From Oleiharenicola lentus (GTDB lineage: Bacteria > Verrucomicrobiota > Verrucomicrobiia > Opitutales > Opitutaceae), in assembly GCF_004118375.1 (NCBI RefSeq), contig NZ_SDHX01000002.1:485001-549000 (forward strand): a DNA stretch of 64,000 nucleotides, written 5' to 3'. The notes beneath the pieces were generated by a model. The model was not told the origin of the DNA and did not search any database. It saw only the letters and a program-made list of their open reading frames with translations. How positions within the stretch are numbered: the stretch's first letter is position 1; every line of letters begins with the position of its first letter. The position numbers and the translations under genes were made by a program. Shown here piece by piece: positions 1 to 64,000 of the stretch.

Positions 1-680
1 CTGCGGCGTCATACCGTTAATCGCCGCCGAAGAGGCTTTCGCGAATTGCTGGTGCCGCTGCGCCATGAAGGCATGTCTGACAATCACAAGGGGGCTATCC
101 ACTCATAACAGTCCGTGGGCTTGCAGGTCCGATAGCACCGCCGGCGCAGACAACGATTGGCCCGCAGCAATGAACGACCGCCGACCCAAGCGCAGCCCAA
201 CTTTCGCTGGTATCTGGACTGCGTCCATGACCGGCTGACCAACGGTCGGTCACTTCGACGGCTCACGATCACGCTGAATACACCATCGAGACCCTCTAGA
301 TCAAGGCATACGCCATGCCGTACGGGTCCCGTCTCACCCGCTTGCTGGTATTGGTTCGCGCGGTCACGTGGGCGGACTCATAGCCTATGGGCCAACAGCG
401 TACCCAAATTTGCCAATCAGGTGCTAGTACGCTGGCCCCAAGAGCAACTGGTCGCTCATCGCGTCTTCAACCCGGGCAAGCTGCCCAAGAAAGACTACAC
501 CGAAAGCTTCAACGGCAATCACCGCGACGAGTACCTCGACGAGCACATGTTCATTAACCTCCACCTCACCCGGGAACTACGCCTATCTGGATGAGGCAGC
601 AAACAAGTGACGAGCATGCGGGAGTATTGATGATTAGCCTGGTACGACGCAATCCACACTAATCCTGTGAAGAGTAGCAT
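1..680 (+). pseudogene. Decayed IS3-family transposase (OrfB integrase), cut by window edge
   Basis: Broken pieces of an IS3-family DDE integrase lie in order but in different frames. Bases 1-108 encode a stretch like the helical region before the catalytic core (GFRELLVPLRHEGMSDNHKG), ending in a stop. From about 135, LARSNERPPTQAQPNFRWYLD and NGRSLRRLTI match the start of the core (family pattern N-RWSMDF, DGRRFRTLTI). Bases 390-580 carry the DNGPEF-like segment NSVPKF and the region around the catalytic glutamate, YTESFNGNHRDEYLDEHMF. A WYDAIHTNPVKSS fragment near 640 resembles the terminal W-DYN-RPHSSL motif. Several frameshifts and stops mean it cannot be functional. No terminal inverted repeats or target duplication were recognised, and the 5' part lies outside the window. 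Confidence 0.8.
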
Positions 681-730
681 TCAAAATGCGGGTGGTTTTT
701 GCGAATTACGGCAAAAATTAGGGTATTTTT

Positions 731-751
731 GCCCATATTTTGGGCTTTTTA
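731..751 (+). terminator. Weak hairpin plus T-run after the IS remnant
   Basis: GCCCA and TGGGC can pair around a 5-nt loop and are followed by TTTTT. The 5-bp stem is short, so this is only a possible terminator. The surrounding 680-860 segment is AT-rich and otherwise without a gene. Confidence 0.3.
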
Positions 752-786
752 CACAAAAGCAGTTGGAAGACAAATCGAGGGTTGCT

Positions 787-818
787 TTGACAATTTAAAG
801 TTCTTTTGAACGCATGCT
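787..818 (+). promoter_or_regulatory. Possible accB promoter
   Basis: A perfect -35 hexamer TTGACA lies at 787-792, about 75 bases before the accB start. The best -10 match is poor (CATGCT at 813-818, spacing 20), so only the -35 supports this call. Confidence 0.3.
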
Positions 819-865
819 CTAAAGAAGGCATTAACTCTGCGACTTAACTCAACCAAGGCGTTTGC

Positions 866-1351
866 TTGGACCTTAAACAAATTAAACAGATCATCGATCT
901 GATGAAGCGCTCTGAACTTTCCGAATTCGAATTCGAGGAAGAAGGCTTCAAAATCAAAATTAAGCGTGGAGTGAATGGCCTCCCGATGGTCGCGGCCGCT
1001 CCTCAATCCACTCACCCCTTCCCCGTGCTATTGCCTGAGGCCTCGGCTGCCCCGAAATCTCTACCTACGCCTCACTCCAATACGGCTGCATCAGGAGGTG
1101 ACGAAGCCGGGTTTGCTTACGTAAAATCCCCGATGGTAGGCACTTTCTACCGTTCACCTTCCCCTGAAAATCCTCCATTTGTAGATTCCGGCACAAAGGT
1201 TGAGGAAAAATCGGTCGTCTGCATCATCGAAGCGATGAAGATCATGAACGAAATCCAAGCCGAGGCAAAAGGAACAGTTGTGGAAGTCCTCGTTGAAAAC
1301 GGACAGCCGGTTGAATACGGACAGCGCCTATTCAAGGTTAAGCTCAACTAA
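866..1351 (+). CDS. accB: Biotin carboxyl carrier protein of acetyl-CoA carboxylase
   Basis: This 161-aa protein carries the biotin that shuttles carboxyl groups between biotin carboxylase and carboxyltransferase in the first step of fatty-acid synthesis. The start is a TTG: it gives the canonical N-terminus [13 protein letters not shown], and there is no in-frame ATG nearby. Residues 1-35 are the charged N-terminal helix, 36-80 an Ala/Pro linker, and 80-161 the biotinyl domain with the lysine in EAMKIMNEI. Length and order match bacterial AccB. accC follows 54 bases downstream, with a hairpin between them. Base composition is visibly less GC-rich than in most of the window. Confidence 0.95.
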
Positions 1352-1364
1352 GCCAGTTTGCCTA

Positions 1365-1398
1365 GAGCCGGGCAGTCAGCTGTCCGGCTCAATTTTTT
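1365..1398 (+). terminator. Rho-independent-type hairpin between accB and accC
   Basis: GAGCCGGGCAG (1365-1375) pairs with CTGTCCGGCTC (1380-1390) through an 11-bp stem with one G-U pair and a TCAG loop. It is followed by AATTTTTTTA. The T-run ends only about 6 bases before the accC ATG, so it may act as an attenuator that lowers accC relative to accB. Confidence 0.75.
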
Positions 1399-1405
1399 TA
1401 TCCTC

Positions 1406-2767
1406 ATGATCCAGAAGGTCCTCATCGCCAATCGCGGTGAAATCGCGCTCCGCATCATCCGCGCCTGTCGCGAACTCGGTATCAAGACATTGGCCGTGTA
1501 CTCTGAGGCTGACGTGCAATCCCTCCACGTCCAACTCGCTGACGAAGCAATCTGCATCGGTGGCCCCAAGAGCTCCGACAGCTATCTGCGCGCCGACCGG
1601 ATCATAAGCGCGGCTGAAATTGCCGACGTCGATGCGATTCACCCCGGCTACGGCTTTCTCTCAGAAAACGCGAAATTTGCCGAGCAATGCGAATCCTGTA
1701 ACATCAAGTTCATCGGCCCGAAGTCGAAGAGTATTCGGATCATGGGCGACAAAGCTATCGCCAAGGATACCGTTCGTAAAGCGGGGGTGACCACTGTTCC
1801 AGGCTCAGACGGTCCAATAGACAGCGAGGCTGAGGCCGTTAAAATTGCCCGCAAAATCGGCTACCCTGTGATCATCAAGGCTGTAGCCGGCGGCGGCGGT
1901 CGTGGTATGCGCATTGCCCACAACGACGTCTCCTTTGCCAAGGAATTCCACGTAGCCCGCGGGGAAGCGGAAAAAGCCTTCGGCAACGGGTCCGTATACA
2001 TCGAGAAATACATCGAGAAACCCCGCCACATTGAGTTCCAGATCCTCGCGGACAGCCATGGCAAGGTTCTGCACCTCGGTGAGCGCGACTGCTCCGTTCA
2101 GCGCCGCCACCAAAAGCTGATTGAGGAATCACCCTCCCCCTTTCTTACCGCCGACCTCCGAAAAAAGATGGGGAAGGCCGCCGTTAAGGCCGCCGAGGCT
2201 GCCGAATACCAAAACGCCGGCACCATCGAGTTTCTCGTGGATGCCAAGGGCAATTACTACTTCATCGAGATGAACACGCGCATCCAGGTTGAGCACCCCG
2301 TGACCGAAGAAGTCACCGGAATTGACCTGATCAAGCAGCAGATTCGTGTAGCGAACGGCGAGAAGCTCGATTTCGACCAAGGGGATATCAAATTTGAGAA
2401 GCACGCCATCGAGTGCCGCATCAATGCCGAAGACCCGGCCCGCAACTTCGCCCCATCGCCCGGAACTATCTCGCTCTATTATGCGCCGGGCGGCCACGGT
2501 GTGCGTGTGGACTCCCACGTTTACAGCGGCTACACTATCCCGCCATATTATGATTCCATGATCGGCAAGCTGATTTGTTACGGCGACACGCGAAAGATCG
2601 CCCTCCAGCGCAGTTACCGTGCCCTCAGCGAATACCTTGTGCGTGGCATCAAGACCACTATCCCCCTGCACAAGGCCATCATGAGCGACCCTGTTTTCAT
2701 CGACGGCAAGGCCACCACGGCCTACATGGAAGACTTTCTTTCCCGCACGCCGACCGACTTGTTCTGA
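1406..2767 (+). CDS. accC: Biotin carboxylase subunit of acetyl-CoA carboxylase
   Basis: This 453-aa enzyme is the ATP-dependent carboxylase of the AccB biotin. The open frame extends upstream, but the ATG at 1406 gives the family N-terminus [17 protein letters not shown]. The ATP-grasp glycine-rich loop is [13 protein letters not shown] (about residue 155-170), and the metal/ATP-binding signature is [16 protein letters not shown] (about 285-300). Length is close to the usual 445-450. No clear Shine-Dalgarno sequence precedes the ATG; the preceding bases are the U-tract of the hairpin. It is convergent with prmA, with 8 bases between stops. Confidence 0.96.
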
Positions 2768-2775
2768 ACCAAGGC

Positions 2776-3651
2776 TTAGGGTCGGATCAGCACCAAGTCA
2801 CTCCACTCGCCCATCACGCGCGAGTCCACCTGCCAACCACCGGCCTGGGTGACAAAAGTATCCCGCACCAGAGCCAGTTCGCTCGCTAAAATGCCGCTGA
2901 GGACAAGCGTCCCATGTGGGGCAACGGAACCGACCAATTCTGGGGCATATCGCATCAGCACATCCGCCTGAATGTTTGCCAGCAACAGCTCGGCCTGACG
3001 GCCAGCCAACCCGGTCACCAAGTCTCCGACGTAGAACTCCACGCGCCCGACCAAACCATTGAGAGCAGCATTATCCCGGCTGACGTCCACGGCCAGAGGG
3101 TCGTTGTCAAATGCCGCTACGCGCAAGTAGCCAAGCTTTATGGCAGACAGGGCCAGGATACCCGAACCGCAACCGGCATCAATCACCCGCCCGCCGACGC
3201 CTTTCTCGGTCGCGAGCTTCACCAAGCGCTCCACCACCAGTCTCGTCGTCTCGTGATTGCCGGTGCCAAAGGCCATGCCAGGGTCCAACCACAGGACTTG
3301 ATCACCCTCCGGCAGTCGGAACGTTTCGCGTTCCCAGACCGGCACCCAATGCAGGGGGCCAAACTGCCAGGCCTTGAAGTGCTCTTTATAGCTCTCTTTC
3401 CAGTCCTTGTCGGCCAATTCGCTGATAACCGGCTCGGTTGCCAGCCACTCGGGGTCCATGAGCGGGGCAAACCCTTCCCATGATGCTTGCGCAACCACAC
3501 GTGTCTCGAAATACCCCGTCAACCAAGCCCGACCCGATGCCTTATCCTCGATCACCATCAGGTGCTGCTCTTCACGTTCGGCCAACTGATCCTCGATGGC
3601 CGGTACGGCCCCCAGTGCGACCTCAATTTTGAACTCAAATACGGTGGCCAT
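2776..3651 (-). CDS. prmA: Ribosomal protein L11 methyltransferase
   Basis: This 291-aa SAM-dependent methyltransferase is predicted to trimethylate ribosomal protein L11 in the cytoplasm. The C-terminal Rossmann domain shows motif I IDAGCGSGILAL, the family-specific FGTGNHETTRLV just before it, and LLANIQADVL, the PrmA version of the catalytic loop. The N-terminal 110 residues form the substrate-recognition domain. The ATG is preceded by GGAGAG at good spacing, within the end of purN. The purN stop is only 2 bases upstream, so the two genes are probably co-transcribed and translationally linked. Confidence 0.93.
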   Translation of the reverse strand: MATVFEFKIEVALGAVPAIEDQLAEREEQHLMVIEDKASGRAWLTGYFETRVVAQASWEGFAPLMDPEWLATEPVISELADKDWKESYKEHFKAWQFGPLHWVPVWERETFRLPEGDQVLWLDPGMAFGTGNHETTRLVVERLVKLATEKGVGGRVIDAGCGSGILALSAIKLGYLRVAAFDNDPLAVDVSRDNAALNGLVGRVEFYVGDLVTGLAGRQAELLLANIQADVLMRYAPELVGSVAPHGTLVLSGILASELALVRDTFVTQAGGWQVDSRVMGEWSDLVLIRP

Positions 3652-3653
3652 GT

Positions 3654-4232
3654 TTATTTCTCTCCGTGGCTTAGCCGGGCGATGACCATTGGTAGCAGTT
3701 TGTGCTCGGCGGCATGCACTTTGGCCGCCAGCGAATCGAGGGTTTCACCCGGTTCGATTGGCACGCGCGCCTGTTCAAGAATTCGACCGGCATCCACGTC
3801 CATCGTTACCTCATGCACTGTGCAACCGGTTTCTTTCACGCCGGCCCGCAAGGCCTGTCCAATTCCATCCAGCCCCGGGAAAGCCGGCAGTAAACTGGGA
3901 TGCAAATTGATGATCTTACCCGCAAAGGCCCCCAGAAACCCCGCCTTCAACACGCGCATGAAGCCCGCCAGCACCACCAAATCAGGCTGAGCCTGACGCA
4001 CCGCCGCGATAAATCGGGCTTCGCCTTCGCCTTCCAGCTTGGTCCTGAACGGTGCGGGATCCACAAACTTCGCCGGAACACCAAACCGTGCGCCCAGCGC
4101 CAGAATCCCCGCCTCCGGCTTGTCCGCAAGAATCTGCACTACCCGAGCCGCACCCAGCCGGCCGGCCTGCTGCGCCAGCAGGATCGCCTCGGCATTGCTG
4201 CCTCTTCCTGAACCGAGAATTACAACTCGCAT
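3654..4232 (-). CDS. purN: Phosphoribosylglycinamide formyltransferase
   Basis: This enzyme transfers a formyl group from 10-formyl-THF to GAR in purine synthesis. The protein (192 aa from the ATG at 4232) starts MRVVILGSGRGSNAEAI, the phosphate-binding loop. It carries the catalytic segment INLHPSLLPAFPG, the catalytic histidine region GCTVHEV, and the DVDAGRIL motif with its conserved aspartate. In-frame starts at 4271 (ATG) and 4283 (TTG) would add 13-17 residues; I prefer 4232 because it matches the family N-terminus. It is first in a two-gene unit with prmA. Confidence 0.93.
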   Translation of the reverse strand: MRVVILGSGRGSNAEAILLAQQAGRLGAARVVQILADKPEAGILALGARFGVPAKFVDPAPFRTKLEGEGEARFIAAVRQAQPDLVVLAGFMRVLKAGFLGAFAGKIINLHPSLLPAFPGLDGIGQALRAGVKETGCTVHEVTMDVDAGRILEQARVPIEPGETLDSLAAKVHAAEHKLLPMVIARLSHGEK

Positions 4233-4342
4233 CCGCCCATTTAGGTCGGGGCGTGGAGGGGAGGCACGCATTATTTCTGTCAAACCTTCACCACTAAGCG
4301 CACCCTGCTTGCCTGCGGGGCGAATCCGCGCACGCTCGCGCC

Positions 4343-4894
4343 ATGAAATCCGGCCGGGGATTCCTCAGCCTCTTCGACAGTCTCACCGATCGCATCCTGT
4401 GCGTGGTCGGCGCGGTGTTGTTTTCCCAAGGCCCGGAGTTCATGCAGCAATACCTGCAGCGTCTCGGCGGGCATCTCGATGAAGCCCGCCGCCAGCTCGC
4501 CACTTTTCAGAAAACCGCCGACCAGGCCGGTCTCACGCTTGACCAGTTCATCAGCCAGACCGCCGCCAATGCCGACTCCGCCGTGGCCAAACTCGGTGGC
4601 GTCATGAGCGACTCCGTCGATCGCGTCGCCTCGCTCCAATCCGCGCACGACGCCCTGCTGTCGGCCGCACTGTGGGAGCGACCGTTCGTTTTCGTTCGGC
4701 AACTCGACCCCAGCATCGCCCGCGCCACGGCCGGTGTTTACCAGCCTGCCGTGCCCACGACCGCCGAGGGCTTGGTTTACGCCCTCGCCGGCATGCTGAT
4801 CATCCTGGCGCTGTACCATCTGGGCCTGAAGCGTCTGTTCGGGCTGGTGTTCACCCGCTCAAGCGCTCCTGCCACCGCAAGGGCTGGCGCTTAG
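4343..4894 (+). CDS. DUF2937-like membrane protein
   Basis: This 183-aa protein has a hydrophobic N-terminal segment ([20 protein letters not shown]) followed by a helical stretch [18 protein letters not shown]-terminal membrane segment (about 145-165, [19 protein letters not shown]) follows. The [18 protein letters not shown] pattern is what I recall of the DUF2937 family, whose function is unknown to me. Its stop overlaps the dnaJ stop by 4 bases in convergent orientation. It is divergent from purN, so it probably has its own promoter. Confidence 0.7.
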
Positions 4895-6060
4895 AAGAAC
4901 TTTTTCGCCTTCTCGAAGAAGCTCTTCGAAACCGGTTCGTCGGCGTCGCCGCAGGCCTGGGCGAATTCCTCCAGCTTGCGCTTTTGCTCGGAGTTAAGCG
5001 AGGTCGGCACCTCGACATGGACCCGGATAAGTTGGTCGCCCTGCACGCCGCCGCGCAGCTGCGGCATGCCTCGGCCCTTGAGCCGGAAGGTGGTGCCCGA
5101 CTGCGTGCCGGCAGGGATCTTGAGCGTGGCCTTGCCCTCCATGGTCGGCACTTGGACGGTGCCTCCGAGCGTAGCTAGCGTGAACTTGATGGGCATCTCG
5201 CAAAACAGGTCGTCGCCCTGCCGCTCGAACACCTCGTGCTCCCTGACGACGATCACGATGTAGAGATCGCCGGCCGAGCCGCCCATCACGCCCGCTTCTC
5301 CGTTGCCCGTGGAACGAAGCTTGGAGCCCGTGTCCACACCGGGCGGGATGCGCACGTTGATCTTGGCGGTTTCCTGCACCCGGCCATCGCCGGAGCATTT
5401 CGCACAAACCTTCTCGAATCGCGAACCCGAGCCATGGCAGGTTGGACAGACCTGGCGGACATGGAAGAATCCTCGCGAGGTGGTCACCTGCCCGGCGCCG
5501 CGGCAGGTTGGACAGGTCGTCTTCTTGGAACCGGGTTCTGCTCCCGAACCGCTACAGTGCTTGCAGGCGCCGGCACGGCGGAAGGAAATCTCCTTCTCCA
5601 CGCCCTTGGCCGCCTCCTCCAGCGAAATCTCGAGATCATAGCGCAGGTCCGACCCACGGCCGGAGCCGCCGCCGTTGCCTTCGCCCCCGCCACCACCGAA
5701 GAACTCATCGAAGATGCCGCCGGCCCCGCCGCCGCGCTGGCCAAAGACTTCGCGGAAAATGTCGAAAGGATCGTGGAAACCGCCGCCACCGTAGCCACCG
5801 CCGCCGCGCGGCCCGGCGCCGGCCTGCTCGAAGGCCGCATGGCCATAGCGGTCGTACGCGGCACGCTTCTCGGGGTCCTTCAGCACCTCGTAAGCTTCGG
5901 AGACTTTCTTGAACATCTCCTCCGCCTCCTTGTTGCCGGGATTCTTGTCCGGGTGATACTGCACGGCCTTCTTACGGTAGGCCTTCTTCAGTTCCTCCTC
6001 GCTGGCGCCCTTCGCCACGCCGAGCAGCTCGTAGTAGTCCTGTTTTTGTCCGGCGGCCAT
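4891..6060 (-). CDS. dnaJ: Chaperone protein DnaJ
   Basis: This 389-aa Hsp40 co-chaperone stimulates DnaK ATPase and delivers unfolded clients. Residues 1-70 are the J domain with HPDKNPG. A Gly-rich/Phe-rich linker (75-135) follows. The zinc-binding domain has four CxxCxGxG repeats ([32 protein letters not shown]), and then come the C-terminal substrate-binding domains, so this is a full type I DnaJ. The grpE stop lies 2 bases upstream, so it is the last gene of the manA-grpE-dnaJ run. dnaK is not in the window. No CIRCE-type inverted repeat was seen. Confidence 0.97.
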
Positions 6061-6062
6061 GG

Positions 6063-6638
6063 TCAGTCCTTCGCCTCCGCGGGTTTGGCCGGGCCGCTGG
6101 AAACCACGACCGACGCCGGACGCAGCAATCGTCCGTTCAGCGAGTAGCCGAGACGCACGACCATGCTGACCTTCTCCTCGGGCACCTCGGCGCTGGGCTG
6201 GTGCGAAATGCAGTCGTGCAGGTTTGGATCAAAGGCCTGGCCCTGCGGGTTGATCTCCTTGAGGCCGTGCTTGGCGAGCGTGCTCTTGAACTGTTCCAGC
6301 ACGAGCGTGATGCCGTCGGTAATCGCCTTCACGTCGGTCTGCTGTTTCGCCGCACCGAGACCCAGGCCGAGGTTGTCGAGGATCGGGATGATGTCCTCCA
6401 TCACGCCGGAGGCGGCAAACTGCCGGAGCTCGTCTTTCTCGCGCACCGTGCGCTTCCGGAAATTCTCAAGATCGGCCACGGCGCGCGTGTAGCGGTCGTA
6501 GTTGGCCGCAGACTCTTTCTTCGCTGCCGCGAGCTGTTCCTCCAAGCTGGGCGCGGCCGGAGCCGGCGCAGGCTCGGCCGTGGCACCGGCGGGTGCGGGA
6601 TTGGGCTGGGTGGTTTCGGTCTGACTGTTCTCGCTCAT
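6063..6638 (-). CDS. grpE: Nucleotide exchange factor GrpE
   Basis: This 191-aa protein promotes ADP release from DnaK. The N-terminal 30 residues are a disordered Ala/Pro/Glu tail. A long coiled-coil helix (about 30-80, with LENFRKRT) comes next, and then the beta-wing domain with the signature [17 protein letters not shown] and [21 protein letters not shown]. Length is normal. It sits 20 bases after the manA stop and 2 bases before dnaJ, which supports one transcript. Confidence 0.95.
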
Positions 6639-6658
6639 GAAAGGGGGCGGAAATTACC

Positions 6659-7627
6659 TCATGCTTTTGCTTTTTCAAGCGAGCTGAAACCATCCGTGAC
6701 CAGCACTTGGGCGTCCTCGACCGCGATGAAGCCGAACTTGCCGCCAAACGGCAGCAAAGCGTTGTCGCCCAACGTCAGCGTGGTCTCCCCGGCCGCGAGT
6801 CGGCCGCCTACCACGGAAAGAATCCGCGCCTGCTCACAGGCATTGAAGGTCAGGCCTTCGCCCCGCGCCAGGCGGTGGCGGGTAATGCGGAACTCCCGGC
6901 ACTGCGCCAGCACCGCCGTCTTCTCCCCGTTGCGGACAAGTGATGGCGCGGCGGCAGTGTTGGCCTCCAACGATGCCATGGATTGCTCGACGTGCATCGC
7001 CCGCGGTTTGCCATCAAGACCAACGCGACCCCAGTCATAGACGCGGTAGGTCGTGTCGGAGTTCTGCTGGATCTCGAGGATCATGTTGCCGCCGTCGATG
7101 GCATGCATGACGCCGCTGTGGATGAGCAGTGAGTCCCCGCCCTGCGTCGGCAACCGATGCACGAGTGACTCGGCGGAGTTGTCCTTGAGCGCCTCGCGAA
7201 ACGCCGCGGCATCGACCCCGGGCTTAAGACCGGCGAGCACCGCGGCGCCAGGCTCGGCGCGGGCGACATACCAGTTCTCGGTCTTCGGTTCGCCGCCGAG
7301 CTTCGCCGCGATGCTCGCGGGTGGATGCACCTGGAGGCTGAGGCGCTCGCGACAATCCAGCCACTTCACGAGGATCGGAAACGGCCGCTCCTTCGGCCAG
7401 TGCGGCCCCATGAGCTCGGCGCCATGCGTCGCCATCAGCTCACGCAACGACCGTCCCGCCCAAGGTCCGCCCTCCACCAGCGACTGTGCTTCCACGCGGT
7501 CTACGAGCTCCCAGCTCTCTCCAATCGGCGTGGAACCGGGCAGTTTGCGACCGAGAAACGACTCGAGCCCGCGACCGCCCCAGACGCGTTCCTGATAGAC
7601 TGGCTTGAATTTGAGAAGTGGTGTCAT
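6659..7627 (-). CDS. manA: Mannose-6-phosphate isomerase, class I
   Basis: This 322-aa zinc-dependent isomerase interconverts mannose-6-P and fructose-6-P and feeds GDP-mannose synthesis. The cupin zinc-ligand motif is LSLQVHPP (about residue 97), with further ligands expected in HSGVMHAIDGGNMILEIQQN and in NSDTTYRVYDWGR. The short form (about 315-325 aa) resembles the Firmicutes-type enzyme rather than the 390-aa enterobacterial one. It lies upstream of grpE-dnaJ on the same strand and is divergent from ftsK. The link with chaperones is probably only positional. Confidence 0.88.
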   Translation of the reverse strand: MTPLLKFKPVYQERVWGGRGLESFLGRKLPGSTPIGESWELVDRVEAQSLVEGGPWAGRSLRELMATHGAELMGPHWPKERPFPILVKWLDCRERLSLQVHPPASIAAKLGGEPKTENWYVARAEPGAAVLAGLKPGVDAAAFREALKDNSAESLVHRLPTQGGDSLLIHSGVMHAIDGGNMILEIQQNSDTTYRVYDWGRVGLDGKPRAMHVEQSMASLEANTAAAPSLVRNGEKTAVLAQCREFRITRHRLARGEGLTFNACEQARILSVVGGRLAAGETTLTLGDNALLPFGGKFGFIAVEDAQVLVTDGFSSLEKAKA

Positions 7628-7674
7628 GCTTTGGAGACAAACGGTTTGCGGAATTCTTGGCGGGGGCTTTTACA

Positions 7675-7703
7675 TTGACCCTCCGAGCCGATGAACCTGC
7701 AAT
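7675..7703 (+). promoter_or_regulatory. Candidate sigma-70 promoter for ftsK
   Basis: TTGACC (7675-7680) and TGCAAT (7698-7703) match the -35 and -10 hexamers at 5/6 and 4/6 with a 17-base spacer. The site ends 21 bases before the ftsK start. Confidence 0.45.
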
Positions 7704-7724
7704 AAATTCGGTCACACACTGAAA

Positions 7725-10271
7725 ATGCCCAAAGCGGACAGAGCAAATCCAAAGGAAAAAGATACGCCCTCGTTCGAGGGTCCGCGCCACAGCCGGAACC
7801 TGTTGGCCGCTTTGTTGTGCCTAGCTTTAGCTGTGCTGATTTCCTATTGGCTGTTCTACTATCTGCCGGCGGAAAGCAGCGTCCACACCAGTGGTGGCAG
7901 CAGCGAGGTGGTTAAGGGCAAAATGGAGCAGCGCGAGTTTGTGCCCAACGGCATCAAGCGCCTCGGCATCATCGGCGATCTCTACTCGGCCGGGAGCGTG
8001 TGGTTGCTCGGTGCCGCCGGCTGGCTGATCCCGGCGTTTCTGTTCTGGATGACCTACATCTACATGCTGCGAGCCCGCCACCTGACGGCGACGCGATCCG
8101 TGGCTTTGATCATCGCCGTGGTGACGGGCGCCTCGTTGCTGGACATGCAGAGCACCCTCTTCACTGACCTGGATTATTATCAGGAGGGCCCGGGCGGCGC
8201 CCTGGGCAAGGTTTTCTATCGCGACATTTTCGGGGCTTTGCTGGGACCGTTTGGATCGGGCCTGGTTCTCGGCAGCGTTTATCTCGCGAGCATGCTCTTC
8301 ATCTTCACGCGCGACATCGGTATGGAGTTTGAGCGGCTGCTCCTCGCCCTGTCTGAGTGGCGCAATAAGCGCGCCGCGCTCAAGGCCGCCATCGCCGAGG
8401 AGCGCCGCAAGCAGCGCGAGGAAGCCGCCAAGGCCAGGCAGGCCGAGGCCGCCGCGGCCGCAACGGTCGCCGCACCCGCGATCAATGCCGGCACCAGCAA
8501 AAAGATGGTCGTGCCCAAGACGGAAGACCCGCTCGCCGAGAAACCCAAGTTCATCCCTGCCGCTGCGGTCAAACCCGCCCCCGAACCCGAAAAGCCGGCC
8601 AAAACCGTCACCACTCCGCCGCAGCCGGCGCCTGCTAAGGCTGCCGCTAGCAAGACCGCGACCGACCCCAAGGACCTCGCCGTGGCCACAGGCAAACTCG
8701 AACTCAACATCGTCAAGCCCGAGGAAACCAAGAAAGCCAAGGTCACCCTCCCGCAGAGCGACGACAAGGATTACGAGTTTCCGCCGCTCAAGCTCCTGCG
8801 CGAGCAGGTAAAAACCGAGGGCAACAGCGAGGAGGAACACCGCCAGAACGCCGAAAACCTCCTCCGCATCCTCGGCGAATTCGGCGTCGAGGTCACGCTG
8901 GGCGAAATCCACGTCGGCCCCGTCATCACCCGCTACGAGGTCGTTCCCGCCGCCGGTGTGCGCGTCGAAAAAATCTCGGGCCTCGACAAGAACATCGCCC
9001 TCGGCATGCGCGCGCAGTCGGTGCGCATCCTTGCCCCCATCCCGGGCAAGGCCGCCGTCGGTGTCGAGGTGCCCAACCAGAAGCCCACGCCCGTCGGCAT
9101 GCGCGAAATACTCGAGAGCGAAGACTGGGTTGGCGCCAAGGCCGAGATTCCCATCGCCCTCGGCAAGGATGTCTCTGGCAAGCCGCTCGTCTCCGACCTC
9201 ACCAAGATGCCCCACCTGCTCATCGCGGGCGCTACTGGCTCGGGCAAATCGGTCTGCATCAACTCCATCGTCGCCTCCATCCTCTATTCGAAAAGCCCCA
9301 AGGATCTGCGCCTGATCATGGTGGACCCGAAGGTCGTCGAGTTGAAGATCTTCAACACCCTGCCCCACATGCTCATCCCGGTGGTCACAGAGCCGAAGAA
9401 GGTGCCCGGTGCGCTGAAGTGGCTGCTGAGCGAGATGGAACAGCGCTACCAGATTTTCGCCAAGGTCAACGTCCGCAACATCACCGGCTTCAACAACCGC
9501 AAGAAGGACCCCAAGGCCGCCGAGTTCCCACCCACCGAACAGCAGGCCGAGTTGGAGGGCGTCGCCGAAGAGATCGAGATTCCCGACCGCCTGCCCTACA
9601 TTGTCGCCATTATCGACGAGCTCGCCGACCTCATGATGGTCAACCCGGCCGAGATCGAGACCAGCATCGCCCGCCTCGCCCAGCTTGCCCGTGCCGCCGG
9701 CATCCACCTCATCATTGCCACCCAGCGCCCGTCGGTGAACGTCATCACCGGCGTAATCAAGGCCAACCTCCCCTCGCGTATCGCCTTCCAGGTGGCCTCG
9801 CAGGTGGACTCCCGCACCATTCTCGATACCAAGGGCGCCGACACGCTTATCGGCCGCGGCGACATGCTCTTCTCGCCCCCGGGCAGCTCGCGCCTCGTGC
9901 GCGCCCAAGGCGCCTTCGTGGCTGACGATGAGGTCATCGAGCTGGTCGAGTTCCTCAAGCGCAACGGTCCGCCCCAATACGCCCAGTCCGTCCAGCAGCA
10001 GATCGACCGCGCCGCCAAGGAGGACGACGATGAGGATGGTGAGGGTGGCAGCGACGACCTCGGCGACGACCAGGAACTGTTCATGCAGGCCTTCGACGTG
10101 ATCAAGGCCAGTCGCCGCGCCTCCACCTCCACCCTCCAGCGCAAGCTTCGCATCGGCTACAACCGCGCCGCGCGCATCATGGATCTCATGGAGGACAAGG
10201 GCATCGTCGGCCCCGAGAACGGTTCCTCGCCGCGCGAGATCCTCGTGGACCTCGACACCTACCAGCCGTGA
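7725..10271 (+). CDS. ftsK: DNA translocase FtsK/SpoIIIE family
   Basis: This 848-aa ATP-driven DNA pump clears chromosome ends through the division septum and activates dimer resolution. Residues 25-200 hold about four membrane segments (for example LLAALLCLALAVLISYWLF). Residues 210-330 are a charged Ala/Lys/Pro linker. The motor follows with Walker A GATGSGKSV (about 503) and Walker B IVAIIDELADLMM (about 627). The C-terminal gamma winged helix (about 785-845, STLQRKLRIGYNRAARIMDLME) would read polar KOPS-type sites. The architecture is complete and close to SpoIIIE length. It is divergent from manA. Confidence 0.96.
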   Translation: MPKADRANPKEKDTPSFEGPRHSRNLLAALLCLALAVLISYWLFYYLPAESSVHTSGGSSEVVKGKMEQREFVPNGIKRLGIIGDLYSAGSVWLLGAAGWLIPAFLFWMTYIYMLRARHLTATRSVALIIAVVTGASLLDMQSTLFTDLDYYQEGPGGALGKVFYRDIFGALLGPFGSGLVLGSVYLASMLFIFTRDIGMEFERLLLALSEWRNKRAALKAAIAEERRKQREEAAKARQAEAAAAATVAAPAINAGTSKKMVVPKTEDPLAEKPKFIPAAAVKPAPEPEKPAKTVTTPPQPAPAKAAASKTATDPKDLAVATGKLELNIVKPEETKKAKVTLPQSDDKDYEFPPLKLLREQVKTEGNSEEEHRQNAENLLRILGEFGVEVTLGEIHVGPVITRYEVVPAAGVRVEKISGLDKNIALGMRAQSVRILAPIPGKAAVGVEVPNQKPTPVGMREILESEDWVGAKAEIPIALGKDVSGKPLVSDLTKMPHLLIAGATGSGKSVCINSIVASILYSKSPKDLRLIMVDPKVVELKIFNTLPHMLIPVVTEPKKVPGALKWLLSEMEQRYQIFAKVNVRNITGFNNRKKDPKAAEFPPTEQQAELEGVAEEIEIPDRLPYIVAIIDELADLMMVNPAEIETSIARLAQLARAAGIHLIIATQRPSVNVITGVIKANLPSRIAFQVASQVDSRTILDTKGADTLIGRGDMLFSPPGSSRLVRAQGAFVADDEVIELVEFLKRNGPPQYAQSVQQQIDRAAKEDDDEDGEGGSDDLGDDQELFMQAFDVIKASRRASTSTLQRKLRIGYNRAARIMDLMEDKGIVGPENGSSPREILVDLDTYQP

Positions 10272-10355
10272 CCGCCGCCGCGTTTCACGCCGAATTTCGC
10301 GTCCGGCGCGTGTTTCGTGGTGACATGACCCTCCGCCTTTCCTAACTCAATTCCC

Positions 10356-11099
10356 ATGCAGACCATCGGCGAACGACTCGAGGAGGCACGGAAACGGAAG
10401 GGCCTTTCTATCCGCGAGGCGGCCGAGCACACGAAGATCCGCGGCGACTATCTGCAGAAGTTCGAGGCCAACTCCTTCGACATCGACCTGCCGCCGCTCT
10501 ACATCCGGGGTTTCGTCCGCACCTACGCCCGCTATCTTGAGATGGATGCGGAGCGCATCGTCAACGAAGTCGAGACGGCCCTCGGCCGCGAGACCAAGCC
10601 CGCCCGCCGCGAACACCGCGAACCGCTCGGCCGGGTGGACTTCGGCGCCGAGCCGCGCAAGGCCGACTCCAGCGACACCGGCGAAAAAGTCGGAGGTGGC
10701 TCCGCCAACGACAAGGCCATGCTGATCAAGTTCGGTCTCGTGGGTGGAGGCGCCCTCGTCGTCATTGTCGTGATTCTCCTGCTTATCAACGTGCTCACCT
10801 CGCGCACCCCGGCCAAACCTGCCGCGACGGTCACCGAGTCTGCCACCCCTACCGTGCAGGCCGAGCCCGCCCAAACCCTCGTGCTGACCGCGGTGGAGGC
10901 GACCCGCGTCAAGGTCGTGCAGGATCTCGACGGCGCCACCCTGTTCAACGGAGCCCTCACCAAGGGAGAGGCCAAATCTTTCAAGAAGCAGGGCAGACTT
11001 CTCATTACCGTGGAAACCGGCAAAAACATCCGAATGGAAGTCAACGGCCGCAGCTATCCCGTTCCACTCGACGGCTACGGCCGCTTTGCCCTCGACTGA
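10356..11099 (+). CDS. RodZ-like helix-turn-helix membrane protein
   Basis: This 247-aa bitopic protein has a cytoplasmic HTH domain at residues 1-70 (IGERLEEARKRKGLSIREAA, then YIRGFVRTYARYL). A basic/acidic linker follows, then one membrane helix (about 122-147, GGGALVVIVVILLLINVL) and a C-terminal beta domain of DUF4115 type. This is the RodZ arrangement: RodZ links MreB to the cell-wall elongation machinery. It is shorter than E. coli RodZ (337 aa). It follows ftsK by 84 bases on the same strand and may share its transcript. MreB is not in the window. Confidence 0.8.
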   Translation: MQTIGERLEEARKRKGLSIREAAEHTKIRGDYLQKFEANSFDIDLPPLYIRGFVRTYARYLEMDAERIVNEVETALGRETKPARREHREPLGRVDFGAEPRKADSSDTGEKVGGGSANDKAMLIKFGLVGGGALVVIVVILLLINVLTSRTPAKPAATVTESATPTVQAEPAQTLVLTAVEATRVKVVQDLDGATLFNGALTKGEAKSFKKQGRLLITVETGKNIRMEVNGRSYPVPLDGYGRFALD

Positions 11100-11158
11100 G
11101 TATCAGCCCGGGCCGGCTCAAGGCGAAGTGCGGGCAACCCACCCGCAAGCATCAGGTG

Positions 11159-11767
11159 CTACTTCCGTAGCGCCACGGGCGGACCGAGCACTTCGCGCAG
11201 AATGAACGCGCGGCGCAGGGCTTCGGGACTGCGCAGATCGCCCACTACCGTTGAGCGGGTGGCCGCCCGCTTCGCGGCGCTGTGGTCGGCCGTCGCTTCC
11301 TCAAACTCGGTGCGCTTCGACGCGGACTCCTTCATGCGCTTGGCTTCGATCAATTTTTCCTGCCACGCGGCCTGCTGCTCCAAAATTTCGGCCTGACGCT
11401 GCGCATCAATACGTGAGCCGCTGCGCAACTGTGGTGTCGGCTGCGGAGAGGAAACTATCACTTCCCGGACGAGCGGAGGCGGAGTGTCCGAGCCCTCCTC
11501 GGCATATTCCGGTACGGTAGCAGTTTCTTGCGCGGTGCCACCCCGTTGGCGCTGGGCGATCTTGCGCTGGATTTCCTCGCGGATCTTGCGCGTGCGCTCA
11601 GCCAACTCGGGATCCTCGAACTCGAATTCCTTGGACTGCTCCGGCTGCCCGAGAGCAGACTCGTCCGCCCCCTTCTTCCTCGTGATGGCCTGGAACAACT
11701 GCAGCAGGACACCGCCGATGATGATCACGGCCCAGATGTTATCGAGCAGCAGTTGGATCCATTTCAT
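11159..11767 (-). CDS. Membrane-anchored coiled-coil protein of the FloA operon
   Basis: This 202-aa protein is not assigned to a family. An N-terminal membrane segment (residues 5-28, LLLDNIWAVIIIGGVLLQLF) is followed by a highly charged region rich in Glu, Arg, Lys and Gln. That region includes RKIREEIQRKIAQRQRGG and a second helical stretch (about 120-170), both likely coiled coil. It lies 39 bases downstream of floA, on the same strand, so it is probably the last gene of the NfeD-FloA operon and may bind the FloA assembly. The function is inferred from position only. Confidence 0.65.
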   Translation of the reverse strand: MKWIQLLLDNIWAVIIIGGVLLQLFQAITRKKGADESALGQPEQSKEFEFEDPELAERTRKIREEIQRKIAQRQRGGTAQETATVPEYAEEGSDTPPPLVREVIVSSPQPTPQLRSGSRIDAQRQAEILEQQAAWQEKLIEAKRMKESASKRTEFEEATADHSAAKRAATRSTVVGDLRSPEALRRAFILREVLGPPVALRK

Positions 11768-11806
11768 GACCGGAAGGGGAAGGCGTGAATGGGCGGCAAT
11801 TCCGGC

Positions 11807-12805
11807 TTATTTCTTGCCCTCGGGATGTGCAATCGAGCCGCGCATGGCGGTGTCGGACTGGATGTTTTCCATCTTGTAGTAGTCCATGACGCCCAGCTTG
11901 CCCTGACGGAAGGCCTCGGCCATGGCGCGCGGCACCTCGGACTGGGCCCGCACGACTTCGGCCTGCATTTCCTGCACCTTGGCCTTCATTTCCTGCTCGA
12001 GCGCGACCGCGGCCGCGCGGCGGATTTCCGCCTGCGCCTGGGCCATGTTCTTGTTCGCCTCGGCCTGCGCTTCCTGGAGCTTGGCGCCCACGTTCTCACC
12101 CACGTCCACGTCGGCGATATCGATGGAAAGGATCTCGAACGCCGTGCCTACATCGAGACCGCGCTGCAGCACCACCTTGGAAATGCTGTCCGGGCTCTCG
12201 AGCACGGTCTTGTAGGTCTCGGCCGAGCCGATGGTGGTGACGATGCCCTCGCCGACGCGGGCGATGATAGTCTCCTCCTTGGCGCCACCGACGAAGCGGC
12301 CGAGGTTGGTGCGCACAGTCACGCGCGCCTTCACCTTCACCTGGATGCCGTCCTTGGCCACGCCGTCGATCGTGGTGCGGCCGCCCTCGGGATTGGGGCA
12401 GTCAATGACCTTCGGGTCCACCGAGGTGCGCACGGCCTCAACCACGCTCTTGCCCGAGCCCTTGGTCGCGAGGTCGATGGCACAAGCCCGGTCCCAATCG
12501 AGCTCAATGCCGGCCTTCTGCGCGGCGACGATGGCCTGCACGGTCGGCACGACGTTGCCACCGGCGAGGAAGTGGGCGGCGATCTTGTCGGTCGCCAGCT
12601 CGATGCCGGCCTTCACGGCAGTGATGCGGGCATCAACCACCAGGCTGTAGGGCACGCCGCCGAGGCGCATGCCGAGCAGGTTGAGCATGCCCACGGGCGC
12701 GCCGTTGAGCATCGCCTTCAGCCAGGTGCTGAAGAACGAGAACACGATGAAGAACGCGATCAGCGCGGGTACGCCGATCAGGACGAGCACAATGACGGAG
12801 GGCAT
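11807..12805 (-). CDS. floA: Flotillin-like protein FloA
   Basis: This 332-aa protein forms membrane microdomains that organise signalling and secretion proteins. An N-terminal membrane hairpin (residues 3-28, [20 protein letters not shown]) is followed by an SPFH/PHB-like domain. The family-typical segment is [20 protein letters not shown], and a long Ala/Glu/Gln-rich coiled coil runs from about 225 to 300. Length matches Bacillus FloA (331). It sits directly after an NfeD gene, the usual partner arrangement. Confidence 0.93.
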
Positions 12806-12812
12806 GGTAGTT

Positions 12813-13280
12813 TCAGGATTTAGTTAGAATTAGACGGAAATTGTCGAGGCCCGTGACCCGCAGCATGGCCCCCTTCGGCGCATGTCCGGATTGTGAGAAC
12901 GCCTCGTAGCGACGCCCCTCGACGATCACGTAACCGCTCGGCACGAGCGGCGTGATCGCCTCGGCGGTCTTGCCCACCACGGCCTGAAGGTCAGCCACTG
13001 GCGGCTGACTGGTGGCGGTGACCGCGGACTGCACAATGAGCTTCTTGCCGACACGCGTCTTGGGCAGCCAGATCAGCTCGATGTAAAGCATCAGGCCCAG
13101 CAGCACCACGGCCACGGCCGTGGCGATGAGCCCGCCAGCCAGGCCAAAGTTCACAAACGCCAGCACGCAGCCCACGAGCATACAAAGCCCGCCGATGATG
13201 CCGAGGATCGCGCCGGGCACAAAGACCTCGCCGGCCAGCAACAGCACACCGATGAGAAACAGGATAATGATGGCGTTCAT
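12813..13280 (-). CDS. NfeD-family membrane protein (short form)
   Basis: This 155-aa protein has three closely spaced hydrophobic segments (residues 3-75, with [20 protein letters not shown]). A soluble OB-fold domain of NfeD type follows (about 85-150, [29 protein letters not shown]). NfeD proteins pair with flotillins or stomatins. Its ATG overlaps the stop of the upstream NfeD/ClpP gene (ATGA), and floA begins 7 bases after its stop, which indicates strict co-expression. Confidence 0.88.
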
Positions 13281-14740
13281 AACTTGGCCTTTTCAACGAC
13301 GAGACCGAAATCCGTGCGCCCACTGACCACGATCGCCTCGCCGGTGTCAATGCCCCCGACCTCGACCTTGGCCTCGTAGCGCCGGCCGCCGATCTCCACC
13401 TGACCGCTAGGCCGCAGCATGGTGACAGCCACGCCGGTCTGACCCACAAGGGAAAGAATCTGCCCCCGGGCCTCGGGCGCTGCGCCGGAAATTTGGGCGG
13501 TTCCTGCCACGGCGGTTTGGACAATCATTTTGTCCCACACCCAGCCTTTCGGCAGGTAGCGCAGCAGGGCCACGCCCAAAAGGACGGCCAGCGCCAGGCC
13601 CAAACCCACATTCTGGAGCGGCCGTACGAAGGCGTCGCCCGACCAAGCCACGCTGATCGGTTCACCCGGCCAGAGATCTGCCATGGCCCAGACCATCGAA
13701 CCCAGCATCAACGCCAGGCCGCTTACGGCCACGATGGCTATGCCGGGAAAGAAAATCAGCTCGACCGCCACCAGAATTAGACCGATTGCAAAGAGCAGGA
13801 TCGGCTCGTGCCCGGAGAATCCGGCCACGTAATTGCCGAGGAACACGATCGCCAGCAGCGTAATGCCCGCGATGCCGAAGATGCCAAATCCGGGGGTCTT
13901 GAACTCAATGAAGAGCGCCAGCATGCCAAGCCCCATCAGCACCGGTGAAATGGCGTTCAGATATTGGGCGAGTTTCTCGGACCAAGTGACTTGGAATTTC
14001 TGCACGGTGTATTTGCCTGCACCGAACTTGCTGGCAAGGAGCTCCTCGATGTTCGCTGCTTTGCCCGCACCGAGCAGCGGCTGGGGTGGCTCGCCGTAAA
14101 GTTCCAGGGCTTCGGTGGCGGTCAAGGAAAGCAGCTCACCCTTGGGCTTGATTACCTTGTCGCCGATCTTCAGCTCGAAATCCTCGTCGATCATCGCCTG
14201 CACGGCCTGACCGCGGAAGCCTTTGCCCTCGGAGGTCGCCCGCACCCGCGCGCGCAGGTAACTGACGATTTTCTGTTTCATCGTCTTGTCCACCTCACCG
14301 CCGGTAGCGAGCACCGGGGCGGCGGCGCCAATGACCGCACTCGGGGCAAACCAGATTTCATCCGTCGCCGCCGAGATGAAGGCGCCAGCCGACATCGCCT
14401 CGCTGTCCACGTAGGTCAGCTTCTTGCCGGGAAACTTGTCGAGCGCCTCCATGATCTCGAACGTCTTGTCGAGGGCACCACCAGGGGTGTTCATATCGAG
14501 CACCACCACATCCGTCTTCCGCTCGATGGCCTCTTTCAGGCCGCGCCGCAGGATGTAAACGGTCGGCGTGCTGATCTCGTCCTTGACCGGGATGACATAG
14601 ACCCGGGTCGGGCCAACCACGGCCGGTTCCGGCGCAACCACCGCGCTCTTGGGCGAGGTGGCCGGCGCCGGCGCCTCTTGGGCGACGGCGAGTGCGGCTG
14701 CGGCCAGCAGGGGGAAAAGCATCAGGGCGTGCTTAAACAT
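13277..14740 (-). CDS. NfeD-type membrane serine protease (ClpP-like domain plus NfeD)
   Basis: This 487-aa protein starts with a signal peptide (MFKHALMLFPLLAAAALAVA). A ClpP/SppA-like protease domain follows (about 45-230), with DMNTPGGALDKT and the nucleophile region DSEAMSAGAFISAA. Next come four to five membrane segments (about 275-420) and a C-terminal NfeD OB domain (LVGQTGVAVTMLRPSGQVEIG). This matches the long NfeD form that cleaves stomatin/flotillin partners at the membrane. The frame stays open far upstream across the epimerase gene, but only ATG 14740 (AGGA at good spacing) or 14749 gives a signal peptide. It is first in the nfeD-floA operon. Confidence 0.9.
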   Translation of the reverse strand: MFKHALMLFPLLAAAALAVAQEAPAPATSPKSAVVAPEPAVVGPTRVYVIPVKDEISTPTVYILRRGLKEAIERKTDVVVLDMNTPGGALDKTFEIMEALDKFPGKKLTYVDSEAMSAGAFISAATDEIWFAPSAVIGAAAPVLATGGEVDKTMKQKIVSYLRARVRATSEGKGFRGQAVQAMIDEDFELKIGDKVIKPKGELLSLTATEALELYGEPPQPLLGAGKAANIEELLASKFGAGKYTVQKFQVTWSEKLAQYLNAISPVLMGLGMLALFIEFKTPGFGIFGIAGITLLAIVFLGNYVAGFSGHEPILLFAIGLILVAVELIFFPGIAIVAVSGLALMLGSMVWAMADLWPGEPISVAWSGDAFVRPLQNVGLGLALAVLLGVALLRYLPKGWVWDKMIVQTAVAGTAQISGAAPEARGQILSLVGQTGVAVTMLRPSGQVEIGGRRYEAKVEVGGIDTGEAIVVSGRTDFGLVVEKAKL

Positions 14741-14887
14741 CAGGGCCATCCTACCGTATGCCCGTCGCCAAGCAAGCGTCGCCAACTTACAATTCCCCGA
14801 ATTATTTCCGGCCGGCCCGCCGGCTTGTGCATAAATTGTCTGACTTTGGGTTGGAACGCGCCCGCCAATTCGTTTTACCAACAAGCC

Positions 14888-15808
14888 ATGGAACGCATCC
14901 CGTATCTCGGGCACACGATTTTCAAGTGGCAGGTCGGCGCCTCGTCCTTCCTGGCGCTGCCGGAAAAGGGCGCGCGGCTCATGAACTGGAACGTCACCCT
15001 CGGCGATGGCAGCGTGCGCGACATCATCTACTGGCCCGAGGTCGAGAATCTCGACACCATCGCCAGCGTCCGCGGCGGCAACCCGATCCTTTTCCCCTTC
15101 AACGGCCGCACCTACGACCGCGGTGCGATCCACCAGTGGCGGGCGGAGGACGGCGTGCAGCGCCCCATGCCCATGCACGGTCTTGCGCGGCAGGGAAAGT
15201 TCAACCTGACCCGTCTCGACGAGGGCGGCTTTTCCGCGCAGTTCATACCCGACGAGGCCGCCAAGGCCGCCTACCCCTACGACTACGAGTTCGTCGTCAG
15301 CTACCGGTTCGACCCGCTGGCACTCTTTGTGGAGTTGCAACTCACCAACCACGGCCGCGCGCCCATCCCGTGGTCGGCAGGCCATCATTTCTATTTCACG
15401 CTGCCTTGGAGCAGCGGCCGCACGCGGCGTGACTACACGCTGGAGACCACCGCCACCAAGCACCTGCAGCGCGATGACAAGGGCCAGCTCGTCCCCGGCC
15501 CGCGCGTAAACAACCGCGAAACCCTCGACACCCCCGCGCTGGTGGACCTCATCCACACCGGCCTGAAGCGCGAGGTGTTTGCCGTCACGGAGGCCGGCAC
15601 AGGCAACCGCCTGTTCTTCCGCACCAGCATGGCCGGCAGCAGCGCCAAGGACTTCGCCGTCGTCACCTGGACCCAGGACGAGAAGTCTCCGTTCTATTGC
15701 GTGGAGCCCTGGATGGGGCCGCCCAACGCCCCCGAGACGAAGGTCGGACTGCACCACGTCGCCCCCGGGCAGACCCAGAAGTTCTACGTCGAAATTTCCC
15801 TCGGTTGA
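14888..15808 (+). CDS. Aldose 1-epimerase-like (galactose mutarotase superfamily) protein
   Basis: This 306-aa protein has the beta-sandwich mutarotase pattern. It includes NPILFPFNGRTYDRG, the PMHGLARQGKFNL segment with a likely catalytic histidine, YPYDYEFVVSYRFD, and WSAGHHFYFTLPW. This resembles the LacX/YeaD-type aldose epimerases, which interconvert sugar or sugar-phosphate anomers. The exact substrate cannot be told. There is no signal peptide, so it is probably cytoplasmic. Upstream in-frame codons only read antisense to the protease gene; the ATG at 14888 is the natural start. Confidence 0.8.
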   Translation: MERIPYLGHTIFKWQVGASSFLALPEKGARLMNWNVTLGDGSVRDIIYWPEVENLDTIASVRGGNPILFPFNGRTYDRGAIHQWRAEDGVQRPMPMHGLARQGKFNLTRLDEGGFSAQFIPDEAAKAAYPYDYEFVVSYRFDPLALFVELQLTNHGRAPIPWSAGHHFYFTLPWSSGRTRRDYTLETTATKHLQRDDKGQLVPGPRVNNRETLDTPALVDLIHTGLKREVFAVTEAGTGNRLFFRTSMAGSSAKDFAVVTWTQDEKSPFYCVEPWMGPPNAPETKVGLHHVAPGQTQKFYVEISLG

Positions 15809-15840
15809 TTTTGCCGGGAATTTCCCCACGTTTCTGAGCA

Positions 15841-16149
15841 ATGCCCGGCCTATTGCATCTTTCCCCCGCCTTCATCGAGGGCATTGGCGGTCCCGAACTG
15901 CTGATGATCATGTTCGTGATCCTGCTGCTGTTCGGCGCCGACCGCCTGCCGGACCTGGCCCGCGGCTTCGGCCGTGCGATGCGGGAGTTCAAGAAGGCCA
16001 CCAGCGGCGTCGAGCAGGAGGTCCGCAAGGCCATGGCCGAGCCGCCGCCCCCGCCCTCGCCGCGGCCCGTCGGCACCGTCGGCCAGGGCGACGCGCCGAA
16101 ACCCTACATCCCGCCTAGCCCTTCCTCCCCGCCGCCGTCCGCGGAGTGA
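15841..16149 (+). CDS. tatA: Twin-arginine translocase TatA/TatE-type subunit
   Basis: This 102-aa protein has an N-terminal membrane helix (about 17-35, GGPELLMIMFVILLLFGADR). The family signature FGADRLPDLARGFGRAMREFKKA forms the hinge and amphipathic helix and leads into an acidic/proline-rich tail. TatA rings form the pore that exports folded proteins. TatB and TatC are not in the window. Which of TatA or TatB is meant cannot be decided on sequence alone, but the tail length favours TatA. It starts 32 bases after the epimerase gene. Confidence 0.88.
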   Translation: MPGLLHLSPAFIEGIGGPELLMIMFVILLLFGADRLPDLARGFGRAMREFKKATSGVEQEVRKAMAEPPPPPSPRPVGTVGQGDAPKPYIPPSPSSPPPSAE

Positions 16150-16158
16150 TTCGCGGCG

Positions 16159-17496
16159 TCAGCCGAAGATATTTCCGCGGTTGAAGCGCCACACCGCGAT
16201 GCCCATCACCGCAAGCGCGATGCCCCCGAGGATGGCCAGCGTCGGGAGCAGCTCAACGAACGATGCGTTGGCCCAGAGCACCTGCGCGAAGCCTTCCATC
16301 GCCCAATAGACGATCGTCAGCTTGCTCAGCTGCTGGATGAACTCCGGCATGAACGTCACGGGGAACCATGCCCCGCCAACCGCGCACATGACCAGGATCA
16401 CGAATGTCGCCAGCCCGCTGGCCGCTTCGGGCGAGGAAGTCAGCGAGGCGATCAGCATGCCGAACGCCGTGCAGGCCGAGGCCGCGAACACACACATCAG
16501 CAAAAGCAGCCCGAAGTGATTTTCCACGTCGATTCCGTAGAGAATCCGCCCGCCGATGAAGAGCACGGTGAGCTGTAGCACACCGACGCTCACGCCGAAG
16601 AGGAACTTGCTCCACAGGATCTGGGACCGGCCGACCGGTCCGGCCAGGATGCGATGAAAAATGCCGTGGTCGCGCTCATAGAACAGGGCCGTAGCGGCAC
16701 CGCTCAGCGCGAAAAGCAGGAACTGCATGGCCCAGCCGCCGACAATGCGCGTGGCGGCCGGAGACTTCACGTCCTGCCCGGCCACCTGCACCGACTCGAT
16801 GCGCACCGCCTGGGCGAAGAGCGATTCCGCGGGAGCGGTCGAACCCGCGGAGCTGCCCGCGCGCTCGCCGAAGCCGAAATTACCGCTCTCGATGTCCTTG
16901 AGAATGTCGTCGGCATTGCCGCCGAAACTGCGTGCAATGCTGGTGGCGAGGTCGCGGTTGAACGACTGCTGGCGCTCACCGCCGATGAAGCCCCGCCCGC
17001 GTGCGAGCAACGACTGCCCGAGCAGCTGCGGAACGTTGGCAAAGATCGTTTTCTGGAGGATGCCGTTCACCATCTGGGTTTCGATCTCGTTGCGCGGGTT
17101 GCTGTAGATTTTCAGGTGCAGCCCGAACTCCTGCTCGCTGACCACGTCGGCCGGGATCACCAGGGCGAAGCGGAATTTGTTGTCGCGCATCAGCGGCGTC
17201 AGATCCTCCTCGCGCAGCGGGCGCGCCGTTTTGTCGCCTGCGGTCGTGGTGGTGATCACCTTGAAAGCGGGCTCGGCCTGTAGGGCCGCGAGGAGTTTCG
17301 CCGCCGCGGGATTGTCGCTGGCGTTGACTACGGCGAGCGGGATGCCGCTCGGGCCGGTGTCTTTGCGGTTGATGCCGAAAACGCCACCGAAGATCCAGAT
17401 GAGGGCGAAGGGCACGATGAAAGTCAGCGAGACCGCCGCCTTGTTGCGGAAGAACGTGGTGAAGTCCTTGCGGACGAGAACGAGAATGGTGCGCAT
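16159..17496 (-). CDS. ABC-2 type transporter permease
   Basis: This 445-aa membrane protein has one N-terminal membrane helix (about 20-42), a large extracytoplasmic domain (about 45-255), then five to six C-terminal membrane segments. It matches ABC-2/ABC-2_3 exporter permeases of the drug, lipid or NatB type. It is encoded 11 bases after its ATPase, forming a two-gene exporter. The substrate is unknown. Confidence 0.88.
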   Translation of the reverse strand: MRTILVLVRKDFTTFFRNKAAVSLTFIVPFALIWIFGGVFGINRKDTGPSGIPLAVVNASDNPAAAKLLAALQAEPAFKVITTTTAGDKTARPLREEDLTPLMRDNKFRFALVIPADVVSEQEFGLHLKIYSNPRNEIETQMVNGILQKTIFANVPQLLGQSLLARGRGFIGGERQQSFNRDLATSIARSFGGNADDILKDIESGNFGFGERAGSSAGSTAPAESLFAQAVRIESVQVAGQDVKSPAATRIVGGWAMQFLLFALSGAATALFYERDHGIFHRILAGPVGRSQILWSKFLFGVSVGVLQLTVLFIGGRILYGIDVENHFGLLLLMCVFAASACTAFGMLIASLTSSPEAASGLATFVILVMCAVGGAWFPVTFMPEFIQQLSKLTIVYWAMEGFAQVLWANASFVELLPTLAILGGIALAVMGIAVWRFNRGNIFG

Positions 17497-17507
17497 GGCG
17501 GGAGGGT

Positions 17508-18425
17508 TTATTCGCGGAGCGTGCGGCCGGTGAGATGGAGAAAGAGCGCTTCAAGCGTCGGGCGCTGGCTGGTGAAGAGGCGCGCGGGCAGTCCGCGGGC
17601 TTCGGACTGCGTGTAGAAATGGGACAGCTTCATCCCGGGTTGAGGGCGGAAACTGTAGGTGTCGCCGGCCTTGGCGATGGCACCGTGTCCGGCCAACTGC
17701 GCGGCCAGCGTCGCGGTATTTTCATCGGCTGGAAACCGGATCTCCTCCTCGAAGGGCAGCTTGAGCAGCAGTTCGTCGAGCGTGCCCAGCGCATGGATCT
17801 TGCCGTGGTCGATGATGCCGATGCGCGAGCACAGCCGAGTGGCCTCCTCCATGTAGTGCGTGGAGTAAATCACCGTCAGGCCTTCGCGATTGAGTTTCTC
17901 GAGAAACTCAAAGATGGCGCTGCGCGACTGCGGGTCCACGCCGACGGTGGGCTCGTCGCATAGCAGGAGTTTCGGCCGGTGCAGGAGCGAGGCGATGATG
18001 TTGAGGCGGCGCTGCATGCCGCCGGAGAAGGTCTGCACGAGATCGCGGCGACGGTCCGCCAGCTGCATGGCCTCGAGTCCCTGATCGATGCGCTCGCGCA
18101 ACGTGGCTCCGCCGAGCCCGTAGAGCTGACCGAAGACCCGGAGGTTCTGTTCCGCGCTGAGCTTTGGGTAGAGCGCGATGTGCTGTGGCACGAGCCCCAG
18201 CGCAAGACGCGCCGACGGATCGGCGGCCGTGAGCGGTTGGCCATTCAGGGTGAGCGCGCCGGCATCCGGGGAACGCAGACCGGCGACCAGCGACATGAGC
18301 GTGGACTTGCCGGCGCCATTGGGGCCGAGCAGACCGAAGAATTCGCCGGCTTCGATCCGCAGCGAAACGCCATCGAGCGCCGTGAGCGCGCCGTAGCGCT
18401 TGGTGATGTTTTCAAGGGAGAGCAT
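17508..18425 (-). CDS. ABC transporter ATP-binding protein
   Basis: This 305-aa ATPase energises the adjacent ABC-2 permease. It has Walker A LLGPNGAGKSTLM (about residue 35-45), signature FSGGMQRRL (about 135), Walker B LLCDEPTVGVD (about 155) and the switch histidine in IYSTHYMEEA. The C-terminal 80 residues are the accessory domain seen in ABC-A/DrrA-type exporters. It is the first gene of the pair and is divergent from the small secreted protein at 18686. Confidence 0.93.
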   Translation of the reverse strand: MLSLENITKRYGALTALDGVSLRIEAGEFFGLLGPNGAGKSTLMSLVAGLRSPDAGALTLNGQPLTAADPSARLALGLVPQHIALYPKLSAEQNLRVFGQLYGLGGATLRERIDQGLEAMQLADRRRDLVQTFSGGMQRRLNIIASLLHRPKLLLCDEPTVGVDPQSRSAIFEFLEKLNREGLTVIYSTHYMEEATRLCSRIGIIDHGKIHALGTLDELLLKLPFEEEIRFPADENTATLAAQLAGHGAIAKAGDTYSFRPQPGMKLSHFYTQSEARGLPARLFTSQRPTLEALFLHLTGRTLRE

Positions 18426-18685
18426 GGGAAAGGGTTGCGCCGAGGAATAGGTTATCCGTCCGCCAAGACGAGCCTCCCGTCATCTCCGAAGGTCATGGTC
18501 ATGGTGACCGGCACTTCCGTCCCATTGCCGGGAACGTCTGATTTCGACTTCGTGCCTTCGGCGAAAATTCAGAAACAGCGCGAAACCACGCAGAAAAATT
18601 CTTCTGCCTCATCCCTGCGCACTTACACACACGGCTGCAACTTGGCACATCGGGTGCGTGTAGTGAGGGCAGAACAATATCCGCC

Positions 18686-18982
18686 ATGAAAAAGAATTTC
18701 CTCATCATCGCCACCCTCGCGGGGCTCAGCACCATCGCCAGCGCCGCTTCAAAATCACCCGATTCCGAAGTTTTCGTGCTCCCGACCTATGTGGTCACCG
18801 CACCCCGTTTTGAATCGGCCGAGCAGCAAATCCGGACGAGCCTGAACGAGCTCCGTCACCAGCCCCTGCTCGCCAAGGCCATCACTCCGGACTTCAGCGC
18901 CCTGCGCCAGCATGTCGCCCCGGCCACCCGGGTTGCCCATGCCCCGGCTAACGTCACGGCGAAGTCCACGGCCAAATCCTGA
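18686..18982 (+). CDS. Small secreted protein with TonB-box-like segment
   Basis: This 98-aa protein has a clear signal peptide (MKKNFLIIATLAGLSTIASA, cleavage after AASA or ASA). The mature start contains EVFVLPTYVVTAPRF. That segment resembles the conserved stretch near the N-terminus of verrucomicrobial TonB-dependent receptors (pattern V-LSPFVVTA), but no receptor domain follows. The rest is helical and then Ala/Thr/Lys-rich. I do not recognise the family. It is an independent gene, followed by a strong terminator. About 260 bases upstream, between it and the ABC ATPase, hold no convincing gene. Confidence 0.65.
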   Translation: MKKNFLIIATLAGLSTIASAASKSPDSEVFVLPTYVVTAPRFESAEQQIRTSLNELRHQPLLAKAITPDFSALRQHVAPATRVAHAPANVTAKSTAKS

Positions 18983-19025
18983 GGCGAAGTCGCCTCCCAC
19001 TTTGTCAGTGCATTAGTGTGTGTGC

Positions 19026-19057
19026 AAAAAGCCGCCCCTGGGGAGGGGCGGCTTTTT
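19026..19057 (+). terminator. Strong intrinsic terminator (usable on both strands)
   Basis: AAAAAGCCGCCCC and GGGGCGGCTTTTT pair through an 8-bp GC stem extended by A-T pairs, with a short TGGGGA-type loop. It ends transcription of the small secreted gene before the Smr gene. Confidence 0.88.
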
Positions 19058-19085
19058 CATCGCCTGCCGCCGGCGATGCCCAAGC

Positions 19086-19391
19086 ATGGGGCGCATGGCC
19101 TCCGACGACCCCGAACAGCCCGTCGCCATCCCCATCACGGGTGAACTCGACTTGCACACGTTCCGGCCCGCGGAGATCGCGTCGTTGCTCGACGACTATT
19201 TTGCCGAGTGCCGTCGGCGTGGAATTTTTCGCGTGCGGGTGGTGCACGGCAAGGGCACCGGCACGCTGCGCACCACGGTGCACGCGCATCTGCGCCGCTC
19301 GCCCGGCGTGGCGGGCTTCGCGCACGGCGACGAGAACAGCGGAGGCTGGGGCGCGACCATCGTTACACTCAAACCGGATAATTCCTGCTGA
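19086..19391 (+). CDS. Smr-domain protein
   Basis: This protein of about 101 aa is essentially one Smr domain, with [19 protein letters not shown] and the [16 protein letters not shown] loop; LDLH and HGxGxG are the family hallmarks. Smr domains occur in MutS2 and in stand-alone proteins that act on nucleic acids or on collided ribosomes. This is the stand-alone form. The start must lie after the terminator at 19026-19057, so ATG 19086 (or 19095) is chosen. It is followed 44 bases later by the AIM24-like gene. Confidence 0.85.
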
Positions 19392-19435
19392 AGCGCCGCG
19401 ACTTTCCTGCGATGATGCGGGTCCTTTCCCCACTT

Positions 19436-20236
19436 ATGAACGCCATGCACGAAATTGACTACAAGATCCACGGCGACGACATGCAGTTCGTCGAGATTGA
19501 GCTCGATCCGCAGGAGGCCGTCGTGGCCGAGGCGGGCGGCATGATGTATATGGACGACGGCATCGCCATGCAGACCATCTTCGGCGACGGCTCGCAGCAG
19601 AACTCCGGCTTCATGGGCGCGCTGCTCGGGGCCGGCAAGCGCCTGCTCACGGGCGAATCGCTCTTCATGACGGTCTTCCAGAACCAGCAGATGGGAAAAA
19701 AGAAGGTCGCGTTCGGCGCACCCTACCCCGGCAAGATAATCCCCGCCCACCTCAAGGAACTCGGCGGCGAGCTGATTGTGCAGAAGGACTCTTTTCTGTG
19801 CGCGGCCAAGGGCGTGAGCGTCGGCATTGCCTTCCAAAAGCGCCTCGGCGCCGGTCTCTTCGGTGGCGAAGGCTTCATCATGCAGCGGCTCACCGGCGAC
19901 GGCTGGGCCTTTGTCCATGCCGGCGGCACGCTCATGGAGCGCACGCTCAACCCGGGCGAAGTCCTCCGCGTGGACACGGGCTGCATCGTGGGCTTCCAGC
20001 CCAGCGTGGATTACGACATCCAGATGGTCGGCGGCATCAAATCCGCGTTGTTCGGCGGCGAGGGCCTGTTCTTCGCCACGCTGCGCGGCCCCGGAAAGAT
20101 CTGGCTTCAGTCCCTGCCTTTCTCCCGCCTGGCCGGTCGCATCGTCGCGGCTGCTCCGCAGACGGGCCGCGGCGGGCGCGAGGAAGGCTCGCTGCTCGGA
20201 GGTATCGGCCGCGTGCTCGACGGCGACAACCGGTGA
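19436..20236 (+). CDS. AIM24/TIGR00266-family protein
   Basis: This protein of about 266 aa is made of beta strands with the family's pattern: [21 protein letters not shown] near the start, [17 protein letters not shown] in the middle, [27 protein letters not shown], and [20 protein letters not shown] near the end. Bacterial members are widespread and of unsettled function; the yeast namesake is mitochondrial. There is no signal peptide or membrane helix. ATG 19445 is an equally plausible start. Confidence 0.87.
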
Positions 20237-20322
20237 GGCCGTTCATCCGCGATTAGGTCCGTTCGTCTCCCCGCAGCTCGGCTTCCGCGCCGGGCTGCTT
20301 CATTTACCATCCCGCACACCTT

Positions 20323-20859
20323 ATGAAAACCACCCTGTTTTACGGCTTCGTCATGGCTCTCGCAGGCTCCCTGCTGACCTACATCCTGTTCTTCCTTGGA
20401 TATCACGACTCTGTCGAAAAGTTCACCACGGCCCAGACCATCGCGTCAGTGGTCGGTCTGCTGATCTGGATTACCTGCCTGCTTCTCGGCATCAGGGCAC
20501 GGCGCGACGAAGTACCGGCCCATGAAGCCTTTGGCTATGGGCGTGCATTGGGCGCCGGGACGCTGATCGCGCTCTGGGGTTCGCTTTTCGGCTCCATCTC
20601 ACACGCCATCTACATGATGTTCGTGAATCCCGATTTCCGCGAAGTCGTCGTGCAGAGTGAAATCGCCAAGATGGAAGCCAAGGGTGTGCCCGCGGCCCAA
20701 ATCGAACAGGCCGAGGGCATGGTTCGGATGATGACCGGACCGGTTGTGCAATCCATCTTCGCACTGATATTCGGATTCATCCTGTGCTTTATGGTCGCAT
20801 TGATTGTCGCCGCGTTTGTCCGCCGCCCTGCGACCGGCACACCGCCGCCGCTGGCCTGA
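20323..20859 (+). CDS. DUF4199-like membrane protein
   Basis: This 178-aa protein has four membrane segments (about 3-25, 40-60, 75-98 and 140-165). The periplasmic or cytoplasmic loop between helices 3 and 4 carries NPDFREVVVQSEIAKMEAKG. This layout and the Y/F-rich helix 3 (GTLIALWGSLFGSISHAIYM) fit DUF4199, a family of unknown function. It is followed by a hairpin terminator and is convergent with the PDZ gene. Confidence 0.72.
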   Translation: MKTTLFYGFVMALAGSLLTYILFFLGYHDSVEKFTTAQTIASVVGLLIWITCLLLGIRARRDEVPAHEAFGYGRALGAGTLIALWGSLFGSISHAIYMMFVNPDFREVVVQSEIAKMEAKGVPAAQIEQAEGMVRMMTGPVVQSIFALIFGFILCFMVALIVAAFVRRPATGTPPPLA

Positions 20860-20873
20860 GTTTAATAGAACAG

Positions 20874-20913
20874 ATCGGGATCGCGCACACACCACGCGAC
20901 CCCGATTATTTTC
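20874..20913 (+). terminator. Hairpin terminator after the DUF4199 gene
   Basis: ATCGGGATCGCG (20874-20885) pairs with CGCGACCCCGAT (20895-20906) with one mismatch and is followed by TATTTTCT. A second, perfect 10-bp stem (CTGGCGCGGA / TCCGCGCCAG, 20924-20945) lies just downstream, between the two convergent genes, and could serve the opposite strand. Confidence 0.65.
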
Positions 20914-20953
20914 TGCACACACCCTGGCGCGGAGATCCGCGCCAGAAACGTTT

Positions 20954-22006
20954 TCAGAGCGTCCGCATGCCGGGTTCGGTCGCGCTCACGTCATCGCCCG
21001 CCGGCAGCTCGAAGCGGATTTTGCGGGCCGGATTGAGGATCTTGGTCTCGATGTTGATCGAACCGGGTTCGCCACCGAATTCCGCCCCGCCGATGCTGTC
21101 GATCCGCGCCTTCACCTCGGCGGGCAGCTTGGCGTGCTCCTCAGGATTATTGATCGGGCCCTGGAAGGTGACCTTGCCGTCCTTGTCCTTCACCGTTAGC
21201 TCGCGCTTGCCCTCGGTGGCGTTGACCTCGACGGAACCGGCATCGTCGGAGAACACAAAATTGCCCGCGGTGAGGTCGAGGATGGTGGACCCTGCTCCGC
21301 CCGCCCGCCGCAAAACATGCACCCGGGGCTGGGCGAACCAGTGCATGCGGTCACCGCCGATCACGCGCATGACATCGGCCGGATCGCCGGGGGGAACCCC
21401 CATGGCCCCGGCGCCCGCCGGACCGCCGGGCATCGACCGAGAAAAGGCCATGACGTTGGGGCCTTCACCGCCAGGCAGAGCGTGGCCGAAGACCTGCACG
21501 GCCCGATCGCCCGGGGCACCCTCCCAAGCCAGTTTGGGCACTTCGCGCTCCGCGAGCTTTGCCTTGGCCGTGCTCTCCTTGCCGTTGCGGATGTAGGTTA
21601 GCTTCACCTCGTCGCCAGCCTTGTGGTTGCGCACAAGCACAGTGAGCTGCGCCATGTTAACCAAGATCTGGTCGTCGAGCTTGGTGAGCACGTCGTGCTC
21701 CTGGAGCAGGCTGGCGGCCGGGCTGCCCTCGGCCACCCGGCGCACCACGATGCCCGTACCCTTGGGCAGGCCGAGCTGGGCAGCGACGGTGGGATCGACG
21801 GGCGCCGTCTCAACGCCGAGGTAGGCGACTTTCTCCATCTCAGCCTGACCGGGACCATCCATCTTGAAGGCGAGGTGCGGGCCGTCGCCCTTGGCGGCGT
21901 GGTGACGGACGACAATCTCCTTCTTTATCTCGGGCTCGGCGAAGGCGCTGGTGGCCGTAGCCAACAGCAGGACGGGAAGCAAACGGGTGACGATTGGGTT
22001 TTTCAT
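20954..22006 (-). CDS. Periplasmic PDZ-domain protein, third gene of a sigma-factor operon
   Basis: This 350-aa protein has a signal peptide (residues 1-23, LLPVLLLATATSAFA). A PDZ domain lies at about 60-155 (YLGVETAPVDPTVAAQLGLP, then GIVVRRVAEGSPAASLLQEHDVL). The C-terminal half is rich in Gly, Pro and acidic residues and contains LTVKDKDGKVTFQGPI. No protease domain is present, so it is a binding or sensing protein rather than a DegP enzyme. It begins 11 bases after the anti-sigma-like gene, which suggests it acts in the same envelope-stress circuit. Confidence 0.8.
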   Translation of the reverse strand: MKNPIVTRLLPVLLLATATSAFAEPEIKKEIVVRHHAAKGDGPHLAFKMDGPGQAEMEKVAYLGVETAPVDPTVAAQLGLPKGTGIVVRRVAEGSPAASLLQEHDVLTKLDDQILVNMAQLTVLVRNHKAGDEVKLTYIRNGKESTAKAKLAEREVPKLAWEGAPGDRAVQVFGHALPGGEGPNVMAFSRSMPGGPAGAGAMGVPPGDPADVMRVIGGDRMHWFAQPRVHVLRRAGGAGSTILDLTAGNFVFSDDAGSVEVNATEGKRELTVKDKDGKVTFQGPINNPEEHAKLPAEVKARIDSIGGAEFGGEPGSINIETKILNPARKIRFELPAGDDVSATEPGMRTL

Positions 22007-22017
22007 GGGGAAAGGGT

Positions 22018-22539
22018 TCAGTCAAAACTGGCGCGCACGAGCCGCACTTCGTCGCGCGGCACGCTCCAGCGGACCGAAGCGTTGGTGTTCGGGTTTTTCC
22101 AAGTGTAGGTGTCCACGTAACGGTAGCGCACCTCGCGCCCCTCCGTGCGGTCAGGGAGCAGCGTCGGTTCGCTCTCGTGCAAATCGTAGAGCACCGACGA
22201 GGCATGCACGGGCTCGTAACGGTTGGTCGCAGCCACTACGGGCTTGAGGGAAGTCGAGGCGGTGTTCGCAACACCCGGCGACTCGGGCGCGACGGCCGGC
22301 GGGCGATCCCAAAGCAAGAAGGCGACCAGCAACGCAGCCGCCGCGCCGGCGAGCGACCACGAGGCCCATTTCCAGGACTGCCAGCTGTGCGCCGCGGTGT
22401 AGCGGCGCGCCGGAGCGGAAGCCGGCGTGGTTGCGGCCGGACCCAGTTCACGTTCGATCACCTGCATCAGCGCAGCGGAGGGCGCGCGCGGCGTCAGGCG
22501 CTTCAGTTCGTTTTCGAGTTCTTGGAGGGACTCATCCAT
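22018..22539 (-). CDS. Probable anti-sigma factor, single-pass membrane protein
   Basis: This 173-aa protein has an N-terminal cytoplasmic helical part (1-80), one membrane helix (about 86-104, WSLAGAAAALLVAFLLWD) and a short periplasmic domain with Tyr-rich VRYRYVDTYTWKNPN. It overlaps the ECF sigma gene by 8 bases, the classic sigma/anti-sigma coupling. No zinc-binding anti-sigma motif (H-x3-C-x2-C) is visible, so the assignment rests on position and topology. Confidence 0.6.
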   Translation of the reverse strand: MDESLQELENELKRLTPRAPSAALMQVIERELGPAATTPASAPARRYTAAHSWQSWKWASWSLAGAAAALLVAFLLWDRPPAVAPESPGVANTASTSLKPVVAATNRYEPVHASSVLYDLHESEPTLLPDRTEGREVRYRYVDTYTWKNPNTNASVRWSVPRDEVRLVRASFD

Positions 22540-23047
22540 GGCAAAGGGGCTCCAGTTGCTTGCGGAGGGCGGTCAGGGCGTAGCGGTAGCGCGACGCCGC
22601 AGTGTTGGGCGAGATGCCGAGCGTCTCACCGATCTGCTCGAAGGTGAGGTCCTGCCAGATTTTGAGCGCCAGCACCTCGCGTTGCTCAGCCGGCAGGCGG
22701 CGGAGGGCCGTTTCGATTTCCTGGCGGCGTTCATCGCCCTCGCCGGGCAGCTTTTGAAAAAGGGCCTCGCGCTCCTCCAAGCCACCATCCGCGCGTTCCT
22801 CGCGGGCCGTGCGGCGGTCTTCGCGGCGGGCGAGATCCAGCGCCGCACGGCGGATGGAAGTGACCAGCAGGGCCTGCGGGTCGCCCGGGAGGTGCCGCTG
22901 GTTCCGCCAGTAGCGCACGAAAGCCTCCTGAAGCACATCCTCGGCATCGGCCAGCGAGCGGGTCCACTGGCGGGCGCACAGCAGAAGGCGGGGGCCGTGG
23001 GCCTCGATCCATTGCTTCCAAGTGCTGTGCTCATGGGCGCTCTCCAT
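22532..23047 (-). CDS. ECF-type RNA polymerase sigma factor
   Basis: This 171-aa sigma factor has only regions 2 and 4. Region 2 includes SLADAEDVLQEAFVRYWRN (about 30-50) and ALLVTSIRRAALDLARR. Region 4 is the HTH with LPAEQREVLALKIWQDLTFE and IGETLGISPNTAASRYRYAL. ATG 23047 is chosen because the 37 residues added by the upstream in-frame start have no sigma-like sequence. It heads the operon with the anti-sigma-like and PDZ genes and probably controls an envelope response and itself. Confidence 0.88.
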   Translation of the reverse strand: MESAHEHSTWKQWIEAHGPRLLLCARQWTRSLADAEDVLQEAFVRYWRNQRHLPGDPQALLVTSIRRAALDLARREDRRTAREERADGGLEEREALFQKLPGEGDERRQEIETALRRLPAEQREVLALKIWQDLTFEQIGETLGISPNTAASRYRYALTALRKQLEPLCHG

Positions 23048-23135
23048 GCGGGTGGGTTCGGTGCTTTTCCTGAAGAGCGTCACAGTCGGACGGGTTTGTC
23101 TGAAATTATCCCGCGAATCGCCGGATGCAGACATT

Positions 23136-23170
23136 AAAAGAGGCCGGGGGTTCTTCACCCACCGGCCTCT
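23136..23170 (-). terminator. Intrinsic terminator after the 61-aa membrane peptide
   Basis: On the minus strand AGAGGCCGG and CCGGCCTCT form a perfect 9-bp stem with a 14-nt loop, followed by TTTTAA. It separates the small gene from the sigma-factor operon downstream. Confidence 0.8.
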
Positions 23171-23207
23171 GTTAGGACTATCTCTGCTTAAAGTAAAAAA
23201 CCGCGAC

Positions 23208-23393
23208 TTAGGCGGTGTAGGTGCGCTGACGGCTGTAGTCGGCGGCGGTAAGGGCCACCAGGGCGGCTACCGCGAGGTAACCGACGGCAACCGCAACGCC
23301 CACTGCGAAGTCACCAGCGAGGTTGGTGATGCCGAAGCCAGCAATGGCAGCGGCAGCAACATTGGTGATGATTTGGATCGTGTTGGTCTTCAT
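23208..23393 (-). CDS. Small hydrophobic protein of 61 aa
   Basis: The ATG at 23393 gives MKTNTIQIITNVAAAAIAGF and then FAVGVAVAVGYLAVAALVAL, two probable membrane segments or one long one, and a polar C-terminus. I do not recognise the family. Support for a real gene comes from a good promoter upstream (-35/-10 at 23448-23475) and a clean terminator downstream. It is divergent from the LysR gene. Confidence 0.65.
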   Translation of the reverse strand: MKTNTIQIITNVAAAAIAGFGITNLAGDFAVGVAVAVGYLAVAALVALTAADYSRQRTYTA

Positions 23394-23447
23394 AAAATTG
23401 ATGTCTATTTGAGTTTGTCTTGGGCCACCTGTTTCAGTGACGCCCCT

Positions 23448-23475
23448 ACTATACGGCATGTCTTGCAATAGCCAA
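23448..23475 (-). promoter_or_regulatory. Candidate sigma-70 promoter for the 61-aa peptide
   Basis: On the minus strand TTGGCT and TATAGT (5/6 to the -10 consensus) are separated by 16 bases and lie about 55 bases before the ATG. The divergent LysR gene starts at 23512, so LysR autoregulation or control of this gene is possible. Confidence 0.5.
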
Positions 23476-23511
23476 AATACTTAGTTTCTATTGTTTCTAT
23501 CTGATTTTCCT

Positions 23512-24435
23512 ATGGAGTTATACCAGTTGCGTTACTTCTTGGCAGTGGCTGAGACAGGGAATTTTACGAAAGCCGCCGGTCGCGTCTTCGTTTCCCAACC
23601 GTCACTCAGCCAGCAAATCCTCAACCTCGAAGAGGAGCTAGGACAGCAACTCTTCCATCGTCTTGGGAGAAAGGTAGTTCTCACCGATGCCGGACAGAAA
23701 CTACTGGAAAGCGCCCGCCGCATCGTGGCCGACGCCGATCAGACAATTCAGGAGCTCAAGGAGAGCACCGGCCTTGGCCCCAAGGTCAAGGTCGGGGCCC
23801 TGCAGACCGTCGCCCACTTCTTTTTTCCCGCCGTCATGGCGCACTGCCGGGCCAACGACATCCCGCTGATTATCCATACCCGCGAAGACTTCCGCCGCCC
23901 GCTGGCCGAGGCCGTGCTGGAGGGACAGCTCGACTGGGCCCTGATTTCCCTGCCCTTCAATGAACCCCGGCTGCACTTCGAGAAACTCTACACCGAGCCG
24001 CTCTGGGTCGCCATGAGTGCCAACCATCGGCTCGCGCAGCTAGATCATCTCACCTTCGCCTCCTTGCGGGACGAAAGCTTCATCCTGATGGGCGAGGCGT
24101 CTACCCTCACTCAGCACATCCAGCGTTTCTGCGGGGATCACGACTTCGAGCCGAAGATCAGCCACCGCTGCGCCCAGGTTTCCACCGCCAAATCGCTCAC
24201 CGCGATGGGCCTCGGCATCACCATCCTCCCCAAGAGCGCGCGTAGCGCCACCGACCCCGAGGGCCTCATCTTCCGCAAGTTTAGCGGCCCGGTGCAACCC
24301 TCGCGCGATATCGCCCTGGTGCGGCACCGCCGTCGCCACCTGGGGCGCGGGGCCCAGCTATTTGTCGAGATCGCGCGCACGGTCGTCGGCCCGATCGCCA
24401 GCACCAACACCGCTCCGCCGCTGAAGGGCTCGTGA
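23512..24435 (+). CDS. LysR-family transcriptional regulator (OxyR/CysB-type layout)
   Basis: This 307-aa regulator starts at ATG 23512, giving MELYQLRYFLAVAETGNFTK. The winged HTH covers residues 1-60 (AGRVFVSQPSLSQQILNLEE) and a linker helix follows. The substrate domain runs from about 90 to 300. The N-terminus resembles the hydrogen-peroxide and catalase-type LysR regulators, but I see no conserved cysteine pair that would prove OxyR. Its target is unknown; the divergently transcribed 61-aa peptide is the nearest candidate. Confidence 0.88.
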   Translation: MELYQLRYFLAVAETGNFTKAAGRVFVSQPSLSQQILNLEEELGQQLFHRLGRKVVLTDAGQKLLESARRIVADADQTIQELKESTGLGPKVKVGALQTVAHFFFPAVMAHCRANDIPLIIHTREDFRRPLAEAVLEGQLDWALISLPFNEPRLHFEKLYTEPLWVAMSANHRLAQLDHLTFASLRDESFILMGEASTLTQHIQRFCGDHDFEPKISHRCAQVSTAKSLTAMGLGITILPKSARSATDPEGLIFRKFSGPVQPSRDIALVRHRRRHLGRGAQLFVEIARTVVGPIASTNTAPPLKGS

Positions 24436-24508
24436 CCTCTTCCAGAGCATCCTTGAGCGTCGCTTGCACGGTTGCCTCCAGCCGCAGGTCGGTTAAGTTA
24501 ATCTCACC

Positions 24509-24835
24509 ATGATCAACGCGATCAAAAAGACCCTCCTCGCGGGCCTCGGCGCCGCGGTCGTCACGAAAGAAAAGGTCGAGGCCGGCCTCGATGAACTGGT
24601 TAGTCAGGGCAAACTCAACGCCGCCGATGCACGCCGTCTGGCCCGCAAGCTCGCACGGGACGGACGTCGGGAATTTGCCGAACTGAGCAACGACGTCGGT
24701 GAAAAACTGCACGACCTCGCGCTCAAGTCCGCCCGCGAAGGCCAGACCCGCCTCCGCCAGCTCGAGGCCCACCTGAAGAAAGTCGAACAGCAGAATAAGC
24801 CCCGCCGCGCCAAACCAGCCCGTCGCGCGAAGTGA
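24509..24835 (+). CDS. Phasin-like coiled-coil protein upstream of ubiB
   Basis: This 108-aa protein is almost fully helical. A short apolar N-terminus (MINAIKKTLLAGLGAAVV) is followed by charged heptads (about 18-92) and a basic Arg/Ala/Lys tail. It resembles the polyhydroxyalkanoate granule-associated (phasin-like) small proteins often found next to UbiB kinases. No PHA synthase is seen here. Its stop overlaps the GTG start of ubiB (GTGA), so the two are translated together. Confidence 0.72.
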   Translation: MINAIKKTLLAGLGAAVVTKEKVEAGLDELVSQGKLNAADARRLARKLARDGRREFAELSNDVGEKLHDLALKSAREGQTRLRQLEAHLKKVEQQNKPRRAKPARRAK

Positions 24836-26487
24836 TCGGCTTCGACATCCTCAGCCACGCCGGTCGCGCCAAGGACATCCTCGCGGCCCTGGCCCGCCAC
24901 GGATTCTCCAATCTGCTCAACCAGATGGACCTGCCGGCGGGCATCTGGCAGCGCCTGCTGCCGACGCCGCCCGCCCCGCACCGAGCGGAGGAGCGCCTCC
25001 GTCTCGCCGCCGAGGAACTCGGCCCGGCCTTCGTCAAGCTGGGCCAGATCCTCTCGATGCGGCCCGACCTGCTGCCGCACTCCTACATCACCGAGTTGCG
25101 CAAACTGCAAAGCCAGGTGCAGCCCCTGCCCTTCGAAGAGTTCCGCGCCACGCTAGTCACCGAACTCGAGCGCGAGCCCGAAGAATTCTTCAGCGAATTC
25201 AACCCCGTGCCGGCCGCCAGTGCTTCGCTGGCTCAGGTGTATTTCGCCCGCCTCAAGGAGGGCGGGCAGCCCGTCGCGGTGAAGATCCAGAAACCCGGCG
25301 TCGAACGTTCGGTGCAGATCGACCTCGATCTCGCGGCCTGGCTCGCCGCCCAGGTCCACAAACATATCGACGCGCTCCGACCCTTCGACCTGCCCGCTGC
25401 CATCGAGGAAGCCCGCCAAGGCATGCTGCGTGAACTGGATTTCCGCACCGAGGCACGCAACCAGGAATATTTCAATGCCCTTAACCCGCAGCCCGACCAG
25501 GTCTTCGCGCCGCGGGTCTATCCGGACCTCTGCACCCGTCGCGTGCTGGTAATGGAGCGCATCGAGGGTCGCCCCGTGAGCGACCCGGGCCTGCCGGCCG
25601 ACCAATGCAGCGCCTTGGCCGGCCACGGAGCCCAGTCGCTCGTGCGACAGATCCTCATTTCCGGTTTCTTCCACGCCGACCCGCACGCCGGCAACGTCCT
25701 CGTCACGCCCGACGGACGCCTCTGCTTCCTCGACTGGGGGCTCGCCGGCCACCTCACGCGCCGGCTCCGCCAGGCGCTCGCCGATTTTTGGGTCGCCGCG
25801 GTTGAGCAGGACGCAGAACGCATTGTGCAGATCGCAGCCGACCTCGCGCCGGCCAACGCCCGCCCCGATCTCCGCGCGATGGAAAAGGAAGTGACTCTCG
25901 CCCTGCGCGAGGAGCTCAATTTCGCGCTCGGGGAACCGCAACTCGGCCGCGCCATGCTCCGCCTGCTCCACATCTTCGGCCGCAACGGCATCGCGCTTTC
26001 CCGCGACTACTCGCTCATGGCCAAGGCCGTGTTCTCCATCGAGGAGGTCGGCCGCGCGCTCGACCCGGAGTTCGACCTGCGCCGGCACATGCCGCCAATC
26101 CTCCGCGAACTGTTCCGCGAGCGAGCCAACCCCCGCAACCTCGCCCGTCGCTTCCGCGAGGTGCTCCACGAAGCGCTGCTCGGCCTTCAGGATTTTCCGG
26201 GGGAACTCCGCCGCATCGTGCGACGATTCGAACAGGAAAACCCGACGATCAACCTCCAGCACCGCGGCCTGGAACGCCTCGACGACTCCCTGCGCGTCGC
26301 CGCCAACCGCATCGCTTTGGGCGTCGTGGTTGGCTCTTTGATCATCGGATCCTCGCTGCTGGTGACCACCCGCGTCGGACCGACGCTTTTCGGCTATCCG
26401 GCCCTCGGCATCATCGGCTACATCATCTCGGCGCTGTTCGGCCTCTACGTCATCTTGGACATCATCCGCCACCGCCGGCACAAGTGA
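24832..26487 (+). CDS. ubiB: ABC1/UbiB-family atypical kinase
   Basis: This 551-aa protein belongs to the UbiB/ADCK/COQ8 kinases, which support quinone synthesis or lipid handling at the membrane. It has FVKLGQILSMRPDLLP (the KxGQ motif, about 65-80), the Ala-rich loop PAASASLAQVY (about 127), the lysine in VAVKIQKPG, and the catalytic HADPHAGNVLV (about 280). The metal-binding CFLDWGLAG follows (about 298). Two C-terminal membrane helices lie at about 496-548. The GTG start overlaps the phasin-like gene. Whether it serves ubiquinone or menaquinone synthesis is not visible. Confidence 0.92.
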   Translation: MIGFDILSHAGRAKDILAALARHGFSNLLNQMDLPAGIWQRLLPTPPAPHRAEERLRLAAEELGPAFVKLGQILSMRPDLLPHSYITELRKLQSQVQPLPFEEFRATLVTELEREPEEFFSEFNPVPAASASLAQVYFARLKEGGQPVAVKIQKPGVERSVQIDLDLAAWLAAQVHKHIDALRPFDLPAAIEEARQGMLRELDFRTEARNQEYFNALNPQPDQVFAPRVYPDLCTRRVLVMERIEGRPVSDPGLPADQCSALAGHGAQSLVRQILISGFFHADPHAGNVLVTPDGRLCFLDWGLAGHLTRRLRQALADFWVAAVEQDAERIVQIAADLAPANARPDLRAMEKEVTLALREELNFALGEPQLGRAMLRLLHIFGRNGIALSRDYSLMAKAVFSIEEVGRALDPEFDLRRHMPPILRELFRERANPRNLARRFREVLHEALLGLQDFPGELRRIVRRFEQENPTINLQHRGLERLDDSLRVAANRIALGVVVGSLIIGSSLLVTTRVGPTLFGYPALGIIGYIISALFGLYVILDIIRHRRHK

Positions 26488-26550
26488 CCGGCCGCGCCGG
26501 CGAACCCGGGTTTGCACCCGGCCGGATTCTCTGAACGCTTCCGCCCCTCC

Positions 26551-29124
26551 ATGTCCGCTCCCGTCACCGCTGAAACACCGGTCCGCCGCCCCCTTCCGGT
26601 GCGGCCCGAGGTCCTCGCGCCCGCCGGTGACTGGGAGTGCGCCAAGGCCGCCATCGAGAACGGCGCCGACGCGATCTACTTCGGCCTCGAGCGCTTCAAC
26701 GCCCGCATGCGCGCGAAGAATTTCACCGTCGCCGACCTGCCGAAGCTCATGGAGTTTCTCCACCGGCGCGGCGTGCGCGGCTACGTGACGTTCAATGTGC
26801 TGGTCTTCGCCGACGAACTTGGCGCCGCCGAGGATTACCTGCGCGCCATCATCGCCGCCGGCGTGGACGCCGCCATCGTGCAGGACGTCGGGATCTGCCG
26901 GATGATCCGCGCCATTTCGCCCGATTTTCCGATCCATACCTCCACCCAGATGACGATCACCAGCGCCGCCGGCGTGGACTTCGCCCGCGAGCTCGGTGCG
27001 AACCTCGTGGTCCTCGCCCGGGAAAATTCCATCAAGGAAATCGCCGCGATAAACGAGGCCCAAAAGTCGCTCGCGCATCCGCTGCCGCTGGAAACCTTCG
27101 TCCACGGCGCCCTCTGCGTCGCCTACTCCGGGCAGTGCCTGACGAGCGAGTCGCTCGGCGGCCGTTCCGCCAACCGCGGCGAATGCGCCCAGGCCTGCCG
27201 CATGCCCTACGAGCTGGTTTCCGACGGGGCCAAGGTCGAACTCGGTGACCGCCGCTACCTGCTCAGCCCGCAGGACCTCTCCGGCCTCGAGGTGCTGCCC
27301 GACCTGATCCACGCCGGCGTCGCCTCGCTGAAAATCGAGGGCCGCCTGAAGAGCCCCGAATACGTCGCCAACATCACGCGCGTCTATCGCCGCGCCGTGG
27401 ACGCGGCGATGGCGCAGGTGGAGCCCGCGCTCCGCTCAGGTTTGGCTCCAACTGGGAACAACACCTTCGATCCCGCCGCCGCCCGCTACGACCTCGAGAT
27501 GGGCTTTTCCCGCGGCCTCTACACCGGCTGGTTCCGCGGCATCAACAACCAGGAACTCGCCCACGCCCGCTTCGGCACCAAGCGCGGTGTTTTCCTCGGC
27601 GAGGTCGCTCGCGTCGGACGCGACCACGTCGCGCTGAAGCTCGTTGCCTCGCTCAAGCCCGGCGACGGCCTCGTGTTCGATGCCGGCCGGCCGGACGAAA
27701 AAGAGGAAGGCGGTCGTGTTTACCAAGTGGACGAGCGCAACGGTGAAACGGTGCTCCGCTTCGGGCAGGGCGACATTGATTTCAGCCGCGTGCGTCCCGG
27801 GAATCTCGTCTGGAAGACCAACGATCCGGAACTCGATCGCCGCGTGCGCCAGTCCTACGAGGGCGACCAGATCCGCCACCGGCGCCCGCTGCATCTCGAA
27901 GTTCATGGTCACGCGGGCGGCCCGCTCACGCTCCTCGCCCGCGACGACGACGGCCATGTCACCAAGGCCGAATCCGCCACGCCGCTTGAGGTTGCCCAGA
28001 AACAGCCACTCTCGACCGAGCGCCTGCGCGACCAGCTTGGCCGCCTCGGCGGCACACCGTTCGAACTCGGCACAATCGAGAACCGGCTGGAGGGCGCGGT
28101 CATTCTCGCTGTCAGCGAACTGAACGACCTGCGCCGTCGCCTTGTCGCCGACCTCGACGCGCAGCGCGCTGCCCCAAAGCGCTGGACGATGACCACAACG
28201 CGGATTGCAAATCGCAAATTGCAGGACGATCCCCAGCCAGTTGCTGCCGACCCCGAGCTCATCGTCGTTATCCGCCACCTCAGCCAGCTGGAAGCCGCGT
28301 GGGCCGCCGGTGCCCGTACGCTCTACGCCGAGTTTGAGGACCCGAAGAAATACCGCGAAGCCGTCGTGCGTTTCCGTGAACTGCGTGGCAGCGACTCCTC
28401 GGCGACGCTCTGGGTCGCCGCCCCGCGCATCTTCAAGCCCGGCGAAGATTGGATTCTGAAGCAGGTCCTGTCGTGTGAAGCCGATGGCTACCTTGTCCGC
28501 AACTACGACCACCTGCAGTGGTTCGCCGGCCGTCGCCGCCGCGGTGATTTTTCGCTGAACGTCGCCAATCCGCTCACGGCCGAATACTTCATCAATCACC
28601 ACGGTCTGGAGCGTGTGACCGCCTCCTACGACCTGAACGTCGCGCAGCTCGAAGCCCTGCTCCAGGGCGCGCCCGCCGCGTGGTTCGACATCACGCTCCA
28701 CCAGCACATGCCGATGTTTCACATGGAGCACTGCGTGTTCTGCGCCTTCCTCTCGGAGGGCACGGATTACCGGAATTGTGGCCGTCCCTGCGACAAGCAC
28801 GATGTTCGCCTGCGCGACCGCGTGGGCGCCGAGCATCTCCTGCGGGCCGACGCCGGCTGCCGCAACACCGTCTATAACTCCCGCGCGCAAACCGGGGCCG
28901 AGTTCGCCGATCGCCTGTTCGCTCTCGGTGCCCGGTCCTTCCGCATCGAGTTTCTCAACGAGTCCGCCGACGAACTGCAACGCACGGTCGGACGCTACCG
29001 ACAGCTCCTGCGCGGCGAGATCACCGGCGCGGAGCTCTGGCGGGAGTTCAAGCTCATCAACCAGCTCGGTGTCACCCGCGGCCAGTTGGAAGCCACCCCG
29101 CAGGTTATCCGCCGCAAGGGCTAG
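26551..29124 (+). CDS. U32 peptidase-family protein (RlhA-like), long form
   Basis: This 857-aa protein starts at ATG 26551; a TTG 39 bases upstream is possible but unlikely. Residues 10-290 are a TIM-barrel U32 domain (PEVLAPAGDWECAKAAIENG, then GADAIYFGLERFNAR) with the Fe-S cysteine region YSGQCLTS and GECAQACRMPYE (about 190-217). The middle part carries the DUF3656-type beta region. The C-terminal part has further cysteines HCVFCAF and CGRPCDKH (about 726-750). E. coli RlhA hydroxylates 23S rRNA and TrhP hydroxylates tRNA; this protein is some 200 aa longer than RlhA. RNA hydroxylation is the best guess from homology. Confidence 0.86.
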   Translation: MSAPVTAETPVRRPLPVRPEVLAPAGDWECAKAAIENGADAIYFGLERFNARMRAKNFTVADLPKLMEFLHRRGVRGYVTFNVLVFADELGAAEDYLRAIIAAGVDAAIVQDVGICRMIRAISPDFPIHTSTQMTITSAAGVDFARELGANLVVLARENSIKEIAAINEAQKSLAHPLPLETFVHGALCVAYSGQCLTSESLGGRSANRGECAQACRMPYELVSDGAKVELGDRRYLLSPQDLSGLEVLPDLIHAGVASLKIEGRLKSPEYVANITRVYRRAVDAAMAQVEPALRSGLAPTGNNTFDPAAARYDLEMGFSRGLYTGWFRGINNQELAHARFGTKRGVFLGEVARVGRDHVALKLVASLKPGDGLVFDAGRPDEKEEGGRVYQVDERNGETVLRFGQGDIDFSRVRPGNLVWKTNDPELDRRVRQSYEGDQIRHRRPLHLEVHGHAGGPLTLLARDDDGHVTKAESATPLEVAQKQPLSTERLRDQLGRLGGTPFELGTIENRLEGAVILAVSELNDLRRRLVADLDAQRAAPKRWTMTTTRIANRKLQDDPQPVAADPELIVVIRHLSQLEAAWAAGARTLYAEFEDPKKYREAVVRFRELRGSDSSATLWVAAPRIFKPGEDWILKQVLSCEADGYLVRNYDHLQWFAGRRRRGDFSLNVANPLTAEYFINHHGLERVTASYDLNVAQLEALLQGAPAAWFDITLHQHMPMFHMEHCVFCAFLSEGTDYRNCGRPCDKHDVRLRDRVGAEHLLRADAGCRNTVYNSRAQTGAEFADRLFALGARSFRIEFLNESADELQRTVGRYRQLLRGEITGAELWREFKLINQLGVTRGQLEATPQVIRRKG

Positions 29125-29222
29125 GGGCGGGCGATCGGTTTTATCCATCCCGGGACAGTCCGAGGGGGCGCAATTTTAGTCGCCACCCCGGGAGGGGCAC
29201 CCTTTAGTTCCCCGCCTCCCCC

Positions 29223-30455
29223 ATGGAGACCACGACCGGCAAATCCACTCCGACGAACGCCGCCACCCCGGCCGCCCCCACCTCGAATTCGCACGACCTC
29301 GAGATCAAGGACGCGCTGGTGATCTTCACGCCCATCTGGGAGGATCTCGAGGCGCACTTCGGCCGCGAGCACCTGCGCTTCCCCAAGGAGATCATCCTGC
29401 TCGGCGGCGCGCCCGGTGCGGGCAAGGGCACCAACACGGAGTTCATCGCCCGCACCCGCGGCCTCACCTGCCAGCCCATCGTGATGAGCGCCCTGCTCGA
29501 CACGCCGGAGATGAAGCGGATCAAGGATGCCGGCAACATGATCGGCGACCGCGAAGTGCTCGCCGTCTTGCTGCGCGAGCTGCTCAAGCCCGAATACCGC
29601 GATGGCGTCATCCTCGACGGCTTCCCCCGCACCAAGGTGCAGGTCGAGTGCCTCAAGATGCTGTTCGAGAAGATGGTCCAGCTGCGTCGCGAATTCTACT
29701 CCACGCCGCTCGCCATCCATTTCCGACAGCCGGTGATCCAGATTGTGGTGCTCTTCGTGGACGAGAAGGAGAGCATCGCCCGTCAACTCAAGCGCGGCCA
29801 CGAGACCAAGGCCCACAATGAGGAGGTGCGGCGCACCGGCCACGGCACGCTGATGGAGGAACGCGCCACCGACTTTGACGAGAAGCTCGCCCGCCGCCGC
29901 TACCGCGTGTTCAAGGAGCAGACCTGGGACGCGCTGCTCTCCCTGAAGGACATCTTCCACTATCACCTGATCAACGCGCAGGGCTCGCTCGCCGAGGTCG
30001 AGCAGAACATTCTCGGCGAGCTCGAATACCAGAGCTCGCTCGAACTCGACCCGAGCACGTTCGACCGGCTGCGCACGCTGCCCCTCGCCAGCGAGATCAT
30101 TGTCCACGCCCGGCAGGAACTGGTGCGCCGCCTCGACCACTACGAGCTCACCCAGCCCGAGCTGTTCCAGCGCGTGGTGAACCTGATCGAAAAGAAAATC
30201 ATGCCGATCGTGATGCGGCATGCGCTCTCCGGCCACGCCAACATCAACAGCGAAGACCCGGTGCTCAACGAGCCCGAGGCGCTGGCCATGTTCATCGACA
30301 TCTTCTCCGAGCGCGGCTACCATGCCGTCGTGGACGTGCACCGCATCGAGGTGCCCGAGTCCGTGGACCTCACCACCGGCAAGATCACCTGCCGCGTGAA
30401 GAAGGTTTACCGCACCATCATCCGCTTCAAGGGCTCCGAGATCCGCCGCGGCTGA
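29223..30455 (+). CDS. Adenylate-kinase-like NMP kinase with large C-terminal extension
   Basis: In this 410-aa protein, residues 55-230 match an adenylate kinase core: P-loop LLGGAPGAGKGTNT (about 59-72), the lid/NMP-binding segment MSALLDTPEM, and VILDGFPRTKVQ (about 130-142). A 30-residue polar N-terminus and about 180 C-terminal residues have no counterpart in ordinary Adk (about 215 aa). The extension includes HPSTFDR-like charged helices and ends in a beta-rich stretch (VDVHRIEVPESVDLTTG). Whether this is the housekeeping Adk or a specialised kinase is unclear. Confidence 0.75.
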   Translation: METTTGKSTPTNAATPAAPTSNSHDLEIKDALVIFTPIWEDLEAHFGREHLRFPKEIILLGGAPGAGKGTNTEFIARTRGLTCQPIVMSALLDTPEMKRIKDAGNMIGDREVLAVLLRELLKPEYRDGVILDGFPRTKVQVECLKMLFEKMVQLRREFYSTPLAIHFRQPVIQIVVLFVDEKESIARQLKRGHETKAHNEEVRRTGHGTLMEERATDFDEKLARRRYRVFKEQTWDALLSLKDIFHYHLINAQGSLAEVEQNILGELEYQSSLELDPSTFDRLRTLPLASEIIVHARQELVRRLDHYELTQPELFQRVVNLIEKKIMPIVMRHALSGHANINSEDPVLNEPEALAMFIDIFSERGYHAVVDVHRIEVPESVDLTTGKITCRVKKVYRTIIRFKGSEIRRG

Positions 30456-30510
30456 GGGCCGGCGGATTTCCCGCTTTCCCTGACCGGTGGCGTCTGTTTC
30501 CGTCCGGTCC

Positions 30511-31581
30511 ATGCGCATCCTTATCACCGGTATCTGCGGCTTCGTCGGCAGCACGCTCGCCCGCGGATTGATTGCCGCCGGACACCAGGTCACCGGCTTC
30601 GACAACTTCATCCGGCCGGGCAGCGAAACCAACCGCGCGCCGCTGGAAAAGCTCGGAGCCATAATCCTCGAGGCCGACCTGCGCGACGGGCGCGCGATGG
30701 ACGCCCTGCCCGCCGCCGACTTCGTGGTGGATGCCGCCGCCAACCCCAGCGTGCTCGCCGGTGTGGACGGCAAGACGAGTTCGCGCGAACTGGTGGACCA
30801 CAACCTTACCGGCACGATCAACGTCCTCGAATACTGCAAAGCGCACAAGGCAGGCTTCATCCTGCTCTCAACGAGCCGCGTCTATTCCATCCCGCCGCTG
30901 GTGAGCCTGCCGCTTAGCCCGGTCAACGAGGCCCTCTGCCTCCGGTCTCCGGCACCCGGCCTCCCGCCGGGCGTCAGTGCCGCCGGCCTCGACGAAACCT
31001 TCGCCACCACCGCTCCCGTTTCGCTCTACGGCGCCACCAAGCTCGCCTCCGAGGCGATGGCCCTCGAATACGGCGAGACCTTCGGCTTCCCGGTCTTCGT
31101 CAACCGCTGCGGCGTGATGGCCGGCGCCGGCCAATTCGGTCGCGCCGACCAGGGCATCTTCGCCTATTGGATCAACGCCTGGCTGCGGAAGCGACCGCTC
31201 AAGTATCTCGGTTTCGGCGGTCTAGGCCACCAGGTGCGTGACTGCCTGCATCCGCGTGATTTGTTACCCGTGCTGGAAAAACAGTTTGCCGCGCCCAAGC
31301 TCGCGGCGGCGGACCGGTTGGCCAATTTCTCCGGTGGCGCCGCCTCGGCGATGTCGCTCAGGCAGCTCAGCGACTGGTGCGCCCGGCGTTTCGGTCCGCA
31401 CCTGGTTGTACAGGATGGCACGCCGCGTCCCTTTGACATCGGCTGGATGGTGCTCGACCACGCCAAGGCCTCGCGCCTCTGGCAGTGGCAGCCGACCACC
31501 CCAACCGCCGCCGTGCTCGAGGAAATCGCCACCCACGCCGAACAGAATCCCGGCTGGCTGGAGCTGTCGGCGCCGCGCTAA
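30511..31581 (+). CDS. NAD-dependent sugar epimerase, CDP-tyvelose 2-epimerase-like
   Basis: This 356-aa short-chain dehydrogenase acts on a nucleotide sugar. It has the Rossmann glycine motif ILITGICGFVGSTLARG, the FDNFIRPGSETN segment seen in CDP-paratose/tyvelose epimerases, and the active-site YGATK (Tyr-x3-Lys, about 179). NRCGVMAGAGQFGRADQGIF and GGLGHQVRDCLHPRD also align with that subfamily as I know it. ATG 30511 gives MRILITG. It opens the polysaccharide locus and is followed by a GT2 gene 53 bases later. The exact substrate is inferred. Confidence 0.8.
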   Translation: MRILITGICGFVGSTLARGLIAAGHQVTGFDNFIRPGSETNRAPLEKLGAIILEADLRDGRAMDALPAADFVVDAAANPSVLAGVDGKTSSRELVDHNLTGTINVLEYCKAHKAGFILLSTSRVYSIPPLVSLPLSPVNEALCLRSPAPGLPPGVSAAGLDETFATTAPVSLYGATKLASEAMALEYGETFGFPVFVNRCGVMAGAGQFGRADQGIFAYWINAWLRKRPLKYLGFGGLGHQVRDCLHPRDLLPVLEKQFAAPKLAAADRLANFSGGAASAMSLRQLSDWCARRFGPHLVVQDGTPRPFDIGWMVLDHAKASRLWQWQPTTPTAAVLEEIATHAEQNPGWLELSAPR

Positions 31582-31634
31582 GGCGGATCAACCCAAGGCT
31601 TGCCGGGGACGTATTTGTCCCAAATGTCCCCGGG

Positions 31635-32408
31635 ATGTCCGGTTCGCGCTCCCGCCCGCCCATCCAGCCGTCACTCACGCTCTACTCGATCGTGATTCCC
31701 GCGCACAACGAGGAGGAATCCCTGCCTCCCACCGTGCGCGACCTCTACGCCGTGCTGACGCGGGAGAAGGTGCCCCACGAAATCGTGGTCGTGGACGACG
31801 GGAGCAAGGACGGCACCTGGCAGGTTCTGCAGGACCTGAAGAAAACCATCCCCACGCTCGCCCCGGTGCAGAACAAGGGCGCGAACGGCTTCGGCCGCGC
31901 CGTGATCTTCGGCCTCAACCACATGAAGGGCGACGCCTGCACCATCATGATGGCCGACGCCTCGGACTCGCCCGACGACGCCGTGAAATACTGGCGCCTG
32001 CTCAACGAGGGCTGGGACTGCGCCTTTGGCAGCCGCTTCGTGAAGGGTGGCAAGGTGATCGACTACCCGCGCGTGAAGCTGTGGGTCAACCGGCTGGCCA
32101 ACTTCCTCGTGCGCGTGGGCTTCAATATCGCGCTCAACGACACCACCAACGCCTTCAAGGCCTACCGCCGCACCGTGATCGAGGGCTGCCGGCCGTTTCT
32201 CTCGCCGCACTTCAACCTGACTGTTGAGATTCCGCTGAAGGCCATCGTCCGCGGCTACTCCTGGACCGTGATCCCCATTTCCTGGCAAAACCGGAAATTC
32301 GGCGTGGCCAAACTCAAGATCAAGGAAATGGGCAGCCGCTACTTCTTCATCTGCGCCTATGTGTGGCTGGAGAAGTATTTCAGTCGCGGCGACTATCGTA
32401 AAAAGTAG
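31635..32408 (+). CDS. Family 2 glycosyltransferase, dolichol-phosphate-mannose-synthase-like
   Basis: This 257-aa GT-A enzyme has IVIPAHNEEESLPPTV, VVVDDGSKDGTWQ, and the metal-binding MMADASDSPDD (a DxD-like triad). A soluble C-terminus follows without the membrane helices of ArnC/GtrB. Such enzymes load mannose or glucose onto polyprenyl phosphate or act directly in polymer assembly. It sits between two nucleotide-sugar enzyme genes. ATG 31635 is chosen; residues upstream of it show no family similarity. Confidence 0.86.
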   Translation: MSGSRSRPPIQPSLTLYSIVIPAHNEEESLPPTVRDLYAVLTREKVPHEIVVVDDGSKDGTWQVLQDLKKTIPTLAPVQNKGANGFGRAVIFGLNHMKGDACTIMMADASDSPDDAVKYWRLLNEGWDCAFGSRFVKGGKVIDYPRVKLWVNRLANFLVRVGFNIALNDTTNAFKAYRRTVIEGCRPFLSPHFNLTVEIPLKAIVRGYSWTVIPISWQNRKFGVAKLKIKEMGSRYFFICAYVWLEKYFSRGDYRKK

Positions 32409-32470
32409 GACGCGCCGGCTGAAAACCGCCTATTGACGACTTTCGCTGCCGCGTGCCTATTAGGCGGCTT

Positions 32471-33346
32471 ATGATTTATCTGCTCGGAGGTTCCGGTTAC
32501 GTAGGGTCGGCTTACCAGGCGCTGCTGCAGCGCAAGGGATTGCCCTTCCGCAATCTGCGTCGAGCAGACTTCGACTACACCGACCAGAAGGCGCTGACTG
32601 AGTTGCTCCGCCGCGAGAAGCCGGAGTTCCTTATCAACGCCGCCGGCTACACCGGCAAACCCAACGTGGATGCCTGCGAACTGCACAAGGCCGTCTGCCT
32701 CTTCGGCAACGGCGTGCTCCCCGGTATCATCGCCCAGGCCTGCACTGACGCCGGCGTGCCCTGGGGCCATGTCTCCTCCGGCTGTATCTACACCGGATCG
32801 CGCGCCGACGGCACCGGCTTCACCGAGACCGACACGCCCAATTTTTCGTTCCGCACCAACAACTGCAGCTTCTACTCCGGCACCAAGGCCCTCGGCGAGG
32901 AAGTGCTCGCGGACCGCAAGGACGTCTACATCTGGCGCCTGCGCATTCCGTTCAACGAGATCGACAATCCGCGCAATTACCTGACGAAGCTGATGCGCTA
33001 CAACAGCCTCCTCGAAGCCACGAACTCCATCTCGCAATTGGAGGAGTTCGTCGCGGCGACCTTTGCCTGCTGGGAAAAGCGCGTGCCCTTCGGCATCTAC
33101 AACGTCACCAACCCCGGCGAGGTCACCACCCGCCAGGTCGTCGATCTCATCAAGAAGACCGGCGTCTCCAACAAGAACTTCCAGTTCTTCACCGACGAGG
33201 CCGAGTTCATGCGCACCGCCGCCAAGACGCCCCGCTCCAACTGCACGATGAACTCCACCAAGCTCGCCTCCGTCGGCATCAAGATGACCGAGGTGCACGA
33301 GGCCGTCGAACGCGACCTGCGCCGCTGGGTGAAAGCTTCCTCCTGA
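32471..33346 (+). CDS. NRS/ER-like nucleotide-rhamnose epimerase/reductase
   Basis: This 291-aa short-chain dehydrogenase shows the Rossmann motif [10 protein letters not shown]. Its body reads like the plant bifunctional nucleotide-rhamnose synthase (UER1/NRS-ER), with [65 protein letters not shown] and [15 protein letters not shown]. That enzyme does 3,5-epimerisation and 4-reduction of a 4-keto-6-deoxy sugar. rmlB starts 10 bases later and rmlA follows, with no rmlC or rmlD nearby, so this gene may supply both missing steps to dTDP-L-rhamnose. A GTG at 32453 is an alternative start. Confidence 0.8.
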
Positions 33347-33356
33347 TTCCCGCACC

Positions 33357-34409
33357 ATGAAAATCCTCGTCACCGGCGGCGCCGGCTTCATCGGCAGCAA
33401 CCTCGTCCGCCTCCTCGTCACCACGACCGAGCACAGCGTGCTCAACGTGGACGCCCTCACCTACGCCGGCAACAAACGTTCGCTGAGCGATCTCGAGGGC
33501 AATCCCCGCTACCGTTTCGCGCAGGCCGACATCTGCGATGCCGCCGCCATGGGCAAGCTCTTCGCCGACTTCCAGCCCGACTGGGTCATGCACCTCGCCG
33601 CCGAAAGCCACGTGGACCGCTCCATCGACGGCCCCGGCGCCTTCATCCAGACCAATGTCGTCGGCACCTTCACGCTGCTGCAAGCCGCCCGCGGCCACTT
33701 TGAGAAACTCACCGGCCCGGCCAAGGAACGCTTCCGCTTCCTGCACGTCTCGACCGACGAGGTCTACGGCTCGCTTGGCGCCACCGGGCTCTTCACCGAG
33801 GAGACGCCCTACGACCCGCACTCGCCCTACTCCGCCAGCAAGGCCTCCTCCGACCACCTCGCCCGTGCCTGGGCCGACACCTTCAAGTTGCCCGTCCTCG
33901 TGACGAACTGCTCGAACAACTACGGTCCCTACCAGTTCCCCGAAAAGCTGATCCCCGTCGTCATCCTCAAGGCCCTGCGCGGCGACCCGATCCCGGTTTA
34001 CGGCAAAGGCGAGAACATCCGCGACTGGCTCTTCGTCGTGGACCATGCCGAGGCCCTGCACACCGTCATCGCGAAGGGCCGCTTGGGACAGACCTACAAC
34101 ATCGGCGGCAACAACGAGCGGCAGAACATCGACCTCGTGCGCCTGCTCTGCGGCCTGCTCGACGAACTCTGCCCCCGCGCCGACGGCAAGAAATACGCCG
34201 ACCAGATCACCTTCGTAACCGACCGCCCCGGCCACGACCTGCGCTACGCCATCGACGCCTCGAAGATCAAGCGCGAGCTCGGCTGGACGCCGAAGCAGGA
34301 CCACACCTCCGGCTTCCGCAAGACCGTCCAGTGGTATCTGGATAACGAGGCCTGGTGGAAAGGCATCCTCGACGGCTCCTACAAACTCGAACGCCTGGGC
34401 AAGGCTTGA
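33357..34409 (+). CDS. rmlB: dTDP-glucose 4,6-dehydratase
   Basis: This 350-aa enzyme makes dTDP-4-keto-6-deoxyglucose from dTDP-glucose. It has [20 protein letters not shown] for NAD binding, [13 protein letters not shown], the catalytic [10 protein letters not shown], the Tyr-x3-Lys site [11 protein letters not shown], and [17 protein letters not shown]. This is a full match to RmlB/RfbB in length and motifs. It lies in a tight run with the NRS/ER-like gene (10 bases) and rmlA (8 bases). Confidence 0.96.
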
Positions 34410-34417
34410 ATCCGACC

Positions 34418-35296
34418 ATGAACCGCAAAGGCATCATCCTCGCCGGTGGCTCCGGCACGCGTCTCTACCCGCTGACCATCGCGGTCTCCAAGCAGCTCAT
34501 GCCGGTTTACGACAAGCCGATGATCTACTACCCGCTGTCGGTGCTGATGCTCGCCGGTATCCGCGAGATCCTGATCATTTCCACGCCGACCGACCTGCCA
34601 CTCTTCCGCAAGCTCCTTGGCGACGGCGCCAACCTCGGCGTGAAGTTCAGCTACGCCGAGCAACCGAGTCCCGACGGTCTCGCCCAGGCCTTCACCATCG
34701 CCGGCGACATCGGTTTCCTCACGGGCAACGAGCCCTCGGCTCTCGTGCTCGGCGACAACCTCTTCTACGGTTCCGAGTTCGTGAAATCCGTGAGCGACGC
34801 CGGCAAGCGCACCACCGGCTCCACGATCTTCGGCTACCATGTCGCCAACCCGACCGCCTACGGCGTCGTGGAGTTTGCGCCGGACGGCCGCGTGCTCTCC
34901 CTCGAGGAAAAGCCCGCCCAGCCCAAGTCGAACTACGCCGTCCCCGGCCTCTACTTCTACGACAAGGACGTCGTGCCGATGGCCCGCAGCCTGAAGCCCT
35001 CCAAGCGCGGCGAACTGGAGATCACCGACCTCAACCGTCTCTACCTCGAGAAGGGCAACCTGCACGTCGAGCTCTTCGGCCGCGGCACCGCCTGGCTCGA
35101 CACCGGCACGCACGACTCGCTCGTCGAAGCCGCCACCTTCGTGCATGTGCTGGAAAACCGCACCGGCCTGAAGATCGCCTGCATCGAAGAGATCGCCTAC
35201 AAGGCCGGCTGGATCGACCGCGCCGGCCTCGAGGCCAACATCAAGAAGCTCGGCAAGTCCTCCTACGGCGAATACCTCAAGCGCCTGCTGGCCTGA
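34418..35296 (+). CDS. rmlA: Glucose-1-phosphate thymidylyltransferase
   Basis: This 292-aa enzyme forms dTDP-glucose from dTTP and glucose-1-P, the entry to dTDP-deoxysugars. It has the pyrophosphorylase signature [14 protein letters not shown] at residues 7-20, [28 protein letters not shown] and [16 protein letters not shown] 34418 gives the standard N-terminus. It is the third gene of the sugar-nucleotide run and is followed by a glycosyltransferase gene 86 bases later. Confidence 0.96.
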
Positions 35297-35382
35297 GCCG
35301 CCTTACTTCGAGCAACGGCGCCATCGCCGTGGCTTTTCAGTTTTGGCTCCGCTTTCCGTGCCGGATGCGCACACTGCGCGCC

Positions 35383-36765
35383 ATGCGTCTGGTCGCCGTC
35401 TCCGTCGTCAAGAACGAGGCCGATATCATCGAGGCCTTCGTCCGCCATAGCCTGGCATGGACGGATCATCACCTGATTTTCGACCACGACAGCACAGACG
35501 GCACCCGGGAAATCCTGCAGGCCCTGCAAGCCGAGGGGCTACCCGTTTCCCTTTTTCGTGACGATCAGCCGGGGCATCTTCAGCAGGCCCGCAGCAACCA
35601 CCTCACGCGCCTCGCCGCACAGGCCCACGCCGCCGATTGGATCCTGCCGCTCGACGCCGATGAGTTCATCGACGGTCCCGGCCGTCCCGAGCTGGAAGCG
35701 ATCCTGAAAAAGACCGGCGCCGAGCAGACCGTCAGCCTGCCCCTGCTCGACTTTTGCGCCTCGGACCAGGATGCACCGACCGAGCTCAATCCCGCGCTGC
35801 GTCTGCGCTATTGCCGACACGCGCCATCGGTAACCCGGAAAATTTTCGTGCCCCGGGCGCTGGCCCTTGATCCGGCACTCTCCGCCGGCAAGGGCAGCCA
35901 CGCGCTCTACCGCGGAACCGAGGCGCTGCCGGCCCAGCCGTTGCCCGACGGCTGGCATCTCGCCCATCTTGCGCTGCGGTCTGCCCAGCAGCAAGTGCTG
36001 CGGGTCGTGCGGGCCGAATTGCAGCGCATGAGCCGCGGGCGCGCTGCGGCCGGCTTGGATGTCCACTACCGCCTCGGTTACCAACTGCTCGCGGAGGAGC
36101 CGGAACTCTTTCTTTCGACATCAATCACTCCGGCCTCGGCCCTGCGGGAACTCCCGCTGGCCTACCGCGGCGGGGCGCTCAAGCACACCGCCCCACAGGA
36201 CTGGTCCCGCGTGGCCCGGTCGCTGCTGCCCTATCTCGAACAGCTCGCCACGAGCCACGGCCGGCTCGCCGACGAAACGGGCTTCGACATCTCGCCTCCC
36301 GCTCCGGCCGACCTGATCATCCGCGAGATTCCTGCCGCAAGCGCTTCGTCGCGCCCAGCCGGCTCGCCCGTCCCGGCATTCTCCGGATTCACGGCGCTCT
36401 CCGGCTGGGGACCCGCCGAAGGCCCGGTGCCCGAGGCCTTCCTGCCGCAATTTCACTGGAGTTACGCGCCGGCCACCGTGTTGGCTATCGAAACACCAGT
36501 GGCCGGCACCGGACAACTCTCCGCCGACCTGCTGACCTACAGCGACCACCAGACCGTCAGCATCGAACTGAACGGCGTGAGCCTCAGCCAATTCGCTTTC
36601 CCGCGCACCAACCAGCGGGAGCGTGTCTCCGCCGCTCTGCCGCTGCGCGTCGGACGCAATGAGCTTCGCTTGAGCTACAGCCAGCACCTCGCCTCCCCGC
36701 ACGATCCCCGCGCGCTGGCGGCGATTTTCCTGAGCCTGCGCGTGACCCCGCCCAATCACCCGTGA
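35383..36765 (+). CDS. Family 2/92-type glycosyltransferase with C-terminal beta module
   Basis: In this 460-aa protein, residues 1-260 form a GT domain of the Glyco_tranf_2_4 type. It starts MRLVAVSVVKNEADIIEAFV, followed by FDHDSTDGTREILQ and the metal site ILPLDADEFIDG. Residues 340-460 are a beta-rich module beginning SGWGPAEGP and ending HDPRALAAIFLSLRV. A similar layout ends the membrane protein at 38820. The stop overlaps the GTG start of the next GT gene by 4 bases. The acceptor and sugar are unknown. Confidence 0.8.
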   Translation: MRLVAVSVVKNEADIIEAFVRHSLAWTDHHLIFDHDSTDGTREILQALQAEGLPVSLFRDDQPGHLQQARSNHLTRLAAQAHAADWILPLDADEFIDGPGRPELEAILKKTGAEQTVSLPLLDFCASDQDAPTELNPALRLRYCRHAPSVTRKIFVPRALALDPALSAGKGSHALYRGTEALPAQPLPDGWHLAHLALRSAQQQVLRVVRAELQRMSRGRAAAGLDVHYRLGYQLLAEEPELFLSTSITPASALRELPLAYRGGALKHTAPQDWSRVARSLLPYLEQLATSHGRLADETGFDISPPAPADLIIREIPAASASSRPAGSPVPAFSGFTALSGWGPAEGPVPEAFLPQFHWSYAPATVLAIETPVAGTGQLSADLLTYSDHQTVSIELNGVSLSQFAFPRTNQRERVSAALPLRVGRNELRLSYSQHLASPHDPRALAAIFLSLRVTPPNHP

Positions 36766-37781
36766 AGGTCTCGTTCATCATCCCGCTCTACAACGGCCTG
36801 CCCCTCACGCAGGCAATGCTGGCCAGCCTGCGGGCGACTTTGCCGGCCGGCCTCCCCCATGAAATCATTCTGGTGGACGACGGCAGCACCGACGGCACGC
36901 GCGAATGGTTGGCTGGTCTTGACCAGCCAAGGGTGAGCCAGTCGAACCCCTCCTCTTCATCTGCCTGTCGCGTGCTGCTGAACGAGCGTAACCGCGGCTT
37001 CGCCGTCACCTGCAACCGCGGCGCCACATCCGCCACCGGCGAGTTCCTGTTTTTCCTGAACAACGACCTCGTGCTCCTTCCCGGCTGGCTCGAACCCATG
37101 CTCGCGGCCCTCGAGCGCCTCCCTCGCCCCGGACTGGTCGGCAACGTTCAGCTCCAGCATGCCACCGGCAACGTGGACCATGCCGGCATCGGTTTCGACC
37201 CGAAGGGCAAGCCCGTGCATCTCACGCACCGCGGCTGGTCCGCGTGGCGAAGGTGCGACGCCGTCACGGGCGCCTGCTTTGCGATTCGTCGCGCACTCTG
37301 GTCGCAACTCGGCGGCTTTGACGAGGGCTACATGAACGGCGGCGAGGACGTCGATCTCGCGTTTCGCGCCCAGGAAGCCGGCTGCACCAACGGCGTGGCC
37401 CTGCGCAGCGTCGTGCGCCACCACGTGAGCGCCTCGCTCGGCCGGAAGTTGCGCGACGAACAAAACACCCGCCGGCTTTTCCGACGCTGGCGCGTGCAGA
37501 TCGCGGACCGCATCACGCGGCACTGCGCCCGCGATTGCCTGCTCGCCTCCTGGGATGAACCCCGCGACTACCCCGATCCCACCCTCGCCCGCCATGCTGC
37601 CCTGCACTGGCTCGGTGTGCTGCCGCAAGCCACACACCGGCTGAAACAGGCCTCGCTGGCACGGCTGGATTACGAGGAGCAACGCTGGGCCCATCTCCTC
37701 GACGGCGCGCCCCTGAGGCCGGAACGCGAAGTCAGCTGGCAGTTTTATCCGCCCAAACCCGAGCGCAAGGCGGTCATTTGA
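36762..37781 (+). CDS. Family 2 glycosyltransferase
   Basis: This 339-aa GT-A enzyme begins at a GTG overlapping the previous stop (GTGA). It has VSFIIPLYNGLPLTQAML, ILVDDGSTDGTREWL, FFLNNDLVLLPGW (the DxD-like metal site) and the family C-terminal GGFDEGYMNGGEDVDLAFR. These are typical of rhamnosyl- or GlcNAc-type transferases that build surface polymers. It is convergent with the polyprenyl-phosphate GT, with which it overlaps by 8 bases. Confidence 0.88.
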   Translation: MKVSFIIPLYNGLPLTQAMLASLRATLPAGLPHEIILVDDGSTDGTREWLAGLDQPRVSQSNPSSSSACRVLLNERNRGFAVTCNRGATSATGEFLFFLNNDLVLLPGWLEPMLAALERLPRPGLVGNVQLQHATGNVDHAGIGFDPKGKPVHLTHRGWSAWRRCDAVTGACFAIRRALWSQLGGFDEGYMNGGEDVDLAFRAQEAGCTNGVALRSVVRHHVSASLGRKLRDEQNTRRLFRRWRVQIADRITRHCARDCLLASWDEPRDYPDPTLARHAALHWLGVLPQATHRLKQASLARLDYEEQRWAHLLDGAPLRPEREVSWQFYPPKPERKAVI

Positions 37782-38712
37782 CGCCGCCGCTCTCCACAGA
37801 ACGCACCACCGACTGCGGGCGGTTGTTCACGGTGAGAAACATCCGGCCGAGGTATTCGCCGATCAGTCCGAGCATCACCAGCTGCGCACCGGAGAATACC
37901 AGGAGCGCACCCATCAGCGTGCCCCAGCCGTAATCGGGCCCCTTGCCGGTCAGCCGGAGATAGAACACCACCGCGAGTCCAAACAGACCCGCCGCGGCCA
38001 TGATCAGCCCCAGCAGCGTCGCGAGTCGCAGCGGCATGATCGAGAAATTCACGAAGGTGCTGACCCAGAGCCGCAGCAGTCGCCGCAGGTTGTAGCCGCT
38101 TTGCCCCGCGGCGCGCTCAGCGTGGCGCACTTCGACCGCGCCGATGTCCTGCGTGACCTGCAGGATCAGGCCATCGACATACGGGAAAGGTCCCTGATGC
38201 TCGGCTACCTTGCCCGCCACAAACCCGCTCACGCAGCGGAAGCTCGAGAGATAAAAACCACGCGGCTTGTCGAGCAGCCAGTCGGTGAGCCGGTTGGTGA
38301 GCCAGCTCCCGAAGTTGCGCCAGAGGGAGTGCCGCTTGTCGGCATAGTGGCCGTAAACCACGTCGAGTTTGTTCGCCTTTGCATGCTGCCAGAGGCGCAG
38401 CGCCTCGGCTGGCGGATTCTGGCCGTCGTCGTCGAGGTTGACGACAAACTCACCGCGGGCGTGCCGGTAGCCGGTGAGCACGGCGTTGTGTTCGCCGAAG
38501 TTGCGCGCATGGCTGACGAAGATGATCGGGATGCGCGCCGTCGCGAGGAGTTCGCGGCACACCGCGGCGGTGCGGTCACGGCTGCCGTCGTTCACCAGGA
38601 TCAGCTCGTGCCCGCCATCCACGGACAAGGCCTCGATGTCGCGCACTACGGATGTGATGGTGTCGGCGCTGTGATAAAGCGGCACGACGAAGCTGAGGGC
38701 CGGACGGCTCAT
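37774..38712 (-). CDS. Polyprenyl-phosphate glycosyltransferase (ArnC/GtrB-type)
   Basis: This 312-aa enzyme has an N-terminal GT2 domain (LSFVVPLYHSADTITSVV, ILVNDGSRDRTA, VVNLDDDGQNPPAEA). Two C-terminal membrane helices follow (about 230-255 and 265-290, with LATLLGLIMAAAGLFGLAVV). This is the GtrB/ArnC layout, which charges undecaprenyl phosphate with a sugar for use by periplasmic GT-C enzymes. It is the only minus-strand gene in this part of the locus and is divergent from the large membrane protein at 38820, a possible user of its product. Confidence 0.88.
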   Translation of the reverse strand: MSRPALSFVVPLYHSADTITSVVRDIEALSVDGGHELILVNDGSRDRTAAVCRELLATARIPIIFVSHARNFGEHNAVLTGYRHARGEFVVNLDDDGQNPPAEALRLWQHAKANKLDVVYGHYADKRHSLWRNFGSWLTNRLTDWLLDKPRGFYLSSFRCVSGFVAGKVAEHQGPFPYVDGLILQVTQDIGAVEVRHAERAAGQSGYNLRRLLRLWVSTFVNFSIMPLRLATLLGLIMAAAGLFGLAVVFYLRLTGKGPDYGWGTLMGALLVFSGAQLVMLGLIGEYLGRMFLTVNNRPQSVVRSVESGGVK

Positions 38713-38819
38713 GTGGGGATGTCGGTGCGAACATTACGATTTCACGCCCGGCGTCAGCAAGGAAGTGGCCGTATTGGGATTGGCGAATCCGGACAATTCG
38801 ACCATGAAACCAGCGCAGC

Positions 38820-40955
38820 ATGTCCGCCCCTTCCCCCGCCCGGCCAATTCTTTGGATCCAGACCGTGCTGGTCGCCATGGTGGCGATGCTCGTGGCCGCC
38901 GGGTTGTTCGGGCGTTGGTCGCTCGAGGCCTGGAACCAACCGCACTGGCTGGAGGGCGACCCGCTCGAAGTGTATGCGCGCGTGAAACTCGCCGGCGAAC
39001 AACCGGCCGCCACCCTGCTCGGGCTCGGCTCGGTTGAGGCGTTGGGCGCCCCCGGCAGGGCCGATTGGACCGGTTATCCCGTGCCTGATCGAATCGTGTT
39101 CGTGCTGACCGGCACCTTGGCCGCCCTGACGGGCCTGATGGCCGCCGTGCAGCTGATGAGCGCCGCGATCTTCGGACTCAATGCCGCATCCTTCTTTCTG
39201 TGCGCCCGCTGGCTGCGGTGGCGGTGGGAATGGGCCGCGGGCCTCGCGCTCGTCTTCGCGTTCTGCACCTACAATCTGCGCTGGGGGGTGACGCTGAGTT
39301 TCTCGCAAACCTTTACGCTGCCTCCGCTCTTTCTGCTTTGTGCCCGGTGCTGCCATCGGGGTATCGCACTGGGATGGGCATCGAGGCTGCTCGCCCTCGG
39401 GCTGGCCCTGTGGCTCGCCCAAGGGCAGCCCTACCTCGCTTACTTTGCAGGCGTCGTCTCCGGCGGCGCTCTGGTGCTCGGCCTGAGCCGCAGGATTCCG
39501 CGTCAGCGGCTGACTCCCTTGTTTTGGTTTCTCGGCGCCCTGCTCACCGGATTCCTGGCCTGCAACGCACGGACCATCATCCACCGTTTCGACGCGGCGG
39601 AAACCGCCCCGCTGGTCCGCAGCACGAGTGATCTAAAAACCTACGCCCTGCGCCCCCTCGAGTGGCTCGTGCCACCGGCGGATCACCGCCTGCCGGCGCT
39701 CGGCAGGATCGGACGTGCCTACTTCGACCACCGGGAGGGACACGGGGAGTTCTTCTACAATTATCTGGGCGTCGTGGGAGCGGTTGCCCTGGCGTGGCTG
39801 CTCGGGCACACGGTCCGACGAATGCTCCGACGCCCGCGACGCATCCCCGACGCGGTGCTTGGGTTGTTGTGGATCACCGCTTTTGGCCTGGCGGGCGGAC
39901 TCAACACGTGGCTGGGGGGTGCCGGGCTGGACATTTTCCGCGCGGCCACGCGCATCGGTATTTACGCGCAGGTTTGGGTGCTTCTCTTCTTGGGCGGCAG
40001 CCTTGGGCGGCTTTTGCAGCACCGGATTGCATCACACGCCCTCGCGCTGCTGCTGGCGGGTCTCGCCATCTGGGACCAAACGCCGCCCCTGGCCGATCCC
40101 TCCACCCGACAGGCCAACCATGCCCGCTGGCAGGAATACGCCACGTTCACCGCCAATCTTGAGCGCGCGCTCCCGGCCGGGGCGATGGTCTTCCAACTGC
40201 CGGTGACGGCGTTCCCCGAGTCCGCGCGCATAGGGACCATGCCCGACTACGAACACCTGCTGCCCTATCTGACCTCGCGCTCGCTGCGCTATTCCTACGG
40301 GCATCTCGCCGACGCGCCGGCGTTGCGCTGGTCCCGCCACGTCGGCCGTCTGCCAGGCCCGCAGCTGGTAGCCGCGCTCGAACAAGTCGGTTTTGCGGCG
40401 CTGTGGATCGACACCCGCGCCTACCCCGACCAGGCCACCGTCCTGCTGCAAGCACTGCGCGCGGGTGGTTACGTCGAAATTGCCCCAGCAACCCGACCGG
40501 CGCCCATTCGCGTGTTCCGCCTCAATCCCGCGCCCTCGCCCCGGGTGCCCGACCTTGCCGATCCGCGCTACCAGGAACCGTGGGATGACCCGGCCGCCCA
40601 GCCGTTGTTATTGGCGTTGGCTGGCTGGCATCCGCTTGAGCAAAACCAAACTGGCCGCTGGCGCTGGGCGGCCCGCGCAGCTACGCTGGGTCTCCTTACC
40701 GAACCGGCCGTGTCCCAAGCCACTCTCCGCTTCAAAATCGGCGGTCCGGCCACTTCGGTCGTCGTGGTGCGACGCGGAGAGCAGGAATTGCTGCGCACCG
40801 CGCCGGGGGACAAGATTCACCTCCTGCACCTGTCGCCCGACTCCGGCCTGACCCAGCTCACCTTCCAGCTGGAAGGCGCCACTTTCCGCCCCGGAGACCA
40901 TGATCCTCGCGAACTCGGATTCATGGTTGAAAATCTGTCCGTGTCTGTTCCCTAA
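38820..40955 (+). CDS. Large polytopic membrane protein, GT-C-like, with C-terminal beta module
   Basis: This 711-aa protein has about ten membrane segments within residues 10-430, starting IQTVLVAMVAMLVAAGLFG. An extracytoplasmic loop after the first helix carries LEGDPLEVYARV, a Glu/Asp pattern where GT-C glycosyltransferases keep a catalytic acidic pair. A soluble part (430-590) and a beta module (about 600-711, LAGWHPLE to HDPRELGFMVENLSV) follow. GT-C activity is inferred from topology and context; no family was recognised with certainty. Confidence 0.6.
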   Translation: MSAPSPARPILWIQTVLVAMVAMLVAAGLFGRWSLEAWNQPHWLEGDPLEVYARVKLAGEQPAATLLGLGSVEALGAPGRADWTGYPVPDRIVFVLTGTLAALTGLMAAVQLMSAAIFGLNAASFFLCARWLRWRWEWAAGLALVFAFCTYNLRWGVTLSFSQTFTLPPLFLLCARCCHRGIALGWASRLLALGLALWLAQGQPYLAYFAGVVSGGALVLGLSRRIPRQRLTPLFWFLGALLTGFLACNARTIIHRFDAAETAPLVRSTSDLKTYALRPLEWLVPPADHRLPALGRIGRAYFDHREGHGEFFYNYLGVVGAVALAWLLGHTVRRMLRRPRRIPDAVLGLLWITAFGLAGGLNTWLGGAGLDIFRAATRIGIYAQVWVLLFLGGSLGRLLQHRIASHALALLLAGLAIWDQTPPLADPSTRQANHARWQEYATFTANLERALPAGAMVFQLPVTAFPESARIGTMPDYEHLLPYLTSRSLRYSYGHLADAPALRWSRHVGRLPGPQLVAALEQVGFAALWIDTRAYPDQATVLLQALRAGGYVEIAPATRPAPIRVFRLNPAPSPRVPDLADPRYQEPWDDPAAQPLLLALAGWHPLEQNQTGRWRWAARAATLGLLTEPAVSQATLRFKIGGPATSVVVVRRGEQELLRTAPGDKIHLLHLSPDSGLTQLTFQLEGATFRPGDHDPRELGFMVENLSVSVP

Positions 40956-40969
40956 ATGCCCTGATTGGC

Positions 40970-42571
40970 ATGTCATTCCGCCTCCGTTCCAAGTTCACCG
41001 GTCTCTTTCACGACGAAGTTGTGACGGACTCGTTCTGGATTCGTGAGGAAGGCCGCCTGTCGCTGCCCTCGCTCACTGGCGTGGCGAAGCTGACCATCGT
41101 GGGCGAGGTGCTCCCCGCCACCGGCGAACCGGCTTCGCGCGGCGATCTCGGCCTGTGGGTGAAGCTCGATGGCTCGCTGATGGCAGCGCACCCGACGCTG
41201 CCCGAGGGGCCCTTTCGCCTGACCATCCCTCTCGGATCCAAACCGCCCGCGCCCGGCCATGACCTCGCGCTGACCCTGCGCGGCGTCGGCTTCGGCAATT
41301 TCCTTGCCTGGCTCGGACGGCTGACCGGCTTGGGCTTCCTGCAAGCCTGGCGCAGTCAGCCACGCAACCGCCGTCTGCGCATCCAGCGGGTCGAGGCCGA
41401 CAGCGAGATCCTGTTCGACTTCTCCAACCGCACCGCGCCGTGGAACGCCGCCTTCGTGCGCCGGTTCCTCCGCCTCGGCCTGAACATCGCGGGCTTTTTC
41501 AAGGCCGACCTCGGCGTCGGCGAGTCCGTCCGCTGCATGGCCCGCGCGGCCGACGCCGCGGGCCTGCCCGCGGCCTTCATCAATCTTAAGCTGAACTGCA
41601 TCAACCCGCAGACCGACACGACCTTCGCGTCGCGACTGCAGGACGACAATCCGCACCCGGTGAACGTGTTTCACCTCGATGCGCCCGTCTCCCGGGACAT
41701 CGACCACTACCACGGCCCGGCCTTCCGGCGCGGACGCTACAACATCGCCTACTGGGCGTGGGAGCTGCCCGAGTTTCCCGAAGCCTGGGTGCATCACGCG
41801 AATTACTTCGACGAGATCTGGACACCCTCGCGCTTCACCACCGAGGCCATCGCGCAGAAGGTGCCGTTGCCGGTGCTCACCATGCCGCACGCCATCGGCT
41901 TCACCCGGCCACAGGGCGACTTCCGCACCAAATATGGCCTGCCGGCCGACAAGTTCCTTTTTCTCTTCCTCTACGATCTGAACTCCTACTCGGAGCGCAA
42001 GAATCCCGCCGCGGTCATCGAGGCCTTCCGTCGCTCCGGCCTGGCCGGGCGCGGCGCCGCGCTCGTGATCAAGGTCCACAACGTTCCGCGCAATCCCGAT
42101 GACTTCACACGCCTCCGCGAGGCCGTGGCCTCGTTGCCGGGCACCACGCTCATCACGCAAACGCTGTCCCGCACCGAGATCTACGAGCTGGAATCCGCCT
42201 GTGACTGTTTCGTCTCGCTGCACCGCGCGGAAGGCTTCGGGCTGGCCGTGGCGGAGTGCATGTATCTGGGCAAACCGGTGCTTTCGACCGATTGGTCCGG
42301 CACCACGGACTTCGTCCGGGCGGAACGCGCCTGTCCCGTGCGCGCCTCCCTCGTCACGCTGGAGCGCAATCATGGGCCCTACACCAAGGGCCAGGTCTGG
42401 GCCGAGCCCGACGTGGATCACGCGGCGTGGTGGATGCAGCAGCTGCACGGTGAGCCGGCCCTCGCCCGCCGTTTGGGCGAGGCGGCGCGGGTCGCCATCG
42501 AAACGGAACTTTCCCCCGCCGCCGTCGGCGCGCGTTACCGGCGTCGTCTCGAAGCCGTGGCCGGCTGGTAA
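40970..42571 (+). CDS. Family 4 glycosyltransferase with N-terminal beta domain
   Basis: In this 533-aa protein, residues 1-150 look like a beta sandwich, with strands such as AKLTIVGEVLPATG and FRLTIPLGSKPPAPG. Residues 165-530 are a GT-B enzyme with GVGESVRCMARAADAAGLPA, FDEIWTPSRFTTEAI, FLFDLNS-type FLYDLNSYSERKNP, and the donor-site ESACDCFVSLHRAEGFGLAV, followed by ECMYLGKPVLSTDWSGTTDF. The E-x7-E pattern of GT4 is present. It starts 14 bases after the membrane protein and is followed by a second membrane protein 9 bases later. Confidence 0.85.
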   Translation: MSFRLRSKFTGLFHDEVVTDSFWIREEGRLSLPSLTGVAKLTIVGEVLPATGEPASRGDLGLWVKLDGSLMAAHPTLPEGPFRLTIPLGSKPPAPGHDLALTLRGVGFGNFLAWLGRLTGLGFLQAWRSQPRNRRLRIQRVEADSEILFDFSNRTAPWNAAFVRRFLRLGLNIAGFFKADLGVGESVRCMARAADAAGLPAAFINLKLNCINPQTDTTFASRLQDDNPHPVNVFHLDAPVSRDIDHYHGPAFRRGRYNIAYWAWELPEFPEAWVHHANYFDEIWTPSRFTTEAIAQKVPLPVLTMPHAIGFTRPQGDFRTKYGLPADKFLFLFLYDLNSYSERKNPAAVIEAFRRSGLAGRGAALVIKVHNVPRNPDDFTRLREAVASLPGTTLITQTLSRTEIYELESACDCFVSLHRAEGFGLAVAECMYLGKPVLSTDWSGTTDFVRAERACPVRASLVTLERNHGPYTKGQVWAEPDVDHAAWWMQQLHGEPALARRLGEAARVAIETELSPAAVGARYRRRLEAVAGW

Positions 42572-42580
42572 CCCCGCGCG

Positions 42581-44788
42581 ATGAACCAGCTCGAAGGCCT
42601 CCTGATCCTGATCGCCCTGCCCCTGAGCCTGATGCTCACAGGCTACTGGCTGGCCGCTTTGCTCTCCGACTCCTCGGCCGTGGACCGGCTCGCCTTTGCG
42701 CTGGCCTGCGGCTTGGCGCTGCTGCTGGCGGCGGTGGCCGCGGTGAATTTTTTCCAGCCGTTGCGCGGCGTCTGGGCCTACGGCTGCCTCGCGCCCATTC
42801 TGTTCACGTTCCTCCTGCCGCGAACCCGACGCAGTCTCTGGCAGGATCTCCGCAGCATCTGCCGGCCCTTTCCGCGCGCGGCGGTCGGTGCCGGCGCCGT
42901 TTTTTTTGTGCTGTTGCTCTGGCCCGTGATCCAGGCACCGGCCTCGCTCTTCTACGACGGCACGAGCAATCACGACAGCTTCTTCTGGGTCGCCGGTGCG
43001 GAGCATCTCAAGCGAAACTCCTACATGATGCAGCCGGTCATGAGCGCCACGCAACCGCTGACCAACACGACCTCCGTGCTCATCGGCTTGACCCCCCCGT
43101 GGGGCCGGATTGGTGGCGAGGCGCTGCTCGCGCTGGCCTCCTCAGTCATCAACGTTTCCCCGCTCAAGCTCTACCTCTACGCCACCGCCAGCCTCGCCAT
43201 GGTATGGTTCGGACTGGTCTGGCTTGCCCTGCGCACGTTTGTGACGGCCACGCCCGCGCGGCTGACCGGCATCGCCATCGTATGCGTCCAGCCGGTCTTC
43301 ATTTTTTTTCACGGCAACGCCAACCTGCCCAACCTGCTGGGCACGCTCACCGGCAGCGCCCTGATCATCGCCGTCGAGCGCGCTATCCGGGCCGCGTCGG
43401 TTTCGACGCCGGCCTTCACCGCCTGGGCAACCTTGGCCGCGCTCTCGCTCCACGGATTGCTGTGCAGCTACCCGGAGATGGTGCCGTTTGTATTGCTACC
43501 CTGCGCCCTTTTGTGGCTGCGCCCGTGGTTCCGCCAGTCCTTCGGCCACTACTGGCGTTTCGGCCTCCTGCTGACCGCCGCCCTGCTGGCGGGCGCGCTG
43601 CTCAATCCGGCCACCACGGTCCGCGCGATCCAGGGCTTTCTCGCTTCTTTCAATCTGGCCCGCGAAAACGAAAACTGGGCCAACCTGTTCAACCCACTTG
43701 AGCTCGCCGAATACGTCCCGGCGTTCTTCACCCTCAGCATTCCTGGCTCCAAGGAACTCGGCTGGTGGTTCGGCTGGCCGCTGAGCGCCCTGATGCTCGG
43801 CTTGGTGGGTGTTGCGGTCCGACGCAGTTCGGACCCCTTCGGCCTGTGCGCCGCCCTTGCCGGCAGCTTGGTGTTATTGGGCTACACCCTTGGCACGGGC
43901 TTTGCCTACGGCATGCAGAAGACCGTGCAGTTCTCCGGAATTTTCGTGGTCCTGCTGTTTCCTGTGGCCGTGGTCGAACTGCTCGCCCGCCGGCGCGCCA
44001 CGACTTCAGGCCGGGCACACCGTCTCACCACCGCCACGCTGGCGGTCGTCGGCGGGTTCATGGTTTACGCCAACTTCATGAACTGCCGCGACACCTACAA
44101 GTGGAGCGACCGCAAGGTCATCTCCGCCGACTGGTTCGACCTGCGCGAGCAGTCCCGCGGGGCGCTGATGGATGCCCCGGTGCTGGTGGAGGCCGCGAGC
44201 TTCCGCATGGCTTTCTTCCACGGCATGTGGGCGGCCTATTTTCTTCCGGAAAGCCATTTGTATTTCGGCGCGCGCGGACAGGAAAGCGGCGGTTATCTGC
44301 GCGACTGGGTCGTCAATGAACAGAAACTCCCCATCCCCATCCCCTCAGCCGTGCTGGTGGGACGCCTTTGGGGCGACACCTTCGACGCCAATTCCCCCAA
44401 AATCCTCACGGGCCGGGAGTTTGTCCTCCTGCAGAAGAGCAACCGTATGTTCGCGATGGAAGGAGTCCAGCCGCTCAACGGACCGCCCGACCACTTCTCC
44501 GACACTGCCGCCTTCGACCTGCTGCCGCACTCGCCCAGCATTCTCCTGGTGGAGCTGGCCCCGCGCAAAAACACCATCGCGCCCAGCGGGGCATGGCAGC
44601 TCACCCGCCGGACCGACGGACAGGCGGACTTCCAGGCGGAGCTCAGCACCCCGCCACCCTGGCGCATCCGGATTCCGCTCGTCGCCGGTCAGCGGAATCG
44701 GATCGAGTTCCACTTTGCCCACGCAGGCGGTCCGCTCGGGCCGACCGCCTTCCAGGTGCAGTCGCTTCGCGTCGAAAACGCCCCATGA
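42581..44788 (+). CDS. Large polytopic membrane protein with C-terminal soluble domain
   Basis: This 735-aa protein has about twelve membrane segments (residues 5-490, starting LLILIALPLSLMLTGYWLAALL). A periplasmic loop after helix 3-4 carries YDGTSNHDSFFWVAGAEHL, followed by a soluble domain (500-735) ending FQVQSLRV. It resembles GT-C or O-antigen-ligase-like membrane enzymes in general form only. The stop overlaps the ATG of the next GT4 gene (ATGA), so both belong to one transcript. I cannot name the family. Confidence 0.6.
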   Translation: MNQLEGLLILIALPLSLMLTGYWLAALLSDSSAVDRLAFALACGLALLLAAVAAVNFFQPLRGVWAYGCLAPILFTFLLPRTRRSLWQDLRSICRPFPRAAVGAGAVFFVLLLWPVIQAPASLFYDGTSNHDSFFWVAGAEHLKRNSYMMQPVMSATQPLTNTTSVLIGLTPPWGRIGGEALLALASSVINVSPLKLYLYATASLAMVWFGLVWLALRTFVTATPARLTGIAIVCVQPVFIFFHGNANLPNLLGTLTGSALIIAVERAIRAASVSTPAFTAWATLAALSLHGLLCSYPEMVPFVLLPCALLWLRPWFRQSFGHYWRFGLLLTAALLAGALLNPATTVRAIQGFLASFNLARENENWANLFNPLELAEYVPAFFTLSIPGSKELGWWFGWPLSALMLGLVGVAVRRSSDPFGLCAALAGSLVLLGYTLGTGFAYGMQKTVQFSGIFVVLLFPVAVVELLARRRATTSGRAHRLTTATLAVVGGFMVYANFMNCRDTYKWSDRKVISADWFDLREQSRGALMDAPVLVEAASFRMAFFHGMWAAYFLPESHLYFGARGQESGGYLRDWVVNEQKLPIPIPSAVLVGRLWGDTFDANSPKILTGREFVLLQKSNRMFAMEGVQPLNGPPDHFSDTAAFDLLPHSPSILLVELAPRKNTIAPSGAWQLTRRTDGQADFQAELSTPPPWRIRIPLVAGQRNRIEFHFAHAGGPLGPTAFQVQSLRVENAP

Positions 44789-45972
44789 GCGCGCGACCGA
44801 TCCTGTTCGACGCCACGCACACGAGCCACACGTCGGCGCAAACCGGCATTCAGCGCGTCTGCCGCACTTTCTTCAACGAACTCTGCGCCACCGGTCCGGT
44901 GACACCGGTTTGCTACGACCCGCACCTGATCGGCTGGCGCCCCTTGCGCAAGGACGAGACCGCCGTGCTGCGCGACCAGTCGGGCGGCGCCGGCAAATCG
45001 CGCGGCGCGAAATGGACGCTCCGGCAGAAACTCACGGGCGCCGGCGCCCGCTGGCTCGGACGCAAACCAACTCTGCCCGAGGCCGCGGGCCTGATCTGTC
45101 CCGAGCTTTTTTCCGCCAAGGTCGGCGCCCGCCTGCCCGAACTGCTGGTGCGAACGGCCGGCCCGCGCGTCGCCATCTTCTACGATGCGATCGCACTGAA
45201 ATTTCCCGAACTCACTCCGGCGGGCACGGTCGCCCGCTTTCCCGCCTACCTGCGCGAGCTGCTCGTGTTCGACGGAATCGCCGCCATCTCCGAAGACTCC
45301 GCCGTCGCCCTGCGTGATTACTGGAAATGGCTCGGGGTGGCGGCAGTCCCGCCCGTGCATGCCATCCCGCTCGCCATTGACCGGTCGCTCACGGAGCCGC
45401 ACGCGGCGCCCACCTCTTCTGATGTGCCCCGCATTCTCTGTGTCTGCACGATCGAGGGCCGCAAGAACCACCTGGCTCTGCTGGAAGCCTGCGAGTCGCT
45501 CTGGGCCGGGGGCTTGAAATTCGAGCTGCAGCTGATCGGCATGCCCAGGCCCGACACCGCGGGCGCGGCCCTTGCACGCATCGCTTCGCTGCAGCAGGCC
45601 GGCCGGCCGGTGATTTTCCCCGGCGCGGTGCCGGAGGCGGAACTGCACGCCGCCTACCGCGGCTGCGCGTTCACGGTTTATCCCTCGATCATCGAGGGCT
45701 TCGGCATGCCGGTGCTCGAGAGCCTGCAGCACGGCAAGCCCTGCATCTGCTCCGGCCGCGGCGCGCTCGGCGAATCCGCGCATGGCGGCGGCTGCGTGCC
45801 GCTGGATACCGTGGACGCCGCCACACTCGCCGCCGCCGTCCGGCGCCTGCTCGAACACCCGGCCGATCTCGCGGCCCTCGCGGACGCGGCCCGCGCACGC
45901 TGGCTCAAGTCGTGGCCCGATTACGCTGCCGAGTTCACGGGGTGGATGCAGTCGCTGCACCGCCGGAGCTAA
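44785..45972 (+). CDS. Family 4 glycosyltransferase
   Basis: This 395-aa GT-B enzyme has an N-terminal acceptor domain (FDATHTSHTSAQTGIQRVCR, FYDAIALKFPELTP). The donor domain has RILCVCTIEGRKNHLALLEA, LIGMPRPDTAG, and YRGCAFTVYPSIIEGFGMPV with the E-x7-E element in IIEGFGMPVLE. It resembles the minus-strand GT4 at 47364 in layout, and the two may be old paralogues (AMFHDAIPVRWP there, IFYDAIALKFPE here). ATG 44785 overlaps the previous stop. Confidence 0.87.
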   Translation: MSARPILFDATHTSHTSAQTGIQRVCRTFFNELCATGPVTPVCYDPHLIGWRPLRKDETAVLRDQSGGAGKSRGAKWTLRQKLTGAGARWLGRKPTLPEAAGLICPELFSAKVGARLPELLVRTAGPRVAIFYDAIALKFPELTPAGTVARFPAYLRELLVFDGIAAISEDSAVALRDYWKWLGVAAVPPVHAIPLAIDRSLTEPHAAPTSSDVPRILCVCTIEGRKNHLALLEACESLWAGGLKFELQLIGMPRPDTAGAALARIASLQQAGRPVIFPGAVPEAELHAAYRGCAFTVYPSIIEGFGMPVLESLQHGKPCICSGRGALGESAHGGGCVPLDTVDAATLAAAVRRLLEHPADLAALADAARARWLKSWPDYAAEFTGWMQSLHRRS

Positions 45973-46050
45973 GCGGCTGCGGACACCGGCCCGGCCGGGT
46001 TTGCGGTTGCTATGGCCCGCCATCTTACGTCTAGTCGGCCCGAAAATTCC

Positions 46051-47247
46051 ATGGCCCTGTCCCTGTTTTCCAAGACCAAGAAAGCCATCGTTGAGCGCGC
46101 GCAGGACGACTACGCGACCAAGATGCGGCTGAAATACAAGCCCTACTACCACGCCATGGAGTCGCAGTCGGGCACGCGCATCCGCCTGAACGGCCGCGAC
46201 ATGGTCATGCTTTCGAGCAACGATTATCTTGGTCTCTCCTTCCACCCCAAGGTGATCGAGGCCTGCAGCGGTGCCGCCCGGACCTGGGGCACCAGCACGA
46301 CCGGCGCCCGCATCTCCAACGGTTCGCGCGCCTATCATACTGCGCTGGAGGAGAAGATCGCCGCCTTCCTCGGCCGCGAGGCCTGCCATGTCAGCGTCGC
46401 GGGCTACATTTCCTGCTGCTCGGCCGTCGCCTCCTTCGCCCAAAAGGGCGATCTAATCCTCGCCGACAAGAACATCCACTCCTGTCTGGTGGACGCCACC
46501 CGCCTGTCCATGGCGACGGTCGAGCGTTTCAGCCACAACAACCCCGAGGACCTCCGCGCGATCCTCAAGGGCGTGCCGCACAACACCGCCAAGATGCTCG
46601 TCGTCGAGGGGGTGTATTCGATGGAGGGCCACATTTGCCGCCTGCCCGAGCTCGCCCAGATCGGCGAGGAGCACGGCTGCTTCACTGTGCTCGACGACGC
46701 CCACGGCTTCGGCGTTCTCGGCCGCCAGGGCCGCGGCACCGTGGACCACTTCAAGCTGAACGAGCAGGTGGACATCATCTGCGGCTCGCTCTCGAAATCT
46801 CTTGCCAGCACCGGCGGGTTCGTCGCCGGTTCCCGCGCGATGATCGAGTATCTGCGCACCAACTCCCGGCAGACGCTCTTCAGCGCGGCCATCAGCCCGG
46901 CCATGGCCGCCACGGCCTCGGCCTCGCTCGACATCATGCAGTCCGAGCCGCAGCACCTTGAGCGCCTCTGGAAAAACACCAAGCGCTACCGCGAAATGCT
47001 GAAAGGCCTCGGCCTTGATATCTGGGGCAGCGAGACCCCCGCCGTACCGATCGTGCTCGGCTCGAAGGAGCTCGTTTACCGCTTCTGGAACGCCCTCCTT
47101 GACCAGGGCGTGTTCACCGTGATGTCCATCGCCCCCGCCGTGCCCCCGGGGAAGGACCTCATCCGCACCGCCGTCTCGGCCCTGCACAGCGACGAGGATC
47201 TGGAGAAGATCGCCGCCGCCATGTCCTACGCGGTGAAGCAAATGTGA
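46051..47247 (+). CDS. PLP-dependent alpha-oxoamine synthase (SPT/KBL/BioF family)
   Basis: This 398-aa enzyme condenses an amino acid with an acyl thioester. It has MVMLSSNDYLGLSFHPKV near the start, the substrate loop GTSTTGARISNGSRAYH, the PLP-ring aspartate in VLDDAHGFGVLGRQGRG, and the Schiff-base lysine in GSLSKSLASTGGF (about 248). The family includes serine palmitoyltransferase, 2-amino-3-ketobutyrate ligase, AONS and CqsA. The setting between glycosyltransferases, not biotin or threonine genes, favours a lipid or signal product such as a sphingoid base, but this is inference. ATG 46051 is preferred over 46012. Confidence 0.82.
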   Translation: MALSLFSKTKKAIVERAQDDYATKMRLKYKPYYHAMESQSGTRIRLNGRDMVMLSSNDYLGLSFHPKVIEACSGAARTWGTSTTGARISNGSRAYHTALEEKIAAFLGREACHVSVAGYISCCSAVASFAQKGDLILADKNIHSCLVDATRLSMATVERFSHNNPEDLRAILKGVPHNTAKMLVVEGVYSMEGHICRLPELAQIGEEHGCFTVLDDAHGFGVLGRQGRGTVDHFKLNEQVDIICGSLSKSLASTGGFVAGSRAMIEYLRTNSRQTLFSAAISPAMAATASASLDIMQSEPQHLERLWKNTKRYREMLKGLGLDIWGSETPAVPIVLGSKELVYRFWNALLDQGVFTVMSIAPAVPPGKDLIRTAVSALHSDEDLEKIAAAMSYAVKQM

Positions 47248-47363
47248 CCGACGCGCTGCGTCGGCCAATCACATAGTCCTGAGGTCCAAACCTCCATCAC
47301 CGGCCAAGGCGGTTTTCGCCATCGGCTTTGGACTTTGTTGGGGTCTTGGCGCCTGGGATTTCC

Positions 47364-48416
47364 CTATCGCAGTCCGTCCATCAGCGTCCGTGCCGTCTGG
47401 CTCCAGCGCGGCAGCGGTCGGCACATCGCCTCGCGCTGCAAACGCCGGCACTCCGCTTCGTCGGTCAGCACCGAGCGCAGCTTGGCTGACCAGTCGGCCA
47501 GGTCATTCACCCCGGTCATGAGGCAGCCGCCCGCATCCGCGTTCTCGTGCAGCACCGGCAGGTCGCTGCACACGCACGGCACGCCACGCCACAACGCCTC
47601 CAGAATCGGCAGGCCATTGCCCTCGGCGATCGTCGGGAACACCACCGCCCGCGCCGCCGCATAGAGCCGGGCCAGTCGCTGGTCGCCCGCGGCCGCAAGG
47701 AAATGAAAACGCGGCTCACGCTTTTGGAGTTTTTCCATGCGCACCTCGATCGGACGTCCGTGATGCGGATTCACGCGTCCGACGACATGCAGCTCGAAAT
47801 CCAATCCGTCGCGCCACAGCGCCCCGGCCACCTCCAGCAGGAAAGTCTGGTTCTTGCGCGGCTCCACGATGCCCACGCAAAGCAGCGCGGGCCGGCCGCG
47901 CGGGATAATCGGGTCGCGCACCACGCGGTTGCTCCCGTCGAAGTCCGCACCGAGCGTGATCACCTGAGGCTGTGACCTGGGCGTCACACCCTGCCAGCGC
48001 CAGAACTCCGTGAAGTCGCGCCGCGTGGCGTCGGAGATCGCCCAGGTCCGGTCGAAGGACGCCAGCAGCTTCATGTATTCGGGATGCCGCTGCACACTCT
48101 GCGGCCACGAGATGTGCGGCCAGCGCACCGGGATAGCATCGTGAAACATTGCCGCCAGCCGGCACGGCGGATTTGCCACGAAGGCGCGGAAGCCCGGCCG
48201 GTCCGCCTCACAGAACTGTTCCACGGTCAGCAGCCAGTCATCGGGCTTGGGCGTCACCGGCGCCGCCGGCTTGCCGCTGACAAAACCGCGCCGCCGTCCA
48301 TCCCAAGCCACCTCGGTCACAACGGAACCGAGTTCCTCGCGGATGCGCGAACTCAGCCGCATCAGGCCCGAGCGGTGCTTCGCCGTGCCCATCTTCGTCG
48401 TGTCGTAGTAGATCAT
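47364..48416 (-). CDS. Family 4 glycosyltransferase
   Basis: This 350-aa GT-B enzyme has IYYDTTKMGTAKHRSGLMRL at the N-terminus, AAMFHDAIPVRWPHISW, LLCVGIVEPRKNQTFLLEVA and ARLYAAARAVVFPTIAEGNG, with the donor element EGNGLPILEALWRG. The ATG overlaps the stop of the upstream GT4 gene (ATGA), which fixes the start; the frame stays open further upstream only by reading over that gene. It forms a two-gene minus-strand unit convergent with the oxoamine synthase gene. No clear terminator was seen in the 116-base gap. Confidence 0.87.
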   Translation of the reverse strand: MIYYDTTKMGTAKHRSGLMRLSSRIREELGSVVTEVAWDGRRRGFVSGKPAAPVTPKPDDWLLTVEQFCEADRPGFRAFVANPPCRLAAMFHDAIPVRWPHISWPQSVQRHPEYMKLLASFDRTWAISDATRRDFTEFWRWQGVTPRSQPQVITLGADFDGSNRVVRDPIIPRGRPALLCVGIVEPRKNQTFLLEVAGALWRDGLDFELHVVGRVNPHHGRPIEVRMEKLQKREPRFHFLAAAGDQRLARLYAAARAVVFPTIAEGNGLPILEALWRGVPCVCSDLPVLHENADAGGCLMTGVNDLADWSAKLRSVLTDEAECRRLQREAMCRPLPRWSQTARTLMDGLR

Positions 48417-49633
48417 GGCTTCATCGCCTCCTCGAAGCACGCGACCAGCCGGTCCGTGTTGCGGTGGGCGTCGTAGTTTTCCTCCACCCATCGGCGTGCC
48501 CCGGCCCGGAGGCGTTCGGCCAACAGGTCGTCGTCGCGGAACCGCTGCAACGCCACCTGCCACGCCAACGGCAGATCCACATCGCAAACCAAGCCGGTGC
48601 GCTCCTGCTGCACCGCTTCCGTCGTGGCCGAGACCGGGGAGGTCACGACCAGCACGCCAGCCGACATGGCCTCGGGAATCACGTTGGGCAAGCCGTCGCG
48701 ATCGCCACTGGGTGCAATGACCCCCGTATGCAGGAGCACGTCAGCCCAAGCGAGTTGTTCCCACACCTGCGGCTGTTCAAGCCGGCCGAGGAACTTCACC
48801 TGTTCGGCGACGCCCAGCTGCGCCGCCAGCGCAAGGAGCGAGTCTTGCAGGGGACCGTCGCCCACGATGCGGGCTTCGAAGGCAAAGCCCGCCTGCTTCA
48901 ATGCCGCGTAGATGCGAAGCTGATGATCGAGACCCTTCTTCGCCACCAGGCGCGCCACACAAACAAGCCGCAATGGCGAGCGCACCGGCCGCAACGGCTT
49001 GAGCGGAGGAAACGCCTCGAGCCCGCGCCGGATGACCTGAATCTTGGCCGCCGGCACGCCGCGCTCAACGAGCTCGCGTTTCGCCGCCTCGGTCGAGGCG
49101 TGGATGAAGCGGGCGTGCTGGAGTTTTTCCATCAGCCACCAGTCGCCGCCATGCTCATAGATGTCGTAGGCGTGCGCCCCGCTGCTGTAGCGCCAGCCAA
49201 ACATGCGCCACCACACCCAGCCCGCCGTGGCGGGTGCGCCGGCCCAGGCACCATGCACAAGCGCCGGCGGATCACGCTGTAGTTCCCGGTAGAAACACCC
49301 GGCGAAACCCGCCCCGAGCATGTTCTCCCAAAAATTCAGCCACGACGGCGCCGCGCGCGTGAACACACCTTCGAAGAGATCGCGGATCAGCCGCGGACGC
49401 CGGACGCATTGCCACGGGATCTCAAAGAGGAACAGCGGCAGAAGCCGCCACTTGTTGAAGCTACGCACCTGTAACCCGCGAAACTCGCCACCCCCGCCCC
49501 ACAGCGAATAGATGCGCAGATTTAGCCCCTTCGCCTGCAACGCCGCCACGTCGCGCTGGAGAAATGTCTCCGAGATTTTCGGAAACGTGGTGTAGAGGAG
49601 GACAATGGAGGGACCGGCTTTCAATCTGCTCAA
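48413..49633 (-). CDS. Family 4 glycosyltransferase, start beside a repeat
   Basis: This GT-B enzyme of about 406 aa has IVLLYTTFPKISETFLQRDV (the usual SETF N-terminal motif), LRLVCVARLVAKKGLDHQLR and ARIVGDGPLQDSLL. Donor-site DVLLHTGVIAPSGDRDGLPN precedes VIPEAMSAGVLVVTSPVSAT. No ATG exists near the start; TTG 49633 or 49624 must be used. The TTG at 49633 directly abuts a palindromic repeat (49634-49721), which supplies a GACAGG that could act as ribosome-binding site. The original start may have been replaced by the repeat. Confidence 0.85.
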   Translation of the reverse strand: MSRLKAGPSIVLLYTTFPKISETFLQRDVAALQAKGLNLRIYSLWGGGGEFRGLQVRSFNKWRLLPLFLFEIPWQCVRRPRLIRDLFEGVFTRAAPSWLNFWENMLGAGFAGCFYRELQRDPPALVHGAWAGAPATAGWVWWRMFGWRYSSGAHAYDIYEHGGDWWLMEKLQHARFIHASTEAAKRELVERGVPAAKIQVIRRGLEAFPPLKPLRPVRSPLRLVCVARLVAKKGLDHQLRIYAALKQAGFAFEARIVGDGPLQDSLLALAAQLGVAEQVKFLGRLEQPQVWEQLAWADVLLHTGVIAPSGDRDGLPNVIPEAMSAGVLVVTSPVSATTEAVQQERTGLVCDVDLPLAWQVALQRFRDDDLLAERLRAGARRWVEENYDAHRNTDRLVACFEEAMKP

Positions 49634-49721
49634 CCTGTCATCCTGAGCGGAGCGAAGGATCCAAGGGCACGACCGCCGGCGATCATGATGCTGGATTCTT
49701 CGCTGCGCTCAGAATGACAGG
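49634..49721. repeat. Palindromic MITE/REP-like element of 88 bp
   Basis: CCTGTCATCCTGAGCGGAGC (arm 49634-49662) and its inverse at 49693-49721 pair over 29 bases with 3 mismatches, separated by 30 bases. The sequence type TGTCATyCTGAGCG-AGCGAAG-ATC is a well-known dispersed repeat in many bacterial genomes. Translated, it gives the familiar spurious peptide CHSERSEES. Confidence 0.88.
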
Positions 49722-49772
49722 AAATTGGTGATGACATGAAGGTTTCGATTGGCACTGACGACGATACTTTTC

Positions 49773-50684
49773 CTACGCGGTCGCCGCTCCGGCCACGACC
49801 AGAAACGCCCCGAGGGCCGGGTCGGCCGGGCCATCCTTGCGCCAACCGAGCACAAGCCGGCTCTCCGGCGCCGGACCCTCCAGCGGACGAAATGTCACCT
49901 CGTCCGGCAACTGCTTCGCCTCGGACGGCGCCATGAAAGTCGCGCCGAGTCCGGCGCGGACGAGCCCGATGGCGTTGGCCCTCGGCCACACTTCGTCGGC
50001 GATACGCGGGGTCACACCCGCCGCTTGAAAAGCCGCGAGCACGCGGTCGTAGAAACCGGGGTTGTGCGCCCGGGGGAACATCACGAACGCCGTGTCGGCG
50101 AGGTCCCGCAGCCGCAGCTTGGGCGCCATGGCGAGCTTGTGCTCGGCCGGCAGGAGCACGCCGTTTTTTTCCTGCAACAGAAGCTTGGTGCTGAAACCAG
50201 CCGGTGCCGTGATATCGGGGTGGAAGAATCCGCAGGCGATCTCGCCATTTTTGAGCGACTCCAGCTGGGCCGAGGTCGGCGATTCGTTCAGCTCCACCTT
50301 GATGCCCGGATAGCGACGGTTGAATTCGCGCAGAATGCCCGGCAGCACCGTCGCCATCGCCAGACCGGTGAACGCCACCCGCACATGCCCGGCCTGTCCG
50401 CCGGCCAACGCCTGGATGTCCCCGGGCACCGCCGCCAAGGCGCGGAGCAGCGGCTCGATCCGCTCCAGGAACGCTCGACCCGCTGCGGTCAGCTCCACGC
50501 GCCGCCGCGTGCGATTCAAAAGATCCACGCCCATCTCCTTCTCCAACTGCGCGATACTGCGGGAAAGTGCCGGTTGAGCCACCGCCAGTGACTCCGCCGC
50601 TTTCCGGAAGTGAAGCTGACGGGCCACCTCGCGGAAGTAAACGAGGTGGCGGAGTTCAAACGGAAATTGATACTCACGCGGCAT
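49773..50684 (-). CDS. LysR-family regulator divergent from leuC
   Basis: This 303-aa regulator has an N-terminal HTH ([39 protein letters not shown]). The substrate domain begins about residue 90 ([18 protein letters not shown]) and ends in an Ala-rich tail. It is separated from leuC by a 93-base divergent gap, the classic place for LysR control, so it may regulate leuCD in response to a leucine-pathway metabolite. ATG 50684 is preferred: the extra 12 residues of the upstream start lie in the likely promoter. The effector is not deducible. Confidence 0.88.
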
Positions 50685-50777
50685 CACAGGCCACGAAACA
50701 AGTATTTCTGGGTATGGCAAGTTTCTGGTAGTCTATCGCCTCTTCAGCACCAAGCTGACGACTCCCCTTTTCCCATC

Positions 50778-52196
50778 ATGTCCTCCCCCCAATCCCTCTT
50801 CCAGAAAGTCTGGGACGCCCACACGGTCCGCAAACTGGCCAACGGCCAGACCCAGCTGCTCATCGGCACGCACCTGATCCACGAGGTCACCTCGCCGCAG
50901 GCCTTCGGCATGCTGCGCGATCTCGGTCTCAAGGTCCTCATGCCTCACCGCACCTTCGCGACGGTTGACCACATCGTCCCGACCAACGAGCTGGTCGAGC
51001 CCTACAAGGACAACCTCGCCCAAGCCATGATGGACGAGCTCCGCAAGAACACGAAGGAGTTCGGCATCACCTTCTTTGACCGCGCCACCGGCAAGCAGGG
51101 CATCGTGCACATCGTCGGGCCCGAGCAGGGCATCACCCAGCCCGGCACCACCATCGCCTGCGGCGACTCGCACACCTCCACGCACGGCGCGTTCGGCGCC
51201 ATCGCGTTCGGCATCGGCACCAGCCAGGTGCGCGACGTGCTCGCCACGCAGACCATGGCCCTCGGCCAGCTGAAGGTCCGCCGCATCGAAGTGAACGGCA
51301 AGCTTCGCCCCGGCGTCTATGCCAAGGACGTCATCCTCCACATCATCCGCCTCCTCGGCGTGAACGGCGGCACGGGCTACGCCTACGAATACGCCGGCTC
51401 GACCTTCGAGGGCTTCACGATGGAAGAGCGCATGACCGTGTGCAACATGTCCATCGAGGGCGGCGCGCGCGTCGGCTACGTCAATCCCGACGAGACCACC
51501 TTCGCCTACCTCAAGGGCCGCCCCTACTCGCCGCAGGGTGCCGCGTGGGACAAGGCCGTCGCCAGCTGGAAGTCCTTCGCCTCGGATCCGGGCTGCCACT
51601 ACGACGACGTCGTCAAAATCGACGCCGCTTCGATTGCCCCGACCGTCACCTGGGGCATCAACCCCGGCCAGGGCATTTCCATCGTCGAAAACATCCCGAG
51701 CCCGGAGACCGCGACGTCCGACGACGACAAGGCCGGCATCATCGAGGCCCTCGCCTACATGAAGCTGCCCGCGGGCGCGCCCATCAAGGGCACGAAGATC
51801 GACGTCGCGTTCCTCGGCTCCTGCACCAACGGCCGTCTGTCCGACTTCCGCGAGGTCGCCAAATACATCAAGGGCCGCAAGGTCGCCGCCGGCGTTAAGG
51901 CCATCGCCGTCCCCGGCTCGCAGATCGTCGCGCTCCAGTGCGAGAAGGAAGGCATCGACAAGGTGCTTTCCGAGGCTGGCTTCGAATGGCGCGCCGCCGG
52001 CTGCTCCATGTGCCTCGCGATGAACCCCGACAAGCTCGTCGGCGACCAGCTCTGCGCCAGCTCCTCCAACCGCAATTTCAAGGGCCGCCAGGGCTCTCCC
52101 ACCGGCCGCACCGTGCTTATGAGCCCGGTCATGGTCGCCGCCGCCGCTGTCACCGGCACCGTCGCCGACGCCCGCGAAGTCTTCGCCGTCAACTGA
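50778..52196 (+). CDS. leuC: 3-isopropylmalate dehydratase large subunit
   Basis: This 472-aa Fe-S aconitase-family enzyme isomerises 2- to 3-isopropylmalate in leucine synthesis. The N-terminus [15 protein letters not shown] and the segment [20 protein letters not shown] are typical. The three cluster cysteines lie in [11 protein letters not shown] (about 349) and [13 protein letters not shown] (about 409 and 412). It is complete and of normal length. The leuD gene follows after a 108-base gap holding a large hairpin repeat. Confidence 0.97.
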
Positions 52197-52217
52197 TCTA
52201 CAATTCCCAAACCAATT

Positions 52218-52288
52218 GCCCACGGAACACACGGAATACACTGAACATTAGGCCGCTTCCTTCCGTGTATTCCGTGTGTTCCGTGGGC
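52218..52288. repeat. Long inverted repeat between leuC and leuD
   Basis: GCCCACGGAACACACGGAAT (arm 52218-52245) and its inverse (52261-52288) pair over 28 bases with one mismatch around a 15-base loop. The arm itself is made of CACGGAA/ACACGGAAT units. It has no T-run, so it is not a normal terminator. It would form a very stable RNA hairpin in the leuCD transcript. Confidence 0.9.
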
Positions 52289-52304
52289 CCAACTCCTCTT
52301 TCTC

Positions 52305-52913
52305 ATGGCCTTAGCTAAAATCACCTCCGTCACCGGCCGCGCCGTTCCCGTCGTCGGCAACGACATCGACACCGACCGCATCATCCCCGCGCGCTTCATG
52401 AAGTGCGTGACCTTCGATGGTCTCGGCGAATTCCTGTTCAACGACGTCCGCAAGGACCCGAAGACCGGCGCCACGACCGACCACCCGCTCAACCAGCCGC
52501 GCTATCAGGGCGCGACGATCCTGCTCTCCGGCGCGAACTTCGGCTGCGGTTCCTCCCGCGAACACGCCCCGCAGGCCATTCAGAAATACGGCTTCAAGGC
52601 CATCATCGCCGAGAGCTACGCCGAGATTTTCTTCGGCAACAGCACGACGCTCGGCATGCCCTGCGTCACCGCCGCCCGTGAGGATATCGCCAAGATCGCC
52701 GCCGCCGTGGACCAGAACCCACAGACCGAGGTCACCATTGATCTGGTGAAGCTCGAAGTCCGCTTCGCCGGCCAGACCGTGAAGATCACGCAGCGCGAGT
52801 CCGCCCGCGACGCCCTGATCAACGGCCGCTGGGACGCCATCGGCGAACTCCTCGACGGCGTCCCCGCCGTCAAGACCACCGCGGCCAAGCTGCCCTACCT
52901 GGCGACCGCCTGA
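52305..52913 (+). CDS. leuD: 3-isopropylmalate dehydratase small subunit
   Basis: This 202-aa protein is the swivel-domain partner of LeuC. It has VVGNDIDTDRIIPARFMK at residues 15-32, then ILLSGANFGCGSSREHAPQA (the substrate-binding loop, about 70-90) and IIAESYAEIFFGNS. It has the normal length for bacterial LeuD and starts with ATG. A strong terminator follows, ending the leuCD unit. Confidence 0.96.
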   Translation: MALAKITSVTGRAVPVVGNDIDTDRIIPARFMKCVTFDGLGEFLFNDVRKDPKTGATTDHPLNQPRYQGATILLSGANFGCGSSREHAPQAIQKYGFKAIIAESYAEIFFGNSTTLGMPCVTAAREDIAKIAAAVDQNPQTEVTIDLVKLEVRFAGQTVKITQRESARDALINGRWDAIGELLDGVPAVKTTAAKLPYLATA

Positions 52914-52937
52914 TCGCAGATTCATTGGCTCTCTCCC

Positions 52938-52966
52938 AGGGCGGGTCGGCCAGACCCGCCCTTTTG
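52938..52966 (+). terminator. Intrinsic terminator after leuD
   Basis: AGGGCGGGTC (52938-52947) pairs with GACCCGCCCT (52953-52962) as a perfect 10-bp stem with a 5-base loop, followed by TTTGC. Confidence 0.82.
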
Positions 52967-53038
52967 CTTGGCTGCGCTAAAGGTATAACGGCTTCAGCGC
53001 TTGCGACGACCTTAGAGTGAGCGAAGGTCTTGCTCACC

Positions 53039-54694
53039 GTGAGCGCCCCCACCCCGACGATCCGCAACCCGGTCCTGCCGGGCTTCAACCCCGACCCTTC
53101 CCTCCTCCGCGTCGGAGACGACTACTACATCGCGACGTCCACCTTCGAGTGGTTCCCCGGGGTGCAGATCCACCATTCGCGCGACCTCGTCAATTGGCGG
53201 CTGCTCTGCCGCCCGCTCAGCCGTCCAAGCCAGCTCAACATGCTCGGCGATCCCGACTCCTGCGGCATTTGGGCGCCGTGCCTCAGTCACGCCGACGGCA
53301 AATTCTGGCTGATCTACACGGACGTGAAGCGCTACGGCCGCACCTCGGTGGGCGGCGCCTCGGGGGCGTCGCTGCGCGATTTCCACAACTATCTCGTCAC
53401 CGCCGACCGCATCGATGGCGACTGGTCAGACCCGGTCTATATGAACAGCAGCGGCTTCGATCCCTCGCTCTTCCACGACGACGACGGCCGCAAATGGTTC
53501 GTCAACCAGCTCTGGGATCACCGCCCCGCCAGCAACCGCTTCGCCGGCATCGTGCTCCAGGAATACTCGGTGAAGGAACGCAAGCTGATCGGCACGCGCG
53601 TGAATATCTTTCCCGGCACGCCGCTTGGCCTCACCGAGGCGCCGCACCTCTACAAGCGCAATGGCTGGTATTACCTCATCACCGCCGAGGGCGGCACCGG
53701 CTGGGGTCACGCCGTCACGCTGTGCCGCTCGCGCACGCTGACCGGCCCCTACGAACTGCACCCGGAAAATCCGTTCCTCACCGCCCGTCACCGGCCCGAC
53801 GCCCCCCTTCAACGCGCGGGTCACGCCGACCTCGTCGAGACGCAGGACGGCCAGACTTGGATCGCCTACCTTTGCGGACGCCCTCTCAGGAACCGCGGCC
53901 GCTGCACGCTCGGCCGTGAGACGGCCATCCAGCCGCTGGTCTGGGGAGCGGACGGCTGGCCGCGCACCACCGACGGCCAGGGCATCCCTCAACTCAATCC
54001 GCCGGCCCCGGATCTGCCGTCGCACCCTTTCCCGCCCTCGCCGGCCCGCCGGGACTTTGATTCGACGTTACTGCCCGGCGAGTTCCAGTGGCTCCGCAGC
54101 CCATGGCCGGAAGAACTGTTCAGCCTCACCGCCCGGCCCGGCCACCTCCGGCTCTACGGACGCGAGACCATCGGCAGCCTTTTCAAACAGGCGCTCGTGG
54201 CCCGCCGCCAACAGGCCCACTGCTACAGCGCCGCGACGGTCATCGAATTCGAACCTGAACACTTCCAACAACTCGCCGGCCTCGTGTGCTACTACGGCGC
54301 GGCCAAGTTTCACTACCTCTACATCTCGCACGATGAAATTATCGGCAAACACCTGCGTGTGATGTCGGCCATCCCCGACGGCGTCGTGGGCGACTCCTTC
54401 ACCGCCCCGATCGCAATCCCGACCGGCCGGCGCATCGAGCTGCGCGTCGAAGTGGACGAAGAGCGCCTGCACTTCGGTTACCGTCTCGAGGGCGCCGGCG
54501 CGTGGTCATGGATTCCGCAGATCTTCGACGCCAGCATTCTCTCGGACGAGGCCACCATGCCCGGCTTGCCGAACTTCACCGGCGCGTTCGTGGGGATGGC
54601 CTGCCAGGACATGGCCGGCACGGCCCGGCCGGCCGACTTTGACTGGTTTGAATACCGCGAGCGCGCCTACGCGACCGATCCGACCACCCCCTGA
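53039..54694 (+). CDS. Glycoside hydrolase family 43 (beta-xylosidase/arabinosidase-like)
   Basis: This 551-aa enzyme has a five-bladed propeller (about 5-310) with all three catalytic acids: the general base in GFNPDPSLLRV, the pKa-modulating Asp in SSGFDPSLFHDDDG, and the general acid Glu in LTEAPHLYKRNGWYYL. Residues 335-545 form the C-terminal beta sandwich of XynB-type (GH43_11) enzymes. There is no signal peptide, so it likely cleaves xylo-oligosaccharides in the cytoplasm. It starts at GTG 53039 or TTG 53030; no ATG is available. It is convergent with the MGDG-synthase-like gene. Confidence 0.9.
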   Translation: MSAPTPTIRNPVLPGFNPDPSLLRVGDDYYIATSTFEWFPGVQIHHSRDLVNWRLLCRPLSRPSQLNMLGDPDSCGIWAPCLSHADGKFWLIYTDVKRYGRTSVGGASGASLRDFHNYLVTADRIDGDWSDPVYMNSSGFDPSLFHDDDGRKWFVNQLWDHRPASNRFAGIVLQEYSVKERKLIGTRVNIFPGTPLGLTEAPHLYKRNGWYYLITAEGGTGWGHAVTLCRSRTLTGPYELHPENPFLTARHRPDAPLQRAGHADLVETQDGQTWIAYLCGRPLRNRGRCTLGRETAIQPLVWGADGWPRTTDGQGIPQLNPPAPDLPSHPFPPSPARRDFDSTLLPGEFQWLRSPWPEELFSLTARPGHLRLYGRETIGSLFKQALVARRQQAHCYSAATVIEFEPEHFQQLAGLVCYYGAAKFHYLYISHDEIIGKHLRVMSAIPDGVVGDSFTAPIAIPTGRRIELRVEVDEERLHFGYRLEGAGAWSWIPQIFDASILSDEATMPGLPNFTGAFVGMACQDMAGTARPADFDWFEYRERAYATDPTTP

Positions 54695-54700
54695 CCGCAC

Positions 54701-55918
54701 TCAGGCGTTGCGCGCCTTGGCCGGAAACGGCCCCGGCCGGTAATCCGTGCGCGAAACCTCCTGGGCGAGGTTCACCAGCTCGGTGATGACCAGTGTCGGA
54801 TCCTCCTCGTAGCGAAGCCGGCGAAAATCGTCGCGGTATTTTTCGTAGCCGCGCGGATGCACGAGCCAGCTCTCGATCTGGCGGCCGAAATCGGCGGGTT
54901 GCTCCACCAGCTCGGCGCCGGCCCCGTTCCGGAAAAATTTAACGGTGAGCGACTCCTGCGGCATCACGCCGCCGAGCGCGTTGAACAGGATCGGACAACC
55001 GAAGTGGAGCGCCTTGGCACACGAGGTCGTGCCGCCGCGCGTGATGATCACGTCGCTGACCTGCATGAGCAGGTGCACTTCCTCGGAAAAACCGTCGAGG
55101 TAACAGTCCAGCTGGGGGTGCTCGGCGCGCCAGTGCAGCACCTTGTTGTAGGCCTCCCGGTTCCGGCCGCAGATGACCACGGCCTGCACGCGGCCGGCGA
55201 ACGGCAGCAGCTGCTCGAGGAAAGTCAGGTGGTTGTTGGCCCCGTTGCCGCCGGTCGCAAGGAACACCGTGAACAGGTCCGGCTGCAGTTCGAGCACGCG
55301 TTCGCGATAAGCGAGCCGCTCCGGCGGCAGCATGAAGGCGGTGTGCTGGCGGGGGCGCATGAGGTGCCCGCGCACGCGCGTGCGGGCGGGCGGCATGCCC
55401 AGCTTCACGGCGTAGTCGCGGGCAGTCGGGGTGCGCGAGATGTAGAGATCCGCGGTCGGCTCGACCCAGTTGATGCTGTAGCCAAAGCCGCCGGAAAATT
55501 CGCCGCAGTAGGTGGCACAGCGGACCTTGTCGCGCCCGAGGATGCGGCGGGCGGTCTGAAAATATCCGCGGTTGAGGCAGTCATGCACGCTGAACACGAG
55601 GTGCGGCTGGTATTCGCACAGGGTTTTCTCGTAGTAGCCCCGTCCGATCGCCACGGATCGCCGGTTGAGCAGGCTGAGCATCTCCACGAAGAGGAAGTAG
55701 GCCTTGTGCAGCCACGGTGACTTTTGCTGGATCCAGTTGTAGAAGCGCACCCCCGCGCTGAAGAGCCCCGACGACTTCTCCAGCATCTGCTCGATCCGCA
55801 CGTCCACGTTGTGACGGTAAAGCTCAAAGCACCACTCGGCAAAGGCCTGCGCCCGCGTGTCGTGGCCCGCGCCGGTGCTGGAGGTCAGGACAAGGATTCG
55901 GACACGCGGCTGATTCAT
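54701..55918 (-). CDS. MGDG-synthase/MurG-like glycosyltransferase
   Basis: This 405-aa GT-B (GT28-like) enzyme has the N-terminal MGDG_synth signature ILVLTSSTGAGHDTRAQAFA. It has HLVFSVHDCLNRGYFQTARR and the donor-side TVFLATGGNGANNHLTFLEQ, then VICGRNREAYNKVL and VIITRGGTTSCAKALHFGCP. Relatives add galactose or glucose to diacylglycerol (MgdA, UgtP) or GlcNAc to lipid I (MurG). The start overlaps the SDR stop (ATGA), making it the last gene of the ACP-DH / KS / SDR operon. A glycolipid role follows from that company but is inferred. Confidence 0.85.
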   Translation of the reverse strand: MNQPRVRILVLTSSTGAGHDTRAQAFAEWCFELYRHNVDVRIEQMLEKSSGLFSAGVRFYNWIQQKSPWLHKAYFLFVEMLSLLNRRSVAIGRGYYEKTLCEYQPHLVFSVHDCLNRGYFQTARRILGRDKVRCATYCGEFSGGFGYSINWVEPTADLYISRTPTARDYAVKLGMPPARTRVRGHLMRPRQHTAFMLPPERLAYRERVLELQPDLFTVFLATGGNGANNHLTFLEQLLPFAGRVQAVVICGRNREAYNKVLHWRAEHPQLDCYLDGFSEEVHLLMQVSDVIITRGGTTSCAKALHFGCPILFNALGGVMPQESLTVKFFRNGAGAELVEQPADFGRQIESWLVHPRGYEKYRDDFRRLRYEEDPTLVITELVNLAQEVSRTDYRPGPFPAKARNA

Positions 55919-56748
55919 AGGCCGAAGTAGCTCTCCTGAATCCGCCGCTTCAGCGCCAATGATCCGAAGCGCGCGAGCAAGGGCGCCACCACCGCCTGGA
56001 AGGGACGTCCCGTGCGCACCGTGCGGCTGCATCCGGCTCGCAGGGCGCGCTTGAGCGATTCCGCCGCATGCACCGGCGGCGGGCCGCTGCGCATCATCCG
56101 CTCGAAGGCGGTCCAAGCCCGGGCCATGCGACCGGCGTTGAGCGGATCGAGCCCCGGCTGGTCCGGGCGGCGCACAGAGCCCTCGAAATCGGTGCGGTAA
56201 TCCCCGGGCCGGAAATCAATCACGATCACACCGGTCCCCTTGACCTCATACATGAGGCTTTCACTGAGCGCGGACAGGCCCGCCTTCACCGCGTTATAGA
56301 CCGGCTGGTAGGGCAGGCTGAACTCACCGGCAAGGGAAGACACGTTGACGAGGGCCCCCCGCTGGCGGAGCAGCAGGCCGCGCAACCCGAGATGGGCGAG
56401 CCGCGCGGTATTCACCAGCATCACGCGAAACTGCTCCTCCCACGCGTCAAACTCCGTTGGCGCAAAGGCCCCGAAAACGCCAAAGCCGGCGTTGTTGATG
56501 ACCAGGTCAAATCCGCCCGCCGCCCGTTCCGCCTCACGAAAGGCCGCCTCGGCCCGTTCCCCGTCGGCCAGATCCAGCCGCACGGGATGAAACCCGACGC
56601 AGGCCGGCAACCGGCCGGGATCGCGCGCCGTGCCCCACACCTGGACGCCCTCCTGCAGCAGCATGTGGCTGAAAGCCAACCCCAGCCCGGTGCTGGCACC
56701 GGTGACAAAGGCGGTGCGGTAGCGGGAGGAAAGCGGACCGGCGCTCAT
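55915..56748 (-). CDS. Short-chain dehydrogenase/reductase
   Basis: This 277-aa SDR has the NAD(P)-binding TAFVTGASTGLGLAFSHMLL, the LVINNAGFGVFG motif, the catalytic Ser in ALVNVSSLAGEFSL, and the Tyr-x3-Lys YNAVKAGLSAL. The C-terminal 70 residues are basic and include KRRIQESYF. It is not a FabG by length and C-terminus, but ketoacyl reduction fits the operon. It starts 5 bases after the ketosynthase stop and overlaps the next gene by 4 bases. Confidence 0.87.
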   Translation of the reverse strand: MSAGPLSSRYRTAFVTGASTGLGLAFSHMLLQEGVQVWGTARDPGRLPACVGFHPVRLDLADGERAEAAFREAERAAGGFDLVINNAGFGVFGAFAPTEFDAWEEQFRVMLVNTARLAHLGLRGLLLRQRGALVNVSSLAGEFSLPYQPVYNAVKAGLSALSESLMYEVKGTGVIVIDFRPGDYRTDFEGSVRRPDQPGLDPLNAGRMARAWTAFERMMRSGPPPVHAAESLKRALRAGCSRTVRTGRPFQAVVAPLLARFGSLALKRRIQESYFGL

Positions 56749-56753
56749 GCGGA

Positions 56754-58013
56754 TCAACCGGCCTTGAACACGAGGCAGACGTTGGCACCGCCGAAGCCGC
56801 TGCTGTTGCTGATCACGACATTGGGACGTTGCGGCAGCGTGGCCCGGATGATGTTCAAGCCCGCGCAGGCGGGGTCGAGGTTGCTGATATGCGCGGAACC
56901 GGGGATGAACCCCTCCTTCATCGCGAGCGCGCAAAAACCAGCCTCCATCGCACCGGCCAGCGAGAGGCCGTGCCCGGTCAGGGCCTTGGTGCTGCTGATG
57001 GCCGGACGCGAGGGGTTGCCCTTGAAGATCGTGCGGAGGGCCTTGGCCTCGGAGATGTCGCCGATCGGGGTCGAGGTGGCGTGAGCGTTGACGTAGTCCA
57101 CCTCCTCGGGCGCAACCTCGGAAAGTCGCAGGGCGTTTTCGATCGCGGTGCGCAAACCGTCGCCGTCGGGATGGGAGATGGCCACATTGTATCCATCCGA
57201 GGCCTGGCCCCAGCCGGCCATCTCGCCATAGACCTTGGCGCCGCGGCGGGCGACCTCGTCTTCGCTTTCCATGACCAGCACCGTGGCTCCGCCGGTGCCA
57301 ACGAAACCGTCGCGCGCACTGTCGAAAGGGCGGGAGGCGATGGAGGGATCGTTTTGCAGCGACAGGGCGCGCATGCCGGCGAACGGCAGGATGCTCTCCA
57401 CATTGCCGTCCTCGGCCCCGATCACGAACATGCGTTTCTGCCGGCCCAGCGCGATCTCGTCATGGGCGAAGGCCAGGGCATGGGCCGAGGAAGCGCAGGC
57501 CGAGGAGAACCCCGTGGAGGCTCCGCGGATTTTGAAATGCGAAACCAGATTGAAGTTAACCGTGCCCGAAATCGAGGCGACGATCCCCAGCGGCGGACAG
57601 CGCATCACGCCCATCTTGCGCATGCGCTCGAGGTGATAGCCGAGCAGGAAGGGCGATCCGGCCGAGGCGGCGTAAAGCCCGGTGTCAGGGTTGGAAACCT
57701 CGGCCTCCGTGAGCTTCGCATCCTCAATCGCCTGCTGCATGGCGCAGTAGGCGTAAACCCCGTGCGGGGCCATGCCGCGGAGCAACTCGCGCTTGATGCG
57801 GTAGCGGGCGGGAAAGACCCAGTCCTCCTGGTCGATGGAGTCGGTCTGGAAATCCCGGATCGGGGCGGCAACCTTGACCGGCACCTCGGGCTTCTGGAAC
57901 GGCGGGTATAGCTCCATGCCATGGCGCAATTCGCGCAGGCTTTCCGACACCGAGGCGGCATCGTTGCCGATGCTCGTGATAAATCCCACTCCGGTGATAT
58001 AGACTTTCGGCAT
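56754..58013 (-). CDS. Beta-ketoacyl-ACP synthase (KAS II-like)
   Basis: This 419-aa condensing enzyme starts MPKVYITGVGFITSIGNDA. The catalytic triad is intact: the nucleophilic Cys in GFSSACASSAHAL (about 168), His in NAHATSTPIGDISEA (about 310) and His in STKALTGHGLSLAG (about 346). The C-terminal GFGGANVCLVFKAG is the usual end. Length suits FabF or aryl-polyene/polyketide-type KS enzymes. Because a housekeeping fabF would normally sit with fabD/fabG/acpP, this copy is probably specialised. ATG 58013 is preferred to TTG 58028. Confidence 0.9.
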   Translation of the reverse strand: MPKVYITGVGFITSIGNDAASVSESLRELRHGMELYPPFQKPEVPVKVAAPIRDFQTDSIDQEDWVFPARYRIKRELLRGMAPHGVYAYCAMQQAIEDAKLTEAEVSNPDTGLYAASAGSPFLLGYHLERMRKMGVMRCPPLGIVASISGTVNFNLVSHFKIRGASTGFSSACASSAHALAFAHDEIALGRQKRMFVIGAEDGNVESILPFAGMRALSLQNDPSIASRPFDSARDGFVGTGGATVLVMESEDEVARRGAKVYGEMAGWGQASDGYNVAISHPDGDGLRTAIENALRLSEVAPEEVDYVNAHATSTPIGDISEAKALRTIFKGNPSRPAISSTKALTGHGLSLAGAMEAGFCALAMKEGFIPGSAHISNLDPACAGLNIIRATLPQRPNVVISNSSGFGGANVCLVFKAG

Positions 58014-58112
58014 GAAGGAATCAGGCAAACGGGCAGGACTCGGGCCAGACCGCCAAATTTCGACGCATCAAAGTGCTTTTGCGCCGACGGTCAACCACCG
58101 CGGCAACGCCAC

Positions 58113-59057
58113 TCAGGCGTTGACCGCAGACTTGGCGGGATTGAGCGCCACCGCCTGCTCCGCCGGCGCAACCTGCGGCGTGGGCGGCTGGGCCACTTCC
58201 TCGACGTAGGCAAAGGTCAGCGTGATTTCCTCGGCGATGGCCGCCTTTTCCTGACCAACGCGGATCTGGCCCTCGAAGGTCGCCAGCGGCGACTTCAGCC
58301 GCTTGGGCTTGATCGACAGGCTGAGCACATCGCCCGGACGGCACACGCGGTGGCAACGGACACCTTCGCAGGAGGTGAAGAAAATGGTGCGGTGATCAAC
58401 CGTCTTGCCGGCCTCGCCGACCTGACCTTCGAGCAGGAAAAGGACCGCCAGCTGGCCCAAGGCCTCGAGCATGATGGAAGCCGGCAGCACGGGGTTGTCC
58501 TTGAAGTGTCCCTGCAGGAAAAACTCCTGGCCGCTGACCTTGTATTTGGCGTTGGCGCCATGGGCATTGACCGAAGCTTCGCCCAGGAAGAGGAAGGGCG
58601 GCTGGATCGGCATGATCGACACAATCTGCTCGATCGGAATGAACTTGGTGGGTTTCGGCAGGGGCAGACCGCGGACCTTGCTCTCGATGAAGGCCTTGAC
58701 GTTTCCCACGGTGCGCAAGTGGCGCAACTCCTCGTTGTTGATGGACATTTGGAGCACGTCCTCCACGAGGATAACGATTTCCATCATCGTGAGGGAGTCG
58801 ATGCCCAGATCCTCGATAATGCGGAGATCATCGTCGGCATCCTTCAGCTTCGCCCGCAGATCGGGCTCCACATAGCGCTCAATGATACCCAAGACGATGG
58901 CCGGAAGATGTTCCGTGTTGCCCGTTTTGCGAAACTGCGCCGCCGCCTCGTAAGTCGCTGCTGAGCAGCGCTTCAGAGCCTCTCTTAGGTTGGCATCATC
59001 CTCGGCGGTGAACGGCTTGAGAGTGACTCCGGACTGGGTGTTAACGGACTGTGCCAT
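58113..59057 (-). CDS. Acyl carrier protein fused to a FabA/FabZ-like dehydratase
   Basis: In this 314-aa two-domain protein, residues 50-135 are an acyl carrier domain with the phosphopantetheine serine in IIEDLGIDSLTMMEIVI. Residues 140-290 are a hotdog dehydratase with FLFLGEAS, the catalytic His in FFLQGHFKDNPVLPAS and the acid in IMLEALGQLAVL. Both sites look intact. The C-terminal 25 residues are Ala/Pro-rich. ATG 59057 is chosen. It is first in the operon, 99 bases before the KS gene, and divergent from the GT4 at 59231. Confidence 0.88.
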   Translation of the reverse strand: MAQSVNTQSGVTLKPFTAEDDANLREALKRCSAATYEAAAQFRKTGNTEHLPAIVLGIIERYVEPDLRAKLKDADDDLRIIEDLGIDSLTMMEIVILVEDVLQMSINNEELRHLRTVGNVKAFIESKVRGLPLPKPTKFIPIEQIVSIMPIQPPFLFLGEASVNAHGANAKYKVSGQEFFLQGHFKDNPVLPASIMLEALGQLAVLFLLEGQVGEAGKTVDHRTIFFTSCEGVRCHRVCRPGDVLSLSIKPKRLKSPLATFEGQIRVGQEKAAIAEEITLTFAYVEEVAQPPTPQVAPAEQAVALNPAKSAVNA

Positions 59058-59230
59058 TGGCTTCAGGTATGTTACATCCCAAAGACAAGTAAACCCCAAA
59101 AACCCTCCGCTGCCCTCGTAGAAATACGCAACGTGAGAGTAAAATTTTAGCTGATTGACTTGGACAAGGTTGCCTTGCGACATGCCGGACCCGACGGCCT
59201 CAGGCCCGAGTGCATATCCCATTGAACCCC

Positions 59231-60388
59231 ATGCCGCCCTCGGACTCTGCGCCCACACTGATTCTAGCCACTCACGAGTTCCAACCGCATCGCGGCGGAA
59301 TCGCGGTTTACTGCGCGGAAATGGCGCGAGCCGCCCAAGAGCTGGGCTATCAGGTGGAAGTCTGGGCTCCCGCGCTGCCCCCGGGAACGGAGGAGCAAGC
59401 CTGGCCATTTCTGGTGCGCCGCCTGAACCTGGCCGGCAACCACGGCCTGCTCAGCCAATGGCGCATGGCGCGTGAGCTCTTACGTCAGGGCCAACGCCTG
59501 AACCAGGCGACTCTCTACATCCCGGAGCCCGGTCCGCTGCTGGCAATGCTGCTGCTGCAGTATTTCGACACGATCCGCCCTGCCCGGCTGATGCTCACCT
59601 TCCACGGTTCGGAAATCCAGCGCCTGGGCTCGCGCCGCCTGCTGCGGTGGAGCACCAACCACCTGCTTTTCCAGACCGACCGCATCAGCGTGGTCAGCGA
59701 TTACGCCCGCCAGCTGCTGGAACAACACTTCCCCTCCTCCGCCGCGAAGGTCGTCGTCACTCCCGGTGCGTTGCGCCCCGATTTGCGGCTCAAGCAATCC
59801 GCCCCCTTGGCCGCCCCCGGGGCTAAAACCGTCATCCTGACCGTTGCCCGGCTCAATCCCCGCAAGGGCCAGCTGGAAGTCCTCCACGCTCTCAAGGCCC
59901 TGCCGCCCTCTGCCCGCGCCAACCTCGAATACCGGCTGGTCGGCGCCCACGGTAAGGAGAACTACGACCGCGCGCTCGCGGAGGCCGCCGCCAGTGCCGA
60001 TTTCCCCGTGAAATTCCTCGGCGACATCCCCGATGAAAAACTGGGCGAGGTCTACGCCCAGGCGGACATCTTTGCCATGACCAGCATGCCCCACCGCCAC
60101 AGCGTGGAGGGCTTCGGTCTCGTTTATCTGGAAGCCGGGGCCCACGGTCTGCCGATTGTGGCCCATGCCATCGGCGGTGTGCCCGAGGCCGTGGTGCATG
60201 AAGAAACCGGCCTGCTTGTGCAACCGGGTGACCGGTCCGCCCTGACTCAGGCCTTCGCCCGCCTGCTCGCCGACCCGGCCCTGCGCCGGAAACTGGGCGA
60301 AGCCGGCCGCGCCCGCGCCCTGGCCCGGACCTGGCAGGACTCGGCCGTCGCCTTGTTTGGACAACCGTCGCCCCCGCCTGCAACCTGA
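59231..60388 (+). CDS. Family 4 glycosyltransferase
   Basis: This 385-aa GT-B enzyme has ILATHEFQPHRGGIAVYCAE (the Gly-rich acceptor-domain start), LMLTFHGSEIQRLGSRRLLR and VILTVARLNPRKGQLEVLHA. Donor-site DIFAMTSMPHRHSVEGFGLV precedes YLEAGAHGLPIVAHAIGGVP, with the E-x7-E pair in EGFGLVYLE. It is divergent from the ACP-dehydratase gene across 173 bases, with the thioesterase gene next (4 bases later), so it may belong to the same lipid-sugar system. GTG 59210 is an alternative start. Confidence 0.88.
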   Translation: MPPSDSAPTLILATHEFQPHRGGIAVYCAEMARAAQELGYQVEVWAPALPPGTEEQAWPFLVRRLNLAGNHGLLSQWRMARELLRQGQRLNQATLYIPEPGPLLAMLLLQYFDTIRPARLMLTFHGSEIQRLGSRRLLRWSTNHLLFQTDRISVVSDYARQLLEQHFPSSAAKVVVTPGALRPDLRLKQSAPLAAPGAKTVILTVARLNPRKGQLEVLHALKALPPSARANLEYRLVGAHGKENYDRALAEAAASADFPVKFLGDIPDEKLGEVYAQADIFAMTSMPHRHSVEGFGLVYLEAGAHGLPIVAHAIGGVPEAVVHEETGLLVQPGDRSALTQAFARLLADPALRRKLGEAGRARALARTWQDSAVALFGQPSPPPAT

Positions 60389-60392
60389 AGCC

Positions 60393-60800
60393 ATGATTGA
60401 ATCCCACACGCTGATCACCGTCCGCTACGCCGAGACCGACATGATGGGCATCGTCTACCACGGCAACTACCTCCCGTGGTTCGAGGTCGGCCGCACCACC
60501 CTGCTCAAGGAATGCGGCTTTCCCTACCGCGATCTCGAAGCGCAGGGTTACATGCTGCCGGTGATCGAGGTCGGCGTGAAATACCAGCGCCCCGCCCGCT
60601 ACGACGACGAACTGACGATCATCACCCGGCTCAAGGAACGCCCCGCTCTCCGGATCCACCTCGAATACGAGGTGCGCCGCGGCGAGGAGCTGCTGGTCAC
60701 CGGGTTTACCACCCACGCCTTCATCAACAAATCCGGCGAACCGGTCCGCCCGCCCGCAGCCCTCACGGCGCGAATGAAGGAACTCTTCGCGAAGACCTAG
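60393..60800 (+). CDS. YbgC/4HBT-type acyl-CoA thioesterase
   Basis: This 135-aa hotdog thioesterase has the family core VRYAETDMMGIVYHGNYLPW with the catalytic aspartate in ETDMMGIVYHGNY, then GYMLPVIEVGVKYQRPARY and TTHAFINKSGEPVRPP. YbgC-like enzymes hydrolyse acyl-CoA or acyl-ACP. The ATG lies 4 bases after the GT4 stop, so it is co-transcribed. Its place next to the KS/ACP-dehydratase operon suggests a chain-release role. Confidence 0.88.
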   Translation: MIESHTLITVRYAETDMMGIVYHGNYLPWFEVGRTTLLKECGFPYRDLEAQGYMLPVIEVGVKYQRPARYDDELTIITRLKERPALRIHLEYEVRRGEELLVTGFTTHAFINKSGEPVRPPAALTARMKELFAKT

Positions 60801-60843
60801 TGCGGTTCAGATTGAAGTTTAACCGCGCTGGCGGATGCCCGTT

Positions 60844-60903
60844 TGTAGGTTCGTCGCTTGCGAAGAACTAGTGTGCGAGGTCGGACCAAGGTCCGGCCCT
60901 ACA
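60844..60903. repeat. Double-hairpin REP-like element with short terminal inverted repeats
   Basis: TGTAGG (60844) and CCTACA (60898) bound two hairpins: GTTCGTCGC/GCGAAGAAC (60849-60868) and GGTCGGACC/GGTCCGGCC (60879-60898), each with one mismatch and a 2-base loop. It lies between two convergent genes. A partial relative, with CGCTTGCGACGACC and a following AGCGAAGGTC, occurs at about 52998-53029 before the GH43 gene. Confidence 0.7.
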
Positions 60904-60934
60904 GGTAAACCGCCTCGTTATTGCTTAATCTGTC

Positions 60935-62095
60935 CTACGCCACGCCCTCGTATTCCGCCAACACCGTCGCGTCGGACTCGTGGCTCCGCGCGGCCTGCAG
61001 CAACGTCCCGGCCCCGCCCCCCGCCAGCCGCCGCACGGCCCAGACGGCGTGTGCCCGCACCAAGGGCAATTCGTGCGTGGCCAGGCCGACGAGAGCCGGC
61101 AGCAGCGTTCCATCCCCGGAATTGCCAGCCACGACGCAGGCGTTGCGCAAAAGACCGGACAGTTTCAGCCGTTTGACCGCCGTGCCCTTGAAGACCGCCG
61201 CGAACCGCACCGGCGTAAGCTCGAGGATTTCCTGGAGCGACAACTCGGCAACCTCCCCGCGCACCGATAGCAGAACGCGCCGCCCCTCCTGCGCAAATCG
61301 GTTCCACGGGCAAACCTCCAGGCACACGTCGCACCCGTAGATCCGCGTGCCGATACCCGCGCGCTGTTCGCGCGGGATGAGACCCTTGTTCTCAATCGTC
61401 TGGTAGGAGATGCAACGGCGAGCGTCCACCACACCGGGCTCCGGAAAGGCCTGCGTCGGGCACGCGTCGAGACAGCGGGTGCATTTCCCGCACAGCAAGC
61501 CCGCCGGCTCCTCGGCGCCCGGCCGCGCGAATTCCGGACGCAGCGGCGTATCGGGCTCGATGGCCAGGCGCGTCAGAATGCACGCGAGGAACAGCCAGTT
61601 GCCGTGCTCACGCGAGATCAGCATGGCGTTCTTGCCACGAAACCCAAGCCCGCTGCGTGCCGCCCACCCGCGCTCCAAGACCGGCCCGGTGTCCACGTAA
61701 TACCGGTAGTCCGCCGCCTCCGCGGCGTATTCCTGCTCCAACAATCGCCCTGCCGCGGCCAGGCCGGCCTTGATCGTGTCGTGGTAGTCCGTGTGCAGGA
61801 CGTAACGCGCCCACTTCGGACCCTTGGTCTCAATCCCGGACCAATAGTTCACGCCCAGCATGATCACGCTGCGCACGCCCGGCAGCACCAGCTCCGGGTT
61901 GCCGCGCTTCTCCGCCCCACGCTCGATCCAGGCCATGTCGGCGTGGTGGCCGGCTTCGAGCCACGAACGCAAAGATTCGCCGCCTGGCCGGGTCGCCGCC
62001 GCAAAGCGCACGGCATCAAAACCCAGGGCCCGCAGCTGCTCGCGCAGTTTTTCGCGCTGCGCTCCCGTCACCACCGGGCCTGCCTGCGTGGTCAT
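60935..62095 (-). CDS. queG: Epoxyqueuosine reductase
   Basis: This 386-aa cobalamin- and Fe-S-dependent enzyme does the last step of queuosine synthesis on tRNA. It has the N-terminal LREQLRALGFDAVRFA, the B12-binding region with YHDTIKAGL and YVDTGPVLERGWAARSGLGF, and two ferredoxin-type clusters: CGKCTRCLDACPTQAF (about 212) and CDVCLEVCPWNRF (about 264). A HEAT-like C-terminal part follows (about 300-375). It overlaps aroK by 4 bases and is convergent with the thioesterase gene. Confidence 0.93.
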   Translation of the reverse strand: MTTQAGPVVTGAQREKLREQLRALGFDAVRFAAATRPGGESLRSWLEAGHHADMAWIERGAEKRGNPELVLPGVRSVIMLGVNYWSGIETKGPKWARYVLHTDYHDTIKAGLAAAGRLLEQEYAAEAADYRYYVDTGPVLERGWAARSGLGFRGKNAMLISREHGNWLFLACILTRLAIEPDTPLRPEFARPGAEEPAGLLCGKCTRCLDACPTQAFPEPGVVDARRCISYQTIENKGLIPREQRAGIGTRIYGCDVCLEVCPWNRFAQEGRRVLLSVRGEVAELSLQEILELTPVRFAAVFKGTAVKRLKLSGLLRNACVVAGNSGDGTLLPALVGLATHELPLVRAHAVWAVRRLAGGGAGTLLQAARSHESDATVLAEYEGVA

Positions 62096-62622
62096 TTCTT
62101 GCCGAACGACGCGGCTTCCTGACGATACACGCGCAGCACATGGGCCGCGATTTCACGCAACGGCCGCTTGTCGGTCAGCACCAGCGTGCCCGACCGGCGG
62201 TAAAGAGCCTCGCGCTGGGCGTAGAGGTCGCGCAGGCGCTGCTCGGGATTCTCCACCGCCAGCAAGGGCCGGTGCGTCGCGTGCAGCGTACGCTGGATGA
62301 TCGTGTCGATCGGGGCATGCATGCAGACCACCACGCCGCGCCCACGCAGCAGCTCCAGCATGCCGGGCGGCACGATCAGGCCGCCGCCGCACGACACCAC
62401 GCAGCGTTTCGCCGGATGCCCGCGCTCGACAAACCCGCGCTCCATTGCTCGGAACGCCGCTTCGCCCTGCTCCGCGAAGATCTGCGACACGGGTTTGCCC
62501 TGCAGCCGCTCGATCTCGTGGTCGCTGTCCACGAAGTCGAAGCCCACCTGCCGCGCCACGAGCCGGCCGACGGTGCTCTTGCCCGTGCCCATGAAACCGA
62601 CGAGGTAGAGGTTGGTGTCCAT
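62092..62622 (-). CDS. aroK: Shikimate kinase
   Basis: This 176-aa kinase phosphorylates shikimate in aromatic amino-acid synthesis. It has the P-loop LVGFMGTGKSTVGRLVA, DFVDSDHEIERLQG (shikimate-binding Asp), IFAEQGEAAFRAMER (the E-x-x-FR pattern) and VVSCGGGLIVPP. A lid with RPLLA follows (about 120). Length is typical. The stop lies 3 bases inside the queG start region, which indicates co-translation. The upstream extension of the frame has no family match, so ATG 62622 is used. Confidence 0.94.
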   Translation of the reverse strand: MDTNLYLVGFMGTGKSTVGRLVARQVGFDFVDSDHEIERLQGKPVSQIFAEQGEAAFRAMERGFVERGHPAKRCVVSCGGGLIVPPGMLELLRGRGVVVCMHAPIDTIIQRTLHATHRPLLAVENPEQRLRDLYAQREALYRRSGTLVLTDKRPLREIAAHVLRVYRQEAASFGKK

Positions 62623-62697
62623 CCTTGGCCGCAAGCGAAGGGTCCGCCCCGCCCCGGCGCAAGTCCGCTTCGCAGCGTTGCGCGTCACGGACCGGGC

Positions 62698-62730
62698 AAA
62701 ACAAAAACGCCCCCCATGAAGGGAGGCGTT
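62698..62730 (-). terminator. Intrinsic terminator after the FKBP gene
   Basis: On the minus strand AACGCCTCCC and GGGGGGCGTT pair with one G-U around TTCAT and are followed by TTTGTTTT. It separates the FKBP gene from aroK-queG. Confidence 0.82.
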
Positions 62731-62756
62731 GCGGAAAGCGAAATGCAGAAGGGCGG

Positions 62757-63650
62757 TTACTTGGCCGCGGGAGCGGGAGGCGCATCCTTGATGCCGACGA
62801 TTTCGACGTCAAAGACGAGAGTGGCGCCGGGCGGAATGGCGCCGGGGGCGCCGTTGTCGCCATAGGCGAGCGCGGGCGGGATGTGCAGCTTCAGCTTGCT
62901 GCCGACCGATCCCTTCTGGAGGCCCTCGAACAGGCCGGGAATGATGCCCTGCGGGCTCTGCGGCGTGGCCGCCTGCAGCAGCAGGTCCGCCGGCTGCGGC
63001 GCCTCGACATTCGAATCAAACACCTGGCCGTTCACGAGCGCGCCGGTGTAGCGGATGCTGACAACCTGGCCGGGCTTCGGCGCATTACCTTTGCCGGCCT
63101 GCACCACCTCATAAACGAGCCCGCTCGGCAGCACCACGGCGTTCTTGTTCTCCTTCAGCTTGGTGAAATACTCGGTGCCCGCAGCCAGCTGGGCCGCGCG
63201 GATCTTGCCAAGGAAAACCTCCTGCTTCTTGCCCATGAATTCCTGCAGCTGCACCTGAACCTGCTGCGGGTCGTAGGGCAGGTCCTTGCCACTGAGCGCG
63301 AGGGCGATGCCCCGGAGCATCGATTCGCGGAGGGCCGGGGTGATCTCCAGCGCCTGCAGCTGGGTGGCCATGCGGGTCTCCAGCATGAAAATGTAGCCGT
63401 AGGCCTCCATCAGCTGCGCCTCGGTGAACTTCGTCGGCGCGCCGGGGGCGGCAGCCGCCGGAGCCGCGGCGGCGGGAGCCGACGCGGGCGCCGCGGCCTT
63501 CGGGGCCGGGGTTGACGCCGCCGGGGCCGGAGCGGGCTTGTTCGGCGAGGTTACGCCGGGAACTTCAAATTTGACCGCGTCCTGAGCGGAAGCGGCGACC
63601 AGCAAGCTCAGACCGACGAGGCCTGCAACGATGCGAGAGGTGAATTTCAT
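62757..63650 (-). CDS. Periplasmic Mip-like FKBP-type peptidyl-prolyl isomerase
   Basis: This 297-aa protein has a signal peptide (IVAGLVGLSLLVAASA) and a long Ala/Pro linker (about 30-70). A helical dimerisation-like region follows (75-160, with GIALALSGKDLPYDPQQVQ). The C-terminal FKBP domain (about 175-285) has VVSIRYTGALVNGQVFDSN, GIIPGLFEGLQKG and IPPALAYGDNGAPGAIPPGA. This is the Mip/FkpA layout, which assists folding of exported proteins. It is a single-gene unit with its own terminator. The Ala/Pro linker before the helical part is longer than in FkpA. Confidence 0.9.
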   Translation of the reverse strand: MKFTSRIVAGLVGLSLLVAASAQDAVKFEVPGVTSPNKPAPAPAASTPAPKAAAPASAPAAAAPAAAAPGAPTKFTEAQLMEAYGYIFMLETRMATQLQALEITPALRESMLRGIALALSGKDLPYDPQQVQVQLQEFMGKKQEVFLGKIRAAQLAAGTEYFTKLKENKNAVVLPSGLVYEVVQAGKGNAPKPGQVVSIRYTGALVNGQVFDSNVEAPQPADLLLQAATPQSPQGIIPGLFEGLQKGSVGSKLKLHIPPALAYGDNGAPGAIPPGATLVFDVEIVGIKDAPPAPAAK

Positions 63651-63826
63651 GTAGGATTGGGGAGCCCGGTTGGGAAACGGCCCGGGTGGATTTGTGCCGT
63701 CAAAGAGTCCGAAGTTGCGCAGCCCCCCTGCAAAAATCAACCCCTTAGGCGGCAGCGATTCGCGCGGGAACCGATCCAACCCCGGGCTTGTCTCGCCCCG
63801 CCTCCGCTTCCACCCTGCTCAATCCC

Positions 63827-64000
63827 ATGAACGAAAACCAATTCTGGCACAGCACCGACGGCCAGATCCTCACCGTCCGCGCCAAGGGCACCGACCGTCT
63901 CACCCTCACCGTCGCCTTCTGGCCGCGCCATCCGGCCGAGATGGAGTTCCTCCGCAGCCACCTTGCCGCCCTCCGTTTCACCGAGCGCAGTTCACTCGCC
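63827..64000 (+). CDS. Truncated gene of unknown function at window end
   Basis: ATG 63827 opens a frame that continues past the window (58 codons visible), beginning MNENQFWHSTDGQILTVRAK and running through LTLTVAFWPRHPAEMEFLRS. There is no signal peptide or known motif. It starts 176 bases from the divergent FKBP gene. Confidence 0.45.
   Translation, partial: MNENQFWHSTDGQILTVRAKGTDRLTLTVAFWPRHPAEMEFLRSHLAALRFTERSSLA

What the first reader, a model, noticed from the sequence alone, without database searches (positions are those of the whole stretch)
54701..60800. Compact ACP-dehydratase / ketosynthase / SDR / MGDG-synthase-like operon with adjacent GT4 and thioesterase
Four minus-strand genes are tightly coupled (5-base gap, then a 4-base overlap) and encode an ACP domain, dehydratase, condensing enzyme, putative ketoreductase and a lipid-type GT-B enzyme. 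A divergent pair adds a GT4 and a hotdog thioesterase. Together they cover chain elongation, beta-carbon processing, release and glycosylation, but there is no malonyl transferase, enoyl reductase or acyltransferase. This suggests a dedicated unsaturated or hydroxylated acyl chain that is glycosylated, like a minimal relative of aryl-polyene or resorcinol-lipid loci but with a glycolipid-type transferase. Catalytic residues look intact in the KS, the SDR and both domains of the fusion.
Basis: partly seen in the sequence, partly recalled or inferred. Interest (0 to 1): 0.72.

Follow-up and report, generated by a model that had tools for sequence, protein, structure and literature searches.

The report
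Sphingolipid locus with its own chain-builder

Summary
The genes are there as described: ACP-dehydratase fusion, FabB-like ketosynthase, SDR, MGDG/UgtP-type glycosyltransferase, and a divergent GT4 plus hotdog thioesterase. Only two of the three joints are tight; ACP-DH to KS has a 99-base gap. The interpretation changes once the neighbourhood is widened. In most family relatives the operon runs on into more glycosyltransferases and ends convergent to a serine palmitoyltransferase (SPT); in the window these lie at 46-49.6 kb, beyond LysR/leuCD/GH43 genes. In a tree the SPT groups with known SPTs, apart from BioF and KBL. Across 273 genomes of the order, SPT and ACP-DH co-occur in 103 (SPT alone 8, ACP-DH alone 33, neither 129). 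Four of the SPT-alone genomes carry ACP-KS-SDR-GT convergent to SPT, without the DH domain. Best reading: a glycosphingolipid-type locus in which a dedicated ACP/KS/SDR(/DH) module supplies the acyl chain to SPT. That pairing was not met in the paper searches made. Bolder and untested: the fused dehydratase hands SPT a trans-2-enoyl chain, giving a Delta4 (sphingosine-type) base without a desaturase. A ceramide synthase was not found, no lipid data exist here, and the module occurs without SPT in some genomes.

The parts
58113..59057 (-). ACP-dehydratase fusion, 314 aa: conserved N-terminal region, ACP with DSL serine, FabZ-like hotdog dehydratase
   Evidence: Pfam PF00550 and PF07977; Ser88, His184, Glu198 invariant 36 of 36; co-occurs with SPT in 103 of 273 genomes
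56754..58013 (-). FabB-like beta-ketoacyl-ACP synthase, Cys-His-His intact
   Evidence: Pfam; NCBIfam FabB best but far below cut-off, 328 of 630 bits; tree apart from own and E. coli FabF
55915..56748 (-). SDR reductase: beta-ketoacyl-ACP reductase or 3-ketosphinganine-type reductase
   Evidence: Pfam PF00106 best; many SDR models, all listed far below cut-off; E<=1e-30 relative in 12 of 22 SPT-positive and 2 of 14 SPT-negative test genomes
54701..55918 (-). GT-B glycosyltransferase of MGDG-synthase/UgtP type
   Evidence: PF04101; NCBIfam diglucosyl diacylglycerol synthase best, below cut-off, MurG weaker; solved structures UgtP 53 bits and MGD1 49.5 bits
48413..49633 (-). GT4-family glycosyltransferase 'GTb', the most widely kept transferase of the locus
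   Evidence: PF00534; in the ACP-DH stretch of 14 of 17 family relatives and beside ACP-DH in other families
47364..48587 (-). GT4-family glycosyltransferase 'GTc'
   Evidence: PF00534; follows GTb in 12 of 17 family relatives
46051..47247 (+). serine palmitoyltransferase-type alpha-oxoamine synthase (ORF opens at 46012; ATG at 46051)
   Evidence: NCBIfam SPT best, 373 bits, below cut-off 640; Sphingobacterium multivorum SPT best solved structure; tree with known SPTs 99/98; five active-site residues in 25 of 25 clade members
59210..60388 (+). GT4-family glycosyltransferase, divergent
   Evidence: Pfam; divergent in 16 of 17 family relatives; relative beside SPT in L093 and L096
60393..60800 (+). 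YbgC/FadM-type hotdog thioesterase, divergent
   Evidence: PF13279, TIGR00051; next to GT4 in 14 of 17 family relatives

Best explanation
The block is the acyl-chain and glycosylation part of a sphingolipid-type locus. Shown by sequence: a dedicated ACP (fused to a FabZ-like dehydratase with its catalytic pair), a FabB-like KS, an SDR, up to four glycosyltransferases and an SPT-type enzyme that travel together. Inferred: the KS elongates an acyl chain on the dedicated ACP, the SDR and/or housekeeping FabG reduces it, the fused dehydratase may dehydrate it, and SPT condenses the ACP-bound chain with serine (or a similar amino acid) to a 3-keto long-chain base. The ketone is then reduced (the operon SDR is one candidate), the base is probably N-acylated by an enzyme not found here, and the head group is glycosylated by the MGDG-type GT and the GT4 enzymes. 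The hotdog thioesterase would release or edit stalled acyl chains. Enzyme activities and the product are not shown.
For: SPT identity: SPT models and S. multivorum SPT score highest; the tree places it with S. multivorum and E. coli BL21 SPTs (99/98), apart from KBL and BioF; same-genus genome G075 has a KBL and a BioF-side enzyme besides; PLP Lys, two His, Asp and Arg conserved 25 of 25 (these are shared with BioF and KBL, so they show an intact, not a serine-specific, enzyme). Linkage: ACP-DH and SPT both present in 103 of 273 order genomes, SPT alone 8, ACP-DH alone 33, neither 129 (from 47 and 48); on one contig within 20 kb in 49 of the 103 (counted by hand from 47 and 48, tallied in 73). 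In the 35 listed genomes of the window's family the two sets are identical: 33 with both, 2 (G085, G380) with neither. SPT-only genomes G158, G235, G248 and G366 have bare ACP-KS-SDR-GTb convergent to SPT. In 11 genomes whose fetched ACP-DH stretch lacks KS, a KS of this kind (55-60% identical) lies elsewhere in 10. GT is lipid-glycosyltransferase-like. Precedents, read in passages: rhodobacterial SPTs need a dedicated ACP (PMC9386255); an SDR is a proven 3-ketosphinganine reductase in Bacteroides (PMC9278070).
Against: ACP-DH occurs without a detected SPT in 33 of 136 genomes, 18 of them in one family (f65); G119 (rated 100% complete) has ACPDH-KS-GT-GTb but its best match to the SPT is a KBL. 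So the module can have another role. The SPT scores below NCBIfam's SPT cut-offs. No ceramide synthase: E. coli YghO gave no match in the own genome, a search without positive control, nor in 67 fetched stretches, with its own locus as control; FemAB_like gave none in the own genome. CerR gave only weak matches in the own genome (best 29% identity) and one 27% match in the 67 stretches (L099). SDR has no match at 1e-20 in G075 (same genus) and G045, both SPT-positive. A KS found outside the locus could in part be that of an aryl-polyene-like cluster. Co-occurrence figures are not corrected for shared descent.
Confidence: 0.72

Rival explanations
1. The ACP-DH/KS/SDR module makes a special (unsaturated or 3-hydroxy) fatty acid for membrane glycerolipids or for the N-acyl chain, and meets the SPT only because both belong to one envelope programme; SPT uses ordinary acyl-CoA or acyl-ACP.
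For: KS is sister to E. coli FabB, which works with a dehydratase in unsaturated fatty acid synthesis (the FabA/FabB role is recalled); ACP-DH without SPT in 33 of 136 genomes; GT resembles glycerolipid glucosyltransferases.
Against: SPT is accompanied by ACP-DH in 103 of 111 genomes and four of the other eight have ACP-KS-SDR beside SPT; in 49 of 103 the two are within 20 kb; DH is FabZ-like rather than FabA-like.
Confidence: 0.2
2. A minimal aryl-polyene- or resorcinol-like pathway.
For: KSs of aryl-polyene-like clusters in the order (L060, L061, L064, L065) fall inside the same KS clade at 50-62% identity to the window KS.
Against: No second KS, MMPL exporter or AMP ligase among the window genes scanned around the locus (nine, four, GTb and GTc); glycosyltransferases and SPT instead. 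A LolA-like carrier or acyltransferase of that kind would not show in Pfam (no match for those of L060 either).
Confidence: 0.04
3. The SPT-like enzyme uses another amino acid (alanine, cysteate), so the product is a 1-deoxy- or sulfono-type lipid. This is a variant inside the best reading, so its odds overlap with that one.
For: The family includes such enzymes; Ding et al. describe alanine and propose further amino acids for Spt (PMC11334938, passages); cysteate acyltransferase 28eh also matches, 195.8 bits.
Against: Serine-type SPT scores higher (310 bits) than cysteate acyltransferase; GTs imply a hydroxyl head, which serine supplies (inference).
Confidence: 0.1

Closest known systems
Rhodobacterial ceramide genes (acpR-spt, aasR, epi/cerR, aca/bcerS; Caulobacter CC_1154 and CC_1162-1165, E. 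coli BL21 ECD_02850-02854)
   Same: SPT next to a dedicated ACP, a reductase nearby; Caulobacter also makes glycosylated sphingolipids with two glycosyl transferases (PMC11324152, passage)
   Different: There the ACP is loaded by an acyl-ACP synthetase (AasR); here KS and in most genomes a dehydratase fused to the ACP accompany SPT, and no AasR or bCerS relative was found in the window or 66 other stretches
Pseudomonas SgaAB polyketide-synthase sphinganine pathway (PMC12134224)
   Same: Chain-building enzyme paired with an alpha-oxoamine synthase to make sphingoid bases
   Different: SgaA is one iterative type I PKS; here the parts are separate FAS-II-like proteins, and the locus carries glycosyltransferases
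Aryl-polyene/flexirubin-type clusters
   Same: ACP-KS pair of the same KS clade
   Different: Those read here (L060 type) have a second KS, MMPL exporter and AMP ligase; this locus has SPT and GTs
UgtP / MGDG synthase
   Same: family match of the operon GT
   Different: 53 and 49.5 bits only; acceptor here inferred to be a sphingoid lipid

Membership tests
Bacterial sphingolipid (SPT) pathway | alpha-oxoamine synthase in the SPT clade with active-site residues | tested here: met
   (below NCBIfam cut-off)
Bacterial sphingolipid (SPT) pathway | ceramide synthase (bCerS) homologue | tested here: inconclusive
   No match to E. coli YghO in own genome, no positive control, nor in 67 stretches with control; FemAB_like 0 matches
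Bacterial sphingolipid (SPT) pathway | ceramide/ketosphinganine reductase | tested here: inconclusive
   Epimerase-type CerR: weak matches only, best 29% identity; operon SDR is a candidate, KDSR model 99 bits against cut-off 400
Rhodobacterial AcpR-dependent SPT system | dedicated ACP beside SPT | tested here: met
   bare ACP in G158, G235, G248, G366; ACP-DH in others; dependence of SPT on it not tested
Rhodobacterial AcpR-dependent SPT system | acyl-ACP synthetase AasR in the cluster | tested here: not met
   E. coli AasR probe found nothing in the window and 66 other stretches, own locus as control; whole genome not searched
SgaAB PKS sphinganine pathway | type I iterative PKS beside the alpha-oxoamine synthase | tested here: not met
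   KS is a discrete 419-aa protein
Aryl polyene cluster | second KS/CLF, MMPL, AMP ligase | tested here: not met
   none among the window genes scanned around the locus; present in L060 (AMP ligase read by eye)
Housekeeping FabF | KS branches with FabF | tested here: not met
   own FabF L080 groups with E. coli FabF, window KS with FabB side
MurG | GT closest to MurG | tested here: not met
   UgtP-type models and structures score higher

The most novel reading that the evidence does not exclude
The dehydratase fused to the dedicated ACP makes trans-2-enoyl-ACP, which escapes enoyl reduction and is taken directly by SPT, so that the long-chain base is born with the Delta4-trans double bond of sphingosine without a desaturase and without oxygen; lineages with the bare ACP (G158, G235, G248, G366) would make the saturated base.
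Probability: 0.2. Interest if true: 0.82.

Novelty: new variant of a known kind. Interest (0 to 1): 0.6.

Why it matters
Verrucomicrobiota have been listed as carriers of Spt-like genes (22 Black Sea genomes, PMC11334938, passage read), but what feeds those enzymes was not met in the papers searched. A locus that couples SPT to its own ketosynthase and ACP-dehydratase would be another way to supply SPT, beside acyl-CoA, AasR-loaded ACP and a type I PKS, and would give a ready test of whether bacteria can make unsaturated sphingoid bases without a desaturase. It also marks a large bacterial order as likely glycosphingolipid makers.

Tried and rejected
Housekeeping fatty-acid synthesis: rejected, separate FabF in the genome and KS on the FabB side. 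Wall synthesis (MurG): rejected. Defence system: no PADLOC match for the six genes. RNA elements: no Rfam match at gathering score in the window. Finding a ceramide synthase: YghO probe and FemAB_like gave nothing; YghO itself matches no Pfam or NCBIfam model at the limits used, so absence is not shown. Finding CerR: weak matches only. Looking for further genes kept beside unlinked SPTs: in nine such stretches no gene recurred in all; GTc-like genes do in L066, L067, L069 and L072, GTb in L069 and L074. A conserved divergent gene in several families turned out to be a tRNA synthetase of the Trp/Tyr kind. Literature (listings and abstract beginnings seen unless stated): searches gave no description of this arrangement; (SPT, ketoacyl, dehydratase, gene cluster, sphingolipid, bacteri) found no paper. 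Passages were read of PMC11334938, PMC9386255, PMC12134224, PMC11324152 and PMC9278070; of PMC11087976 the outline and abstract.
Full report
What is in the sequence. The window lies in one of two contigs of a 4.7 Mb genome. The gaps are 99 bases (ACP-DH to KS), 5 bases (KS to SDR) and a 4-base overlap (SDR to GT), so 'four tightly coupled genes' is slightly overstated. The DH domain is FabZ-like (NCBIfam FabZ 67.6 bits, FabA models 21-23 bits). In an alignment of 36 fusions the ACP serine and the DH His/Glu pair never vary. That the window's own family is Opitutaceae is my inference from these titles.

The locus is larger than the finding. Stretches around the ACP-DH gene of 17 relatives of the same family give the order: TE and GT4 divergent; ACPDH-KS-SDR-GT-GTb-GTc; then a convergent gene. 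Counts of 17: KS 17, SDR 15, GT 15, GT4 16, TE 14, GTb 14, GTc after GTb 12. SPT lies within about 12 kb of ACP-DH in 12 (11 seen in the fetched stretches, G122 by its coordinates); in the other five it is elsewhere in the genome. In the window the same genes lie at 48413-49633 (GTb), 47364-48587 (GTc) and 46051-47247 (the convergent gene). Between GT and GTb stand LysR and leuCD genes, seen there also in two same-genus loci (L032, L033; not in L031), and a GH43 gene without a relative in the loci compared.

The convergent gene is an SPT-type enzyme. It scores best with NCBIfam serine palmitoyltransferase (373 bits; cut-off 640, so below equivalog level; BioF 330 bits) and with the solved SPT of Sphingobacterium multivorum (310 bits; best enzyme of other name 243.7 bits). 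In a maximum-likelihood tree of 44 alpha-oxoamine synthases it sits with 24 orthologues (100/100) in a larger clade with S. multivorum SPT and E. coli BL21 SPT (99/98), apart from E. coli KBL and BioF and the KBL and BioF-side enzymes of relatives (the E. coli SPT and BioF branches are long). PLP lysine, the two histidines, aspartate and arginine are the same in 25 of 25 (the role of these residues is recalled, and BioF and KBL share them).

Co-occurrence. In a phylum sample of 194 genomes, close SPT orthologues (476 bits or more) occur in 23 and the ACP-DH fusion (200 bits or more) in 24, with 22 in common (read from the tables, thresholds set at the gap in scores). In an order sample of 273 genomes (limits 1e-30 and 1e-100), 103 have both, 33 ACP-DH only, 8 SPT only, 129 neither (Fisher p 2e-35, not corrected for shared descent). 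All 33 listed members of the window's family with one have the other, and the two listed members without one (G085, G380, same genus as G140 and G400, which have both) lack the other. In 49 of the 103 both genes are on one contig within 20 kb (hand count from 47 and 48, tally); in the other 54 they are farther apart or on different contigs. Of the 33 with ACP-DH alone, 18 belong to one family, f65, whose listed matches are to ACP and DH separately; others such as G119, G128, G163, G202 and G233 are rated 95-100% complete and speak against an exclusive link.

Core and variation. The locus varies in an informative way. In the ten stretches fetched from families f52, f53, f54 and f67, ACP-DH and GTb lie before the convergent SPT with at most one more glycosyltransferase-like gene between, and no KS. 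In these ten and G131 a KS of this kind (55-60% identical) is found elsewhere in 10 of 11, the miss being G291, 88% complete; over all 17 genomes of that search, which included SPT-only genomes, it is 15. Some of these could be KSs of other clusters. In G131 KS and SDR form a separate pair. In four SPT-only genomes (G158, G235, G248, G366) the order is bare ACP-KS-SDR-GTb convergent to SPT, with an MGDG-type GT nearby. So ACP, KS, GTb and SPT look like the widest core, SDR somewhat less (E<=1e-30 in 12 of 22 SPT-positive and 2 of 14 SPT-negative genomes, threshold set afterwards; no match at 1e-20 in SPT-positive G075 and G045), and the DH domain is present in most but not all lineages.

The KS. 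In a tree of 37 KSs the window KS falls in a clade of 32 that is sister to E. coli FabB; the genome's own FabF (L080) pairs with E. coli FabF. KSs of aryl-polyene-like clusters of the order (L060, L061, L064, L065) fall inside that clade, as does that of L063, in whose stretch the second KS and MMPL of L060 have no relative. L060 carries ACP-KS, a second ACP (by eye) and second KS, a GT2, an MMPL protein and a halogenase-like flavoprotein, and by eye an AMP ligase, a LolA-like and an acyltransferase-like protein (the last two without Pfam match).

Mechanism. Inferred: KS elongates on the dedicated ACP; SDR and/or FabG reduces; the fused DH can dehydrate; SPT condenses the ACP-bound chain with serine. 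A dedicated ACP for SPT has a proven precedent in Rhodobacteria, where an acyl-ACP synthetase loads it (PMC9386255, passages read; PMC11324152, passages); an SDR acts as 3-ketosphinganine reductase in Bacteroides (PMC9278070, passages); a type I PKS paired with an alpha-oxoamine synthase makes sphinganines in Pseudomonas (PMC12134224, passages). Here KS and ACP-DH may take the place of the synthetase, of which no relative was found in the window or 66 other stretches. Glycosylation by an UgtP/MGDG-type GT and GT4 enzymes is inferred from family. What N-acylates the base, if anything, is unknown. The bold extension is that SPT takes the trans-2-enoyl-ACP directly, giving a Delta4 base. The invariant DH residues allow it, and no gene of the locus scanned is a clear enoyl reductase; the SDR does match PF13561 (72.8 bits, a family named for enoyl reductases) but PF00106 better (112.5 bits), and its YxxxK spacing, read by eye, is that of classical ketoreductases (recalled). 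Nothing here shows the Delta4 step, and a housekeeping enoyl reductase could intervene.

Novelty. Spt-like genes in Verrucomicrobiota are in print (PMC11334938, passages). The coupling to a KS/ACP-DH module was not met in the searches, which cover open-licence papers only and of which I saw listings. I rate it a new variant of a known kind.

Noticed in passing
L060, L061, L064, L065: Aryl-polyene-like clusters (ACP-KS pair; second KS and MMPL relatives in L060, L061, L064 and L065; GT2, flavin halogenase-like and AMP-ligase-like genes read in L060) in relatives of the window genome; their KS lies in the same clade as the window KS.
   Followed up: partly
L203:431-2442, L205:3226-6232, L055:11351-12154: A class-III aminotransferase (L203, L205) and an unknown 265-268 aa protein without Pfam match in L203 and L205 (C-terminus looks SCP2-like by eye) sit beside the MGDG-type GT or SPT in genomes with the bare-ACP version of the locus.
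   Followed up: partly
L103 (G210), L105 (G233), L102 (G207): Separate ACP and DH genes with the same kind of KS (in L102 only DH and KS in the stretch) in genomes without an SPT orthologue: the module has an older or second role.
   Followed up: partly
L078 (own genome C2:618000-637900): A further ketosynthase-like protein in the own genome keeps the Cys but aligns W and T where the two catalytic His should be (long branch, alignment unsure).
   Followed up: no
window 38820-45972: Upstream of SPT: a run of plus-strand genes for large membrane-type proteins and glycosyltransferases that by eye looks like surface polysaccharide synthesis; the GT next to SPT (44368-45972) is about 33% identical to GTc, and GTc-like genes lie on that side of SPT in several relatives.
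   Followed up: no
window 49773-54694: LysR, leuCD and a GH43 gene stand between GT and GTb; LysR/leuCD are also there in same-genus loci L032 and L033, but not in the other family loci fetched.
   Followed up: partly
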